From a virus, in the IMG/VR virus record IMGVR_UViG_3300037502_003856, positions 1-43,577 of that record: 43,577 nucleotides of DNA. One strand, 5' to 3'. Numbering within the stretch: position 1 is the stretch's first letter; every line of letters starts with the position of its first letter. A program made the position numbers and the translations under genes. Of this stretch, positions 1 through 43,577 are shown piece after piece. The notes beneath the pieces are model-generated. The model made no database searches and was not told the origin of the DNA. It worked only from the letters and a program-made list of their open reading frames with translations.

Positions 1-40
1 AGATCTAACCAAAATACATGATCTAATCAACATCACCACC

Positions 41-406
41 ATGACATATCGCAGTCGACTTTATAGATGGATCAGGGCCTATCACCACTATTTCCAACAC
101 ACCCCTGAATGGACCGGTCTACAAGGCATGGAACTCGTAGACAAGCAGCGCGAGACTGCTAAAAATTATCTCAAACCGTATCGTGCCATCCAGAGTCCCA
201 GGGTCCGCAATATAGAGTTTTCTGACATAGTGGAGCAACGTGCGGTATTTGCTGCAATGCTTGGAAACAACACCTATCACATGGCACGTTGGCGATTGAT
301 AAATCCTTGGCTGTATGATCCGGATCTCTGGACCAGCGATGCGGCTCTGAGATTCCACGAAGCCGAGCATGAACAGGTCACCCAAGAGCATTATGTCTAT
401 CAGTAA
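41..406 (+). CDS. conserved-looking phage protein of unknown function
   Basis: 121 residues, ATG start, stop TAA. I do not recognise the family. The protein is rich in aromatic residues, His and Arg (YRWIRAYHHYFQ near the N-terminus), has no signal peptide or membrane segment, and looks soluble. The stop overlaps the start region of the next gene (ATG at 393), so the two are probably co-transcribed. The ribosome-binding site is poor (atcaacatcaccaccATG). The promoter lies outside or at the extreme edge of the window. Confidence 0.6.
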   Translation: MTYRSRLYRWIRAYHHYFQHTPEWTGLQGMELVDKQRETAKNYLKPYRAIQSPRVRNIEFSDIVEQRAVFAAMLGNNTYHMARWRLINPWLYDPDLWTSDAALRFHEAEHEQVTQEHYVYQ

Positions 407-1094
407 GATATTCTGCCTGGGCGATGGATTTGCGCACGGGCACATCTGGCCTGAATGGCCACAGATACTCAGTGCTCTGGCGCCGTCACATTCAGTGATA
501 TGTCTTTCGGGCATAGGGGCCGGTGCCGAGTATCTCGTTGACGCATTGTTGCAACATGATGTTTTTGGGCACACTGTGATATTCCAGTGGCCGTACAGTC
601 AGAGGTTTGACAAATTGTTAGAGCATGAATCATGGGAAGATTTGCGCAGAGATGATCCGGTCTACGTCAACAATGTCTATCAATCTGGTCAGCATCGTTG
701 GTGGCTGACCAGCGCCAGCTCAGTCCCCGACGTCAAAAAATATCATGATTTTTACATAGGTCAGACACAGGCAGATCTGCGCGTGCAAAATCTACAGATC
801 CTAGTGCGTGGATATCTGCAGTGGCAGGATTGCAGATACCTAGAAACCAGCACACAAGCACAGGATGAATTCAGTCACCATGTGAGATTCCAGCATCGGC
901 GCGGCAATGAAGTCCAGCCACAACCATGGGTACACTATTGTTGGGTGCGGGAATGCCTGCTGCCTGTGTTGGGGGTTGAAATACAAGAGTCTAGGCTAAA
1001 TCATCTAGGAGAAATTTTAGACCACGAACAGTGGAATGCCTATGATCCCGATCGTGATGATCAATGGCGTCGCATAGTCAACACCCTGGATTAA
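393..1094 (+). CDS. SGNH/GDSL-like fold protein, probably with a degenerate active site
   Basis: 233 residues from ATG 393. An in-frame ATG at 369 would add eight residues inside the previous gene, but 393 places the hydrophobic beta-strand and G-D-G-F block directly at the N-terminus. The order of elements resembles SGNH hydrolases: FCLGDGFAHG (block I, GDS replaced by GDG), LSGIGAGAEYL (block II-like), a beta-strand ending FQWPYSQRF (block III position, no Asn), and PQPWVHYCW near residues 175-185, where the block V Asp-His would lie (His retained, Asp not obvious). Such proteins recur in marine T4-like phages. Here the nucleophile Ser is missing, so the protein may be non-catalytic, perhaps carbohydrate-binding. 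It ends 7 nt before the convergent fibre gene. Confidence 0.6.
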   Translation: MSISKIFCLGDGFAHGHIWPEWPQILSALAPSHSVICLSGIGAGAEYLVDALLQHDVFGHTVIFQWPYSQRFDKLLEHESWEDLRRDDPVYVNNVYQSGQHRWWLTSASSVPDVKKYHDFYIGQTQADLRVQNLQILVRGYLQWQDCRYLETSTQAQDEFSHHVRFQHRRGNEVQPQPWVHYCWVRECLLPVLGVEIQESRLNHLGEILDHEQWNAYDPDRDDQWRRIVNTLD

Positions 1095-1100
1095 CAACAA

Positions 1101-2156
1101 TCACGACGTGACTGACTTGATTACGGCGTAGTTCAGAACCAGGGCTTCACTGAGGTTACCACTGCTGAGATTACTAATAGATATGCGGCAACTGTTGGTG
1201 GCCACTGCATCAACCTGTACGTTGTAGGCACCGGCGGTGGCGCCCGATGCTATGTTCACTATCACTACATCGGTGGCATCGATCTCTTCGTTGTTGAACG
1301 TGAAACTCACTTCAACGCCGGCATTGAGCGTGGCGCTGCTGGTGGTGATTCGACCGCAAATATTGTTCAGACTCACGGGTTCGGCTTTGTTCCCAGTCTG
1401 GGTCACAGTGCTACCTGCTCCAGTGGCGTAGCCGATCCCGCCTTTGGAATAGTTCACACGCACGTTGCCACCACTGGTGACGTTACCAGCCACACCTATG
1501 CCGCCGCCTACGATCAGTGCACCAGTGGTGGTGCTGGTGCTGGCAGTGGTTGCTGCTATGGTCACTGCATTGGTGTAATAACTGAGAGGACGATTGAGAT
1601 CAAACACCGTGATCACGTTGCCACCAGTGATGGTGAGGAATCCAAACTCATAGATTCCCGTGGCAGCAAAAGTAATGACATTGGCCGAATAGCCCTGTAT
1701 GCCAGTGGTGCCCAGGCTCACAGCCGCAGGCAAAGTCACGGTATGGGCCACGTTGGTTATGGCGAATCTTATGCGCATGAATCCTGCGATGCCAGAATCT
1801 GGAAAGTTAGTGAAACTCAGGCTCACAGATCCCGTGGTAGAGATGGTCTGATAGTGACCAGCGCTGTAATCCACTGCGATGCTGCCCGATGTGGTGGCTA
1901 TCTGCACCACGGTAGCCGCGAAATCCTGGATGCGTGCAGCATACAAGAGATTGTCATTCATGTTGTTGTCCAGCGTCTGCCCGGCTATGGCTGCTTTGAG
2001 CAGGCTCTTGGTCTGCAGTTCATTGATCTCGTCTTCGGCATACTGGAAGTTGGTTTTGATGTTGGCGAAGTTGTCCCGGAAACCCTGGGTGTTGTTGGGC
2101 ACTCCGGCCACGGGATAATTGGGATCAATGTTGTTGGGGTTTATGGCGCTGGTCAT
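1101..2156 (-). CDS. tail-fibre-like virion protein
   Basis: 351 residues on the minus strand. The N-terminal segment contains GVPNNTQGFRDNFANIKTNF and a short helix (EDEINELQTKSLL), an arrangement I associate with fibre or neck proteins of marine T4-like phages. The rest is low-complexity beta sequence rich in Thr, Ser, Gly and Val, with a GALIVGGGIGVAGNV segment typical of phage fibre shafts. No enzymatic motif is visible. It has its own divergent late-type promoter (TAAATA on the minus strand at 2183-2178) and an AAAGGA ribosome-binding site upstream of ATG, so it is probably expressed late as a structural protein. Exact position in the virion is not determinable from sequence alone. Confidence 0.75.
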   Translation of the reverse strand: MTSAINPNNIDPNYPVAGVPNNTQGFRDNFANIKTNFQYAEDEINELQTKSLLKAAIAGQTLDNNMNDNLLYAARIQDFAATVVQIATTSGSIAVDYSAGHYQTISTTGSVSLSFTNFPDSGIAGFMRIRFAITNVAHTVTLPAAVSLGTTGIQGYSANVITFAATGIYEFGFLTITGGNVITVFDLNRPLSYYTNAVTIAATTASTSTTTGALIVGGGIGVAGNVTSGGNVRVNYSKGGIGYATGAGSTVTQTGNKAEPVSLNNICGRITTSSATLNAGVEVSFTFNNEEIDATDVVIVNIASGATAGAYNVQVDAVATNSCRISISNLSSGNLSEALVLNYAVIKSVTS

Positions 2157-2175
2157 GGCGTATCCTTTTGCAGTA

Positions 2176-2185
2176 GATATTTATT
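2176..2185 (-). promoter_or_regulatory. T4-late-type promoter for the 1101-2156 fibre gene
   Basis: On the minus strand the sequence reads AATAAATATC, close to the T4 late consensus TATAAATA. It gives a leader of about 15 nt containing AAAGGA before the ATG at 2156. It is paired back-to-back with a plus-strand box at 2200-2207. Confidence 0.6.
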
Positions 2186-2199
2186 GTTTTGGGTCCGCC

Positions 2200-2207
2200 A
2201 ATAAATA
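2200..2207 (+). promoter_or_regulatory. T4-late-type promoter for 2226-4342
   Basis: AATAAATA on the plus strand, about 18 nt upstream of the ATG at 2226. Together with the minus-strand box at 2176-2185 it forms a compact divergent late promoter pair. Confidence 0.55.
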
Positions 2208-2225
2208 ATCAACGGACACCATGAT

Positions 2226-2477
2226 ATGCAGAAAAAAACACGAAGCCTGCTGGAAGAACTAGAATCACTGTATGTGGAACGTGATCGCAAACTCATGCTG
2301 GAATCACGAGCACAGAATCTCATCGAAAACGCCATAAGACTCATCGAACAGATCGAGCGGGAATACAACGCCGAGCAGGCTGAAAATCTCACTCGCAAGT
2401 TCCTCAATGCCATACGCAACAAAGACAGCACAAAATTTGCTAGGATATTCAAGCGCACTCCCGGGGTAGAACAATGA
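2226..2477 (+). CDS. small charged helical protein
   Basis: 83 residues, almost entirely predicted helix with alternating Glu/Arg/Leu (for example EELESLYVERDRKL and RLIEQIEREYNAEQ), consistent with a coiled coil. The C-terminal basic stretch FARIFKR is followed by a short tail. The stop overlaps the next ATG by 4 nt (ATGA at 2474), indicating translational coupling to the 622-residue protein. The function is unknown; a partner or chaperone role for the downstream protein is only an inference from coupling. A long minus-strand frame over the same DNA is judged a shadow because this frame fits the promoter and the coupling. Confidence 0.6.
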   Translation: MQKKTRSLLEELESLYVERDRKLMLESRAQNLIENAIRLIEQIEREYNAEQAENLTRKFLNAIRNKDSTKFARIFKRTPGVEQ

Positions 2478-4342
2478 AGCTCACCGAGGGTGGCAATGTC
2501 TTCAAGGACGAGTCGGGAGCACCGCTCACACAGCGCATCAATCAGCAGGATGTGGCAGCCACAATACAGTGGATCGAGCGCGTCACGGGCATAGAATTCC
2601 CCCAGGAACGCTGGTTGGGCAGCACCGGGCGCAAAGCCACTTCGGGTGATTTAGATCTGGCCGTGGACACCAGAGAGATCAGTAAAGAAGAGCTGGCCCA
2701 GCGGCTCACTGCATTTGTCACCAAGAACGGACAGGATCCCAGGACCTGGGTAAAGAAAGCCGGTGAAGTGCATTTCCGCACTCCCATAGCCGGTAAATCC
2801 GGCACGGGATTCGTGCAGACAGATTTCATGTTTTTCCCCGATCTAGACTGGGGCACGTTTTACTATGCCCAAGGAGCAGACTCGGCCTACAAGGGCATGA
2901 ATCGCGCTGTGCTGATGAGCAGCATAGCCAAACAACAAGGGCTCAAAGTGGGCGCCAACGGTGTGTTCAGCAGAGCCAACGACAAACTGGTGACCATGGA
3001 TCCAGATCAGTTGGCCGAGATAATCCTGGGTCCAGGCAAAACCAGGAAAGATCTAGCCACAGTGGAATCGATATACGCAGCTCTGGCGCGAGATCCCGAG
3101 CGCGATGTCAAGCTCCAGGACTTCAGGGATTATCTGGCTCGCGAAGGCTTGCAAGAGCCCACCACCGTGGCCGAGAGCGACGTGAATTTCCTGGCACGGT
3201 TGAGAGATCGCATCGTGAATCAGGGCATGCAACCCTTGGTAGAAACACAGATCATACAAGAAGCCGAAACCGCAGGTGTGGGCGGCAGGGCCAAGGGCAT
3301 AGAACATCTAGAAGACCTGGTGTTCCGCCGTGGCACAGCAGGTGTGCGCCAGGCCCTGGACATAGTCACACACATGGCACAGGAACCAGGTTCAACCACA
3401 GTGAAATGGGACGGCAAGCCCGCAGTGATATTTGGACGCAAGCCCTCTACCGGTGAGTTTGTGCTCACAGATGGATCGGGATTTGAAGCACGTGGCTATG
3501 ATGGCCTGGCCACCTCGCCAGAGATGATGGCACAGATACAGAGCACCCGTGGTGGAGATCGTGCCGGCATCACGCAATTGTATCGAGATCTCTGGCCCCG
3601 GCTAGAAGCCGCTTTGCCCGACAACTTCCGTGGGTATGTCAAGGGAGATCTCCTGTACACCCAGCGCCCACCCCTGCAGGCCGGCAACTATGTGTTCCAG
3701 CCCAACACAGTGGAATACCGTATTCCCGCACGCAGCAGCCTGGGTCAGCAGATCGGTGACAGCGACATGGGCGTGGCCATGCACAGCATGTATGCTGATC
3801 AGGGCGAGCCCATGCAGCCCTTGAGCCGTGTGAGATTTGATGAAGTACCGGGTTTGTTGTTGATCTCGCCCATACAAAGCCGCGGTGTTGAACTCAACTC
3901 CAAGCTGGTGCAAGAGATACGGCGGGTCACACGACAGCACGGAGCCAAGATTGATACCTTGTTCAATCCCGCCGAACTGCGCCAGCAGCAGATCACAGAT
4001 CTCGCCAAGCTGTGTGTAGACTACATCAACTATCGCATACGCACCGGCAATTTCGATAATCTCCTGGCAGGGTTTGGGGAGTGGTTGCGTACCAAGGTCA
4101 CCCCGCGCAAATTCGCCAACATCATCGAATATCTACAGAGTCCCGGCAGCAACACCGAAGCGCTGGCCGCGGCATTCACGCTGTTTATGTTGTTGCATGA
4201 TCTCAAGATGGATCTCTTGCGGCAGCTGGATCTACAGGTGCCGGGCAACGAAGGCTGGGTCATGGCCACGCCCTCGGGCTATGCCAAGGCCGTTAATCGC
4301 TTTGATTTCACTGCTAGAAATCAGCAGAGAAACAACCCCTAG
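2474..4342 (+). CDS. protein with nucleotidyltransferase-like N-terminus and ligase-like KxDG domain
   Basis: 622 residues. The N-terminal domain carries G49-S50 followed by D59-L-D61 (GSTGRKATSGDLDLAVD), the spacing of pol-beta-type nucleotidyltransferases (G-S...D-x-D). Around residue 311 it has VKWDGKPAVIFG, which matches motif I (K-x-D-G) of the covalent nucleotidyl-transfer (DNA/RNA ligase, capping enzyme) superfamily. GYVKGDLLY near residue 390 could be motif III. Related KWDG-containing proteins are frequent in marine T4-like phages, usually without assigned function. If both domains are active it could be an RNA or DNA end-processing enzyme. It is coupled to the preceding 83-residue protein. 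Motifs IV and V were not confidently located, so activity is unproven. Confidence 0.7.
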   Translation: MKLTEGGNVFKDESGAPLTQRINQQDVAATIQWIERVTGIEFPQERWLGSTGRKATSGDLDLAVDTREISKEELAQRLTAFVTKNGQDPRTWVKKAGEVHFRTPIAGKSGTGFVQTDFMFFPDLDWGTFYYAQGADSAYKGMNRAVLMSSIAKQQGLKVGANGVFSRANDKLVTMDPDQLAEIILGPGKTRKDLATVESIYAALARDPERDVKLQDFRDYLAREGLQEPTTVAESDVNFLARLRDRIVNQGMQPLVETQIIQEAETAGVGGRAKGIEHLEDLVFRRGTAGVRQALDIVTHMAQEPGSTTVKWDGKPAVIFGRKPSTGEFVLTDGSGFEARGYDGLATSPEMMAQIQSTRGGDRAGITQLYRDLWPRLEAALPDNFRGYVKGDLLYTQRPPLQAGNYVFQPNTVEYRIPARSSLGQQIGDSDMGVAMHSMYADQGEPMQPLSRVRFDEVPGLLLISPIQSRGVELNSKLVQEIRRVTRQHGAKIDTLFNPAELRQQQITDLAKLCVDYINYRIRTGNFDNLLAGFGEWLRTKVTPRKFANIIEYLQSPGSNTEALAAAFTLFMLLHDLKMDLLRQLDLQVPGNEGWVMATPSGYAKAVNRFDFTARNQQRNNP

Positions 4343-4363
4343 CCAGTATTTCTAGACGATCGG

Positions 4364-4371
4364 TATAAATA
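4364..4371 (+). promoter_or_regulatory. T4-late-type promoter, perfect TATAAATA
   Basis: Exact match to the T4 late promoter core TATAAATA, 39 nt upstream of the ATG at 4411. The downstream gene also has a strong AAGGAG ribosome-binding site and its own terminator, so this is a complete late monocistronic unit. Confidence 0.8.
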
Positions 4372-4410
4372 TCAGTAGGGCCCTGAGCCCACTATTCAAG
4401 GAGATTTGAA

Positions 4411-4797
4411 ATGGCTGAAATTACAAGAGTTAATGGTGATGCACAACCAGTATTTGCTATCGACGTCCGCAATGGTCCAGTTAGCCCCAGCGCTTCCACT
4501 GCTGGTACCCCAGTAAACCTCGCTGGTCCCAAGCTGGACTTCTTCCAAGTCACGGCCAACACTACAGTGGCAGGTGAGCAAGGTGTTGACGAGTACGTGG
4601 CCAACATCATCCAGGCCGTACAACAGGTCAGCACCGTGGCGATCTATCAAGTTGATGCTGCACAGATCAGCTTCGCGATTTATCCCACTGGCGCGTTTGC
4701 CAACACCACTGTGTTCCTGGACACCGCCAACATCACTTACAGTGGCTTCCAGCTCGACAGCTGCACCAACGTAGGCTTCAAACTGGCTACTTCCTAA
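4411..4797 (+). CDS. small virion-associated protein (putative)
   Basis: 128 residues, start chosen from the strong ribosome-binding site AAGGAG 8 nt upstream of ATG. Composition is beta-rich (many Val, Thr, Ala, Asn), without signal peptide or membrane helix. It forms an isolated transcription unit between a perfect TATAAATA late promoter and a strong intrinsic terminator, which fits a highly expressed late virion component such as a decoration or small structural protein. That assignment rests on expression signals and composition; no family was recognised. Confidence 0.65.
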   Translation: MAEITRVNGDAQPVFAIDVRNGPVSPSASTAGTPVNLAGPKLDFFQVTANTTVAGEQGVDEYVANIIQAVQQVSTVAIYQVDAAQISFAIYPTGAFANTTVFLDTANITYSGFQLDSCTNVGFKLATS

Positions 4798-4817
4798 TCA
4801 GCAGTCAGCGTACCCAG

Positions 4818-4850
4818 ACCCCGGACCTAAAAAATCCGGGGTTTTTCTTT
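4818..4850 (+). terminator. intrinsic terminator
   Basis: Eight-bp stem ACCCCGGA / TCCGGGGT separated by a 9-nt A-rich loop and followed by TTTTCTTT. It ends the 4411-4797 unit and isolates it from the next late promoter. Confidence 0.85.
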
Positions 4851-4854
4851 GCTG

Positions 4855-4861
4855 TTAAATA
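4855..4861 (+). promoter_or_regulatory. late-type promoter giving a nearly leaderless mRNA
   Basis: TTAAATA directly after the terminator. Only 7 nt separate the box from ATG 4869, so the start site should fall at or within about 2 nt of the start codon. Confidence 0.55.
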
Positions 4862-4868
4862 ACCCACG

Positions 4869-5273
4869 ATGAGGATAGTTTGTCGCACAGCATTTGATTG
4901 CACGGTCACCGGAGTCACGGGCCACTTCCGTCCCAGCCAGATACCGTTCCGGGATCGAGCCGGCAGAGACATTGTTGATCAGCGCACATGGATGATGAGT
5001 CGTAACCAGCAACGTAACTGGGAGACACTGCTGCAAGTCATAGGTCTGAGATGCTTGCCCGAAGACATTATCTATCCCCAGCACCATGATGGTATTTGGC
5101 AGTTCAGTTTTGTGGTGGCTGGACTGGAGGCGCTGGGCAGCAATGATTTTGAATCTCTGCACCGTGACTGCCAGGGTGTGCCCATGATACAGGACACCCA
5201 GACTGGCCAAGCATCTACCCTGCAAACCACGGGCCCGGAAAGAAACATTTGGTTCAACGCGCTAAATATCTGA
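4869..5273 (+). CDS. conserved T4-like phage protein of unknown function
   Basis: 134 residues. It contains TGVTGHFRPSQIPFRDRAG and a SRNQQRNWETLLQ segment, a pattern I recall from conserved hypothetical proteins of T4-like marine phages. It sits between a terminator and the next late box, with no ribosome-binding site and the ATG only 7 nt after TTAAATA, so it is probably translated from a leaderless or near-leaderless late transcript. No catalytic motif is visible. Location among scaffold and fibre genes suggests a virion or assembly role, but this is inference. Confidence 0.7.
   Translation: MRIVCRTAFDCTVTGVTGHFRPSQIPFRDRAGRDIVDQRTWMMSRNQQRNWETLLQVIGLRCLPEDIIYPQHHDGIWQFSFVVAGLEALGSNDFESLHRDCQGVPMIQDTQTGQASTLQTTGPERNIWFNALNI
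5262..5270 (+). promoter_or_regulatory. late-type promoter upstream of 5287
   Basis: CTAAATATC inside the last codons of the 4869-5273 gene, 18 nt upstream of ATG 5287, with GGGAGA as ribosome-binding site. Confidence 0.5.
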
Positions 5274-5286
5274 CCGGGAGAAACCC

Positions 5287-5553
5287 ATGGTTGATACCAC
5301 CGACATTGAGAAAAAGAGCCTAGAGGCTCACGTAGAATTATGCGCAGAACGTTACCGCCTGCTGGAGCTCAAACTAGAGACAGTGGACGAAAAAATCACA
5401 CAGGCCAATCAAGGCATCGAAAATCTGCACAGCATCGTCACAGAAATGACCACCCGCAGGACAGATCAGATCATGAGCTGGGGCACTGGGGTAATGGCCG
5501 TGATGCTGGCCATAATCGGATGGTTCACAGTGGAATACCTCAGCCGGTTGTGA
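5287..5553 (+). CDS. coiled-coil protein with C-terminal membrane anchor
   Basis: 88 residues. Residues 5-60 are a charged helix (EKKSLEAHVELCAERYRLL and following) of coiled-coil type. Residues about 63-83 form one hydrophobic helix (GTGVMAVMLAIIGWFTVEYL), giving a tail-anchored topology. Similar small proteins are common in T4-like marine phages; the function is unknown. The stop codon TGA overlaps the GTG start of the next gene (GTGA), indicating coupling. Late-type box immediately upstream. Confidence 0.7.
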   Translation: MVDTTDIEKKSLEAHVELCAERYRLLELKLETVDEKITQANQGIENLHSIVTEMTTRRTDQIMSWGTGVMAVMLAIIGWFTVEYLSRL

Positions 5554-6026
5554 ACACCGAAAACAAGCTAGATCGTTGGGCCGAACGAGAACTAGCACGC
5601 AACATCAATGATCTCATAATACAGGATGCCCAGGGTTCGGTTTTTGCCTTTGGGCGTTATGTTATCATGGCAGACAAAAACGGTGCCAAGGTCATCAAAC
5701 ATGGCAATGACATAGCAGTGTTTACCAATCGTGCCACGGCCATGAGCTGGTGTGTGGCAGATCAGCACAATCGCATCAATCTAGCCCGACATGTCTGGAG
5801 TCTGGATCTCAGCAAACGCATGTTGCAACAGGATCTCCATGCACGCAAAGCCGCTGCTGAACGCAGCCGCGATGCTGACTTCCGCGAACGAGTGCTGACC
5901 AAGATCAGCAGCAAGCAAAATCAGCTAGACCAAGTGCGAGCGGAGCTGGCTAAATTGATGTCACAGGCTAAATATATACAACTTCAAGGATCGCAACATG
6001 AAACTTCACGAACTCGCCGCGCTTGA
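5550..6026 (+). CDS. conserved phage protein of unknown function
   Basis: 158 residues from GTG 5550, chosen because GTGA overlaps the stop of the previous gene; the frame is open further upstream but that part is a shadow of 5287-5553. The sequence NKLDRWAERELARNINDL, then FAFGRYVIM, RATAMSWCVADQHN and a basic helical C-terminus with RKAAAERSRDADFRERV, resembles a conserved hypothetical found beside scaffold genes in marine T4-like phages. No known catalytic motif. The end overlaps the next gene by 29 nt in another frame, and the late-type box for that gene lies inside this coding sequence. Confidence 0.65.
   Translation: MNTENKLDRWAERELARNINDLIIQDAQGSVFAFGRYVIMADKNGAKVIKHGNDIAVFTNRATAMSWCVADQHNRINLARHVWSLDLSKRMLQQDLHARKAAAERSRDADFRERVLTKISSKQNQLDQVRAELAKLMSQAKYIQLQGSQHETSRTRRA
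5968..5974 (+). promoter_or_regulatory. late-type promoter inside the 5550 gene
   Basis: CTAAATA (continuing TATAC), 23 nt before ATG 5998, with AAGGA as ribosome-binding site at 5985-5989. Confidence 0.45.
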
Positions 6027-6873
6027 CCGCACACAACAATTTGCCAAGGTATACGAGAGTTACTTTGGCGCACAACTGCCTCTGCATAGGCTCACTCGTG
6101 GTCAGGCCCGCACTATGCTGGCCAAAGTGCGTGGACTGTTGGAAAGCTATCGCAACAATCCAGCACGCCACTACAGCGAACAGGATCCCGCGTACCTGCG
6201 CATGCTGATCCTAGAGCAGGGACTGGAAGCACAGACCGCTGCAGCAGGCTCTGCGGGCAGCACAGAACAAGACAAACAAAAACTGGCCATGGCCACACAG
6301 ACCATCGCCACTACCAAAGATCCCAAGCTCAAAGCCGCACTGACCAAAGCCAGCAAGGGACAGAATCTCACGCCCGATGAACAAAAAATGGTGGCTGGTG
6401 CTGCGTTGATGAAAACTGAAAGCCGCGCACGTCGGCGCAGGATCTCCGAAAGCGAAGTGCAACAGGCACAGGTAGTGCTGGCAGCCCAGGACATGGTCGA
6501 CAGCATGCAGGGCATGTTGGAAGATACCACTGAGATGCAGTTCAAAGAGTTGCCAGCATTGGTAGACAGCATACGCAATCAGATCGGCATGGAACAGGCC
6601 AATCAGTTTAACACTGACGTCACTGCTGCCTTGTCCGGCCTGGTGCAAAATCTCCAGGGAGCCAAGCAGCAACTAGAACAAGCCCTGGCTGTTGTGACCG
6701 GTCAGGCGCAGGCCACTCCTGCGCTGGATGCGGCCATGGGTGGCGGTGCACCCGCACCTGCTGCCGGCGAAGAAACCGGCGAGTTGGATCTCAGTCTCGA
6801 CGCCAACCTTCCCGCTGAGGAGCCCGCTGAACCCACCGGCACCGCAGGCGCACTGGGCCGGGCTCGCAGATAA
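5998..6873 (+). CDS. scaffold-like / prohead-core-like helical protein
   Basis: 291 residues, almost wholly helical and rich in Gln, Ala, Glu and Leu. It contains a central basic stretch SRARRRRISESEVQQAQVVL, a long amphipathic region (AAQDMVDSMQGMLEDTTEMQ), and an Ala/Pro/Glu-rich acidic tail. This composition and the neighbouring virion genes fit a capsid-assembly scaffold or prohead core protein of a T4-like phage. There are no enzymatic motifs. It is translationally chained to the next gene (stop TAA and ATG share one base at 6873). Assignment is by composition and by recollection of similar proteins in marine T4-like phages, not by a diagnostic motif. Confidence 0.6.
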   Translation: MKLHELAALDRTQQFAKVYESYFGAQLPLHRLTRGQARTMLAKVRGLLESYRNNPARHYSEQDPAYLRMLILEQGLEAQTAAAGSAGSTEQDKQKLAMATQTIATTKDPKLKAALTKASKGQNLTPDEQKMVAGAALMKTESRARRRRISESEVQQAQVVLAAQDMVDSMQGMLEDTTEMQFKELPALVDSIRNQIGMEQANQFNTDVTAALSGLVQNLQGAKQQLEQALAVVTGQAQATPALDAAMGGGAPAPAAGEETGELDLSLDANLPAEEPAEPTGTAGALGRARR

Positions 6874-7205
6874 TGAAGATCATGGAAGTAGACACCGGCA
6901 GGCCTGATCGCCTGCTGGGTCTGGTGCAGTTCTTGGCTGGTCGCGCCACGGACACTGCCGCCAAGAAACAGATCAGCCAGCAAGCATTTGTGAAATTGGC
7001 GCAAGAACTGGGCATCAATGTCACTGACAGCAACCTCGCAGACATCGTAAACCAACCTCCGCTCAGCAACATACTGGAGCCCTTGGATCCTGCTTCGGGC
7101 ATGATCACCTTCAAGGGCGGAGAAAAAGAAGTCACCCAGATGCCAGTGAACAAAGCTCAGGACATCGTGGCCAAGATGGCCAAAAAAGCCAACACACTGA
7201 CCTAA
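6873..7205 (+). CDS. conserved phage protein of unknown function, coupled to the scaffold-like gene
   Basis: 110 residues beginning at an ATG that overlaps the upstream TAA (TAATG). It contains LLGLVQFLAGRATDTAAKKQ followed by ISQQAFVKLAQELGI and NQPPLSNIL, a mixed alpha/beta soluble protein. I recall similar sequences next to scaffold proteins in marine T4-like phages without known function. The coupling suggests stoichiometric expression with the 291-residue protein and a role in head or tail assembly. It is followed after 4 nt by a sigma70-like promoter, so this is the end of the late operon. Confidence 0.6.
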   Translation: MKIMEVDTGRPDRLLGLVQFLAGRATDTAAKKQISQQAFVKLAQELGINVTDSNLADIVNQPPLSNILEPLDPASGMITFKGGEKEVTQMPVNKAQDIVAKMAKKANTLT

Positions 7206-7209
7206 ACGG

Positions 7210-7238
7210 TTGACAACAACCCGCAGTACAGCTACACT
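7210..7238 (+). promoter_or_regulatory. sigma70-like promoter for the isc-exonuclease operon
   Basis: TTGACA (7210-7215), 17-bp spacer, TACACT (7233-7238). The predicted start near 7245 leaves a short leader carrying TAGGAG upstream of ATG 7258. Confidence 0.75.
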
Positions 7239-7257
7239 GTTTCTTTAGGAGAACATC

Positions 7258-7323
7258 ATGGGATATCGAGCCAAAGGCAGGGTCAAGACACTGGTACGGA
7301 GAGCCCTGCGTAAGAAGAAATAA
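7258..7323 (+). CDS. 21-residue highly basic peptide
   Basis: A complete small ORF encoding MGYRAKGRVKTLVRRALRKKK with 10 Lys/Arg of 21 residues. It has a strong TAGGAG ribosome-binding site and is the first gene after a sigma70-like promoter. Its stop lies 2 nt before the iscU ATG. It could be an amphipathic nucleic-acid-binding peptide, a leader peptide that couples translation into iscU, or part of the IscU system; the sequence does not decide. Too short for family recognition, but expression signals are better than for many larger genes here. Confidence 0.6.
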   Translation: MGYRAKGRVKTLVRRALRKKK

Positions 7324-7325
7324 TC

Positions 7326-7715
7326 ATGGCCTACAGCGACAAGGTCATTGATCACTATGAGAATCCACGCAATGTGGGTTCACTAGACAAAAACGATCCC
7401 ACAGTAGGCACCGGCATGGTGGGTGCACCTGCGTGCGGTGATGTGATGAAACTCCAGATAAAGGTCAATGATGCAGGTATCATCGAAGACGCTTGCTTCA
7501 AAACTTACGGCTGTGGATCGGCTATTGCTTCGAGCAGCCTTGTTACCGAGTGGGTCAAGGGAAAAACTCTTGATGAGGCAACAAGCATTAAGAATACAGA
7601 GATCGCCAAAGAGCTTTCGCTTCCGCCTGTTAAAATCCATTGCTCGATATTGGCAGAGGACGCGATCAAAGCAGCCATAGAGGACTACAGAAAAAAACAT
7701 GATCTCTGTGACTGA
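7326..7715 (+). CDS. iscU: IscU-type Fe-S cluster scaffold protein
   Basis: 129 residues, full family length. The three cluster-ligand cysteines are present: C37 (APACGDV, with the D39 that labilises the cluster), C63 (YGCGSA) and C106 (KIHCSIL). The Hsc70-recognition motif LPPVK is intact at 99-103. Family role: scaffold on which 2Fe-2S and 4Fe-4S clusters are assembled before transfer to apo-proteins; it needs a cysteine desulfurase, which must come from the host. It is second in an operon with iscA and an exonuclease. Codons from about 7500 to 7660 are unusually rich in T-ending and CTT/GTT/GCT forms compared with neighbours, possibly a recombined segment. Phage Fe-S clients could include the radical-SAM protein at 41630. 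Confidence 0.95.
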   Translation: MAYSDKVIDHYENPRNVGSLDKNDPTVGTGMVGAPACGDVMKLQIKVNDAGIIEDACFKTYGCGSAIASSSLVTEWVKGKTLDEATSIKNTEIAKELSLPPVKIHCSILAEDAIKAAIEDYRKKHDLCD

Positions 7716-8028
7716 TATCGCTGCTGACAAGATACGCAACCAAATACAACGCCGAGGCCAAGGTCTAGGCGTCAAAGTAGGTGTGCGTACCACAGGTTGT
7801 TCGGGTTTGGCCTACACCCTAGAATTCGTGGATCAAGAACAGGGCACCCAGCACTGCGTGGCACACTATGACAACAACGGTGTCCGGGTGTATGTGAATC
7901 CCGAGCACCTGGTGTATCTCCGTGGCATGACCTTGGATTATCAGCGACGGGGTCTCAACGAAGGATTCGAATTCATCAATCCCAATGAGTCGGATCGCTG
8001 CGGCTGCGGCGAGAGTTTTAGAGTTTGA
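7699..8028 (+). CDS. iscA: IscA/HesB-type Fe-S (A-type) carrier protein
   Basis: 109 residues. The conserved cysteines of A-type carriers are present: C34 in TTGCSGLAY and C101/C103 in the C-terminal CGCGESF motif. Family role: accepts or delivers Fe-S clusters, especially 4Fe-4S, downstream of IscU. The start ATG at 7699 overlaps the iscU end by 17 nt, so the scaffold and carrier are translationally coupled. Its stop overlaps the TTG start of the exonuclease gene. The pairing of IscU with IscA without IscS, HscA, HscB or Fdx implies it supplements host machinery. Confidence 0.93.
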   Translation: MISVTDIAADKIRNQIQRRGQGLGVKVGVRTTGCSGLAYTLEFVDQEQGTQHCVAHYDNNGVRVYVNPEHLVYLRGMTLDYQRRGLNEGFEFINPNESDRCGCGESFRV

Positions 8029-8738
8029 TAGTACAGCGTTATCAATATCCCACCCTGACCCGGGAAACCGTAGAGGGCCAGAGGCTCTATGCCACGCCCG
8101 ATGGTGCCAGACTTCCCAGTGTTACAACCATCCTGGATCGCACCAAGCCCCAAGAAAGCCGCATAGCGCTGGCCGAATGGCGCCGGAGGGTGGGTGCAGA
8201 ACGCGCCCAGCAGATCACCACCGAAGCTGCCAATCGTGGTACGCGCATGCACACATTCTTGGAGCATTATGTAAAAACTGGCGAGATGCGAGAACGTCCC
8301 GCCAATCCCTTTGCCTGGCCCAGTCATGCCATGGCCCAAGTGGTGATACGAGAGGGCTTACAGCATGTCAACGAGTTCTGGGGCGTAGAAATACCCCTGT
8401 ATTTTCCTGGGGTTTATGCAGGCACCACCGACGGTTGCGGCATACATCAGGGTGAACCCTCGATCCTGGACTACAAGCAGAGCAACAAACCTAAACGATC
8501 TGAATGGATCGAGGACTACCGGCTACAACTGGCAGCCTATGCCGAAGCACACAACGAAGTGCATGGCACCCGTATACGGCGGGGAGTGATCTTGATGTGC
8601 GTGCGACCCGAAGTGGATGATCAGGGCCACATCATCACAGAACCGCAGTATCAAGAGTTCATCGTGGAAGGTGCAGAGTTTGAGCGGGCGAGATCTGCCT
8701 GGTGGCACAGGGTTGAGCAGTATTATCTAAGCTGCTAA
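8025..8738 (+). CDS. PD-(D/E)XK-type exonuclease (RecB/Cas4-like nuclease fold)
   Basis: 237 residues from a TTG start that overlaps the iscA stop (TTGA). Key elements: LPSVTTILDRTKP near the N-terminus, RGTRMHTFLEHYV (His of RecB-type nucleases), GVYAGTTDGCGIH (acidic residue), ILDYKQSNKPK (D-x-K core, D...DYK) and QLAAYAEAHNE (Q-x-x-Y of the RecB family). These support a Mg-dependent exonuclease probably used in phage recombination or host DNA degradation. Three cysteines (TDGCG, LMCVR and the last residue) are present, but not in the classical Fe-S arrangement of Cas4. Co-transcription with iscU and iscA raises, but does not prove, the possibility that it is a Fe-S client. Its stop TAA is part of the next late-type box. 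Confidence 0.85.
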   Translation: MIVQRYQYPTLTRETVEGQRLYATPDGARLPSVTTILDRTKPQESRIALAEWRRRVGAERAQQITTEAANRGTRMHTFLEHYVKTGEMRERPANPFAWPSHAMAQVVIREGLQHVNEFWGVEIPLYFPGVYAGTTDGCGIHQGEPSILDYKQSNKPKRSEWIEDYRLQLAAYAEAHNEVHGTRIRRGVILMCVRPEVDDQGHIITEPQYQEFIVEGAEFERARSAWWHRVEQYYLSC

Positions 8739-8741
8739 ATA
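8735..8741 (+). promoter_or_regulatory. late-type promoter for the tail spike gene
   Basis: CTAAATA, in which TAA (8736-8738) is the stop codon of the exonuclease gene. AAGGA ribosome-binding site follows at 8753-8757 before GTG 8765. Confidence 0.6.
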
Positions 8742-8764
8742 CAGCATTACCCAAGGAATCAAAA

Positions 8765-10582
8765 GTGGCCATCGTACAGATTTCGCGCGTTACCCAGCGC
8801 AAAGGACTAGAAGAAGACCTACCGCAACCCCTGGCCGGCGCTGAGCTGGGCTGGGCCGTGGATCAGCGCAGACTGTTCATCGGCAACGGCACCTTGGCCG
8901 AAGGTGCGCCAGTGATCGGCAACACCGAAATACTCACAGAATTCTCTGATATCTTGGCCGTGGCCAGTTCCTATACCTATCAGGGCGCGGCCGCGGGCTA
9001 CACCGTGCAGACCGGAGCCACAGCGGGCGAGCCAGTGACGCAGAGCCTGCAGAGCTGGATGGACCAGTGGGCCTCGGTCAAGGATTTTGGTGCCACGGGC
9101 GATGGACTCACCGACGACACCGAAGCCATAAACCGTGCGCTGTATCAGCTGTACTGTGTGCAGACCAATCCACAGATACGTCGCAGTTTGTTTTTCCCTG
9201 CTGGCGTGTATCGGGTCAGCGACACCATATTGATACCACCCTACAGCAGGCTCTATGGTGAAGGAGCCAACAGCAGTATACTACAATTCGTGGCACAGCT
9301 CTGGTTTGCCAACACAGCATACCAAGCTGGTGTGTTGGTCAAATACGACAACGGTACCATATACAATCTATATCGCAGCAAAATTCCTGTGCCTGCCACG
9401 GGCATCGCTATCAGCAATACCACATATTGGGAAACCGTGGCGTCATTGCCGGCGTATGTGGCACAGACCGCAGACAGCCTGCAACAGACCGGCATCAACA
9501 TCGGGGTCAACAATGCCGTGCCTCCGCGCAATGTAGAGATACAGGATCTGTGTTTTGAAACACAAGAATTCGCCAACGACAGTAGCCTAGGCACCAGCCA
9601 CAGCGTATTCCTGATCGAGCAAGCATCACAGATCAGTATCACCAACACCAATTTCCTGGGCCCGCTCACTACCAATGAGCTGACCACAGCCACTGAAGAG
9701 ATGACCGGTGTGTCATTTTCTGGCACTGCAGCCCGCGTCTGCACCAATGTCACCATAGATCAGTGTCGTTTCTCTGGCATGAGTTATGGTGTGCGCACCA
9801 TTGATGCCACCAAGGGCATCACTGTGAGCAACAGCTGGTTTGATACCCTGTATCAGGGTGTGGTGCTGGGAGACAGTGCCCCGCTCAACGGTGGCCCCAC
9901 TGGCTTCCGCATCGCTCACAACATCTTTGACAACATCTACGCTCAAGGCGTAGTCATGGAACAGTGCAGTCTCAATGGCACCGCCTACAATGTGTTCTAT
10001 GATGTAGGCAACAGTTTCTTTGGTTACCCCGTGAGCTCGGGACTCAGCACGCCAGTGATCAGCATCGACGCGGCCAACAACGTCAGCGTGGGTGACATGT
10101 TTGAACGCACAGATCAGCAGGCGCAGACACAATCGCGCGTCAGCCTCTACAACAGCAGCACCGGCACAGTGGTGGCCAGTCTGGCCACTACCAACGCCGC
10201 ACAGTTCCAACTGGGCACATGGAGCCGCAATGCCGGTCAGCAGGCCGCGCTGAACAACAATGTCACTAACCAGGCGCTGTTTACTGTGGACACTGACATC
10301 ACCGTGGCCAATGGTGGCTTCCAGGCTTTCCGCATGGAATACACCATCTATCGACTCACCGCAGGTACCAAGGCCATACGCACTGGGATACTCACAGTGG
10401 TGGCTGGTGGTGATGACAGCGCAGCCGAGGGCTTGGTGTACAACGATGAGTACACTGAGAACGAAGGCACCGACATCACGCTGTTGGTGACCGAAAGCAG
10501 TGATGTCATCACAGTGAGTTACACTGCGGCCAACACCGGGTACAACGGTACCATCTACTACAGCCTCACACATCTGGCTTGA
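8765..10582 (+). CDS. tail spike / tail fibre with pectate-lyase-like beta-helix
   Basis: 605 residues from GTG 8765, supported by AAGGA 7 nt upstream. Residues 1-60 form an adapter with LFIGNGTLAEGAPVIGNTEI, as in fibre proteins of T4-like marine phages. At about 105-119 the sequence VKDFGATGDGLTDDT is the hallmark opening of pectate-lyase/GH28-type right-handed beta-helices. Repeated Asn-rich turns follow (for example ISITNTNFLG, VTIDQCRFSG, ITVSNSWFDT, FRIAHNIFDN), consistent with a long beta-helix, and the C-terminal 100 residues form a separate beta domain. Role: receptor binding and possibly depolymerisation of a surface polysaccharide. Catalytic residues cannot be fixed from sequence alone. 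Confidence 0.88.
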   Translation: MAIVQISRVTQRKGLEEDLPQPLAGAELGWAVDQRRLFIGNGTLAEGAPVIGNTEILTEFSDILAVASSYTYQGAAAGYTVQTGATAGEPVTQSLQSWMDQWASVKDFGATGDGLTDDTEAINRALYQLYCVQTNPQIRRSLFFPAGVYRVSDTILIPPYSRLYGEGANSSILQFVAQLWFANTAYQAGVLVKYDNGTIYNLYRSKIPVPATGIAISNTTYWETVASLPAYVAQTADSLQQTGINIGVNNAVPPRNVEIQDLCFETQEFANDSSLGTSHSVFLIEQASQISITNTNFLGPLTTNELTTATEEMTGVSFSGTAARVCTNVTIDQCRFSGMSYGVRTIDATKGITVSNSWFDTLYQGVVLGDSAPLNGGPTGFRIAHNIFDNIYAQGVVMEQCSLNGTAYNVFYDVGNSFFGYPVSSGLSTPVISIDAANNVSVGDMFERTDQQAQTQSRVSLYNSSTGTVVASLATTNAAQFQLGTWSRNAGQQAALNNNVTNQALFTVDTDITVANGGFQAFRMEYTIYRLTAGTKAIRTGILTVVAGGDDSAAEGLVYNDEYTENEGTDITLLVTESSDVITVSYTAANTGYNGTIYYSLTHLA

Positions 10583-11004
10583 TGTGGCCACGCGAGTTTA
10601 GCGGCCGTCTTTCGGCCTGGGGCTCTTTGAGGCAATCAGTGCAGCACTTGCCTGTGCCCCAGGCCCTGCACGAAATCAATGCATGGTGGTTCGGCGCACC
10701 CTGGAGCAGTTATTATCTGCATTGGGATGATGTTGCCACATGGCCAGATCCCTGGCAATTATTGAGCGACAATATCTTCTGCGAAGTCGCGCGCGGACTG
10801 GGCATCATGTATACTACAGCTTTGTTGGATCGCGACGATATCCGCGATCTAGAACTCATAGAAAGTCACGATGGGACCATTGTATGCGTGGAAAATGGAA
10901 AATACATATTGAATTGGCGGCCTGACACCATCGTAAATATCAGTCCAGAATCTGGTGCTACCCTACACAGGCTGCACCAAAAAATCCTAGAATCTAAACT
11001 ATAA
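10582..11004 (+). CDS. conserved T4-like phage protein of unknown function
   Basis: 140 residues from ATG 10582, which overlaps the tail spike stop (TGATG); an in-frame TTG one codon earlier is less likely. It contains AWWFGAPWSSYYLHWDD and TWPDPWQLLSDNIFCEVARG followed by a beta-strand-rich C-terminus (IVCVENGKYILNW), a pattern I recall as a conserved hypothetical in marine T4-like phages. Rich in Trp, soluble, no signal. It lies between the spike and nrdA. A TAAATA box at 10934-10939 within its coding sequence may help express nrdA. Confidence 0.7.
   Translation: MWPREFSGRLSAWGSLRQSVQHLPVPQALHEINAWWFGAPWSSYYLHWDDVATWPDPWQLLSDNIFCEVARGLGIMYTTALLDRDDIRDLELIESHDGTIVCVENGKYILNWRPDTIVNISPESGATLHRLHQKILESKL
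10934..10939 (+). promoter_or_regulatory. possible late-type box upstream of nrdA
   Basis: TAAATA (context CGTAAATATC) inside the 10582-11004 gene, 67 nt before the nrdA ATG. Weak evidence, because it is intragenic and nrdA would be expected to be expressed before late genes. Confidence 0.3.
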
Positions 11005-11006
11005 AC

Positions 11007-13328
11007 ATGCGCAACATAACCGTAGTCAAACGCGACGGCACCCGCGAGCCGTTGGCATTGGAAAAATGGCAGGCACAGATCGCCAAGGTCTGCCAGGGCA
11101 TAGCAGATGTCAGCCAGAGCATGATCGAGATCAAGGCACAGTTGCATTTCTATGATGGCATCACTACCCGCGAAGTAGACAGCATCACTCTGCGTGCCAT
11201 AGTGGATCTCATTGATGTAGAAAGCAATCCCGATGTGGGCCACATCAACTATCAATACGTAGCCGGCAAACAGCGTCTCAGCATGCTGAGGAAGGATGTG
11301 TATGGCAGCTACGAACCACCCCGACTCTATGACATCGTACAACGCAATGTCGCAGTGGGACTGTATACTCCAGAACTGCTAGAGTGGTACACCGAAGCAG
11401 ACTGGGATCGTATGCAAGAAATCATAGATCACAGCAAAGACGAACAGTATGGCTATGCAGCCATCGAACAGCTGATAGAAAAATATCTGGTGCGCAATCG
11501 TGCCACCAAAGAGATATACGAAACTCCCCAGGTCAGATACATGGTGGCCGCAGCCACGGTGTTCCATCGTGAGGAACCCAACACCGCGCGCATGCGCTAC
11601 ATCAAGGAATATTACAATGCTGCCAGCGACGGCTTGTTTACTCTGGCTACTCCTGTTCTGGCTGGGCTTGGTACTCCAACCAAGCAGTTCAGTAGTTGCG
11701 TTCTCATACGCAGTGATGATGATCTTGACAGTATATTTGCTAGTGGTGAAATGATGGCCAAGTATGCCAGCAAACGCGCTGGTATCGGTCTAGAAATAGG
11801 ACGTCTACGTCCCCTGGGATCGCCCATACGTGGCGGAGAGATCATGCACACAGGCATGATCCCGTTCTTGAAGAAATGGTTTGGTGATCTCCGCAGTTGT
11901 AGCCAGGGCGGCATACGCAATGCCAGCGCCACAGTGTTCTATCCCATATGGCATTATCAGTTTGATGATCTCATAGTGTTGAAAAACAATCAGGGCACCG
12001 AAGAGACACGGGTGCGCCACATGGACTACGGTGTGGTGTTATCAGCGTTTTTCTGGCGCAGATTCCGCAACCGAGAAAACATCACGTTCTTTGATCCCAA
12101 CGAAGTGCCGGATCTCTACGAAGCTTTCTATCAAGACACCGCAAAGTTTGAAGAGCTCTATGTGCGTTATGAAAAGCGCACAGACATACGCCGCAAGGTC
12201 ATGGCCGCGGAAGAAGTGTTCAAGTCGGGCATACTCAAAGAACGCACAGACACTGGCAGGATCTATCTGGTGTTCATTGACAACGTCATGAACCAAGGTC
12301 CGTTTGATCCCGAGTATCACACCATATATCAGAGTAACCTCTGCTGTGAGATTTTGTTGCCCACACGGCCCTTCCGCCGCCTGGACGATGATCAGGGTCG
12401 CATCGCGCTGTGTACCCTGGGCAGCATCAACTGGGGCGCGTTCCGCAACCCCGAAGACATGCGCCGCGCCTGCCGCATCCTGCAGCGTAGCCTCTGCAAC
12501 ATCCTGGACTATCAGGATTTCCTCAGCATACAAAGCCGCCTCAGCAACGACGAGATACAGCCCCTGGGCATCGGCGTCACCAATCTCGCCTACTGGCATG
12601 CCAAGCGCGGTCTTCGCTACGGCGAAACCGACAGCCTACAGGAGGTGAAGTCATGGATGGAACACCAGGCCTATTATCTCACCGAGGCCACTATCGAATT
12701 GGCACGCGAGCGAGGGCCGTGCCTAGACAGCGCCCGCACCTGGTATGGACGTGGTGTGTTTCCCTGGGAGCGCAGGGCCCAAGGCGTCGACGAACTGGCG
12801 GATTTCACACCCGAGCTGGATTGGGAAACTCTCAGGAAAGGTATGACGGAACATGGAGTACGAAACGCTACTCTTATGGCTATTGCTCCTGTTGAATCTA
12901 GCAGTGTTGTTATCAATAGCACTAACGGCATAGAGATGCCCATGAGCCTGATCTCTGTGAAAGAGAGCAAGGCCGGATCATTCACACAGGTAGTGCCAGA
13001 GTATCAACGCCTCAAAAACCGCTATGAACTGATGTGGAACCAAACCGATTGCGTGGGTTACATCAAGACCGCGGCCGTGATGGCGGCCTATGTGGATCAG
13101 AGCATCTCCACCAACACCTTCTACAATCCGGCGCATTTTCCGGATCGCAAGGTGCCCACTACATTGATCGCGCGCAACCTCATGCTGGCACATCACTGGG
13201 GTCTCAAGACTTTCTACTACAGCCTCATCAACAAGCAAGGTGCCAAGAGCCGCGCCGAAGATGAAACACCCGTGGCACAGGCAGAGCCCGAACTGCTGGA
13301 AGAGGATTGTGCTGCCTGCAAACTATAA
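11007..13328 (+). CDS. nrdA: class Ia ribonucleoside-diphosphate reductase, alpha subunit
   Basis: 773 residues, full length. N-terminal ATP-cone (VVKRDGTREPLALEKW). Catalytic residues by alignment to E. coli NrdA: C231 (FSSCVLI, equivalent to C225), N444/C446/E448 (SNLCCEI, equivalent to N437/C439/E441) and C469 (IALCTL, equivalent to C462). Further conserved: RVRHMDYG, and FYYS near the C-terminus for radical transfer. The C-terminal redox tail ends DCAACKL, with CxxC rather than the CxxxxC of E. coli. Reduces NDPs to dNDPs for phage DNA synthesis; operon with nrdB and a glutaredoxin that can re-reduce the tail. Two short T-ending-codon islands (about 11637-11750 and 12853-12933) coincide with hydrophobic +1 frames. 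Confidence 0.97.
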   Translation: MRNITVVKRDGTREPLALEKWQAQIAKVCQGIADVSQSMIEIKAQLHFYDGITTREVDSITLRAIVDLIDVESNPDVGHINYQYVAGKQRLSMLRKDVYGSYEPPRLYDIVQRNVAVGLYTPELLEWYTEADWDRMQEIIDHSKDEQYGYAAIEQLIEKYLVRNRATKEIYETPQVRYMVAAATVFHREEPNTARMRYIKEYYNAASDGLFTLATPVLAGLGTPTKQFSSCVLIRSDDDLDSIFASGEMMAKYASKRAGIGLEIGRLRPLGSPIRGGEIMHTGMIPFLKKWFGDLRSCSQGGIRNASATVFYPIWHYQFDDLIVLKNNQGTEETRVRHMDYGVVLSAFFWRRFRNRENITFFDPNEVPDLYEAFYQDTAKFEELYVRYEKRTDIRRKVMAAEEVFKSGILKERTDTGRIYLVFIDNVMNQGPFDPEYHTIYQSNLCCEILLPTRPFRRLDDDQGRIALCTLGSINWGAFRNPEDMRRACRILQRSLCNILDYQDFLSIQSRLSNDEIQPLGIGVTNLAYWHAKRGLRYGETDSLQEVKSWMEHQAYYLTEATIELARERGPCLDSARTWYGRGVFPWERRAQGVDELADFTPELDWETLRKGMTEHGVRNATLMAIAPVESSSVVINSTNGIEMPMSLISVKESKAGSFTQVVPEYQRLKNRYELMWNQTDCVGYIKTAAVMAAYVDQSISTNTFYNPAHFPDRKVPTTLIARNLMLAHHWGLKTFYYSLINKQGAKSRAEDETPVAQAEPELLEEDCAACKL
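11617..11754 (+). other. candidate overprinted hydrophobic ORF (45 residues) inside nrdA
   Basis: In the +1 frame of nrdA, an ATG preceded by AAGGAA with a 7-nt spacer opens a 45-residue frame with two hydrophobic stretches (CLLWLLLFWLGLVL and VVAFSYAVMMILTVYLLVV). It ends exactly where nrdA returns to its usual codon choice. nrdA uses T-ending wobble bases throughout this stretch (gct act cct gtt ... ctt ggt act), which places T at the second codon position of the overlapping frame and makes it hydrophobic. This could be a real membrane peptide or a by-product of an imported or recoded segment. Reported as a candidate only. Confidence 0.3.
12853..12933 (+). other. candidate overprinted 26-residue transmembrane peptide inside nrdA
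   Basis: In the +1 frame of nrdA, ATG 12853 to TAG 12931 encodes MEYETLLLWLLLLLNLAVLL followed by SIALTA: a charged N-terminus and one continuous hydrophobic helix. The frame coincides precisely with a local run of T-ending codons in nrdA, over the conserved NATLMAIAPVESSSVVINSTNG active-site-loop region, which is also a region where inteins are known to insert in other ribonucleotide reductases. The upstream ribosome-binding site is weak (GACGGA 3 nt upstream, AAGG further away). Either an overprinted micro-protein or a scar of gene conversion. Confidence 0.25.
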
Positions 13329-13340
13329 CAAGGAACCACT

Positions 13341-14453
13341 ATGAGCCAAGCACAGTATGATCTCGGTACACGAACCGATTATCTCTCCAGGACCATGTTC
13401 CTGGATCCCGCGGGACCAGTCACAATACAGAGATTTGAAGAGGTCAAATACAATCGCCTGCAGAAGTTTGAACAAGAAGCACGCGGCTTTTTCTGGGTGC
13501 CCGAAGAAGTGAACCTCACCAAAGATGCGCAGGATTTCAAAGAAGCATCAGACACTGTGCGGCACATATTCACCTCCAATCTCCTGCGCCAGACAGCCCT
13601 GGACAGCCTGCAGGGACGTGGTCCCAGCCAGATTTTTACTCCTGTGGTGAGCTTACCAGAACTAGAAGCCCTGGTGTACAACTGGACATTCTTTGAGACC
13701 AACATCCACAGCCGCAGCTATAGCCATATCATCCGCAACATCTACAACGTGCCCAAGGAGGTATTCAACACCATCCATGACACCCGGGAAATAGTTGACA
13801 TGGCTTCGAGTGTAGGCCGGTACTACGATGATCTACACAGGCTGAACTGCTTGAAAGAAATCGCAGACCCAACAAAAGAAACAGTTTTAGAGCCAGCGCA
13901 TATCCGAGCGATTTGGTTGGCACTCAATGCCAGTTATGCACTAGAAGCATTCCGCTTCATGGTATCGTTTGCCACCAGTCTGGCCATGGTAGAGAACAAG
14001 ATTTTCATAGGCAACGGCAACATCATCAGCCTCATACTGCAGGACGAGATCCTGCACCGTGACTGGACCGCATGGGTCATCAATCAGGTGGTGAAAGAAG
14101 ATCCGAGATTTGCCCAGGCCAAGATCCAGTGTGAAGCCGAAGTCTATGACATGTATCAAGACGTCATACGCGAAGAAAAGGCCTGGGCTGATTACTTGTT
14201 CCGCAAAGGACCAGTGATCGGACTCAACGCCAACATCCTGAGAGATTTCGTGGACTACACTGCCAGCCAGGCCCTGCGTGAGATCGGTATCAAGTACACT
14301 GAGCCAGCACCACGCAGCAATCCCATACCTTGGTTCAACAAGCATCTAGACACGCACAAAAAACAAACTGCCCTGCAGGAAAGCGAGAGCACCAACTATG
14401 TCATAGGCGTCATGAGCGATAGCCTTGACTATGAAGCACTGCCACAGATCTAG
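13341..14453 (+). CDS. nrdB: class Ia ribonucleoside-diphosphate reductase, beta subunit
   Basis: 370 residues; RBS AAGGA before ATG. Di-iron and radical residues by alignment to E. coli NrdB: D88 (LDSLQGR), E119, H123 and Y127 (FFETNIHSRSYSH), E202 (LEAFRF), E236 and H239 (DEILH). The radical Tyr127 is conserved. Oddity: the helix reads E-T-N-I-H instead of E-T-I-H, so E119 and H123 are separated by three residues where E. coli E115 and H118 are separated by two. The distances D-to-E (31) and H-to-Y (4) are unchanged, so this is a one-residue insertion within the metal-binding helix. Operon: 12 nt after nrdA, followed by glutaredoxin. Confidence 0.96.
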   Translation: MSQAQYDLGTRTDYLSRTMFLDPAGPVTIQRFEEVKYNRLQKFEQEARGFFWVPEEVNLTKDAQDFKEASDTVRHIFTSNLLRQTALDSLQGRGPSQIFTPVVSLPELEALVYNWTFFETNIHSRSYSHIIRNIYNVPKEVFNTIHDTREIVDMASSVGRYYDDLHRLNCLKEIADPTKETVLEPAHIRAIWLALNASYALEAFRFMVSFATSLAMVENKIFIGNGNIISLILQDEILHRDWTAWVINQVVKEDPRFAQAKIQCEAEVYDMYQDVIREEKAWADYLFRKGPVIGLNANILRDFVDYTASQALREIGIKYTEPAPRSNPIPWFNKHLDTHKKQTALQESESTNYVIGVMSDSLDYEALPQI

Positions 14454-14462
14454 GAGACATCA

Positions 14463-14702
14463 ATGAAAGCCACTATATGGAGCAAATACAACTGCCCTTA
14501 CTGCGACCAAGCGCGTAATCTCTTGGAACAGCGCGGCATCGCCTATGAAGAACGCAAGATCGGCGATGGCTGGACGCGGGAAGATTTGCTGGAAGCTGTG
14601 CCCACGGCACGCACAGTGCCACAGATTTTCCTCGAAGGCAAACTCATAGGCGGGTTCACAGAACTCCGCCAATATCTAAACCAACCCCAGGAGATTGCAT
14701 GA
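14463..14702 (+). CDS. grx: glutaredoxin (dithiol)
   Basis: 79 residues with the dithiol active site C11-P-Y-C14, the cis-Pro motif TVPQIF and the GG-FTEL C-terminal glutathione-binding motif. Thioredoxin fold, family length typical of phage glutaredoxins (T4 NrdC-like). Probably donates electrons to the C-terminal CxxC tail of NrdA, in whose operon it lies (9 nt after nrdB, RBS AGGAG). Its stop overlaps the next ATG (ATGA). Confidence 0.93.
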   Translation: MKATIWSKYNCPYCDQARNLLEQRGIAYEERKIGDGWTREDLLEAVPTARTVPQIFLEGKLIGGFTELRQYLNQPQEIA

Positions 14703-14998
14703 AGTTGACCCAAGATGAGATCTATAGTTTGAAACTCAACAGCGGCGAAGAAATCGTGGCCAGAGTCACCAATATTTCAGAACACAGTTTCACAGTGACT
14801 GAACCTGTGGCTGTGGCACCCAGCGCACAAGGCATGGGGTTGATACCTGCGATGTTCACTGCCACACCCGGCACTGAAATCACGGTAAATAAAGGCAGTG
14901 TGGCCTATTTTGGACTCACTGACAGCACTGTGAAAAACAAATACATCGAAGCCACCACTGGACTGAAAATACCAGAAAAGAGATTGGTACTGGGCTGA
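14699..14998 (+). CDS. conserved small beta-barrel (Sm-like) phage protein
   Basis: 99 residues, start ATG overlapping the glutaredoxin stop (ATGA), RBS CAGGAG. The N-terminal part YSLKLNSGEEIVARVTNISE followed by SFTVTEPVAV has the strand pattern of an Sm/LSm-like barrel, and proteins of this type with LNSGEEIVA occur in many T4-like marine phages. Function unknown; possibly RNA-binding or a virion accessory, both inferences. Its stop overlaps the PAAR gene start (TGATG). Confidence 0.65.
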   Translation: MKLTQDEIYSLKLNSGEEIVARVTNISEHSFTVTEPVAVAPSAQGMGLIPAMFTATPGTEITVNKGSVAYFGLTDSTVKNKYIEATTGLKIPEKRLVLG

Positions 14999-15285
14999 TG
15001 CCAGCATGCCAGCGCAAGGGTGATCCCAACACCGCAGGCGGCACTGCCACTTCAGGCACGCCCACGGTGCGTGTAAACAATCGTCCTGTGGTGGTGCCGG
15101 GCATCAGCGTGACTCCGCACCCTTGTTGTGGGCGCCCGGGATGTAGTCCCCACTGCAATGCCCGCACCTCTGGCGGCAGTCCCAACGTGAGATCTGAGAA
15201 CAAACCTGTGATCCGAACTTCGGTGGATCGTGATACCTGCGGACATCCGAGATCACAAGGTAGTCCCAACGTGAGGGTCAACTGA
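14998..15285 (+). CDS. PAAR-repeat tail-spike tip protein
   Basis: 95 residues. The sequence MPACQRKGDPNTAGGTATSG followed by VRVNNRPVVVPG and later HPCCGRPGCSPHC, GGSPNVRSENKPV and DTCGH fits the PAAR/gp5.4 family: repeats of short beta strands making a small metal-binding cone that caps the gp5-type central spike. Nine cysteines and several His residues are plausible ligands for metal at the tip. It is coupled by one-base stop-start overlaps to genes on both sides, including the 666-residue structural protein, which therefore may be a tail or baseplate component. Confidence 0.85.
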   Translation: MPACQRKGDPNTAGGTATSGTPTVRVNNRPVVVPGISVTPHPCCGRPGCSPHCNARTSGGSPNVRSENKPVIRTSVDRDTCGHPRSQGSPNVRVN

Positions 15286-17285
15286 TGACCACCAGCGTGA
15301 TATCACCCTTGGCCTTGACAGCCGGTGCGGGACTGTATGCCAACACCGGCCTCACCATCAACACGGTGTTTTCTACCAACATCACTGCCTACAACACCAC
15401 GCCCTTCATGGCCAACCTACTGGCGGCCATGGATGATGCCCACAACCAACCCGGAGTGGACATCACTGATGCTGTTATGGCCAACCTCATGAGCATAGGG
15501 GCCAATGTTTCGGGCAACTACTGTCCGGCTCTGGGCGACAGCGTGCCCAGCAATGTCTCTATACCCATAGGCACATCGGGTTACTGGGGAGACAGCAGCA
15601 TAGATTCTCCGTTTGGTCTCACTGGTTCCTTGGTCAAAGCAGCCAATGAATACCTTGGTCTGGGCAATTACAGCGTGTTCTGTCAGGCCTTTGCCACGGC
15701 CGATGCCTATGTCACAGTGACCAACCAGATCATATTCAGCGCCGACAATGCCAACACCTATCTGGGTCCCACCTTCCGCAACATGGATGATCTCATCACC
15801 GGCGATATCGCGCGGGTGAATCTAGCCACGGATGCCTGGGGGCAAGATCTACAGGCCCTGGGCAGACTCATTGATTTCAACAATCTCGGTCAGTTTGGAA
15901 CCCCAGCTGGTTTGTTGCAACAATTGAGCCGAGTGGGCAACATCATCAACGGTACCCTGCCTGCTGTACGCAATGCGCTGTTTGAGGAAGGTCTCACTGA
16001 TCGCGATATCTCGGATCTGGTCAACAACAACATCGTGGGCCTGTTCAATCCCACGGGCCTCAGCCAGCGAGATTTTGACCGACTGCAAAAGCGAGCCTAT
16101 CCCGCACTGTGCACCATCACTGGCACCAATCTCACTGATGTGCTGACTATCTTGGGCATCACCACGCCCAACATCAACAGCATGTGTGAGCTGTTGGATC
16201 CGCGCCGTATATTCCCCAACAGTTACACCAGCCTCACCATGCCGACTCCTGCGGGCGATGTGCTGATCTACAGCGACAGCGGCAATGTCAATGACATCAT
16301 AGCCGACACCTTGGATGCGGCTTTGGTAGTCCCGGGTGGGTGTGAAAATCTCGCCAAGATCATCCCACCCGATCTCGCAGCGGCCAACCGTGCCTTGCAG
16401 CTGGCTTTTGGACAGATCAAAAATATCTCGGCCGTGACCCTGCCCGAACTGGCACAGGCCGTGATAAACCTCAATACCATGCGAGATCTAGATCTCATAG
16501 CCAATGTCGCTACTCCCATACCCACTTCGGCCCAATCATTCTATGCCAACACTCTGGCCACTGGCAGTGGACCCTTGGGATCCATCTTGCTCACAGATGT
16601 GCTGGGCACACCCACGGGCATAGGCGTCAACGAATACCTGGAACCAGTCAACGATATCATCGCCGCCAGTGTCACTGCTGGCACACTCAACAACCTCGGC
16701 ACAATTTACAGCCGCATGGTCAGCCTGTTCGCGGGCACCTATGGTACTCCACCCACCATCACCATACCCGCGGGTGCCGGCGCCGGCAGTTATACCACCT
16801 ACAGCAATGCCTTGCAGGCCCTGATCACCGCGGCCGATGCTGAAATCGGCACGGTGATCACAGCGCTGGGCACCGACGCCACCACGCTCAATGCCAACTG
16901 GACGGCCATGGCCCAACATCTCGAGCAAGAACTGGTGCTGCAGAGCCGCGCCGGCATCAATTTCGACACAGATCCTGGCCTTGGACAGACCGAAATCACC
17001 AGTTTCGTGACCAATCTCACTGCCTATGGCGTCAACACACAGCAGGGCATGAGCGCGCAGTATCTCCAGAGCGTGGCCAACGTCGCCACACAGGCCGGAC
17101 AGGCCATCATAGCCACCATGCGCGAGGGACGCAACAACGTGCTCATGGATCTAGCTACCATAGGGCATGACAACGCAGTGCCAGACACGCCCAGCGTGCC
17201 CCTGCCCCAGGCCGATCTGGGCGATGCTACCTATACTCCGGCCCAGGCCAGAGCGTTGGTACAAGCGCGTCTCAGCCCCGGTTGA
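15285..17285 (+). CDS. large virion structural protein (tail/baseplate region, putative)
   Basis: 666 residues, ATG overlapping the PAAR stop. The protein is rich in Asn, Thr, Ala, Leu and Gly, with no signal peptide or enzymatic motif. It contains sections such as NMDDLITGDIARVNLATDAW and SMCELLDPRRIFPNSYTSL that I associate with a large conserved structural protein of T4-like marine phages. Residues around 540-640 are helical and Ala-rich. Position directly after the PAAR tip and before a promoter and ligase supports a tail or baseplate-associated role. Its stop TGA forms part of the -35 hexamer of the ligase promoter. Confidence 0.7.
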   Translation: MTTSVISPLALTAGAGLYANTGLTINTVFSTNITAYNTTPFMANLLAAMDDAHNQPGVDITDAVMANLMSIGANVSGNYCPALGDSVPSNVSIPIGTSGYWGDSSIDSPFGLTGSLVKAANEYLGLGNYSVFCQAFATADAYVTVTNQIIFSADNANTYLGPTFRNMDDLITGDIARVNLATDAWGQDLQALGRLIDFNNLGQFGTPAGLLQQLSRVGNIINGTLPAVRNALFEEGLTDRDISDLVNNNIVGLFNPTGLSQRDFDRLQKRAYPALCTITGTNLTDVLTILGITTPNINSMCELLDPRRIFPNSYTSLTMPTPAGDVLIYSDSGNVNDIIADTLDAALVVPGGCENLAKIIPPDLAAANRALQLAFGQIKNISAVTLPELAQAVINLNTMRDLDLIANVATPIPTSAQSFYANTLATGSGPLGSILLTDVLGTPTGIGVNEYLEPVNDIIAASVTAGTLNNLGTIYSRMVSLFAGTYGTPPTITIPAGAGAGSYTTYSNALQALITAADAEIGTVITALGTDATTLNANWTAMAQHLEQELVLQSRAGINFDTDPGLGQTEITSFVTNLTAYGVNTQQGMSAQYLQSVANVATQAGQAIIATMREGRNNVLMDLATIGHDNAVPDTPSVPLPQADLGDATYTPAQARALVQARLSPG

Positions 17286-17310
17286 CCAATAAAGATCATT
17301 TTGCTATAAT
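17282..17310 (+). promoter_or_regulatory. sigma70-like promoter for the DNA ligase operon
   Basis: TTGACC (17282-17287, containing the upstream stop TGA), 17-bp spacer, perfect TATAAT (17305-17310). Leader of about 28 nt with AAGGGG before the ATG. Confidence 0.85.
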
Positions 17311-17344
17311 ATGGGTATAGTGAAAACAAAGATCAAGGGGCAAA

Positions 17345-18745
17345 ATGATGGTATCTACAACAGCTATAGATTTCGTTAGCCAAGCAGACAAGTTCCAGGG
17401 CATCACAGTGGCAGCAGATTGGATACGGGATCTCGAAAGCTCAGACAGCCGGTTGCACAAGGAAGCCGTGATCGAAAAAGCGCTGACAGCGGCCCGATTG
17501 GGCAGCGCCAACGCCCAGTGTTTCTTGTTCAATTGCTATCTGGCCTACAACCCATTTTTCGTTTATCATGTGCGCCAAGTGCCCGAAAGCACAGGCTTGG
17601 AAAATCGCGCCAATCCTTGGCCCAGATTCTGGGCCTTGTGTGAGAGCCTGCGCACCCGTAGTGTCACTGGTGGCAAAGCACACGCGGCCATACAACAGGT
17701 CATGCAAGAATTTGACAGCACCGAGTGGAATGGCATGTGCCGCAGGGTCCTGATCAAAGATCTGCGCTGTGGCATCTCGGAAAAAACGCTGAACAAGGTC
17801 CTGAGCCGCAGTGAATATCGCATCCCAGTGTTTACTTGCCAGCTGGCGCAGGACAGCTCGGATCGCGCAGATCGGCTGCAAGGCGTCAAGCGACTGGAAG
17901 TAAAACTGGATGGTGTGCGCGTGCTGGCCGTTATCACTGGCGACAGCGTCACACTGTACAGCCGCAGTGGCAAACCATTTGACAATTTCAGTGACGTCGA
18001 ATACGACATCGAACAGATATTGCCCAAGTTACGCGACTGCCTGGACTTTCCCTTGGGTCAGAATTTTGTGCTGGACGGTGAGATCGTGGGCGAGAGTTTC
18101 CAGAAACTCATGCGCCAGGCTCATCGCAAAACCGATGCTGACACCACAGGCATGGTGTATCATGTGTTTGATGTGATCCCACTGCAGGCCTTTGAATCTG
18201 GACGCTATGGTTCGAGCCAGAGCGAGCGTCTGGCTCAGTTAGACCGATGCCGGGATCTCATGCGCACCACCAATACCCTGCGCATCATGCCCGGTGAGAC
18301 TCGTGACCTCAGCACAGCCCAGGGACAGCAGTATCTCACTGAATTTTTTGAAGCCGCTGTGAGCCAAGGCTACGAGGGCATCATGATCAAAGATCCCACA
18401 GCGCCCTATGAGTGCAAGCGTACCAGCAGTTGGTTGAAATGGAAACCCACTATCACTGTGGATCTCACCATAGTGGGTTTTGAGCAAGGTACCGGTCGCA
18501 ATGCGGACCGGTTGGGTGCTATAATCTGCGAAGGAGTGGACGATGGACGTAATATTCGGGTCAATGTTGGCAGTGGCTTTGGTGATAGCGATCGTGATGA
18601 GTATTGGACCAATCGGGATCAGCTACTTGGTAGGATTGTGGAAGTGCAAGCCGACACAGTCTCACAAAACCAAGACGGATCCTACAGCCTGAGGTTCCCG
18701 CGTTTTGTGAGATTCCGTGGCTTTGAGCCAGGAGAGAAATTATGA
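17345..18745 (+). CDS. ATP-dependent DNA ligase (T4 gp30-like)
   Basis: 466 residues; ATG 17345 or the adjacent ATG 17348, both behind AAGGGG. Covalent nucleotidyltransferase motifs: motif I VKLDGVR with the adenylated Lys187, motif III DGEIVGESF, motif IV YEGIMIKDP, motif V SWLKWKP. The N-terminal 180 residues match the helical DNA-binding domain position of T4 ligase (KDLRCGISEKTLNKV resembles the conserved D-L-R-x-G motif). Seals nicks during phage replication and recombination. It is first in an operon behind a strong host-type promoter, so expressed early. The stop TGA overlaps the next ATG. Confidence 0.96.
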   Translation: MMVSTTAIDFVSQADKFQGITVAADWIRDLESSDSRLHKEAVIEKALTAARLGSANAQCFLFNCYLAYNPFFVYHVRQVPESTGLENRANPWPRFWALCESLRTRSVTGGKAHAAIQQVMQEFDSTEWNGMCRRVLIKDLRCGISEKTLNKVLSRSEYRIPVFTCQLAQDSSDRADRLQGVKRLEVKLDGVRVLAVITGDSVTLYSRSGKPFDNFSDVEYDIEQILPKLRDCLDFPLGQNFVLDGEIVGESFQKLMRQAHRKTDADTTGMVYHVFDVIPLQAFESGRYGSSQSERLAQLDRCRDLMRTTNTLRIMPGETRDLSTAQGQQYLTEFFEAAVSQGYEGIMIKDPTAPYECKRTSSWLKWKPTITVDLTIVGFEQGTGRNADRLGAIICEGVDDGRNIRVNVGSGFGDSDRDEYWTNRDQLLGRIVEVQADTVSQNQDGSYSLRFPRFVRFRGFEPGEKL

Positions 18746-18879
18746 TGGAAATCCGAGCAGTACTGACCACAGTGTTTGTGCTGAATATGACAGTGGGGTT
18801 TGTTTTGGCCAACACTACCATGATGCTGATAGGTATCACAGCTGGCCTGGCCATGTTGTTGGTGGGAACGCGCCCGTGA
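18742..18879 (+). CDS. 45-residue membrane peptide
   Basis: ATG 18742 overlaps the ligase stop (ATGA) and is preceded by AGGAGA. The product has a short N-terminus followed by hydrophobic stretches (VLTTVFVLNMTVGFVLA and MMLIGITAGLAMLLVG), so one or two membrane helices. Its stop overlaps the GTG of the next small gene (GTGA). Function unknown; phage small membrane proteins of this kind may affect host membrane physiology or superinfection, but nothing here shows it. Confidence 0.55.
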   Translation: MMEIRAVLTTVFVLNMTVGFVLANTTMMLIGITAGLAMLLVGTRP

Positions 18880-19025
18880 TCAGCAGTGCCGGCATGTTTG
18901 CAAGTGCGGTGATATCGGCCGTGATCAGCTTGGCCACAGATGACTTGATGTTTTTGTTCTACAGCCTGGTGTTCTGTGCCCTGGGCATATTTTTGGAAGG
19001 ATACGAAAGTGGTCGTCGAGGATAA
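18876..19025 (+). CDS. 49-residue membrane protein
   Basis: Start GTG 18876 chosen because GTGA overlaps the previous stop; the frame is open further upstream but that portion overlaps the ligase end and the 45-residue gene. Two hydrophobic segments (GMFASAVISAVISLA and LMFLFYSLVFCALGIFL) separated by DD, and a charged C-terminus EGYESGRRG. The end overlaps the next gene start by 17 nt. Function unknown. Confidence 0.55.
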   Translation: MISSAGMFASAVISAVISLATDDLMFLFYSLVFCALGIFLEGYESGRRG

Positions 19026-19500
19026 TCCCACCGTTCTGTATTTTGCCTATGGCATGAATACCAATGCACAAGAAATGGCCCGGCGTTGTCTGGACAGCGA
19101 GCTGATAGGTGTGGGTTGGTTGGAAAACTATGCCCTGACCTTCCGGCAATTCGCTGACATCGAACCCGCGCCGGACACACGGTGCTGGGGAGTGATCTGG
19201 CGATTGAGCCCGCGTGATCTCGAAGCCCTGGATCAGCTGGAAGGTTATCCCTACCACTACACACGATTCAGCACAGTGGCTCATACCGAATCCGGCCCCG
19301 TGGCATGCTTGGTGTATCAGATGGTGTTTCAAGACTATGAATCACCGCCCAGCCAAGGTTATCTCGCCTGCATCACCGAGGGCTATGCCACACATGGAGT
19401 GCCGCAGGAGCAGTTAGAGATAGGTCACAGGTTCCGCGCCGAGCAACAGTGGTGGAATTCGGGCAACAATTTCTACATAAAGGAAGATGATTATGTCTAA
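19009..19500 (+). CDS. gamma-glutamylcyclotransferase-like (GGCT/AIG2 fold) protein
   Basis: 163 residues from GTG 19009 (RBS GGAAGGA upstream). Hallmarks of the family: VLYFAYGMNTN (normally YFAYGSN, the pyroglutamate-binding loop; here Met replaces Ser) and the catalytic Glu in LDQLEGYP (E78), followed by YHYTRFSTV. Family members cleave gamma-glutamyl amino acids or glutathione-derived peptides to 5-oxoproline. In a phage with glutaredoxin and AhpCD it could touch glutathione metabolism, but family members have diverse substrates, so the substrate is inferred only. Overlaps the following small membrane gene. Confidence 0.82.
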   Translation: MVVEDNPTVLYFAYGMNTNAQEMARRCLDSELIGVGWLENYALTFRQFADIEPAPDTRCWGVIWRLSPRDLEALDQLEGYPYHYTRFSTVAHTESGPVACLVYQMVFQDYESPPSQGYLACITEGYATHGVPQEQLEIGHRFRAEQQWWNSGNNFYIKEDDYV

Positions 19501-19750
19501 CATCCGAGGTTTCGTGACGTGGTGTGTGCGTGGCATGATACGTGAGCCCATCGCCTGGGGTTTCATGATCAATATCTTGGCATTCGTGGCCTTGATCTCC
19601 GGCTGCCCAGCACCGTGGCCCCAATACATGTCTATGTTTGGTATAACAATTTTGGTAATGTCTGTGCTTTACCATGTCATCGCGATCAGTTATATTCAGT
19701 ATCAGCGAGAGATCAACGAAACTGCTCGCGAATTACGGAGGAAGCAATGA
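19493..19750 (+). CDS. small two-helix membrane protein
   Basis: 85 residues from ATG 19493, 6 nt after AGGAAG; an upstream in-frame ATG at 19487 is too close to that site. Hydrophobic helices at about residues 20-38 (AWGFMINILAFVALISG) and 47-66 (MFGITILVMSVLYHVIAIS), then a charged C-terminal helix (YQREINETARELRRKQ). Start overlaps the upstream stop and its stop overlaps the next ATG (ATGA), so it is part of the ligase operon. Function unknown. Confidence 0.65.
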   Translation: MSNIRGFVTWCVRGMIREPIAWGFMINILAFVALISGCPAPWPQYMSMFGITILVMSVLYHVIAISYIQYQREINETARELRRKQ

Positions 19751-20586
19751 GCAACACCGAACAACATCAGGAACTCATAGACGCGCTGAAATTCACGCCG
19801 CGAGAAATAGACATCACCTTGCTGGGCTATGGCGGCGAGATCGTCATGGGTCGCATCACACCCGAGCAGTACACGTTCTGGAAAGGCCGTGAAGATTTCA
19901 CGGACTATATCTGGGATTGGGATTATCAGCTGCCCGAGGGCACTGATCCCGACATGGGGTTTGTGACCACTGGCAGCTGGCATGAATGCGACGACATAGC
20001 GCATGAGTGCAGCATGGAAATGAGCAGCTCCTGTGTGATCCGCGTCACAGAAGTAGAAAGCGGCGAGGACATCTGGGAAAACAGCGCGGACATCCAAAGC
20101 CTGCAGGATGCTGGCGTAGAAGTAGAGTGGTTCATGAACGAAGAGCGCGGGGATTTTCCCGGCCAGCATTTGTTCATAGGGCAGAGCATCGAAAAAGGTT
20201 GCTTTGGCAGCTACCGGATCCGTATCACACGGCCTTTTGATCCCACAAAATTGCGGATCAACATCAATGAAGTAGATGGCTGGTGCCTGTGCGGCAGCAT
20301 AGAATACGACGGCGAAGAACCCGAAAACCAGGGAGATTATGACACCACAGGCAAGGGATCGGAGTTCGTGTTGCACTACGAGCCAGAATCTGGGGTAGAT
20401 TACTCAGACTGGCATGACGCAGAATCTAGCCATCCTGCCTACGAGGGTTTGTACGACGTAGAGCAGGAACTAGAATACACCACGGAGCGCAGGGCTTGGT
20501 GGTTGAATGGTGCATGGAGAGATCAGGCTGGTACAGTGCTGGAATCCGTGCGACGCTGGCGTGGTCTAGACAAGCCCTCGGCGTGA
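19747..20586 (+). CDS. conserved phage protein of unknown function
   Basis: 279 residues from ATG 19747 (ATGA overlap with the previous gene); longer readings of the frame upstream are shadows. N-terminal FTPREIDITLLGYGGEIVMG is a motif I recall from conserved hypothetical proteins of marine T4-like phages. The protein is acidic and rich in Glu, Asp, Trp and Cys (for example WHECDDIAHECSMEMSSSC), soluble, mixed alpha/beta. It ends the ligase operon; its stop TGA is at the edge of an inverted repeat that contains the porin promoter. Confidence 0.65.
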   Translation: MSNTEQHQELIDALKFTPREIDITLLGYGGEIVMGRITPEQYTFWKGREDFTDYIWDWDYQLPEGTDPDMGFVTTGSWHECDDIAHECSMEMSSSCVIRVTEVESGEDIWENSADIQSLQDAGVEVEWFMNEERGDFPGQHLFIGQSIEKGCFGSYRIRITRPFDPTKLRININEVDGWCLCGSIEYDGEEPENQGDYDTTGKGSEFVLHYEPESGVDYSDWHDAESSHPAYEGLYDVEQELEYTTERRAWWLNGAWRDQAGTVLESVRRWRGLDKPSA

Positions 20587-20615
20587 TTTATCTCAGTGTT
20601 GTGACGGAGATAAAT
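20586..20615 (+). repeat. inverted repeat overlapping the porin promoter
   Basis: Perfect 9-bp arms ATTTATCTC (20586-20594) and GAGATAAAT (20607-20615) separated by 12 nt. The right arm contains most of the late-type box GATAAATA. Could be an operator, or a hairpin ending the upstream operon. Confidence 0.6.
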
Positions 20616-20616
20616 A
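20609..20616 (+). promoter_or_regulatory. late-type promoter of the porin gene
   Basis: GATAAATA, 37 nt before the porin ATG; AAGGAG ribosome-binding site at 20643-20648. Its presence ties porin expression to the phage late programme. Confidence 0.6.
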
Positions 20617-20653
20617 GTTTTTTCGGCAGTAAATCAAATCTCAAGGAGAAACA

Positions 20654-21565
20654 ATGAAAAAGCAACTCATCGCGGCGGCCTTGGCCACTGCATTTAGCGT
20701 ACCCGCCTTGGCCCAACAGGCCACGGTTTATGGCATCATTGATCAAGCATATCGGGCCACCAGTCCCGATGTTGGGGCAGGCACACAGGGCGTGGTCAGC
20801 GGCAGTTTCGCTACCAGCCGACTTGGCGTGCGTGGCACGGAAGATCTCGGTGGTGGCCTCACTGCTAGTTTCACTCTAGAAGGTGGAGTCACAGCTGGCA
20901 CGGGTGCGGTGGGCTCGGGTTCGAATCTGTTCAGCCGTGAAAGCAGCTTTACATTGGCTGGTGGCTTTGGTGCCGTGACCGTGGGTCGTACTGATACATC
21001 GGCCAGTGAAGGCATCGACACCCTGGCTGGTATCGCGAACTTTGGTAACTTCTCGTTTGTCAGCGGCGTAGAGTATGCTGGTGATCGCGAGAACACCGTG
21101 CGTTACACCACGCCAACCATCGCTGGGTTCACTGCCCAGATCGGTGAGAGCGCAGAAGGCGCCCAAGGTTCACGGCTCCGCAGTGGCAGCGTGACTTTCG
21201 CACAGGGCAATCTGAACCTGGGCGTGGGCTACGACGAGACGCGCGAAGGTGACACCTACACCGCAGCAGGTGGTCGTTATGATTTTGGTTTCGCTGCTGT
21301 GGGTGCCATGGCTGGACAGCGTGACGCCGCTGGTGTCAAGACCGATGTTCAGGCCTACACCGCTCGTGTGCCGCTGCCTGCAGGCCTGGCAGCTCTGGGC
21401 AGCTATCGCATCACTGAAGTTGGCACCACCAAGACCACAGTGGCCGCGGCTGGCATCAGCAAGGCTCTCAGCAAGCGCACCCAGATCGTGGCTGTGTATC
21501 AGGACACTGACAAGGGCGCAGCAGCTGGTAGTTTTGCCCAGGTTGGTTTGGTACACTCGTTCTAA
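20654..21565 (+). CDS. outer-membrane porin (Gram-negative betaproteobacterial type)
   Basis: 303 residues. Sec signal peptide MKKQLIAAALATAFSVPALA with predicted cleavage after ALA (residue 20). Mature start QQATVYGIIDQAY and the motifs TSRLGVRGTEDLGGGLTASF and FGAVTVGRTDTS are typical of Burkholderiales-type general porins. Alternating beta-strand pattern throughout, and a C-terminal Phe (GLVHSF) as required for BamA recognition. Somewhat shorter than usual for the family (commonly 330-400), probably in loops. Own late-type promoter, strong RBS and intrinsic terminator. Possible roles: masking or replacing the receptor for superinfecting phages, as known for prophage-encoded porins such as Lc/NmpC, or altering nutrient influx. 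Host DNA contamination is unlikely given the phage signals on both sides. Confidence 0.93.
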   Translation: MKKQLIAAALATAFSVPALAQQATVYGIIDQAYRATSPDVGAGTQGVVSGSFATSRLGVRGTEDLGGGLTASFTLEGGVTAGTGAVGSGSNLFSRESSFTLAGGFGAVTVGRTDTSASEGIDTLAGIANFGNFSFVSGVEYAGDRENTVRYTTPTIAGFTAQIGESAEGAQGSRLRSGSVTFAQGNLNLGVGYDETREGDTYTAAGGRYDFGFAAVGAMAGQRDAAGVKTDVQAYTARVPLPAGLAALGSYRITEVGTTKTTVAAAGISKALSKRTQIVAVYQDTDKGAAAGSFAQVGLVHSF

Positions 21566-21585
21566 ATTCGCCCAGCGCGGATCCC

Positions 21586-21610
21586 AAGGCACCTCCGGGT
21601 GCCTTTTTTG
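21586..21610 (+). terminator. intrinsic terminator of the porin unit
   Basis: Stem AAGGCACC / GGTGCCTT with a 4-nt loop followed by six T. Strong rho-independent terminator 20 nt after the porin stop. Confidence 0.9.
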
Positions 21611-21659
21611 TTCCTATTGCCGCCATAGGAACAAAGTAATAAAAATCACGAAAAAATAG

Positions 21660-21688
21660 TTGACTGCTATGATATATACTCGTACAAT
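21660..21688 (+). promoter_or_regulatory. sigma70-like promoter for the ahpC-ahpD operon
   Basis: TTGACT (21660-21665), 17-bp spacer, TACAAT (21683-21688). Leader of about 31 nt with GAGGA before ATG 21726. The 50 bp upstream are A/T-rich and follow the porin terminator. Confidence 0.78.
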
Positions 21689-21725
21689 CACTGAGCAGTA
21701 ACAAAATCATCCGAGGAATATCAAC

Positions 21726-21833
21726 ATGAGCTATCGTGAACGTTTTGAATATCTCAGGACCTATCACTGTCCCAGTTGCCGGAGTTCCGGACCGGGCACA
21801 GTCAACTCTTCAACACCAAAGGAAACAGCATGA
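21726..21833 (+). CDS. 35-residue peptide with CPSC motif
   Basis: Complete small ORF (MSYRERFEYLRTYHCPSCRS and 15 further residues), first gene after a sigma70-like promoter with a GAGGA ribosome-binding site. Its stop overlaps the ahpC ATG (ATGA), so translation is coupled. The single C-x-x-C with a preceding His could bind metal or act as a thiol pair; it might also be merely a leader peptide for ahpC. No family recognised. Confidence 0.55.
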   Translation: MSYRERFEYLRTYHCPSCRSSGPGTVNSSTPKETA

Positions 21834-22366
21834 AAACAGTAGGAGATCGAGTAGAAAGTTTTGCCATCACCGGCATCAACCCCGGTCGAGATGATTTTTT
21901 CACCATTGACGAAAAGAGCTTTGCAGGCAAGTGGAAGGTCATCGTTTATTATCCCAAGGACTTCACCTTTGTTTGCCCCACAGAGATCGTGGCCTATGAC
22001 CGATTGTTCCAAGACTTCGCGGACCGCGATGCTGTGTTGCTCACAGGCTCCACAGACAATGAGTTCTGCAAACTGGGTTGGCAGGCCGCACACGAAGATC
22101 TGAAAAAGATCCGGCACATCCAGTTCGCCGACACAGCTCGTGACGAGCGCAGCCTCATCGATCAGCTGGGCGTGTTCTATGCTCCCGCAGGCGCTGCCTT
22201 GCGTGCCACGTTCATCGTTGATCCCGACAATGTGATCCAGCATGTCACTGTCAACAACCTCAACGTGGGTCGCAGCCCCGAAGAGACTCTGCGTGTGTTG
22301 GATGCGCTGCAGACCGGCGAGCTGTGCCCTTGCAATCGCACCATTGGTGGGGAGACGCTGTCGTGA
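21830..22366 (+). CDS. ahpC: AhpC-type peroxiredoxin
   Basis: 178 residues from ATG 21830; the longer upstream reading overlaps the small CPSC gene in another frame and is not needed. Peroxidatic Cys49 in FTFVCPTEI with the conserved Pro and Thr of the active site; resolving cysteines at the C-terminus (ELCPCNR, C166 and C168). The C-terminal CPC pattern is that of AhpC proteins reduced by AhpD, which follows directly. Function: reduction of H2O2, organic hydroperoxides or peroxynitrite. Early-type promoter suggests defence against oxidative stress during infection. Confidence 0.96.
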   Translation: MKTVGDRVESFAITGINPGRDDFFTIDEKSFAGKWKVIVYYPKDFTFVCPTEIVAYDRLFQDFADRDAVLLTGSTDNEFCKLGWQAAHEDLKKIRHIQFADTARDERSLIDQLGVFYAPAGAALRATFIVDPDNVIQHVTVNNLNVGRSPEETLRVLDALQTGELCPCNRTIGGETLS

Positions 22367-22878
22367 CTGCGTGGGTAGATCAACTCAAAGAAGCCATCCC
22401 AGACTATGCCAAGGACACACGTCTGAACATCGACGCCGTGATCCGGCGCAGCACACTGGGCGAAGCACAGGCCGAAGCCTGTGCCCTGGCCGCGGTGTTT
22501 GCCACAGGCAACACCAAACTGTGGACCTGGATACAGAGCCAGGTGCAGGACCAGAAGGAGGCCGAAGCGGCCATCACAGCAGCTTCACTCATGGCCATGA
22601 ACAATGTATGGTATCCCTATATCGAGATGGCGGATGACGCCAACTTGTCCGGCTTGCCAGCACAACTACGCATGAATGCCATAGCCACGCATGGTGGTAC
22701 CACCAAGGCTCTGTTTGAAGCCTATAGCCTGGCTGCCAGCATCGTGGGCAAATGCCATTTTTGTGTGAAAGCGCACTATGAAACGCTGAAGAAGGAAGGC
22801 TACACAGTGGAGCAACTGCGAGACATAGGTCGCATCGCTGCTGTGATGGCTGCAGTGAGCCGAGTAATGACCAACTAA
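22363..22878 (+). CDS. ahpD: AhpD-type alkylhydroperoxidase reductase
   Basis: 171 residues from GTG 22363 (GTGA overlap with the ahpC stop; GGGGAG upstream). Active-site residues correspond closely to M. tuberculosis AhpD: E119 (LFEAYSLA), C131-H-F-C134 and H138 (KCHFCVKAH). Helical AhpD fold; transfers reducing equivalents to AhpC through the CxxC. The strict coupling with ahpC indicates a functional two-component peroxidase pair. Followed by a perfect 9-bp hairpin. Confidence 0.95.
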   Translation: MTAWVDQLKEAIPDYAKDTRLNIDAVIRRSTLGEAQAEACALAAVFATGNTKLWTWIQSQVQDQKEAEAAITAASLMAMNNVWYPYIEMADDANLSGLPAQLRMNAIATHGGTTKALFEAYSLAASIVGKCHFCVKAHYETLKKEGYTVEQLRDIGRIAAVMAAVSRVMTN

Positions 22879-22885
22879 TGTCCGG

Positions 22886-22909
22886 GATGCCCGCAGCATT
22901 GCGGGCATC
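22886..22909 (+). terminator. hairpin after ahpD (terminator-like without U tract)
   Basis: Perfect stem GATGCCCGC / GCGGGCATC with a 6-nt loop. It is not followed by a T run, so it may be a processing or stabilising hairpin rather than an efficient intrinsic terminator. Confidence 0.55.
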
Positions 22910-22916
22910 ATCGCAC

Positions 22917-22945
22917 TTGACAAGCATCGTTGACACCTGTACAAT
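22917..22945 (+). promoter_or_regulatory. sigma70-like promoter giving a leaderless mRNA
   Basis: TTGACA (22917-22922), 17-bp spacer, TACAAT (22940-22945). The in-frame ATG at 22946 directly abuts the -10 box, so the usable start is ATG 22952, 7 nt after the -10 box, exactly where transcription should begin. Confidence 0.78.
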
Positions 22946-22951
22946 ATGGCG

Positions 22952-23209
22952 ATGCACGACGATAACCCAATCAAATTCGAGATAGAATTACAACGACTGG
23001 CGCAATGGTACGAAGTCATGCGTGAATGCCGTCGTTGTTTTGGACAGGATTGGCGTGGACAGCCCAAGATACGCAAAAAATTGCGCGGCAATGAGCTGGG
23101 CTACAGCAACGACACAGTGCGAGCTTGGTTCATAGTGCCGGATCCCCAGTTTGTGACATGGATCGGCGTCAAGACTGGCTGCGCTGTCACGGTGATACCC
23201 AATAAATAA
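22952..23209 (+). CDS. small protein of unknown function
   Basis: 85 residues from ATG 22952, chosen over ATG 22946 because the latter lies upstream of the predicted transcription start. Basic helical N-terminal half with two cysteines (MRECRRCFGQDW), then KIRKKLRGNELGYSNDTVRAW, and a beta-rich C-terminus. No membrane segment. First gene of the transcription unit that leads into the coiled-coil membrane protein and clpX. Family not recognised. Confidence 0.6.
   Translation: MHDDNPIKFEIELQRLAQWYEVMRECRRCFGQDWRGQPKIRKKLRGNELGYSNDTVRAWFIVPDPQFVTWIGVKTGCAVTVIPNK
23203..23208 (+). promoter_or_regulatory. possible late-type box before 23214
   Basis: TAAATA within AATAAATAAATC, overlapping the stop of the previous gene, with only 5 nt before ATG 23214. 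If active it would give a leaderless transcript; no ribosome-binding site is seen. Confidence 0.4.
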
Positions 23210-23213
23210 ATCA

Positions 23214-24617
23214 ATGATTCTCACTAACATAATGTTCGTGGTGGCCTTGGCGCTGAGTGCCATAGCTGCCTTTTACAGCATCGTAGGTCTCACTGCGATA
23301 TTCGCCGCTGCAGTGATACCAATCGTGATCATGGGCACCATACTGGAGATAGCCAAAGTCACTGTGACACTGTGGTTGCACGAATACTGGCGACAGTGCC
23401 GCATGCTAATGAAACTGTATCTGGTGCCTGCGGTATTTGTGCTCATGATCATCACCAGCATGGGCATCTTTGGATTCCTCAGCAAAGCCCACTTGGATCA
23501 GACCGTGCCCACGGGAGACGTGGCAGCGCAGGTGCAGCTCATAGATGAAAAGATCAACAACGAGCGTGACACCATCAACAATGCCCGCACCCTGCTGGCA
23601 CAACTAGACAAAGCCGTGCTGGACATCAGCAACGCACCAGATCGTGAAGTCAATGGTCGAGTCATCAGTTCAGCTGAGCGTGCCCTACAGGTACGCAGGC
23701 AGCAGGCACAGGATCGCGCCCGACTCACTGCCACCATTGAGCAGGCCCAGGCGCGCATAGTAAAACTCCAGGAGGAAAAGGCACCATTTGCCAAAGACCT
23801 GCGCAAGATCGAAGCTGAAGTAGGTCCCATCAAATACATCGCTGCCTTGATCTACGGCGACAATCCCGATGCCAATCTCTTGGAAAAAGCCGTGCGCTGG
23901 GTCATCATAATCCTGGTGGCTGTGTTTGATCCCTTGGCCATAATGATGCTGCTGGCGGCCACCGAAAGCCGTGGGTGGATCATGGCCCGGCGAGATGAAG
24001 AACCACTGCCGGCCACACCGCCAGAGATCAAAGATCCGCCTGGAACTGGGCCTGAACCTGAACCTCTGGTCATTGAACCCCAGCCGCAAGAGATCACAGA
24101 GGACGCACCCAGGCCAGAACCCCAGCCCAGCTTGCCCGAAGTGCGCGCAGAGCCCCCCGTTGCGGCACCTCCACTGTCGCGCATCGATGACGCAGAAGTA
24201 GATGATGATCCCATACACGACGAGGATCCACAGATCAAGCAAGCCATGAAACAGTGGAAACAAGAGAACCCGCGACGCACGCTCAAAGAGATGCGCGCCA
24301 AATTTGCCCAGGGTCTGATCGATCATCTACCTTGGTTGGATTTCCTGCCACCGCGCAGTGGCTTTGGTTCCAGTTTCCCCAACAATCCACGGCGTGGCGA
24401 TACATACATGCGCACGGACAAAACACCCAATCAACTCTACAAATTCAATGGATACACCTGGATCGAAGTGGATCGCAATGGCAGCGACATCTACACCTAT
24501 GACGAGGCCTATATCGATCACCTCATCAATGAGATCGCCAAAGGAAACTACAACCCCGAGTGGCTCAGCGAAAATGAATCCGAGCAGATACAACAGAAAC
24601 TACGAGGTCGTTCATGA
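23214..24617 (+). CDS. membrane protein with periplasmic or cytoplasmic coiled coil
   Basis: 467 residues. Three hydrophobic helices near the N-terminus (IMFVVALALSAIAAFYSIV, TAIFAAAVIPIVIMGTIL and YLVPAVFVLMIITSMGIFGF), a 130-residue coiled-coil region (for example AAQVQLIDEKINNERDTINN), a fourth helix (WVIIILVAVFDPLAIMMLLA), then a Pro/Glu-rich linker and a C-terminal domain with NNPRRGDTYMRTDKTPNQLY. The architecture resembles large conserved membrane proteins of T4-like marine phages with unknown role. Its stop overlaps the clpX ATG (ATGA), coupling it to clpX. Confidence 0.72.
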   Translation: MILTNIMFVVALALSAIAAFYSIVGLTAIFAAAVIPIVIMGTILEIAKVTVTLWLHEYWRQCRMLMKLYLVPAVFVLMIITSMGIFGFLSKAHLDQTVPTGDVAAQVQLIDEKINNERDTINNARTLLAQLDKAVLDISNAPDREVNGRVISSAERALQVRRQQAQDRARLTATIEQAQARIVKLQEEKAPFAKDLRKIEAEVGPIKYIAALIYGDNPDANLLEKAVRWVIIILVAVFDPLAIMMLLAATESRGWIMARRDEEPLPATPPEIKDPPGTGPEPEPLVIEPQPQEITEDAPRPEPQPSLPEVRAEPPVAAPPLSRIDDAEVDDDPIHDEDPQIKQAMKQWKQENPRRTLKEMRAKFAQGLIDHLPWLDFLPPRSGFGSSFPNNPRRGDTYMRTDKTPNQLYKFNGYTWIEVDRNGSDIYTYDEAYIDHLINEIAKGNYNPEWLSENESEQIQQKLRGRS

Positions 24618-25807
24618 AAGACAATGATCAGTTAGGACACTGTAGTTTTTGCAGCAAGCACAAGGGTGCTGTGGCCAAACTCATAGTGGGCGCAGACGTG
24701 GCCATCTGCAACGAATGTGTGGATCTCTGCCAGACTTTGCTGCATGATGATCCGCCTGAATCGCCGCCGGCCCGCAGTCTAGACCCCATGGAGATCAAGA
24801 AGTTCTTGGACCAGTACGTGATAGGACAAGACGAAGCCAAGGTCATACTCAGTGTGGCCATAGCCAACCATTACAAACGCATCGATCACCCCGAAGCCGA
24901 AGTAGAAAAAGTCAACATCCTGATGCTGGGACCCACGGGCTCAGGCAAGACACTGTTGGCCAGGACCGTGGCACGCTACCTCGACGTACCATTTGTCATA
25001 GCTGATGCCACCAGCCTCACCGAAGCTGGCTACGTGGGCGATGACGTAGAAGTCATGATCAGCCGGTTGTTTGCCGCAGCCAACAACGATGTTGAGCGAT
25101 GCCAGCGCGGTATCGTGTTCATTGACGAAGTAGACAAAATCAGCCGACGCAGTGAAAGTGCCAGCATCACGCGTGATGTTTCAGGCGAAGGTGTGCAACA
25201 GGCCCTGTTGAAACTGGTGGAAGGCACACGCTGTCGCATACAGCCCACGGGCAATCGCAAACACCCACAGGGCGAGACCATAGAAATCGATACCACCAAT
25301 ATCTTGTTCATTGCCGGTGGGGCTTTTGTGGGATTGGACAACGTCATCCGCAACAGGGTGCGTGGCACCAGCATAGGCTTTGGCGCCCGAGTAGAACGTG
25401 ATATAAATACCAACCTGGGTCTCACTACTCCTGATGACATCATCAGGTTTGGCATGATACCAGAATTTGTTGGCAGGTTTCCCACTTGGGTGGCATTGCA
25501 AGAACTCACAAAAGCAGACATGATATCTATATTGAAAAGCATCAAAAACAGCTACATCCATCAGTACAAATGGTTGTTTGAACAGGACAGCATCGCCCTG
25601 GAGTTCACCGATGACGCATTGGATTGCATCGCTGATCGAACTCTGGTGAATCGCACTGGTGCCCGGGGGCTACACAGCGAGCTAGAACGCACACTGCTGC
25701 CACACATGTACCGCGTGGCACAGTATCGTCGCGAAGGCATCACCCGCATAGACATTGATAGGAGCATGGTAGAGACCCCTCACGCCCTGCTGCAAGCCAA
25801 TGAGTAA
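24614..25807 (+). CDS. clpX: ClpX-type AAA+ unfoldase
   Basis: 397 residues. N-terminal zinc-binding domain with C10/C13/C32/C35 (CSFC...CNEC). Walker A GPTGSGKT (106-113), pore-1 loop GYVGDDVE (139-146), Walker B GIVFIDEVD (166-174), RKH loop NRKHPQGE (214-221), and the ClpP-docking loop SIGFGAR with I254-G255-F256. Sensor-2 region RTGARGLHSELE. All functional elements look intact, so it should unfold substrates and dock a ClpP ring, either the host ClpP or the phage ClpP-like protein at 41064. Some loop residues differ from bacterial ClpX (GYVGDD for GYVGED), consistent with long residence in a phage. Coupled upstream to the coiled-coil membrane protein and downstream to bS21. Confidence 0.96.
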   Translation: MKDNDQLGHCSFCSKHKGAVAKLIVGADVAICNECVDLCQTLLHDDPPESPPARSLDPMEIKKFLDQYVIGQDEAKVILSVAIANHYKRIDHPEAEVEKVNILMLGPTGSGKTLLARTVARYLDVPFVIADATSLTEAGYVGDDVEVMISRLFAAANNDVERCQRGIVFIDEVDKISRRSESASITRDVSGEGVQQALLKLVEGTRCRIQPTGNRKHPQGETIEIDTTNILFIAGGAFVGLDNVIRNRVRGTSIGFGARVERDINTNLGLTTPDDIIRFGMIPEFVGRFPTWVALQELTKADMISILKSIKNSYIHQYKWLFEQDSIALEFTDDALDCIADRTLVNRTGARGLHSELERTLLPHMYRVAQYRREGITRIDIDRSMVETPHALLQANE

Positions 25808-26024
25808 TCTCTACGGTCGCAGCGTATTGTTGCCCGATGGCAACGTGGAAAAGGGCCTGCGCAAGCTCAAGAAAAAACTACAGGCTGCCAACCTCATGAA
25901 CGAATTGCGCGATCGTGAAACATATATCAAACCCACCACGCGCAGGAAGCTGAAAAAATCCGCGGCCCGCAATCGCTGGCGCAGATATGTGGAAAGCCAG
26001 AGACTCCCACCGCGCATGTACTGA
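25800..26024 (+). CDS. rpsU: ribosomal protein bS21 homologue
   Basis: 74 residues. The core DGNVEKGLRKLKKKLQAANL, then NELRDRETYIKP and RRKLKKSAARNRWRR, follows the bS21 pattern (short strand, conserved E-K-A-L-R-x-F-K type helix, Y-x-K-P, basic C-terminus). Length and charge are right for the family, which sits on the 30S platform next to the anti-Shine-Dalgarno sequence and promotes initiation. Phage-encoded bS21 is known and is thought to replace the host copy. The ATG overlaps the clpX end by 8 nt, coupling it to clpX; its stop overlaps the next ATG (TGATG). Confidence 0.88.
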   Translation: MSNLYGRSVLLPDGNVEKGLRKLKKKLQAANLMNELRDRETYIKPTTRRKLKKSAARNRWRRYVESQRLPPRMY

Positions 26025-26236
26025 TGTATGTGGAGTTTGACGTCACGAACTGGCTGCATCTCATGCAGGTCCGCAGTGCTGTAGATAAGTGGCAACATCA
26101 ACACAATGTCGTGGTCCGACAAAAAACAGTGAAAGACGTCCACAGGGTGGGTCTTGATGACGAGACACAGTGGGTGCTGTTCATGTTGACCTGGCAAGGG
26201 CCTGAATTCCGCGTGATACACAGCCGCAATCATTGA
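26024..26236 (+). CDS. small protein of unknown function
   Basis: 70 residues, ATG overlapping the bS21 stop. It contains VTNWLHLMQVRSAVDKWQHQ and a C-terminal beta hairpin region (TQWVLFMLTWQGPEFRVI). Soluble, rich in His, Trp and Val. Last gene of the clpX-bS21 operon; its stop TGA is inside the -35 hexamer of the dnaK promoter. Function unknown. Confidence 0.55.
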   Translation: MYVEFDVTNWLHLMQVRSAVDKWQHQHNVVVRQKTVKDVHRVGLDDETQWVLFMLTWQGPEFRVIHSRNH

Positions 26237-26263
26237 CAGATCGCGGCAAATCTGGTATAAATA
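26233..26263 (+). promoter_or_regulatory. dnaK promoter, sigma70-like and late-type combined
   Basis: TTGACA (26233-26238, containing the upstream stop), 17-bp spacer, TATAAATA (26256-26263). The -10 element is at once a good sigma70 box and a perfect T4-late core, so dnaK could be transcribed in both phases. Confidence 0.75.
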
Positions 26264-26267
26264 CTGT

Positions 26268-26317
26268 TGTGGTGCTGGATGGTCCGGGCCACACTGTCAA
26301 CTTGCTTAACAAAGGAG
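26268..26317 (+). promoter_or_regulatory. structured leader of dnaK, shared with hsp20
   Basis: Order: hairpin with outer arms TGTGG (26268-26272) and CCACA (26289-26293), box TCAACTTGCTTAA (26297-26309), then ribosome-binding site AAAGGAG (26311-26317). The same order and nearly the same sequence precede hsp20 at 28225-28272. Candidate RNA-level control element, possibly temperature- or chaperone-responsive. Confidence 0.6.
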
Positions 26318-26324
26318 AATGACT

Positions 26325-28205
26325 ATGAGCAAAGTAATTGGTATTGACCTCGGCACCACCAACAGTTGTGTGGCCATCGTAGAAGCAGGAAATCCCCGTG
26401 TGATAGAAAACAGCGAAGGTGCTAGGACCACACCCAGCATCGTGGCCTACACCGACGGCGAAGTCTTGATCGGAGCGCCGGCCAAACGCCAGGCCGTGAC
26501 CAATCCCCGAAACACCATCTACGCTGCCAAGCGGCTGATCGGTCGCAAGTTCACCGAAGAAGCAGTGCAGAAAGACATCAAGCTCATGCCCTATGAGATC
26601 ATCGAGAGCCAGAACGGTGATGCATGGGTCCGGGCGCAGGGCCGAGAATTGGCACCTCCCCAGATCTCCGCAGAAGTATTGCGCAAGATGAAAAAGACCG
26701 CGGAAGATTATCTAGGACATGAAGTTACACAGGCTGTAATCACTGTGCCGGCCTATTTCAACGACAGCCAGCGCCAGGCCACCAAAGACGCTGGAAAGAT
26801 AGCGGGATTGGAAGTGCTGCGCATCATTAACGAACCCACAGCAGCGGCCCTGGCCTACGGCGTAGACAAGACCGATCGGCGTGATCGCAAAGTGGCAGTG
26901 TACGACTTGGGTGGCGGCACGTTTGACATCTCCATCATTGAAATCGCTCATGTAGATGGTGACAAACAGATCGAAGTGCTGAGCACCAACGGTGACACAT
27001 TCCTGGGCGGTGAGGATTTTGACCAGCGCATCATGGATCACATCGTTGCCGAATTCCGTCAGCAGCAAGGTGTGGATCTATCAAAAGATCCCATCGCTCT
27101 GCAGCGCATCAAGACCGCTGCAGAACGCGCCAAGATCGAACTCAGTTCGGGTCAGCAAACCGAAATCAACGAACCCTACATCGCCATGAACAACGGTGCA
27201 CCGGTGCATCTCACCATGAAGATCACCCGAGCCAAGCTAGAAAGCCTGGTGGAAGAGCTCGTTGAGCGCAGCATTGAGCCTTGCCGTGTGGCCATGAAAG
27301 ATGCCGGAGTCACTGCTGCAGACATCGATGAAGTGATCTTGGTGGGCGGACAGACCCGTATGCCTATGGTGCAAGCAGCAGTGGAGAAGTTGTTTGGCCG
27401 TGCACCTCGACGCGACGTCAATCCCGACGAAGCAGTGGCCGTGGGCGCGGCGGTGCAAGGCGCTGTGCTGGCCGGAGATCGCACCGATGTGCTGTTGTTG
27501 GATGTCACGCCCCTGAGCCTGGGCATCGAGACCATGGGCGGTGTGATGACCAAACTCATCAAGAAAAACACCACTATCCCTACCAAACACAGCCAGATCT
27601 TCAGCACGGCCGAGGACAATCAGCCCGCTGTGACGATCAAGGTTTTCCAGGGCGAGCGAGAATTGGTGCAGCACAACAAGATGCTCGGTGAGTTCAATCT
27701 CGAAGGTATTCCGCCTGCACGTCGTGGACAGCCGCAGATCGAAGTCACGCTGGACATTGATGCCAACGGTATCATGAGTGTATCGGCCCGTGACAAGAAC
27801 ACTGGCAAAGAGAACAAGATCACCATCAAGTCGGACTCGGGACTCACCAAGGATGAGATCGAAGCCATGGTACGCGATGCCGAAGCCAATGCCGATGCTG
27901 ACCGGAAACAACGCGAGGTCATTGAAGCACGCAATCAATTGGATGCAGTGATCCACGAAACCCAGCGTGATCTCGACGATCACGGCAAGGACCTCACCGC
28001 AGAAGATCGGGAAAAGATCCAATCAGCGTTGACTGCAGGCCGCGAGGCGGCCCAGGGCGATGACGCCAAGATCATGGGCGAACACATCGCCAAAATCTAT
28101 GGTGTAGTGGCACCACTGCAGGAACGCCGGAATTCTTCGGCCAAAACCGAAGATACAAAACAGGACGACACAGTGGTTGACGCGGATTTCCGCGAGAGCG
28201 CATAA
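26325..28205 (+). CDS. dnaK: DnaK-type Hsp70 chaperone
   Basis: 626 residues from ATG 26325; the in-frame ATG at 26319 is only 1 nt from AAAGGAG and is unlikely. Nucleotide-binding domain motifs: [72 protein letters not shown]. Interdomain linker and substrate domain start [16 protein letters not shown]-terminal helical lid, ending [10 protein letters not shown] close to the usual EV(V/I)DADFEE tail. Near full length (E. coli 638). No DnaJ or GrpE is present in the window, so it must use host co-chaperones. It could support capsid folding, replication complexes or IscU (LPPVK motif). Followed by hsp20 with a duplicated leader. Confidence 0.97.
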
Positions 28206-28224
28206 TAGTCCTGTAGAGTCGTAC

Positions 28225-28272
28225 GTGGCTGCCTCCGGGGGCCACGGTGGTCAACTTGCTTAATGAAAGGAG
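28225..28272 (+). promoter_or_regulatory. structured leader of hsp20, duplicate of the dnaK leader
   Basis: Hairpin arms GTGGC (28225-28229) and GCCAC (28241-28245), identical box TCAACTTGCTTAA (28251-28263), AAAGGAG (28266-28272), then AATGAC and ATG. The box is identical over 13 nt to that of dnaK, and spacing to the RBS differs by one base. Confidence 0.6.
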
Positions 28273-28278
28273 AATGAC

Positions 28279-28719
28279 ATGACCAAAATTACCAGCTTTG
28301 ATCTAACACCGTTTTACCGCAACACCGTGGGCATCGATCGATTGTTTGATCGTATCACCAGCCAGCTGGATGCAGCGTCAGGTGGCAATTACCCGCCCTA
28401 TGATATCCTAAAAACCGGTGAAGATCTCTACGAGATCCGATTGGCCGTGGCCGGTTTCCGCCAGGGTGAGATAGATGTAGAATATCACACCGGACGTCTC
28501 ACAGTCAGCGGACGCAAAGACAGCGAACCCGAAGTGCCAGGGCAGGAATATCTACACGCAGGCATAGCTCATCGTAATTTCCAGAGGGTTTTTACTCTGG
28601 CAGATTACGTAGAAGTGCGTGGTGCCGAAGTGCGTGATGGCATCCTCACGGTCAAGCTAGAGCGTATCGTGCCCGAAAGCCAGAAACCCAAAAGCGTGGC
28701 CATCACCTACGCCAATTAA
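28279..28719 (+). CDS. small heat-shock protein (Hsp20/IbpA family)
   Basis: 146 residues. Alpha-crystallin domain from about 40 to 135: YDILKTGEDLYEIRLAVAGF, then GRLTVSGRK, AHRNFQRVFTLADYVEV, and DGILTVKLERIVPE. This is the IbpA-like class that holds unfolded proteins for DnaK. The canonical C-terminal I-x-I is represented by SVAIT. Hsp20 genes are common in T4-like marine phages, but adjacency to a phage dnaK with a shared leader is unusual. Ends 60 nt before clpS. Confidence 0.95.
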   Translation: MTKITSFDLTPFYRNTVGIDRLFDRITSQLDAASGGNYPPYDILKTGEDLYEIRLAVAGFRQGEIDVEYHTGRLTVSGRKDSEPEVPGQEYLHAGIAHRNFQRVFTLADYVEVRGAEVRDGILTVKLERIVPESQKPKSVAITYAN

Positions 28720-28728
28720 TCCAATGAA

Positions 28729-28735
28729 GTAAATA
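28729..28735 (+). promoter_or_regulatory. late-type promoter of clpS
   Basis: GTAAATA, 43 nt before the clpS ATG. The predicted transcript would begin within the adjacent palindrome (28735-28761). Confidence 0.55.
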
Positions 28736-28761
28736 CAGTGGCGGGAACTTCCCGCCACTGT
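28735..28761 (+). repeat. 27-nt near-perfect palindrome between hsp20 and clpS
   Basis: ACAGTGGCGGGAA, one central C, then TTCCCGCCACTGT: 13-bp arms. No T run follows (TTCTAAG), so it is not a classical terminator. It lies at the expected 5' end of the clpS mRNA and could also end the hsp20 transcript or serve as an operator. Confidence 0.8.
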
Positions 28762-28778
28762 TCTAAGAGGAAACAACC

Positions 28779-29090
28779 ATGCCACAAACCGAGTTACAGA
28801 GTCGTGTTGCTACACAAGAAAATCTCAAGCCACCTTCACTGTTTCGTGTGATCTACATGAATGACAACACCACCAGCATGGAGTTTGTGATAGGCAGCCT
28901 GGTGGAATATTTTGATTACAGCATAGAAAAAGCCGAAAAGATCACCTTGGATATCCATGATTCCGGCAGCGCAGTGGTAGCGGTGTTGCCCTTTGAGATA
29001 GCCGAACAAAAAGGCATAGAAGTCACCTTGGATGCCAGGGCCAATCAATATCCCTTGCAGATCAAGCTAGAGCCCGAAGACGTCAGCTAG
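28779..29090 (+). CDS. clpS: ClpS-type N-degron adaptor
   Basis: 103 residues. Residues 18-98 align with bacterial ClpS (PPSLFRVIYMNDNTTSMEFV; KITLDIHDSGSAVVAV; YPLQIKLEPE). Pocket residues by alignment to E. coli: N28, D29, N30 (E. coli D36), T32, M34 and H60, so only the second Asp is changed to Asn. ClpS delivers proteins with N-terminal Leu, Phe, Tyr or Trp to ClpAP and inhibits other ClpA substrates. The phage window has no ClpA, so the partner must be host ClpA or, less likely, an altered specificity. Late-type promoter. The end overlaps the convergent metallophosphoesterase gene by 4 nt. Confidence 0.92.
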   Translation: MPQTELQSRVATQENLKPPSLFRVIYMNDNTTSMEFVIGSLVEYFDYSIEKAEKITLDIHDSGSAVVAVLPFEIAEQKGIEVTLDARANQYPLQIKLEPEDVS

Positions 29091-29875
29091 TCGCGCACGT
29101 CAATTTTCAGTGGATTGTAAACCATCTGCCGCCAGGGAGTGTTGCTCCTGCCGCGGCAGTTGTTGACATATCTTATTCCGTCGTGTATCTGATCCACTTT
29201 ACCGTGATAGTGTCCAAAACACCAAGTATGCACCTTGCGATTGATGTCCCCGGCCAAGGCCGCTGACATGTGCCGGTTTCCCATGATGTTGAACATGGGT
29301 TGTCCCACGAGACTGGGATCATGGGCTATCAACTGGCGCTGTGGCACTGTGTGCGTGACCACTACCACATGTTTGACATCTTCTGACTGCAGGCGCACCA
29401 GACTGCGATTGATGTACACGGCATCGGCCTGATTGATGGTGTCAATGAACATGGGGATGTGCGCGCCTTGATTGAAAGTGGTGCACCACCAGTCGCGTAC
29501 CTGTGATGTTTCAGCGTCATCATCAAAGTCAAAGCCCCACCAACCATTGGTTCCCAATATGGCCACATCGTTGAGGATCACCACATTGTCTTGGAGATAA
29601 ACCACGCCCGGTATGCGTGCCACCATTTCTTTGATGCCCATGTAACTGCGGCCTAGATCAGCATAGCGTCCATGGTGCTCGTCGTTGCCGTCGATGTAGA
29701 ACACTGCCTGATAACAGCGACCAAGGTTCTCCAGTGTCGTGCAGAGATTGTCGCGATCGCGGGCCACATCGCCCGCGACCACACACCATGCACTGGTGGC
29801 ACGGTGTGTCCAATCAAATGGTTCTGCCCAAGATTCTACATGCAGATCTGAAATAAGGTCAAAGCTGAGACTCAT
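29087..29875 (-). CDS. calcineurin-like metallophosphoesterase
   Basis: 262 residues on the minus strand. Metal-binding motifs in order: D-x-H in LISDLHVES, G-D in VVAGDVARD, G-N-D-E in YIDGNDEHHG (canonical GNH[E/D], here Asp replaces the usual His, followed by two His), VVTHTVP, and G-H-x-H in CFGHYHGKVD. Family members hydrolyse phosphomonoesters, diesters or nucleotides; the substrate is unknown. The changed GNDE motif may alter activity. Expressed divergently from 29903 by a minus-strand TTAAATA box that leaves only about 3 nt of leader. Confidence 0.85.
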   Translation of the reverse strand: MSLSFDLISDLHVESWAEPFDWTHRATSAWCVVAGDVARDRDNLCTTLENLGRCYQAVFYIDGNDEHHGRYADLGRSYMGIKEMVARIPGVVYLQDNVVILNDVAILGTNGWWGFDFDDDAETSQVRDWWCTTFNQGAHIPMFIDTINQADAVYINRSLVRLQSEDVKHVVVVTHTVPQRQLIAHDPSLVGQPMFNIMGNRHMSAALAGDINRKVHTWCFGHYHGKVDQIHDGIRYVNNCRGRSNTPWRQMVYNPLKIDVRD

Positions 29876-29884
29876 ACTACATAA

Positions 29885-29890
29885 TATTTA
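29885..29890 (-). promoter_or_regulatory. late-type promoter of the metallophosphoesterase gene
   Basis: TAAATA on the minus strand (context CTTAAATATT), 9 nt before the ATG; near-leaderless transcript. The plus-strand gene at 29903 has AAGGAG overlapping the same bases. Confidence 0.5.
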
Positions 29891-29902
29891 AGGAGAAAGC
29901 CA

Positions 29903-30253
29903 ATGCACATTGTATTTGATTCCGCGGTAGAAGAACTCCGGCAGAGATTCTTGGTGCTGGAACTGGACACATTCCGAGATCGCCGCAGCCATCTCACACG
30001 CACGGCCTGGTGCGTGATCGAAAACATACCCCTGGAAGAGATGCCCATTACAGAGGAACTACGTCAAGCGCACGAAGATCTCATGCGCGACTATCGCACG
30101 CGACAGTGGCAGAAATGCCTGGTGACTCTGTCGGGTCTCACGGGCCGTTGGGCCGGTGAGGTCGATAGTTTCTATGAGATCTTGGCCCAGCGCATCCAAG
30201 GTCTGGAGCATCAAGAACTGCCTGAAACCTGGGACGGTGCGGTAGAAGTATAG
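29903..30253 (+). CDS. conserved phage protein of unknown function
   Basis: 116 residues, AAGGAG ribosome-binding site. It contains RFLVLELDTFRDRRS, TAWCVIENIPLEEMP and GRWAGEVDSFYEILAQRI, a pattern I recall as a conserved hypothetical in marine T4-like phages. Soluble, helical. The C-terminal 14 codons overlap the convergent glycosyltransferase-like gene by 43 nt. No clear promoter on the plus strand apart from the A/T-rich divergent region shared with the metallophosphoesterase. Confidence 0.68.
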   Translation: MHIVFDSAVEELRQRFLVLELDTFRDRRSHLTRTAWCVIENIPLEEMPITEELRQAHEDLMRDYRTRQWQKCLVTLSGLTGRWAGEVDSFYEILAQRIQGLEHQELPETWDGAVEV

Positions 30254-31467
30254 AACTCCGGTGGCAGATATGGCCCACAGTGTTTCTGCCATGCAGCTCT
30301 GCGCTGTCCGTCACGACGCACCAGGGCCTGGGCCTGATCAAAACTGTCACGGAATTCCTGCATGATCTGCTGTGAAAATCCTGCACTGAAGAATCGCCGC
30401 TGATTGCGTTGGGCACGCTGCCTCATGTCATGATACAGTTCCTGTAGCTGGCGCGCAGGCATCTGAGCCAACCGCTGCATCTCGCTGAGTATCATGCGGA
30501 GTCGCTGTGCCGCATGGGGCTCCTGATCATAGTCTTCGTTGATCATGGGAGCAAAGGTTTCAAAGCCTAGATCGCGCAGACGTGCCAAGGCACCAGCACC
30601 ACACAGCAACAGGAATGGCTGACCACAGGCCAGGCTCCGGCAGATTTTCTCTGTGAGATGCACACGGTCGATCACGGTTTCCATGACCACTTCGATCATG
30701 CATCTCTGATAATCCTGGGCCACGTAATCGGCGCTGTGCCAGCTCTGGGCTTGGCTCCAGACCACATGTGGGCCTAAATCCTGTAGATCGCACTGCCAGG
30801 TTGGGTCCACCCAGACATGATCACGATAATCGTGTCCATCATCCTGTGCCCCAAATCTCACCACGGAATCCCGGCACAGTCCCAGGCTCGCCATGTGTTG
30901 CACGAACCACAAGCGGTATTCGCGGCTGTGAGTCCAGGCGCGGCTATAGATCAAGAACAGTTTGTCCGGAGATCTCGGTGCTGTAAGGTCGGGATCATGC
31001 TGTGCGTATCGGAACCAATCCTGTGATATCAAGCCATTGCTCCAGATCGATGCAGTGATCCAACCCAGTGCGCGAGCCTGCTGTTCCTGGTCGCTGCCGG
31101 ATTCACTGTGCAACAAAATCAGCTGATCCTGGAGGTTATCCCAGACATCAGGCCATACCCAACTCTGCAGTACCTGGTCAGTGCCCCAGGGCCATGCAGA
31201 TTCAGGTATCTGTGTGCGCCAATAACGCTGGAATTCATTGTGTGCTTGATGCCAGACATCGCTGCGATTGAACAATCCCCAGTCCAAGGGTTCCTGATCG
31301 TGGCACACCATGATCAGCGATCGTTGGCGATCTGCGATGTCATACACACGCAGGGGCTGTAGATCCTGTAGTTTTTTTGATCCCGGGGGATGCCAGCGAT
31401 AAATTATGATATCGCGGTCAACGCTGTGATCAAGATAATGATACAACCGATCTAAAGGAACACTCAT
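30211..31467 (-). CDS. glycosyltransferase-like protein (fucosyltransferase/exostosin-like C-terminus)
   Basis: 418 residues from ATG 31467 on the minus strand; an adjacent TTG codon one position upstream is possible. The C-terminal region has MIEVVMETVIDRVHLTEKI, CGQPFLLLCGAGALARL and LGFETFAPMINEDYD. The T-E-K-I ... G-x-P-F-L ... L-x-x-x-G-F-x-T-F pattern is that of nucleotide-sugar-binding glycosyltransferases such as fucosyltransferase and exostosin families found in phages. The N-terminus is unrecognised. It could glycosylate virion proteins or host surface glycans; neighbouring sugar dehydrogenase supports sugar chemistry. Its start lies 3 nt from the divergent dehydrogenase start, so each gene's control region lies inside the other. 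Confidence 0.68.
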   Translation of the reverse strand: MSVPLDRLYHYLDHSVDRDIIIYRWHPPGSKKLQDLQPLRVYDIADRQRSLIMVCHDQEPLDWGLFNRSDVWHQAHNEFQRYWRTQIPESAWPWGTDQVLQSWVWPDVWDNLQDQLILLHSESGSDQEQQARALGWITASIWSNGLISQDWFRYAQHDPDLTAPRSPDKLFLIYSRAWTHSREYRLWFVQHMASLGLCRDSVVRFGAQDDGHDYRDHVWVDPTWQCDLQDLGPHVVWSQAQSWHSADYVAQDYQRCMIEVVMETVIDRVHLTEKICRSLACGQPFLLLCGAGALARLRDLGFETFAPMINEDYDQEPHAAQRLRMILSEMQRLAQMPARQLQELYHDMRQRAQRNQRRFFSAGFSQQIMQEFRDSFDQAQALVRRDGQRRAAWQKHCGPYLPPEFYTSTAPSQVSGSS

Positions 31468-31469
31468 CA

Positions 31470-32708
31470 ATGATTAATATTGGATTCATCGGACTAGGCA
31501 AACTGGGCCTAGAATGCGCAGAAGTCTTTGCCGAACATTACACTGTGCGCGGCTTTGATATTTACCCGCGTGAAAGCAGCAGTGTCAAGGTTTGCAGCAT
31601 CGAAGAGACAGTGCGTGACAGTGATTGGATCTTCATAGCAGTGCCCACTCCGCACGAAGCAGGATATGATGGGTCTGTGCCCAGCAGCCACATGGAGCCC
31701 AGGGACTTTGGTCACGAAGCCGTGAAAGATGCCCTGCGCAATGTCAACACCTATGCCACCACTGCCAAACGCGTGGTGTTGATCAGCACGGTGTTGCCCG
31801 GCACCACTCGCAGGCATTTTGCCACATTGCTGGACCGCCAGCATCAATTCCTCTACAACCCATACCTCATAGCCATGGGCTCAGTGAAGTGGGACATGGT
31901 ACATCCAGAAATGGTCATGATCGGTTCTGAGTCAGGCGACGCAGAAGAGATGCAGGGACTGATCGATATCTATCGCCCACTCATGAAAAACGATCCGCGC
32001 TATGTCACAGGCACCTGGGACGAGTGCGAGGCCATCAAGATATTCTACAATACCTTTATTTCGGCCAAGGTAGGCCTGGTCAACATGATCCAGGATTTCG
32101 CTCTCAAGATCGGACACATCAATGTAGATGTGGTCACAGATGCTTTGGCCAACTCTACCATGCGCATCATGGGACCCAAGTACATGACCGCAGGCATGGG
32201 CGATGCTGGAGCATGCCATCCCCGGGACAACATAGCCCTGCGCTGGTTGGCTCAAGAGTATGACATCGGCTATGACATGTTTGACACCATCATGCACGCC
32301 CGTGAGATACAGGCACGCAATCTCGCAGAATTCTTGGTGCTGCAGGCGGACCGGCACGGCAATCTCCCCATAGTGATCCATGGCAAAGCCTACAAGCCCG
32401 ACGTGCCCTATTGCATCGGTAGCTACAGCACCTTGGTTGGACACTATGTCAAGAAACGCGGCCGCCAGTTGGTGTATGTGGATCCCATGGCCGATGATAC
32501 CACAGATGTGGTGCGAGACGTGCATTGGCCCGCAGTGATCCTCATGGCACACAATCGACGAGTGACCTATGGATACACCGGCGGCAACTACCATGACATG
32601 GATTACTTTGAATTCCGATCGGGGTCTGTGATAGTAGATCCCTGGCGTTGCGAACCGGATCGCCCTGGCATCACAGTGATCCATTATGGTAATACAAGAC
32701 AAGCCTAA
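31470..32708 (+). CDS. UDP-glucose/GDP-mannose dehydrogenase family protein
   Basis: 412 residues, RBS AAAGGA inside the divergent gene. N-terminal Rossmann NAD motif IGFIGLGKLGLECAEVF, VPTP motif (IFIAVPTPHEAG), STVLPGTT, catalytic Lys region CEAIKIFYNTFISAKVGLVN, and catalytic Cys249 in GDAGACHPRDN (family consensus G-G-S-C-F-P-K-D). C-terminal UDP-binding domain with HGKAYKPDVPY. Oxidises a nucleotide sugar to the uronic acid. It heads a chain with an oxygenase and an amidinotransferase linked by overlaps. Motif deviations (ACHPRDN) suggest a divergent substrate. Confidence 0.9.
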   Translation: MINIGFIGLGKLGLECAEVFAEHYTVRGFDIYPRESSSVKVCSIEETVRDSDWIFIAVPTPHEAGYDGSVPSSHMEPRDFGHEAVKDALRNVNTYATTAKRVVLISTVLPGTTRRHFATLLDRQHQFLYNPYLIAMGSVKWDMVHPEMVMIGSESGDAEEMQGLIDIYRPLMKNDPRYVTGTWDECEAIKIFYNTFISAKVGLVNMIQDFALKIGHINVDVVTDALANSTMRIMGPKYMTAGMGDAGACHPRDNIALRWLAQEYDIGYDMFDTIMHAREIQARNLAEFLVLQADRHGNLPIVIHGKAYKPDVPYCIGSYSTLVGHYVKKRGRQLVYVDPMADDTTDVVRDVHWPAVILMAHNRRVTYGYTGGNYHDMDYFEFRSGSVIVDPWRCEPDRPGITVIHYGNTRQA

Positions 32709-33315
32709 CCAATCCGTGGGATCTGTGGATCCCGGTGGTTGGTTCCGCAGGCCAGCCGGTCCAGAGAATTACAAGCGGATCTGGATCTCGCCCACATGGG
32801 ATAGATCCTATCGCGATCTGGCCTATCATCATGAACCATTCAACAATCGCCAAGATGTAGAAACCTGGCAACAGCTGGGTTTTACCCAGCATCGATTTAC
32901 CGGTGACATGTATGACATGCGCCAGCCCGAACCTGATATCGTGGCTGCTGTGCGCAGTAGATTACCACTCAAACATTTTTGCTGGAGCTTCTATCGCATG
33001 CGTCCCGGAGATGTGTTGCCCGCACACAGCGATACCTATCAGGCCTTCCGGAGATTGTATGATCTCGCGCCCCAGGCACGCATCCGTAGATATGTGATAT
33101 TCCTGGAAGACTGGCAAAGCGGACACTATTTCGAGATAGACGGTGTGCCTGTGACACAGTGGGTGGCCGGTGACGCTGTGTTGTGGCACGATGGCGTGGT
33201 GCATGCCGCTGCCAATCTAGGATCCACGCATCGTTACACACTGCAGATCACTGGCGTGATAGACCCAGACCAACATCCTTGGCAACTGCAACATTTCAAT
33301 GATTCGATCTTTTAA
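32686..33315 (+). CDS. 2-oxoglutarate/Fe(II)-dependent oxygenase-like protein
   Basis: 209 residues; ATG 32686 overlaps the dehydrogenase end by 23 nt. Double-stranded beta-helix with MRPGDVLPAHSDTYQ (H114-x-D116), RYVIFLEDWQSGHYFEIDG, WVAGDAVLWHDGVVHAAANL (distal H173) and HRYTLQITG (R183 for 2OG). This matches the H-x-D...H facial triad. Such enzymes hydroxylate amino acids, sugars or peptides and are common in T4-like marine phages. Substrate unknown; the gene order suggests the same pathway as the dehydrogenase and amidinotransferase. Confidence 0.82.
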   Translation: MVIQDKPNQSVGSVDPGGWFRRPAGPENYKRIWISPTWDRSYRDLAYHHEPFNNRQDVETWQQLGFTQHRFTGDMYDMRQPEPDIVAAVRSRLPLKHFCWSFYRMRPGDVLPAHSDTYQAFRRLYDLAPQARIRRYVIFLEDWQSGHYFEIDGVPVTQWVAGDAVLWHDGVVHAAANLGSTHRYTLQITGVIDPDQHPWQLQHFNDSIF

Positions 33316-34213
33316 CGAGTGGGATCCTCTGCGTGAGGTTGTGGTGGGATCTGCCAGCCATGCCAATTGGCCCAGCACTGATCCAGTGTTTGCCCAAGAA
33401 AGCACCAAGACCCTATGGCACGATACGCCAGTGCCATCAGGCGCAGTGCCGCAGTGGATCATAGACGAAACCAATCAAGATCTCCAAGAGCTCGTGGACA
33501 TCCTGGTCACTGCAGGAGTCACTGTGCATCGACCTCGCGACAAGGATTTCGTGCGCGATCAAGGCATGTACAACTATTGCCCGCGTGATAGGTTGTTGGT
33601 GGCCGGCGAAGTGTTGGTGGATCCCGCCATGATGTATCCCTGCCGGGATCAAGAGATAGAATGCTTGGATTTCGCCACGGCCCAGGCACCGGTGCTGCAC
33701 ATGCCACGCGGAGCAGGCATGGTGTTGGATGCTGCCAACATCTGTAGACTCAACAATGTTTGGTTATATCTCATGAGCAGCAGCGGCAACGAGGCTGCCA
33801 TGACATGGTTGCAACAGCAGTTCCCCCAGATCCAGATACAAGCCTGCTATGGCTACGCAGGAGTCCACATAGACAGCACCATCGTGCCCCTGCGCGAAGG
33901 TTTGGTGGTGCTCAATGCCCACAGGGTCAACGAAGATCTATTGCCAGATGCTCTGCGAGATTGGGATAAAATCTGGGTCACAGACGTAGTGGCGCAGGAT
34001 TTTTACCAATATCCCTGGGCCAGCGCCTGGATAGCTCTCAACATGCTGAGCATAGACCCCCAGACCGTGATCATGGACGCGGACCAAACCGATCTGCGCC
34101 ACCAGATCGAACAGCATGGTATCACTGTGATCCCGCACCGATTGAGACACAGCCGCACTCTAGGCGGAGGTTTCCACTGTGTGACCTTGGATCTCTGGCG
34201 CCAGAACCAATAG
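33299..34213 (+). CDS. glycine/inosamine amidinotransferase-like pentein
   Basis: 304 residues, ATG overlapping the oxygenase stop by 17 nt. Pentein-fold signature: SFNEWDPLREVVVGSA at the N-terminus, FVRDQG (R-D), GAGMVLDAANI (Asp), YAGVHIDSTIVPLREG (catalytic His) and the C-terminal SRTLGGGFHCVTLDL (catalytic Cys). This order fits L-arginine:glycine or scyllo-inosamine amidinotransferases, shortened relative to the 347-423 residues of known members. It would move the guanidino group of arginine onto an amine. With a sugar dehydrogenase and oxygenase it may modify a surface sugar or make a guanidino metabolite. The stop TAG forms the start of the uvsE promoter. Confidence 0.88.
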   Translation: MIRSFNEWDPLREVVVGSASHANWPSTDPVFAQESTKTLWHDTPVPSGAVPQWIIDETNQDLQELVDILVTAGVTVHRPRDKDFVRDQGMYNYCPRDRLLVAGEVLVDPAMMYPCRDQEIECLDFATAQAPVLHMPRGAGMVLDAANICRLNNVWLYLMSSSGNEAAMTWLQQQFPQIQIQACYGYAGVHIDSTIVPLREGLVVLNAHRVNEDLLPDALRDWDKIWVTDVVAQDFYQYPWASAWIALNMLSIDPQTVIMDADQTDLRHQIEQHGITVIPHRLRHSRTLGGGFHCVTLDLWRQNQ

Positions 34214-34239
34214 ACCTGTAAATCGCGATGCCATACAAT
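34211..34239 (+). promoter_or_regulatory. sigma70-like promoter of uvsE, leaderless
   Basis: TAGACC (34211-34216, its TAG is the stop of the amidinotransferase gene), 17-bp spacer, TACAAT (34234-34239). ATG 34245 is 5 nt after the -10 box, so the mRNA should start at the start codon. Confidence 0.75.
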
Positions 34240-34244
34240 ACACT

Positions 34245-35270
34245 ATGACATCTCGAATCGGTTTCTGTTGCAAGTGGTTATCAGACCCTGCAGAATGCGG
34301 CGGCATGAAAGTCAATGCCTCCAATCGTGAACTCAACGGTCGCAGCACCACCATGCGATGGCTGCGCGAACACCGCGACGAGGCCGAACAGCGACAGTGG
34401 GACATAATGAACCACAACGCGGCTGCGGCCCTGCGCATGGTAGAGACCGTGGGTGCCTTGTCTCCTGCCCGGCGCATGGTTCGCTTGGGTTCAGAGATGC
34501 TGCAAGGTTACACTGAATCAGACTGGAAAGCCTGGTGGCAGCGGCCAGAGATACAAGATCACTGCGAGCGCATATTTGCTCCCATCGGCCGACGTGCGCG
34601 CGAACTGGATGTGCGACTGAGTTTCCATCCAGGACAGTTCTGTGTGCTGGCTTCGGACAGCGACGACATCGTGGCGCGCAGCATCGAAGAGTTTGAATAC
34701 CATGCTGACATGGCCCGCTGGATGGGCTATGGCAACACCTGGCACGATCATGGATTCATGATCAATGTACACTTGTCAGGCCGCGGAGGCCCAGACAAGT
34801 TCCTGCAGACCTTGGATCGGCTCAGCCCCGAGGCGCGCAATCTAATCACCATAGAAAATGACGAGATAACAAATGGTCTTGACCGTACTCTGGCTGTGGC
34901 TCACCGTGTGGCCCTTGTGTTGGATATTCATCATCATTGGGTCAAGACAGGCGAGTATATCTCACCTCAAGATCCTAGGGTACAGCGTGTGCGTGAGTCT
35001 TGGCGTGATCAGCGTGCTGCTTGCCACTACAGTGTTAGCCGCGAAGATATTCTCGTCGGTCATTGTACCGGAACTAGACCAGATCTTGAGACTCTTGTTG
35101 CTGCTGGTTTCACCCGATCAAAACTGCGCGCCCACAGCGACTTCTATTGGAACACCGCTGTGAATGAGTGGGCTGCGACATTCTTGCCAGACTTTGACAT
35201 GGAATGCGAAGCCAAGGGCAAGAACCTGGCGCGTGATGGTTTCCTGCGCCAGGTGGGACTGTTAGACTGA
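34245..35270 (+). CDS. uvsE: UV damage endonuclease (UvsE/UVDE family)
   Basis: 341 residues. TIM-barrel with the family motifs RIGFCCKW, LGSEM, LSFHPGQFCVL, FMINVHLSGRGG, LITIENDE, LDIHHHW, and KLRAHSDFYW, whose His, Glu and Asp residues form the trinuclear metal site. Cuts 5' to UV photoproducts and other lesions, independent of the nucleotide excision pathway. Predicted to be expressed from a leaderless early-type transcript. Between about 34868 and 35112 the codon choice changes abruptly to T-ending codons (ggt ctt cgt act gct), and this region overlaps a 96-residue hydrophobic +1 frame. Confidence 0.94.
   Translation: MTSRIGFCCKWLSDPAECGGMKVNASNRELNGRSTTMRWLREHRDEAEQRQWDIMNHNAAAALRMVETVGALSPARRMVRLGSEMLQGYTESDWKAWWQRPEIQDHCERIFAPIGRRARELDVRLSFHPGQFCVLASDSDDIVARSIEEFEYHADMARWMGYGNTWHDHGFMINVHLSGRGGPDKFLQTLDRLSPEARNLITIENDEITNGLDRTLAVAHRVALVLDIHHHWVKTGEYISPQDPRVQRVRESWRDQRAACHYSVSREDILVGHCTGTRPDLETLVAAGFTRSKLRAHSDFYWNTAVNEWAATFLPDFDMECEAKGKNLARDGFLRQVGLLD
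34873..35163 (+). other. candidate overprinted membrane protein (96 residues) inside uvsE
   Basis: In the +1 frame of uvsE. Reads MVLTVLWLWLTVWPLCWIFI then a short basic linker (GSRQASISHLKILG), a second hydrophobic stretch (VCVSLGVISVLLATTVLAA), and LLLLLVSP, so three possible membrane helices. The +1 frame's second codon position equals uvsE's wobble base, and that base is T far more often here than in the flanking codons. Either there is selection for a hidden membrane protein, or a segment with different codon use was imported and the hydrophobic frame is incidental. The start has only a weak ribosome-binding site. Confidence 0.3.
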
Positions 35271-35555
35271 TTTTTTGGTGGTGCGGGGTTTGGCAGCGCG
35301 TGCCGCGGGTTTGGTGGCTTTGACAGCGGGTTTTTTGGCCGCGGGTTTTTTGGCAGTGCTTTTACGCGACCGAGTGGTTTTTTCCACAGCGTTGGCAGCG
35401 CGTGCCGCTGATTCCGAATTCAAACTTAACTCTAGATCGCGTTGATCACGGGTGTGTTTGACATCGTTGTTGGCATCCTGGACGGGACGGCTGTAATACC
35501 ATATCGCGGTGCCTGCCAGCGCGATGATCACTAATGCGAGTACGATTGTTTCCAT
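35262..35555 (-). CDS. membrane-anchored Lys/Ala-rich (histone-H1-like) protein
   Basis: 97 residues on the minus strand with AGGAGG 4 nt before ATG. Residues 3-21 (TIVLALVIIALAGTAIWYY) form a single N-terminal membrane anchor. The middle is charged. The C-terminal 40 residues are a histone-H1-like repeat of K-P-A-A-K units (SRKSTAKKPAAKKPAVKATK). The tail would face the cytoplasm and could bind DNA, RNA or acidic lipids, tethering nucleic acid to the membrane. Late-type promoter at 35578-35573. The 3' end overlaps uvsE by 9 nt, convergent. Confidence 0.72.
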   Translation of the reverse strand: METIVLALVIIALAGTAIWYYSRPVQDANNDVKHTRDQRDLELSLNSESAARAANAVEKTTRSRKSTAKKPAAKKPAVKATKPAARAAKPRTTKKSV

Positions 35556-35572
35556 ATAATCCTCCTAGTGCC

Positions 35573-35578
35573 TATTTA
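35573..35578 (-). promoter_or_regulatory. late-type promoter of the H1-like gene
   Basis: TAAATA on the minus strand (context GGTAAATAGG), 17 nt before the ATG, with AGGAGG in the leader. It forms a divergent pair with 35584-35590. Confidence 0.6.
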
Positions 35579-35583
35579 CCAAA

Positions 35584-35590
35584 GTAAATA
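35584..35590 (+). promoter_or_regulatory. late-type promoter of the epimerase gene
   Basis: GTAAATA, 12 nt before ATG 35603, leaving a leader of roughly 6 nt and no ribosome-binding site. Confidence 0.55.
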
Positions 35591-35602
35591 TCACGGCTCA
35601 AT

Positions 35603-36382
35603 ATGAAGATACTGGTCACAGGACATCGGGGTTTCATAGCATCACACATGGTGCGTGCTCTAGTTGATCACGAAGTCACGACCTGGGAGTGGGGAGACCA
35701 GCCGTTTGACCTACGAGGCCATGACTGGGTCATACACATGGGTGCTATTTCCAGCACTGCTGAATCAGACATCAACCGTCTCATGACGCAGAACTATGAA
35801 TTCAGCTGCGGCCTGCTGGATCAATGTATCCAACATGGTGTCAACATGCAATACAGCAGCTCGGCCAGTGTGTATGGTCTAGGCAATGACTTCCGGGAAA
35901 CTGCCCCACCTGATCCGCGCAATGGATACAGCTGGAGCAAATACCTATTTGAAAGGTATGCCAGCAACAAATCATCACAGGCCCATGCGCGCGGCATCAG
36001 AGTACAAGGGTTCCGATACTTCAATGTCTATGGTCCAGGTGAGGAACACAAAGGCACACAGGCATCACCATTCTGTCAGTTCGCCCAGCAGGCCCGTGAA
36101 CACGGAGTGATCCGTGTGTTTGAAAACAGCCAAACCTATCGCAGAGATTTCGTGCCCGTGGACACAGTGACGGATTACCATGTGCGATTCCTTGACATTG
36201 ATCAAGACGGTATTTTCAACATTGGCACCGGTCGCACACAGAGCTTCCTTGACGTGGCACGGCAGTTCGGTCGCCCCATCCAAGAGATACCCATGCCTGA
36301 ACATCTCCGTGCCAGTTATCAGACCTATACCTGTGCAGACATGACACGCACCTGGGCCGCCTTGACAAGACTGCGCGGTTAA
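35603..36382 (+). CDS. NAD-dependent sugar epimerase (extended SDR, HldD/RfaD-like)
   Basis: 259 residues. Rossmann motif VTGHRGFIASH, SSSASVYG, catalytic Y109-x-x-x-K113 in GYSWSKYLFE, FRYFNVYGPGEEHKG, and VFENSQTYRRDFVPVDTV followed by FNIGTGRTQSF. The F-x-N-S-x-x-Y-x-R-D-F-V region and N-V-Y-G-P-x-E-x-H-K-G resemble ADP-glycero-manno-heptose 6-epimerase, although at 259 residues it is shorter than HldD (about 310). Probably modifies heptose or another nucleotide sugar for surface glycan remodelling. It belongs functionally with the glycosyltransferase and dehydrogenase at 30-33 kb. Confidence 0.88.
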   Translation: MKILVTGHRGFIASHMVRALVDHEVTTWEWGDQPFDLRGHDWVIHMGAISSTAESDINRLMTQNYEFSCGLLDQCIQHGVNMQYSSSASVYGLGNDFRETAPPDPRNGYSWSKYLFERYASNKSSQAHARGIRVQGFRYFNVYGPGEEHKGTQASPFCQFAQQAREHGVIRVFENSQTYRRDFVPVDTVTDYHVRFLDIDQDGIFNIGTGRTQSFLDVARQFGRPIQEIPMPEHLRASYQTYTCADMTRTWAALTRLRG

Positions 36383-36400
36383 ATTTTTACTCCGCTGTTC

Positions 36401-36407
36401 GTAAATA
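36401..36407 (+). promoter_or_regulatory. late-type promoter with a long structured leader
   Basis: GTAAATA, about 105 nt upstream of ATG 36512. The region between holds the inverted repeats described at 36424-36490. Confidence 0.5.
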
Positions 36408-36423
36408 TGCACTAAGTCGGAGT

Positions 36424-36490
36424 CGGCCGCGACAACAACTACAACAATGGCCGGCTGCCTGGTGTGATCCATCAGCACCGAGTTGTCGCG
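36424..36490 (+). ncRNA. candidate structured 5' leader RNA
   Basis: Outer stem CGCGACAAC (36428-36436) with GTTGTCGCG (36482-36490), 9 bp. Nested hairpin GGTGTGAT (36461-36468) with ATCA-G-CACC (36471-36479). A third pairing CGGCC (36424-36428) with GGCCG (36449-36453) would cross the outer stem, giving a pseudoknot-like or mutually exclusive fold. It sits between a late-type promoter and AGGAAG/ATG 36512. It does not match a riboswitch consensus that I know. Could be a regulatory leader. Confidence 0.45.
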
Positions 36491-36511
36491 ACGACACGGG
36501 AGGAAGTGTGT

Positions 36512-37036
36512 ATGGATCCAATCACAATCATAGCCGCGGCCACCGCAGCGTTTGAAGGTGTCAAGAAAGCAGTAGAACTGGGCCGCGAGGTCCAGGATGT
36601 GTATAGCCAGCTGTCGGAGTGGGCTGGCCACGTAGGCGATTTCCATCGAGCTGTGGCCTCCATGGAAATGCGTTCAAAACGCCCAGGTCTCTGGGACAAA
36701 ATCACGTTTGCAAAGAGCGAGACCGCAGAAGCATTTGACATGTACGCGGCCAAACAAAAAATCATTGACATGGAAAAAGAAATCTACCATATGTTTACCT
36801 ATGGGGAGCTCAATCACCTGGGTCGCGACGGCTATGACGAGTTCCGGCGCATGCGGCGCGAGGTCACAGAAAAACGCCAGAAGATGATATTCGATCAGAT
36901 GGAACGCCGCCGGGATTTTTTTGAAGCCATAAAAGTATGGAGCATAGGCGGTGTGATCCTAATGGCTGGAACCACTATGATTTGGATCATGGTGAGCTGG
37001 GCGCTGGGCCAGGGTTCTGCTGCAGGAAAATGGTAA
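36512..37036 (+). CDS. phage protein with C-terminal membrane helix
   Basis: 174 residues from ATG 36512 (GGAGGAAG upstream); the longer open frame includes leader sequence. Helical protein: DPITIIAAATAAFEGVKKAV at the N-terminus, GREVQDVYSQLSEWAG, a charged middle (KSETAEAFDMYAAKQKIIDM), then one hydrophobic segment (IGGVILMAGTTMIWIMVSWA). Similar membrane-associated proteins occur in many marine T4-like phages with unknown role. Its TAA stop is part of the next late-type box. Confidence 0.7.
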   Translation: MDPITIIAAATAAFEGVKKAVELGREVQDVYSQLSEWAGHVGDFHRAVASMEMRSKRPGLWDKITFAKSETAEAFDMYAAKQKIIDMEKEIYHMFTYGELNHLGRDGYDEFRRMRREVTEKRQKMIFDQMERRRDFFEAIKVWSIGGVILMAGTTMIWIMVSWALGQGSAAGKW

Positions 37037-37039
37037 ATA
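37033..37039 (+). promoter_or_regulatory. late-type promoter overlapping a stop codon
   Basis: GTAAATA in which TAA (37034-37036) is the stop of the preceding gene; AAGGAG follows at 37044 before ATG 37056. Confidence 0.55.
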
Positions 37040-37055
37040 TTGCAAGGAGCGAACT

Positions 37056-37262
37056 ATGAAAATTACCACAGTCGCCTTGGCTGCCTTGCTGATTGCGGGC
37101 TGCTCAGATCACTACAGATACGCCTGCCACGACATAGATCGCTGGCAAGAAGCCGAATGCCAAAAACCCCGCTGCATGGTCAATCAAGAATGCCCCGAAG
37201 ATGTCTTGGGCCCTGAGATCATGGCAGAACTACAACGCCAAGCCAAAGGAGCCAAGCAATGA
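37056..37262 (+). CDS. small lipoprotein, Cys-rich
   Basis: 68 residues. N-terminal signal with lipobox: MKITTVALAALLIAGCS (L-I-A-G-C at 12-16), so lipidated at Cys16. The mature part has four further cysteines (YACHDID, AECQKPRCMVNQECPED) that may form disulfides in the periplasm. RBS AAGGAG. Coupled by ATGA to the next membrane protein. Function unknown; a small lipoprotein beside a membrane protein raises the possibility of a spanin-like pair, but no supporting motif is seen. Confidence 0.72.
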   Translation: MKITTVALAALLIAGCSDHYRYACHDIDRWQEAECQKPRCMVNQECPEDVLGPEIMAELQRQAKGAKQ

Positions 37263-37591
37263 CCACCCGTTACAGCAATGATGAACTCATGACCCGACTC
37301 AAGGTTTTCATAGGTGCCTGTCTGGCCATGACACTGGTAGGAATCGTGTTCGTGGTGCTGTATAGTATTATTTTCGTGCCCCAACCACTCAATGCCATGA
37401 GCCCAGTTGACGCCAAATTCTTTGAGCTGATCATCCCCATAGCCACGTTCCTCACTGGCACGCTCAGCGGCATCATGCTGGGTAGCACCAAGATGAACAC
37501 CGACAGCAGCTATGAAGATTCTGCACCTGCTGCCACCAATCGAGTTGACTACACTGACTGTGACCCCGAATCGTGCTCAAAACAATCCTAG
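37259..37591 (+). CDS. two-helix membrane protein
   Basis: 110 residues, ATG overlapping the lipoprotein stop. Helices at about 17-38 (FIGACLAMTLVGIVFVVLYS) and 52-72 (FFELIIPIATFLTGTLSGIM), short N- and C-terminal cytoplasmic tails. FELIIPIATFLTGTLSGIML is a pattern I recall in conserved small membrane proteins of marine T4-like phages. A holin role is possible on topology but unsupported otherwise. Confidence 0.68.
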   Translation: MTTRYSNDELMTRLKVFIGACLAMTLVGIVFVVLYSIIFVPQPLNAMSPVDAKFFELIIPIATFLTGTLSGIMLGSTKMNTDSSYEDSAPAATNRVDYTDCDPESCSKQS

Positions 37592-37899
37592 CCGCTGTGA
37601 TCACAGCGGCCATGCTGCCTGTCAGCGCCGCTGATGTGAAAATCACCCAGTTCGAAAGTCGTTGTGCGGACTGGGACCTCATGAAAAGCACTTTGCAGAG
37701 GTTCCAAGAATTGCCCATGATGACCATGAACAGCGTGCGCGACATAGCCGGACAGCCCACGGATCTCGAAGCCGTGCTGTTTGGCAATGCTAGAACCGGA
37801 ACCTGGACCCTGGTGGAACAGGTAGGTCCAGATCTGTTCTGCATCACTGGCATGGGCGACCAATTGCGCCCGTTTGATCCCAAGTCCCGAACCAGTTAG
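37573..37899 (+). CDS. secreted protein of unknown function
   Basis: 108 residues from GTG 37573, overlapping the preceding gene by 19 nt. Sec signal peptide (LKTILAAVITAAMLPVSA) with cleavage after VSA. Mature protein has cysteines in SRCADWD and LFCITGM, likely a disulfide, and SVRDIAGQPTDLEAVL. It resembles small exported proteins of marine T4-like phages. Periplasmic; function unknown. Confidence 0.65.
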   Translation: MLKTILAAVITAAMLPVSAADVKITQFESRCADWDLMKSTLQRFQELPMMTMNSVRDIAGQPTDLEAVLFGNARTGTWTLVEQVGPDLFCITGMGDQLRPFDPKSRTS

Positions 37900-37906
37900 A
37901 TTCCGG

Positions 37907-37935
37907 TTGACCATTAATTCCTGACAGTGTATAAT
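37907..37935 (+). promoter_or_regulatory. sigma70-like promoter, nearly leaderless
   Basis: TTGACC (37907-37912), 17-bp spacer, perfect TATAAT (37930-37935). ATG 37945 follows after 9 nt, so the leader is about 2-3 nt. Confidence 0.85.
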
Positions 37936-37944
37936 AGCACTATC

Positions 37945-38163
37945 ATGGAAAATTTAATGCGTATCGCCCGTGTTTTAGCCACGCTGGTGCTGTTGCCCTT
38001 GCAACGCGCATGGCAGTGGGCCGAACAAAATCAAACCGAACTCACTGCGCGCTGGAGCGTGTTCTCCTGTTGCGTGATCTTCACCGTGGTGGCCTTGGCC
38101 CTGGGCATGACTGGCCTGGCCCTGCTGACCATGCTGACTTACATAGGAGCCCGAGTAACATGA
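37945..38163 (+). CDS. small membrane protein
   Basis: 72 residues from ATG 37945; the in-frame ATG at 37927 is upstream of the -10 box and cannot be in the transcript. N-terminal amphipathic or hydrophobic helix (RIARVLATLVLLPLQRAWQW) and a stronger helix (SCCVIFTVVALALGMTGLAL continuing LTMLTYIG). The stop overlaps the next ATG (ATGA). Function unknown. Host-type promoter implies early expression. Confidence 0.6.
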   Translation: MENLMRIARVLATLVLLPLQRAWQWAEQNQTELTARWSVFSCCVIFTVVALALGMTGLALLTMLTYIGARVT

Positions 38164-38981
38164 GGTCTAACTATTGGAGCTGCAGCCGATTCGCAGATTG
38201 GCTACGAGGTACGCCCAAACTCAGCGCGGGTACCAGCAAAGAATGGCGTCTTTGGAAAGAAGCAGCCAAAAACACTCACCCCATCCGTTATTGGATCGTA
38301 GAGGAAGGGTTGGACTACGCACAAGACTTCGTGAATTGGCCTGCTGACCGATTCCACGACGTGCGTTACTACATCAACAATCGCTGGGTCAGCCGTACCC
38401 ACTGCCTCACTGCACACCCGCGTGACATACCCCGCGGTGAGTGGCGCGACGTGGGCAATCGTTTCCTGCCTTGCTTGTTCAACGAACTGGTGGACTTCGT
38501 GGAAGTGGAACAGGCTTGGCATCACTGCCTATGGGACCGAGAAGCGCGTGAGAAATATCAAGTGCCTTGGTGGCGCCGTGGTTTCTTTCGCTGGCGCACC
38601 TGGCGCTGTGCCGAGGCTGGCCTGGAATACCTACGCTGGGCCTCGACTCTCACCAACAGAGAATACATCCAAGAAGGCGAGACCGAAGAGCCCACCTATC
38701 AGGCCCAAGCCGCCAAAGAAATACTGGAACTCTACACCTGGTGGAAAGAAGTCTATCCTCATCGTCCCGATGTGCATGATGCCAGTGGCTGGAGCGCCTA
38801 CTGTGATCTGCGCAGGGACCGAGGCTATGACCTCTTAGACACCGAAGATGACTCGCCAGAGATGGCCGAGATGTGTCGCACAGCACTGGATCGCAGTCGT
38901 GAGATCGAAGCAGCCTATGAAGCCGAAGACGAAGCCATGATGATCCGTCTGATCAAAGTAAGACAAGCATTGTGGACTTGA
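38160..38981 (+). CDS. conserved T4-like phage protein of unknown function
   Basis: 273 residues from ATG 38160; the longer reading upstream overlaps the small membrane gene. The N-terminus MRSNYWSCSRFADWLRGTPK, then RYWIVEEGLDYAQDFV, RYYINNRWVSRTH and LPCLFNELVDFVEVEQAW, is a very recognisable conserved hypothetical of marine T4-like phages. Trp-, Arg- and Glu-rich, soluble, helical. No catalytic motif assigned. Its stop TGA is inside the next promoter's -35 element. Confidence 0.78.
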   Translation: MRSNYWSCSRFADWLRGTPKLSAGTSKEWRLWKEAAKNTHPIRYWIVEEGLDYAQDFVNWPADRFHDVRYYINNRWVSRTHCLTAHPRDIPRGEWRDVGNRFLPCLFNELVDFVEVEQAWHHCLWDREAREKYQVPWWRRGFFRWRTWRCAEAGLEYLRWASTLTNREYIQEGETEEPTYQAQAAKEILELYTWWKEVYPHRPDVHDASGWSAYCDLRRDRGYDLLDTEDDSPEMAEMCRTALDRSREIEAAYEAEDEAMMIRLIKVRQALWT

Positions 38982-39006
38982 CCGATAAATCTCGATAGCC
39001 TATACT
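38978..39006 (+). promoter_or_regulatory. sigma70-like promoter, leaderless
   Basis: TTGACC (38978-38983, containing the upstream stop TGA), 17-bp spacer, TATACT (39001-39006). ATG 39013 is exactly 7 nt after the -10 box, the expected start site. Confidence 0.8.
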
Positions 39007-39012
39007 GCACAC

Positions 39013-39264
39013 ATGAAAACATCAATCCTAGCAGTGTTGTTGGCATCTGCGGTGTCAGCGGGCTGCGCCCAGCATCGTCCTGCACCGGTAGATGTACAGA
39101 TTATGCCCACGGACTGTGCCAATTTTGCTGCCATCAATCGCTGGCTGGAACAGCAGAGAGCCGTGCCCCGTAACCACATGCAGAGCCAGGACAACTATGA
39201 ACATCAACAAAGCCAGATCCGTCATCGCCTTTGGAGCCTGCGTTACAACTGCCGCGGTATCTAG
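39013..39264 (+). CDS. small lipoprotein
   Basis: 83 residues. Signal peptide MKTSILAVLLASAVSAGC with lipobox V-S-A-G-C (lipidation at Cys18). Mature segment includes MPTDCANFAAINRWLEQQ and a basic C-terminal half with a second cysteine (RYNCRGI). No ribosome-binding site; predicted leaderless mRNA. Its 3' part overlaps the start of the next lipoprotein-like gene by 68 nt in a different frame. Confidence 0.65.
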   Translation: MKTSILAVLLASAVSAGCAQHRPAPVDVQIMPTDCANFAAINRWLEQQRAVPRNHMQSQDNYEHQQSQIRHRLWSLRYNCRGI

Positions 39265-39550
39265 CGGCTGTGCCTATACCGTGGACACCCCAGTACATCG
39301 CGTGCCCATGGCGGCCACGGATTTGAATTATTTCCAACCCGATTGCCGGATCAAACAGCAACAGATCGAGATGTTGCAGAGCATGCGCCAGACGCCCGAC
39401 GAACAGCTCATGGCCTATGGTAAAAACATCACGCATTTCTGGCACAAGTATACCCAGCCCGATGAACATCGGCGCAGGGCCGAGATTGGCACTGGTGAGA
39501 TCAACCGCCAGATCAATTACAACCTTCAGCTCTTGAGGCAATGTCCATGA
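39197..39550 (+). CDS. exported protein with lipoprotein-like signal
   Basis: 117 residues from ATG 39197, chosen because it places a signal peptide (NKARSVIAFGACVTTAAVSSGC) at the N-terminus; the longer reading has no sense upstream. The lipobox S-S-G-C is weak. Mature part: LNYFQPDCRIKQQQIEMLQS, MRQTPDEQLMAYG and GEINRQINYNLQLLRQCP, a pattern of conserved exported proteins of marine T4-like phages, with two cysteines at the ends of the mature domain. Function unknown. Confidence 0.68.
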   Translation: MNINKARSVIAFGACVTTAAVSSGCAYTVDTPVHRVPMAATDLNYFQPDCRIKQQQIEMLQSMRQTPDEQLMAYGKNITHFWHKYTQPDEHRRRAEIGTGEINRQINYNLQLLRQCP

Positions 39551-40104
39551 AATGGTTGGCAACTGGTGCAGCGGCACTGATACCTGTGGCAGTGGCCGCT
39601 GAGTGCAGGATGGTGGATCAGACCTTGACACGGAGCTCAGTGAACGTGAGTCAGCGCACAGCTCCGGTACGCACAATCATTGATGGGCCACCCCGGCAAT
39701 GCCATGTGAGATTCCGTATACGCGTGGACAATGTGTGGTTTGATGCCTATGGCAGCGAAACCTGGCGAGACGAACAGACTGTGCAACAGGCCTGTGCTGC
39801 AGCGGCCATGCGTGCCGAGCGTGATGCTGTGGATCGCATAGGACGCAGCCAAGTCACCAATCAGAGCCTCATGGTATGCGACGACGACGATCGGTTCCGC
39901 ACACTGAGGCGGGCTGAAGTAGGCACCGTGGCACAGCTGGATCAATACCGTCCGCACCCAGAATTTCCACGTGCTTTCCAACACAACGGCACCCAATGCC
40001 GTTGGTTCCTGGAATCGGGCATGGCGGGATCGGACGTGCGCACTTGGCAAGGCATAATCTGCGAGGTGCAAGATGGGCGTTGGGCAGTGGTTGACCGTTT
40101 TTGA
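39541..40104 (+). CDS. secreted protein of unknown function
   Basis: 187 residues; ATG 39541 or 39547. Signal peptide MKWLATGAAALIPVAVAA with cleavage before ECRM. Mature region with four to six cysteines (CHVRFRIRVDNVWFDAYGSE, QQACAAAAMRAERDAVDRIG, MVCDDDDR, TQCRWFLESGMAG, TWQGIICEV), likely periplasmic and disulfide-bonded. The RTWQGIICEVQDGRWAVVDR ending is one I recall from conserved exported proteins of marine T4-like phages. Overlaps the upstream stop by 10 nt. Confidence 0.7.
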   Translation: MSMKWLATGAAALIPVAVAAECRMVDQTLTRSSVNVSQRTAPVRTIIDGPPRQCHVRFRIRVDNVWFDAYGSETWRDEQTVQQACAAAAMRAERDAVDRIGRSQVTNQSLMVCDDDDRFRTLRRAEVGTVAQLDQYRPHPEFPRAFQHNGTQCRWFLESGMAGSDVRTWQGIICEVQDGRWAVVDRF

Positions 40105-40133
40105 TAGACCAGAAATTCCCCTTTGTTTATACT
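40105..40133 (+). promoter_or_regulatory. sigma70-like promoter of the entericidin-like gene
   Basis: TAGACC (40105-40110), 17-bp spacer, TATACT (40128-40133). Leader of about 22 nt with AAGGAG before ATG 40162. Confidence 0.78.
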
Positions 40134-40161
40134 GTAATCATTGCAACAACAAGGAGTTGAC

Positions 40162-40293
40162 ATGAAACCAATCCTAATCTCTATCGTGGTGTTGATGGCT
40201 GTGGCTGCATCGGGCTGTAGCACCATAGGACATGCCATGCACGGCGCCGGCGAAGATCTACAGAAAGCCGGCGAGTGGGTCAGGACGCGCTGA
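40162..40293 (+). CDS. entericidin-like small lipoprotein
   Basis: 43 residues: signal peptide MKPILISIVVLMAVAASGC with lipobox A-S-G-C (Cys19), then a 24-residue mature peptide STIGHAMHGAGEDLQKAGEW followed by VRTR. The G-C-x-T-x-x-x-x-x-x-G-A-G-x-D-x-x-x-A-G pattern matches the entericidin EcnA/EcnB family, whose B form is a bacteriolytic lipoprotein and A form its antagonist. Here a single copy is present with a strong AAGGAG and a host-type promoter. It may perturb the cell envelope or support lysis; toxicity is not demonstrable from sequence. Confidence 0.72.
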   Translation: MKPILISIVVLMAVAASGCSTIGHAMHGAGEDLQKAGEWVRTR

Positions 40294-40294
40294 C

Positions 40295-40423
40295 ATGAAA
40301 ATGTTTGTTTTGGGTTTTGTCACAGGGCTTGTGGTAGCCACCGTGGGATTCAGCGGTGTGGCCCGCATACTGGATCATGGTGTAGAATCTATTAAATCAA
40401 CTTCACAGGAACTAGCAAAATGA
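40295..40423 (+). CDS. 42-residue membrane peptide
   Basis: ATG 40295, one base after the entericidin-like stop. MKMFVLGFVTGLVVATVGFS is a single N-terminal membrane helix, followed by a soluble tail GVARILDHGVESIKSTSQEL. I recall very similar small proteins in marine T4-like phages. The ATGA overlap with the next lipoprotein gene couples them. Function unknown. Confidence 0.65.
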   Translation: MKMFVLGFVTGLVVATVGFSGVARILDHGVESIKSTSQELAK

Positions 40424-41001
40424 AACGACTTTTAGTGGTATTACCCTTGGTAGCGGCTCTCACAGCGTGCGGCACCACCAGTTCAGACCGGTTTGATCGG
40501 CGCGTGGAACGGGATCAAGAACGGCGCGACAAAGCCGCTGTGCAGGCCATCAAAAAAGCCCCAGACTGGATGACTGAGCTGCCACGCAGCAACAATGCGG
40601 TGTATGCCAACGGCACTGCAGTGAGTTCAGACATGGGCATGAGCGCCAACAAAGCCAAGCTCATGGCCTATGGCAAGATCTGTATGGCAGCGGGCGGGCG
40701 CGTGAATCAGAACAGCCGCATGTTCCTCATGGACAGTGAAAATTCCACTGCTGAGCAGACCGAACTGGCTATCCAGAGCATCTGCCCCAGCGTAGATATC
40801 ACTGGTGTTGAAACCGTGGACATGCAGCACATCGCAGAAAACGGTAGATTCCGCACCTATGTGCTGTTGGCCTTGCCCACAGGACAGGCCAACCAGGTTC
40901 AGGGCGATCGGGATCGGCGTGCCAACACCGCGCGCATGAATCAACGCGCAGGGCAGGCATTCCAAGAGATGCAGATCGAGCCCCAACGCAACCAGCAGTA
41001 A
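40420..41001 (+). CDS. lipoprotein, LPP20-like domain
   Basis: 193 residues. Signal peptide and lipobox MKRLLVVLPLVAALTACGTT (L-T-A-C, Cys17). The mature region has a charged linker, then PDWMTELPRSNNAVYANGTA, MGMSANKAKLMAYGKICMAAGG, ELAIQSICPSVDITGVETVD and FRTYVLLALPTG, the pattern of LPP20-like periplasmic domains found in bacterial lipoproteins and in several T4-like phages. The C-terminus is Gln/Arg-rich. Likely anchored in the outer membrane. Role in infection unknown. Confidence 0.72.
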   Translation: MKRLLVVLPLVAALTACGTTSSDRFDRRVERDQERRDKAAVQAIKKAPDWMTELPRSNNAVYANGTAVSSDMGMSANKAKLMAYGKICMAAGGRVNQNSRMFLMDSENSTAEQTELAIQSICPSVDITGVETVDMQHIAENGRFRTYVLLALPTGQANQVQGDRDRRANTARMNQRAGQAFQEMQIEPQRNQQ

Positions 41002-41005
41002 TCAG

Positions 41006-41012
41006 CTAAATA
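41006..41012 (+). promoter_or_regulatory. late-type promoter of the ClpP-like gene
   Basis: CTAAATA (then TTGC), 51 nt upstream of ATG 41064. The predicted transcript begins just before a 12-bp hairpin. Confidence 0.55.
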
Positions 41013-41023
41013 TTGCAATGCAC

Positions 41024-41050
41024 AGGATAGCATGATTGTCATGCTATCCT
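41024..41050 (+). repeat. perfect hairpin in the ClpP-like gene leader
   Basis: AGGATAGCATGA, loop TTG, TCATGCTATCCT: 12-bp perfect stem followed by TTCCTATCTA. Either a weak terminator of the lipoprotein unit or a stabilising structure at the 5' end of the late mRNA. The start codon at 41064 has no ribosome-binding site. Confidence 0.75.
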
Positions 41051-41063
41051 TTCCTATCTAGCT

Positions 41064-41630
41064 ATGAGCGAAAAAGACAACGTCAATCCGCGCGAGGCGC
41101 TGCAGCACATCGGAATGTTCACCTTGTACGGCGACATAGGCGAGGAAACCTGTAAACCTGCCATAGAGTGGGTGTTGTATGAGAATCACATAGCCCGACC
41201 CCGGCGCAAAGAATTGATCATGCTGATCTGTAGTTCGGGCGGTGATGTGGAAGACGCTTTTGCACTGATCGATGTCATGATGAGCAGCTCCATACCCATC
41301 AAGACCATTGGCCTAGGCGAGGTCAGCAGTGCGGGTCTCATGATATTCCTGGCTGGCACGCGTGGGCGCAGGGTGCTGACACCCAACACGTCGGTGTTGA
41401 GCCACCAGTTCAGCTGGAGCACACAGGGCAAGGCACATGAGTTGTTTGCCAGCATCAAAGAATTCCAGCAGGCGCATGACCGCATGATCCAGCATTATCA
41501 GCGGTGCTTGGACATGGAAGCCGAAGACATTGAACAGATCTTGTTACCGCCCCAGGACGTGTGGCTCACCGCACAGGCTGCCCTGGATCTGGGCATCTGC
41601 GACCACATCAGTGGTGTCACGCGGGACTGA
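41064..41630 (+). CDS. clpP: ClpP-like serine protease
   Basis: 188 residues. ClpP/crotonase fold: LICSSGGDVEDAFALID (oxyanion loop S-G-G), catalytic Ser89 in GEVSSAGLMIF, catalytic His114 in VLSHQFSWSTQG. The third residue is probably the Asp in PPQDVWLTAQAALDLG, shifted relative to bacterial ClpP. Phage ClpP-like proteins often act as prohead proteases, but this one coexists with a phage ClpX whose IGF loop is intact, so a phage ClpXP-type complex or mixed host-phage ring is possible. Expressed from a late-type promoter. The stop overlaps the next ATG (TGATG). Confidence 0.88.
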   Translation: MSEKDNVNPREALQHIGMFTLYGDIGEETCKPAIEWVLYENHIARPRRKELIMLICSSGGDVEDAFALIDVMMSSSIPIKTIGLGEVSSAGLMIFLAGTRGRRVLTPNTSVLSHQFSWSTQGKAHELFASIKEFQQAHDRMIQHYQRCLDMEAEDIEQILLPPQDVWLTAQAALDLGICDHISGVTRD

Positions 41631-42910
41631 TGGCCCAGGACTTTTCCAGACATTTCTGCCCCAGCCCGTGGTTCCACATGCAGATACAGCCCACGGGCGA
41701 GTTTGGCGTGTGCCGCTGGACCAATCATGGCAGCGGTGTGCAGATCCAAACCACGCATCCCATAGAGTTCTTCCAGCGCGGCATGAACAGCATGCGCCAG
41801 GACATGCTGGCGGGCCAGAGTCGCAGCGAATGCCGCGAGTGCTTGGCTATGGAAGCACACGACAAGGTCAGTGGCCGGCAGCGCCAGATGATCAAAGCCG
41901 GTGTATGGCCTGATGATCTTGGCACCAGTGTGCGCACCAGCCCATTCTGGCCAGAATTCGCGCACAGTGCGGATCATGATGGTGCCACCACACAGTGGCC
42001 ACAGGACTGGCAGATCGAACTGGGAAACTACTGCAACAGCGCATGCCTGTTCTGCAGACCCGATTACAGCAGCCGCATAGCCGCCGAACAGGCCAAACTG
42101 GGCATGATCACCTCAGTGCCTCGCAGCTGGAGCGATGATCCAGAACTGGTCACGCGGTTTGTAGAGACCTTGGCTCGCAGCCCCAGCCTGAGATACCTGC
42201 ACTTCATAGGTGGTGAGACCTTGATCATGCCAGCGTTCGCCCAGATCCTAGAGGCCCTGTTGGCGTCGGGCCATGCAGAAACACACCTGGGATTCACCAC
42301 CAACCTCACGGTTTGGCCCCGACCAGTGATGGCGCTGCTACAACAGTTCCGCAATGTGCATGTCAATGTCAGCATCGAAAGCCTCACCCGACTCAATGAC
42401 TATGTGCGCTGGCCCAGTGATATCCGGGTGATACAGCAAACTCTGCAGAGATGGCAGGACTTGGTGATCCAACAGCGATGGTGGATGACCATACGTGTCA
42501 CGCCTACACTGCTCACGGTGCATGACCTCGTGGACATGTATGAATACGCATGGCAACAGGGCCTGGCCATCGAAGCCTGTAATTTCCTAGAGCGCCCAGA
42601 ATTCATGAGGCCCACGGTGTTGCCCCAGCCCATCCGGCATGCCGTAGCGGATCGATTGCAGAGTTGGTGTGACACGCATCACACCCAACATCACACCAGG
42701 ATCTACAACACGCGCCATCCGGGATTCCTGGAACAGCACCTGGTGGAAGATGCACTGAGCTACTGCGCCTATCTGCGCGATCAGCCCGACGAAAGTCACA
42801 GGATCGGGGATCTGGCACAATACCTACGACGCATAGACCAACATCGCGGCAACTCCGTGCTGGATTATCTACCCCAATATGCTGACCTTTTCCGAACTGC
42901 GGGCTACTGA
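41630..42910 (+). CDS. twitch-domain radical SAM protein
   Basis: 426 residues from ATG 41630. N-terminal CPSPWFHMQIQPTGEFGVC and SECRECLAMEA supply cysteines (C10, C28, C68, C71) for an auxiliary cluster. The radical-SAM motif C135-x-x-x-C139-x-x-C142 lies in GNYCNSACLFCRPDY. FIGGETLIMP is the G-G-E motif, and TTNLTVWP and VNVSIESL follow. This arrangement is the twitch-type radical SAM family common in T4-like marine phages; the substrate is unknown. It needs 4Fe-4S clusters, a plausible client of the phage IscU/IscA. It is coupled to the ClpP-like gene by a one-base overlap. Confidence 0.88.
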   Translation: MAQDFSRHFCPSPWFHMQIQPTGEFGVCRWTNHGSGVQIQTTHPIEFFQRGMNSMRQDMLAGQSRSECRECLAMEAHDKVSGRQRQMIKAGVWPDDLGTSVRTSPFWPEFAHSADHDGATTQWPQDWQIELGNYCNSACLFCRPDYSSRIAAEQAKLGMITSVPRSWSDDPELVTRFVETLARSPSLRYLHFIGGETLIMPAFAQILEALLASGHAETHLGFTTNLTVWPRPVMALLQQFRNVHVNVSIESLTRLNDYVRWPSDIRVIQQTLQRWQDLVIQQRWWMTIRVTPTLLTVHDLVDMYEYAWQQGLAIEACNFLERPEFMRPTVLPQPIRHAVADRLQSWCDTHHTQHHTRIYNTRHPGFLEQHLVEDALSYCAYLRDQPDESHRIGDLAQYLRRIDQHRGNSVLDYLPQYADLFRTAGY

Positions 42911-43319
42911 TCCAACACTGGAGGTCACAGTGTGCCTGGAGCTTGTGGGCGATCCGCAGGGCCACGTCCACATAGGCCACCACCGCGGCGCGTTGACGAG
43001 TCTGAGTCAGACCACCATAGATGCCCGTGATGCTTTTGACATCACGGTGACTATGTGTGGCAAGACCTATCAGGAACCGCATGAAGTGGCAGTGATCATC
43101 CGGGACGTCAGCATAGGTGCCTGGCACATGACCGATGCCTACAACCATCTCGCGCACTACCAAAATGACAGAGACGGTCACCCACATGCGCGATATCTGG
43201 GATTCAACGGTGAGTGGCGCCTCAGCATTGACCAATCATTCTGGTTGTGGCACCATCGCAACACTGGACAGGGCATGCTGATACATCCTGTCAAGCTGGA
43301 ATCTCGCCAAAACAGTTGA
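42879..43319 (+). CDS. conserved phage protein of unknown function
   Basis: 146 residues, ATG overlapping the radical-SAM gene by 32 nt. It has LEVTVCLELVGDPQGHVHIG, VAVIIRDVSIGAWHMTDAYN, HARYLGFNGEWRLSIDQSFW and HHRNTGQGMLIHP. Beta-rich soluble protein. The YLGFNGEW and W-H-x-x-x-T-G-Q-G motifs recur in conserved hypotheticals of marine T4-like phages. Its overlap with a radical SAM gene suggests a partner or substrate-binding role, by context only. The stop TGA lies inside the next -35 hexamer. Confidence 0.68.
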   Translation: MLTFSELRATDPTLEVTVCLELVGDPQGHVHIGHHRGALTSLSQTTIDARDAFDITVTMCGKTYQEPHEVAVIIRDVSIGAWHMTDAYNHLAHYQNDRDGHPHARYLGFNGEWRLSIDQSFWLWHHRNTGQGMLIHPVKLESRQNS

Positions 43320-43344
43320 CCACATAGTCAGCACCTGCTATAGT
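43316..43344 (+). promoter_or_regulatory. sigma70-like promoter of the last gene
   Basis: TTGACC (43316-43321, containing the upstream stop TGA), 17-bp spacer, TATAGT (43339-43344). Confidence 0.78.
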
Positions 43345-43352
43345 AACAACAC

Positions 43353-43374
43353 GCTGCACGGTGCAGCCATTTTT
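43353..43374 (+). terminator. attenuator-like hairpin in a leader
   Basis: GCTGCAC-G-GTGCAGC (43353-43367) followed by CA and TTTTT. It lies between a promoter and the next start codon, so it could terminate a short transcript or attenuate the downstream gene. Confidence 0.55.
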
Positions 43375-43389
43375 GAGAAAGGTAAATCT

Positions 43390-43577
43390 GTGAAAAACAT
43401 CAATCCCGAAACCAAGACCTTCCGTGTTTTCTCCCACCTGCAAAACGGTGAGAAACTCACTGAGAGCAAGGCCCGCAAACTGGGCGTGGGCAACCTCCGC
43501 GCCGAAGTCAGCCGCATCCGTCAGAGCGGCTTCGCTGTGTATGCCAACACTCGCGTGGCTGGCAACGGCGTGCGCGT
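43390..43577 (+). CDS. 5' part of a conserved phage protein, possibly DNA-binding (cut by window end)
   Basis: Partial: 62 codons from GTG 43390 to the window edge, with GAGAAAGG as ribosome-binding site. FRVFSHLQNGEKLTESKARK followed by LGVGNLRAEVSRIRQSGFAV looks like a winged or simple helix-turn-helix domain (helix KARKLGVGN, recognition-type helix LRAEVSRIRQSG, wing AVYANTRV). I recall related small proteins in marine T4-like phages. Could be a regulator; its promoter is of the host sigma70 type with an attenuator-like hairpin in the leader. Confidence 0.6.
   Translation, partial: MKNINPETKTFRVFSHLQNGEKLTESKARKLGVGNLRAEVSRIRQSGFAVYANTRVAGNGVR

Follow-up and report, generated by a model that had tools for sequence, protein, structure and literature searches.

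Outer-membrane barrel proteins are a recurrent class of phage-borne genes in an uncultured lineage of the T4 superfamily, and the virus sequence analyzed here, from a large freshwater phage, encodes one of them: a protein that, judged from its sequence, is an intact and functional-looking porin. The sequence is a linear record of 43,577 bp, referred to at its full length as the window. The original prediction had taken a porin under late control for an unusual thing in a T4-like phage. That view was too local, as porins recur across the lineage in about 20 distinct phage contexts. Two explanations remain in play. One is the mechanism proposed in that prediction, a block to adsorption or a replaced receptor; the other, that a host-derived porin has been kept by the phage as an uptake gene, we rate at about an even chance.

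The porin and its predicted structure

The gene (20654–21565, plus strand) starts with ATG and encodes 303 amino acids. Pfam Porin_4 (PF13609) matches the product over profile positions 1–306 of 310 (E = 3.5e-33; 116.2 bits against a cut-off of 27). A Sec-type signal, MKKQLIAAALATAFSVPALAQ/Q, occupies about residues 1–21 as judged by eye, and the C-terminus reads ...VGLVHSF, with the final Phe expected of the class. AlphaFold2, given 65 relatives as input, models a 16-strand barrel with a mean pLDDT of 89.4, in which loop L3 carries helices at 116–124 and 127–133. Profile, fold, signal and C-terminal Phe together bear out the claim that the phage carries a complete porin gene.

The nearest solved fold found by Foldseek is Omp32 of Comamonas (Delftia) acidovorans (2fgq; E = 1.7e-20, TM 0.80). 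Three arginines of Omp32, R38, R75 and R133, which we take to be those of its eyelet or constriction, align with R56, R95 and R145 of the window porin, R145 not being conserved in most other phage porins. The model suggests a constricted pore. With Omp32 and BpsOmp38, both of the Porin_4 family, the protein further shares the constriction by L3, a GTEDLGGG turn and the region of the SKRT motif. It differs from them in its shorter outer loops, in an identity of 26–27% in the fold alignment, and in its location in a phage genome behind a phage-type promoter.

Expression signals

By its sequence signals, the porin is a self-contained unit of promoter, gene and terminator, and the originally proposed span of 20586–21610 bounds this unit correctly. 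A TATAAATA-like promoter element is present ahead of the gene as GATAAATA. Its core, the T4-late-type -10-like element TAAATA (20611–20616, plus strand; context GGAGATAAATAG), lies 43 nt upstream of the ATG. An AAGGAG ribosome-binding site follows at 20643–20648, and an intrinsic terminator hairpin with a T run after it ends the unit at 21586–21605 (fold z = -2.0), both on the plus strand. The AhpC gene 3′ of the porin has its own sigma-70-like site at 21660–21688.

T4-type late promoters are supported by two findings. TAAATA occurs 17 times on the plus strand of the window against 3.2 expected, nearly all copies sitting 11–112 nt ahead of a gene start, and the T4 gp55-type late sigma factor (phrog_234) was found in all nine relatives of 175–355 kb searched, the window itself being a 43.6-kb fragment. 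On the other side, TAAATA precedes nrdA, dnaK and other genes of the window as well, so the motif may not mark strictly late genes. Barrel genes of related phages have TAAATA or TAAGTA in some cases and a near-consensus sigma-70 promoter in many others. Late control, as first proposed, is thus plausible for the window porin from its promoter sequence, but it is not a rule for related barrel genes.

Phage lineage and genomic surroundings

The window has no nucleotide match to cultured phages. Its ligase reaches at best 35% identity to those of cultured phages, in phages of other hosts, and its porin has one weak match among them; the porin of a related record (L022) and the 180-aa barrel described below have none. 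The T4 major capsid protein, gp23, is encoded in 11 of 17 large records that share the ligase or AhpC of the window. On the strength of gp23 and the gp55-type sigma factor in the large relatives (175–355 kb), the lineage is placed in the T4 superfamily, as an uncultured branch with genomes of some 300 kb.

Around the porin, the window encodes a ribonucleotide reductase (11007–14453), a PAAR protein and a DNA ligase, and it also contains a virion-protein match and tail-spike matches. In a region at 24614–28719, a ClpX-like ATPase, a full-length DnaK (Hsp70) and an Hsp20 follow in close succession, all phage-encoded. No tRNA that might hint at the host was found in the window. Outside the porin unit, an AhpC-type peroxiredoxin (21830–22366) and its partner, an AhpD-like alkylhydroperoxidase (22360–22878), were identified by Pfam, both on the plus strand. 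This peroxide-defense pair is a widespread phage module, present in at least 595 IMG/VR stretches. AhpD is kept in 78 of the 80 best phage AhpC loci, whereas a porin-like match lies nearby in only two; the adjacency to the porin is not conserved, and a link between the porin and AhpC/AhpD was dropped.

Nothing beyond the bacterial origin of the porin speaks for host contamination or a chimeric assembly. Phage genes flank the gene, a phage-type promoter precedes it, its codon usage falls inside the range of the window genes, and its closest relatives lie in other phage contigs. Porins are also found in phage contexts of independent metagenome contigs, several of them in a slot between homologous phage genes (see below). 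Contamination is therefore very unlikely, and with chimeric assembly included its probability is close to negligible.

Relatives, origin and selection

The closest relatives of the window porin are in other phage contigs, at 44–66% identity, the nearest being that of virus contig L002 (about 65–66%). Upstream of the latter, a Bax1-I family membrane protein and a rubrerythrin are encoded (L002:1–1926). A search of bacterial genomes, suggested at the outset as a way to find the donor or host, gave more distant matches: at best 39% in a scan of GTDB contigs and, among some 420 genomes sampled from the genus Polynucleobacter and from the family to which a Limnohabitans genome belongs, 41%. Another phage porin (L005), compared with 399 genomes of the wider order, reached 39% at best. 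The nearest bacterial lineages include Burkholderiales of the Polynucleobacter type, and in the tree the window clade groups with porins of the genus Polynucleobacter and of one other Burkholderiales genome (96/93). The expectation that the porin type would indicate the host lineage is thus borne out by matches and tree alike: Burkholderiales, near Polynucleobacter.

A phage-only clade around the window porin has weak support (82/43). The tree over all phage porins forces at least three changes between phage and bacterium, and a single origin was rejected on this ground. Every pair of related-phage porins with measurable dS gave a dN/dS of 0.07–0.30; the pair of window and L002 is saturated at synonymous sites. 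The related phage porins are under purifying selection by this measure, which indicates that their function has been kept.

The self-contained unit, and the varied positions of the closest porins in other phages, would suit incidental cargo, i.e., a host gene captured by transduction whose loss is still pending. We consider this quite improbable in view of the strong purifying selection, the repeated gains, the phage-like codon usage and the kinship from phage to phage, which reaches far back: the window porin is 65% identical to that of L002, while no bacterial match exceeded 41%.

A barrel locus beside the PAAR gene

Two scans with porin queries, which found the same contigs, gave 26 viral loci, and the use of three further phage porins as queries (L009, L014 and L016) added one locus only. 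Comparison of loci pointed to a position at which barrel genes recur. Its upstream anchor is a PAAR-motif protein of 95 aa (14998–15285 in the window; Pfam PAAR 1.8e-5, just below cut-off; phrog_281 3e-9), followed by a 666-aa protein of no assigned family (15285–17285; no Pfam or PHROG match), directly after whose homologue the barrel gene lies in relatives. The downstream anchor is an ATP-dependent DNA ligase (17345–18745; Pfam and PHROG). All three are on the plus strand. The 666-aa protein is conserved across the lineage beside the PAAR gene, and one homologue (in L034) bears a weak likeness to a baseplate hub (E = 0.005). In the window itself, the slot (17286–17344, plus strand) is empty, with 60 nt between the anchors, and the porin is placed 1.9 kb after the ligase.

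How often the slot is occupied was estimated from a sample independent of porins, 80 loci fetched by the ligase alone, in 75 of which both the 666-aa homologue and the ligase were visible. Barrel-type proteins, defined by a crude filter (a Sec signal and a C-terminal Phe, Tyr or Trp), fill the slot in 18 of the 75, each time directly behind the 666-aa homologue. Six further filter matches were left out: five homologues of window 39541–40104 and one protein (L183) that is not first in the slot. Among 46 large records, Porin_4 scored above cut-off in eight, and in three of these eight the match lies away from the slot.

The occupants are varied: full porins, short porins of 278–302 aa, proteins of about 180 aa and YfaZ-like proteins of 149 aa. 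The secreted proteins of 179–186 aa occur in L154, L166, L168, L191, L203, L206, L214 (8274–8813) and L250 (11259–11816), and the L214 representative is modeled as a 10-strand barrel (pLDDT 83.5). Two of the slot proteins of this size match Porin_4 in its C-terminal half only, slightly below cut-off; L166, L206 and L250 show this half only, the picture one would expect if half of a porin had turned into an independent barrel. The 149-aa YfaZ-like barrels are those of L167 (7458–7904; Pfam PF07437) and L187 (4824–5270). Near the ligase, three records (L203:8541–9911, L214:11554–12891 and L146:7250–8623) also encode lipoprotein-like proteins of 440–460 aa with repeated calcium-type motifs, D-x-D/N-x-D-G.

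That the 10-strand barrels lack the N-terminal half, including L3, suggests a role other than permeation for at least part of the family. The swapping of barrels in the slot, and the half-porins, keep alive the explanation that the phage remodels the cell surface: its barrel would replace or crowd out the receptor porin, so that competitors and progeny fail to adsorb to the infected or lysed cell. Phages classically use host porins as receptors (PMC8594841), the window porin has a late-type promoter, and what a full porin, a 10-strand barrel and a YfaZ-like protein share beside the PAAR gene is occupancy of the outer membrane, not one substrate. Against this stand the sigma-70 promoters of many lineage barrel genes, by which late timing is no feature of the family, and the ordinary outer loops of the window porin. 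Whether lost loops might betray receptor escape was considered, and the idea was rejected: the loops without L3 amount to 77 residues, compared with 89–154 in 43 bacterial porins, but to 73–76 in small porins of a wider bacterial sample. The transporter neighbors of other phage porins (next section) also suit uptake better. We regard remodeling of the surface as possible but on balance doubtful. A broader view, which we hold tentatively and at less than even odds, is that the lineage of some 300-kb phages keeps a barrel locus beside PAAR with swapped occupants and routinely rebuilds the host outer membrane, permeation and surface exclusion being two uses of the same locus.

Neighbors of other phage porins and the case for uptake

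In two records, pstS lies directly 5′ of a phage porin, 49–67 nt upstream on the same strand (NCBIfam equivalog, 6e-126 and 3e-125, above cut-off). These two arrangements (L323:6180–7196 and L324:6406–7422) may be phosphate-uptake units spanning periplasm and outer membrane; our literature search found no published phage pstS–porin unit. In a third record, a TctC-type receptor gene in the same orientation begins 20 nt past the porin. In L040, tctA lies 61 nt downstream of the porin (E = 1.4e-56), followed by a weak TctC match, and in L037 a weak TctC match lies 8 nt downstream. The gene run after the porin in L028 and L033 includes QueD-like and queuosine-precursor transporter genes, which may relate to deazaguanine modification of DNA (L028:11511–12644, and L033). 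In all, the porin is clustered with uptake genes in L322, L323, L324, L037 and L040. These transporter-linked porins lie outside the PAAR/ligase slot.

Queries with PstS, TctC and TctA found about 14 matching places in 160 porin-independent loci (2.26 Mb). At about 20 porin sites, with one gene considered on each side, well under one chance neighbor is expected and four to five were observed; the estimate is rough, as distant TctC copies may be missed.

It is because of the PstS, TctC, TctA and queuosine-precursor transporter genes beside other phage porins that we prefer uptake to a block of adsorption. Adsorption block or receptor replacement, offered in the original prediction, is accordingly disfavored as the leading explanation, the ordinary outer loops adding to the case. 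No transporter gene lies beside the window's own porin, which AhpC and AhpD follow, and uptake is extended to it by analogy with its relatives. Uptake would proceed as follows. The supply of host porin presumably stops during infection by a large phage of the T4 superfamily. Made from the TAAATA promoter and exported through the Sec pathway, the phage porin would take its place in the outer membrane. There it would sustain or increase the inflow of small nutrients, probably anions (phosphate or organic acids, for example), which inner-membrane transporters of host or phage would then take up. Timing, localization, substrate and benefit are all inferred for the window porin. A strictly late promoter would leave little time for a nutrient benefit, unless the infection is long.

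A long infection by a phage of about 300 kb is also the premise of a less specific explanation, by which the porin replaces the major outer-membrane protein as it is turned over and so keeps the envelope stable and permeable, with no particular substrate. The DnaK, Hsp20 and ClpX-like genes of the window suggest care for host proteostasis, and AhpCD, together with the rubrerythrin and Bax1-I protein of the L002 phage, suggest upkeep under stress. This explanation does not predict the pairing with PstS, TctC or TctA in relatives, and we think it unlikely.

Comparison with known systems

The Lc and NmpC proteins are trimeric porins of the OmpC/OmpF type encoded by lambdoid prophages of enterobacteria, and porins of this kind were proposed to alter the receptor for adsorbing phages. 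The window porin is likewise phage-encoded, but it belongs to a betaproteobacterial type and to a lineage of the T4 superfamily. A temperate lambdoid origin does not fit the T4-type gp23 of the lineage and the absence of close cultured relatives. Another outer-membrane-like barrel of phages, the cyanophage domain Phage_OMP (PF24653), had no match in 27 lineage records in a search run without a positive control, and only a sub-threshold match to a 149-aa slot protein.

Two further systems concern uptake. A viral OmpL porin lies beside glnK-amtB, the latter an ammonium transporter gene, in presumed Bacteroidetes phages (PMC8115048). It too is a virus-borne porin, there next to a transporter, but the host phylum is different, the transported substrate is ammonium and the phages are not of a T4-like lineage, whereas the window porin has no transporter neighbor. 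Marine phages carry the uptake genes pstS and tctA (PMC6359870), which also serve nutrient acquisition. Their products act at periplasmic and inner-membrane steps, in contrast to the outer-membrane step considered here, and it is only among the relatives that this step is joined to PstS or TctC/TctA.

Implications

Known phage uptake genes act mostly in the periplasm or the inner membrane. If the present reading is true, a wide group of uncultured T4-like phages, in some of which the selected porin is accompanied by PstS or tricarboxylate transporters, would govern nutrient passage across the outer membrane as well, or alternatively the surface that competitors meet. In both cases, a concrete set of genes connects phages with uptake in freshwater Burkholderiales, an abundant group.

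Follow-up and report, generated by a model that had tools for sequence, protein, structure and literature searches.

A gene for a predicted small membrane protein is very probably overprinted on uvsE in uncultured phages

An island of T-ending codons in the UV damage endonuclease gene (uvsE) of an uncultured virus is very probably the footprint of a second protein-coding gene, which is overprinted in the +1 frame of uvsE and is predicted to encode a small membrane protein. This high confidence refers to the overprinted gene as such, not to its role. The window analyzed here is the whole 43,577-nucleotide stretch of IMG/VR virus record IMGVR_UViG_3300037502_003856. Comparative sequence analysis demonstrates that the start is conserved, that the frame is open, and that the nested frame is under purifying selection. 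On this basis, selection maintains the nested gene in well over 100 related uncultured phages, and the gene is very likely to be real and translated.

The uvsE gene and its T-ending codons

The host reading frame (34245-35270, + strand) encodes a UV damage endonuclease of 341 aa, whose product contains a UvdE domain (Pfam PF03851, E=1.8e-28) and matches PHROG 8420 (E=9e-67) as well as the UV damage endonucleases 3tc3 and 2j6v in the PDB. A preliminary description of the window had reported that uvsE switches to T-ending codons from about 34868 to 35112 and then returns to its former usage, which was confirmed in three ways. T-ending codons make up 42 of the 72 T-capable codons (58%) in this interval versus 43 of 203 (21%) elsewhere in the gene, the best 72-codon T window was reached by none of 20,000 shuffles, and uvsE had the top 60-codon T run (0.60) among 24 scanned genes of the window, followed by nrdA (0.53) and the DNA ligase gene (0.50). 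The last 17 or so codons of the nested frame (35113-35163) are not T-rich and belong to its variable tail.

The T-rich runs of nrdA, which encodes the large subunit of ribonucleotide reductase, lie at 11607-11787 and 12867-12926, and the first of them has a hydrophobic +1 stretch (MLPATACLLWLLLFW...). They were considered as further nested-gene candidates and rejected on the basis of 80 relatives, in which the ratio of observed to expected synonymous change was about 1.0 and no conserved start was present. Another apparent candidate is a short T-rich run in the DNA ligase gene (18545-18604), where 13 of 19 T-capable codons end in T and the +1 frame is open and in part hydrophobic. Elsewhere in the window, a 628-aa DnaK-like chaperone gene (26319-28205) has its best matches (61-69%) in phage-labelled sequences and matches of 54-59% in uncultured phage records of 635-642 kb. 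Just downstream of uvsE, and overlapping its end by a few bases, a 97-aa open reading frame on the minus strand (35262-35555) shows an N-terminal hydrophobic stretch and a lysine/alanine-rich tail, and has no PHROG match.

The nested frame and its predicted product

The +1 frame opens with ATG at 34873 and ends with a stop at 35161-35163, so that the predicted gene (34873-35163 including the stop, + strand) would encode a hydrophobic protein of 96 aa, just as the preliminary description had claimed. Upstream of this ATG, the +1 frame contains stops at 34867 and 34852, and the remaining frames are full of stops. Of the two or three membrane stretches proposed earlier, two are clear (approximately residues 2-22 and 38-58), while the third (approximately 59-79) is marginal and not kept in all relatives. 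The first hydrophobic segment (TM1), including its run into IIIG (34876-34938, + strand), has a KD19 value of about 2.1, a helix at residues 2-25 in the AF2 model, and wobble invariants at uvsE codons 210, 214, 218, and 226. It overlaps the UvsE codons for the invariant His229-His231, and its end is therefore partly dictated by this His run. The second hydrophobic segment (TM2; 34984-35046, + strand) reaches a KD19 value of 2.4, contains conserved G44 and K58 in the alignment, and has an observed/expected synonymous ratio of 0.65 in group A, the group of carriers to which the window belongs. It is followed by a variable C-terminal tail (35047-35163, + strand), in which the stop position differs among relatives.

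Among carriers in general, the nested protein has 60-101 aa, with two hydrophobic segments, a basic loop, and conserved G23, G44, and K58. The first segment is poorly hydrophobic in group B, where 19% of the sequences reach a KD19 value of 1.6, and the two-TM topology may thus not be general. The AF2 model is a helical hairpin of modest confidence (pLDDT 73, pTM 0.37). A Foldseek search of viral structures with this model gave no match at E<=0.001, and no fold was therefore assigned.

Hydrophobicity was dropped as evidence for a nested gene, because synonymous permutation of codons within the island left the mean GRAVY of the +1 frame nearly the same (1.22 versus 1.28; 0.74 after permutation over the whole gene). 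The preliminary description had warned that T-ending codons automatically give hydrophobic residues in the other frame, making cause and effect unclear, and this caution was right; hydrophobicity alone proves nothing here.

Distribution among related phages

The occurrence of the nested frame was examined in 80 viral uvsE relatives, which were taken by UvsE similarity alone and not by the presence of a nested ATG. In the 55 nearest relatives (approximately 70-85% amino-acid identity), none with a readable codon lacked the nested ATG, and the frame was open to at least 60 codons in nearly all of them. The T excess and the hydrophobic +1 frame were likewise common to nearly all of these relatives and held at about 70% DNA identity, and the more distant ones were split between carriers and non-carriers. 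The alternative frame is thus conserved and open across divergent relatives belonging to several uvsE clades.

A wider set of 195 uvsE genes was used for the grouping of carriers, which fall into group A, group B (L163-L241), group D (L131 and L245-L253), and several smaller groups. Gene neighborhoods differ between group A and groups B and D. Parsimony requires 16 changes of carrier state on the tree of flanking protein sequence versus 54 with shuffled labels. Four carriers (L065, L075, L079, and L081) are nested among non-carriers on this tree, which suggests independent retention, regain, or recombination of the island.

A profile search with the nested protein found 132 viral loci, and all 80 of the 80 loci kept were the +1 frame inside uvsE. 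In ten large records of the carrier clade (209-364 kb), exactly one nested copy was found in each, and that of L005 is interrupted by TAG. The window protein has no Pfam or PHROG match, and members of the nested family gave only scattered weak matches to these databases, none of them a holin. Searches of isolate phages found no homologue, and those of bacterial and archaeal genomes found no relative. In all searches made, the nested protein was found solely within uvsE and never as a separate locus, from which a de novo origin within uvsE is inferred.

The nested frame is broken in four close relatives (L005, L006, L083, and L145), implying that the gene is dispensable somewhere. According to the preliminary description, stops in the +1 frame of close relatives that retain the codon island would count against a nested gene. 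In relatives with a thoroughly broken frame, the T excess has disappeared (L006, T3 0.15) or is reduced (L145, 0.43); of the relatives with a single stop, L083 (one TAG) retains the T pattern and L005 keeps all or much of it, both of which are consistent with recent losses. The largely intact nested frames of L083, L005, and L166 are each interrupted by TAG. Amber read-through was considered for these three and is unsupported, as TAG also ends normal open reading frames in L005 and L166.

Selection on the nested frame

Synonymous change in uvsE was measured as the fraction of shared residues with a differing codon over phylogenetically independent pairs. In group A, it dropped from 0.384 in the flanks to 0.157 in the TM segments and was lower in 35 of 35 pairs (p=5.8e-11); in group B, the corresponding values were 0.334 and 0.207, with a decrease in 16 of 18 pairs (p=8e-5). 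Non-carriers showed no significant difference (0.400 versus 0.391 in the flanks), and the loop between the segments was free in synonymous change (observed/expected 0.99). A synonymous drop was also looked for in group D (8 sequences), and none was seen. Parsimony counts of wobble changes, made at conserved-residue columns on a uvsE tree built from the flanks, gave a similar result: 0.147 versus 0.269 in the flanks for group A (p=2e-6), 0.144 versus 0.231 for group B (p=2e-5), and 0.275 versus 0.259 for non-carriers. In groups A and B, the reduction in host-frame synonymous change is thus limited to carriers and to the nested coding segments.

The wobble bases are also position-specific. At codon 214, the wobble base is T in 53 of 53 sequences although the UvsE residue varies (V, T, S, or I); G is the wobble base of codons 218 and 226 (51 of 53 and 53 of 53), giving Trp in the nested protein in most. 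Such constraint argues against codon preference or import of a foreign segment, since neither predicts a fixed T at codon 214 or G at the Trp sites. In group A, T3 was 0.56 in the TM segments, 0.23 in the loop, and 0.28 in the flanks. An OLGenie-like count gave a dSN/dSS ratio of 0.19 for the group A island, 0.64 for the group A flanks, and 0.52 for the same region in non-carriers. The dNN/dNS ratio was not decisive as a test, being below 1 in the same region of non-carriers as well, and dSN/dSS was more so. The nrdA gene served as a negative control: its T-rich runs showed neither reduced synonymous change nor a conserved start or frame across the 80 relatives, and T richness alone thus does not yield these signals.

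Start site and initiation

The nested ATG is built from the uvsE codons AAT, CAT, or TAT followed by GGN, and non-carriers have TGG at this place; the contrast between ATG and TGG at codon 210 is partly definitional, as the nested ATG was partly used in separating carriers from non-carriers. The region before the start in the window (34860-34872, + strand) contains a weak Shine-Dalgarno-like GAG (34863-34865), followed by a +1-frame TAA (34867-34869) two codons before the ATG. Such GAG codons are almost confined to carriers. The codon for Glu207 is GAG in 48 of 71 group A carriers versus none of 40 non-carriers, all of which use GAA (p=5e-14), and that for Glu206 is GAG in 31 of 36 group B carriers versus 1 of 19 non-carriers (p=4e-9). 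Stronger sites of the GAGGA type occur in groups B and D. The mean energy of the duplex with the anti-Shine-Dalgarno sequence was -5.5 kcal/mol in group B, -6.6 in group D, -2.3 in group A, and -0.5 in non-carriers, with control positions at -1.4 to -1.8. Carriers thus have a conserved start codon and a putative ribosome-binding signal, which is weak in group A (-2.3 kcal/mol, with controls at -1.8).

In 35 of 71 group A carriers and in 8 of 8 group D carriers, the +1 frame is closed by a stop two codons upstream of the ATG, so that an internal start would be needed in these carriers. Internal initiation rather than frameshifting is the likely route of expression. An alternative ATG is found two codons upstream in L204, L211, and L258, and a few codons downstream in L069.

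Alternative explanations

The other origin considered in the preliminary description was an imported segment, in which gene conversion from a T-ending donor, perhaps around an intron or endonuclease site, would have produced the island with the hydrophobic frame as a by-product. The patchy distribution of carriers (16 changes on the flank tree) fits such import, and the four carriers nested among non-carriers could reflect recombination of the island. However, the T enrichment forms two peaks with an unenriched loop between them, the wobble bases depend on position (including G at codons 218 and 226), and the pattern is kept among relatives at about 70% DNA identity. Moreover, the UvsE alignment is continuous across non-carriers, with no insertion that would be absent from relatives, no endonuclease or RNA-element match was found in Pfam, PHROG, or Rfam, and the +1 product is unlike an endonuclease. 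Import appears to be largely refuted by the constraint limited to the nested coding segments, and was considered very improbable. About equally improbable is a programmed +1 frameshift, which would fuse the N-terminal domain of UvsE to a membrane tail: the +1 frame is indeed open for 6-38 codons upstream of the ATG in some carriers, but it is closed two codons before the ATG in about half of the group A and all of the group D carriers, and the closest relatives retain the ATG itself, which is preceded by Shine-Dalgarno-like codons. Constraint on the wobbles by a conserved RNA structure, or by a regulatory element of the uvsE message, with no protein being made, would likewise lower synonymous change; this seems the least probable of all, since the RNA of 34840-35130 is no stabler than shuffled sequence (z +0.70), Rfam gave no match, and the constraint is seen in the hydrophobic segments and not in the loop, together with a conserved ATG and an open frame. 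An overprinted membrane gene, by comparison, is supported by the conserved start, frame, and hydrophobic pattern, the synonymous drop confined to carriers, the position-specific wobbles, and the Shine-Dalgarno-like codons.

The role of such a nested gene is a separate matter. Our tentative best guess is that its product may be a small membrane protein that serves in host takeover or in superinfection exclusion and is made along with the DNA-repair enzyme. The T4 superinfection-exclusion protein Imm is small and has about two membrane segments in the inner membrane; it is encoded by a stand-alone gene, and its likeness to the nested protein is a functional analogy only. Ranked next, and rather unlikely, is a function in lysis control as a class II holin-like or antiholin-like protein, which would leave the nested gene itself real and compete with the guessed role alone. 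The nested protein is like small holins in its size, its two TM segments, and its helical hairpin model, no T4-type holin was found above the cut-off in the ten large records, and in phiX174 a membrane protein for lysis, E, is encoded within gene D (PMC8227390). The size and topology of class II holins (two TM segments, approximately 65-95 aa) would suit the window protein as well as groups A and D, but the first segment is weak in group B and lengths range over 60-101 aa. On the other hand, no holin family was matched in Pfam or PHROG, the neighbors of uvsE include UDP-glucose dehydrogenase and nucleotide-sugar epimerase genes with no recognized lysis gene seen beside uvsE, and the basic character of the loop is weak evidence that it is cytoplasmic, in contrast to the N-in/C-in class II holins.

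Proposed mechanism and relation to known nested genes

The wobble base of each uvsE codon is the second base of a nested codon. Selection for hydrophobic residues in the two membrane segments would therefore fix T at these wobbles, and G where Trp is kept. Ribosomes would initiate inside the uvsE message, at ATG 34873, aided by the Shine-Dalgarno-like GAG or GAGGA codons, and the product would be an inner-membrane protein of 60-100 residues, usually with two transmembrane segments and a basic loop. UvsE would have come first, and the nested gene would have arisen de novo inside it and then been lost in several lineages.

The lysis gene E of phiX174 is also in the +1 frame relative to its host gene D. 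The arrangement described here belongs to a known kind, the nested genes of phages. Its classic example is E in D, in which a membrane protein that arose de novo is associated with T-ending codons in the ancestral frame (PMC8227390). In both systems, a known or predicted membrane protein is encoded wholly inside a second phage gene, whose own frame has T-ending codons; however, phiX174 (Microviridae) is a single-stranded DNA phage of 5.4 kb, whereas the carriers here include records of 200-360 kb and the host gene is a repair enzyme, and a sequence relation is not expected. The embedded spanins Rz/Rz1 of lambda-like phages are nested out-of-frame membrane-associated proteins that act as functional partners, Rz1 being a lipoprotein. 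They resemble the present case in being nested out of frame in tailed phages, and differ from it in their partnership and in the lipoprotein nature of Rz1, the nested protein here having two hydrophobic segments and lying in a repair enzyme gene. The spanins of phages have been covered elsewhere (PMC6139136). In addition, out-of-frame HNH endonucleases missed by annotation have been described in phage methylase insertions (ShiLan domain; PMC11855218). Like the nested gene here, these are hidden genes out of frame with a phage enzyme gene, but they lie in a mobile insertion, whereas the nested gene overlies a conserved UvsE domain and has neither an insertion nor an endonuclease signature. In a search of openly licensed papers, no earlier account of a gene within uvsE was found.

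Tiny phages offer well-documented examples of long nested genes, which have rarely been shown in large double-stranded DNA phages, in which genome size forces no compression. It seems reasonably probable that the nested gene arose de novo long ago, before at least two distinct large-phage lineages (uvsE groups A and B/D) separated, and that it founded a membrane-protein family confined to uvsE and hence invisible to gene callers and family databases. With known losses (L006, L005, L083, and L145), it may serve as a concrete case in which to test de novo gene birth, since both proteins would share one message. A membrane gene that overlies the conserved His region of a repair enzyme and shows selection in the wobbles of more than 100 uncultured genomes would mean that an entire conserved protein family can escape standard annotation.
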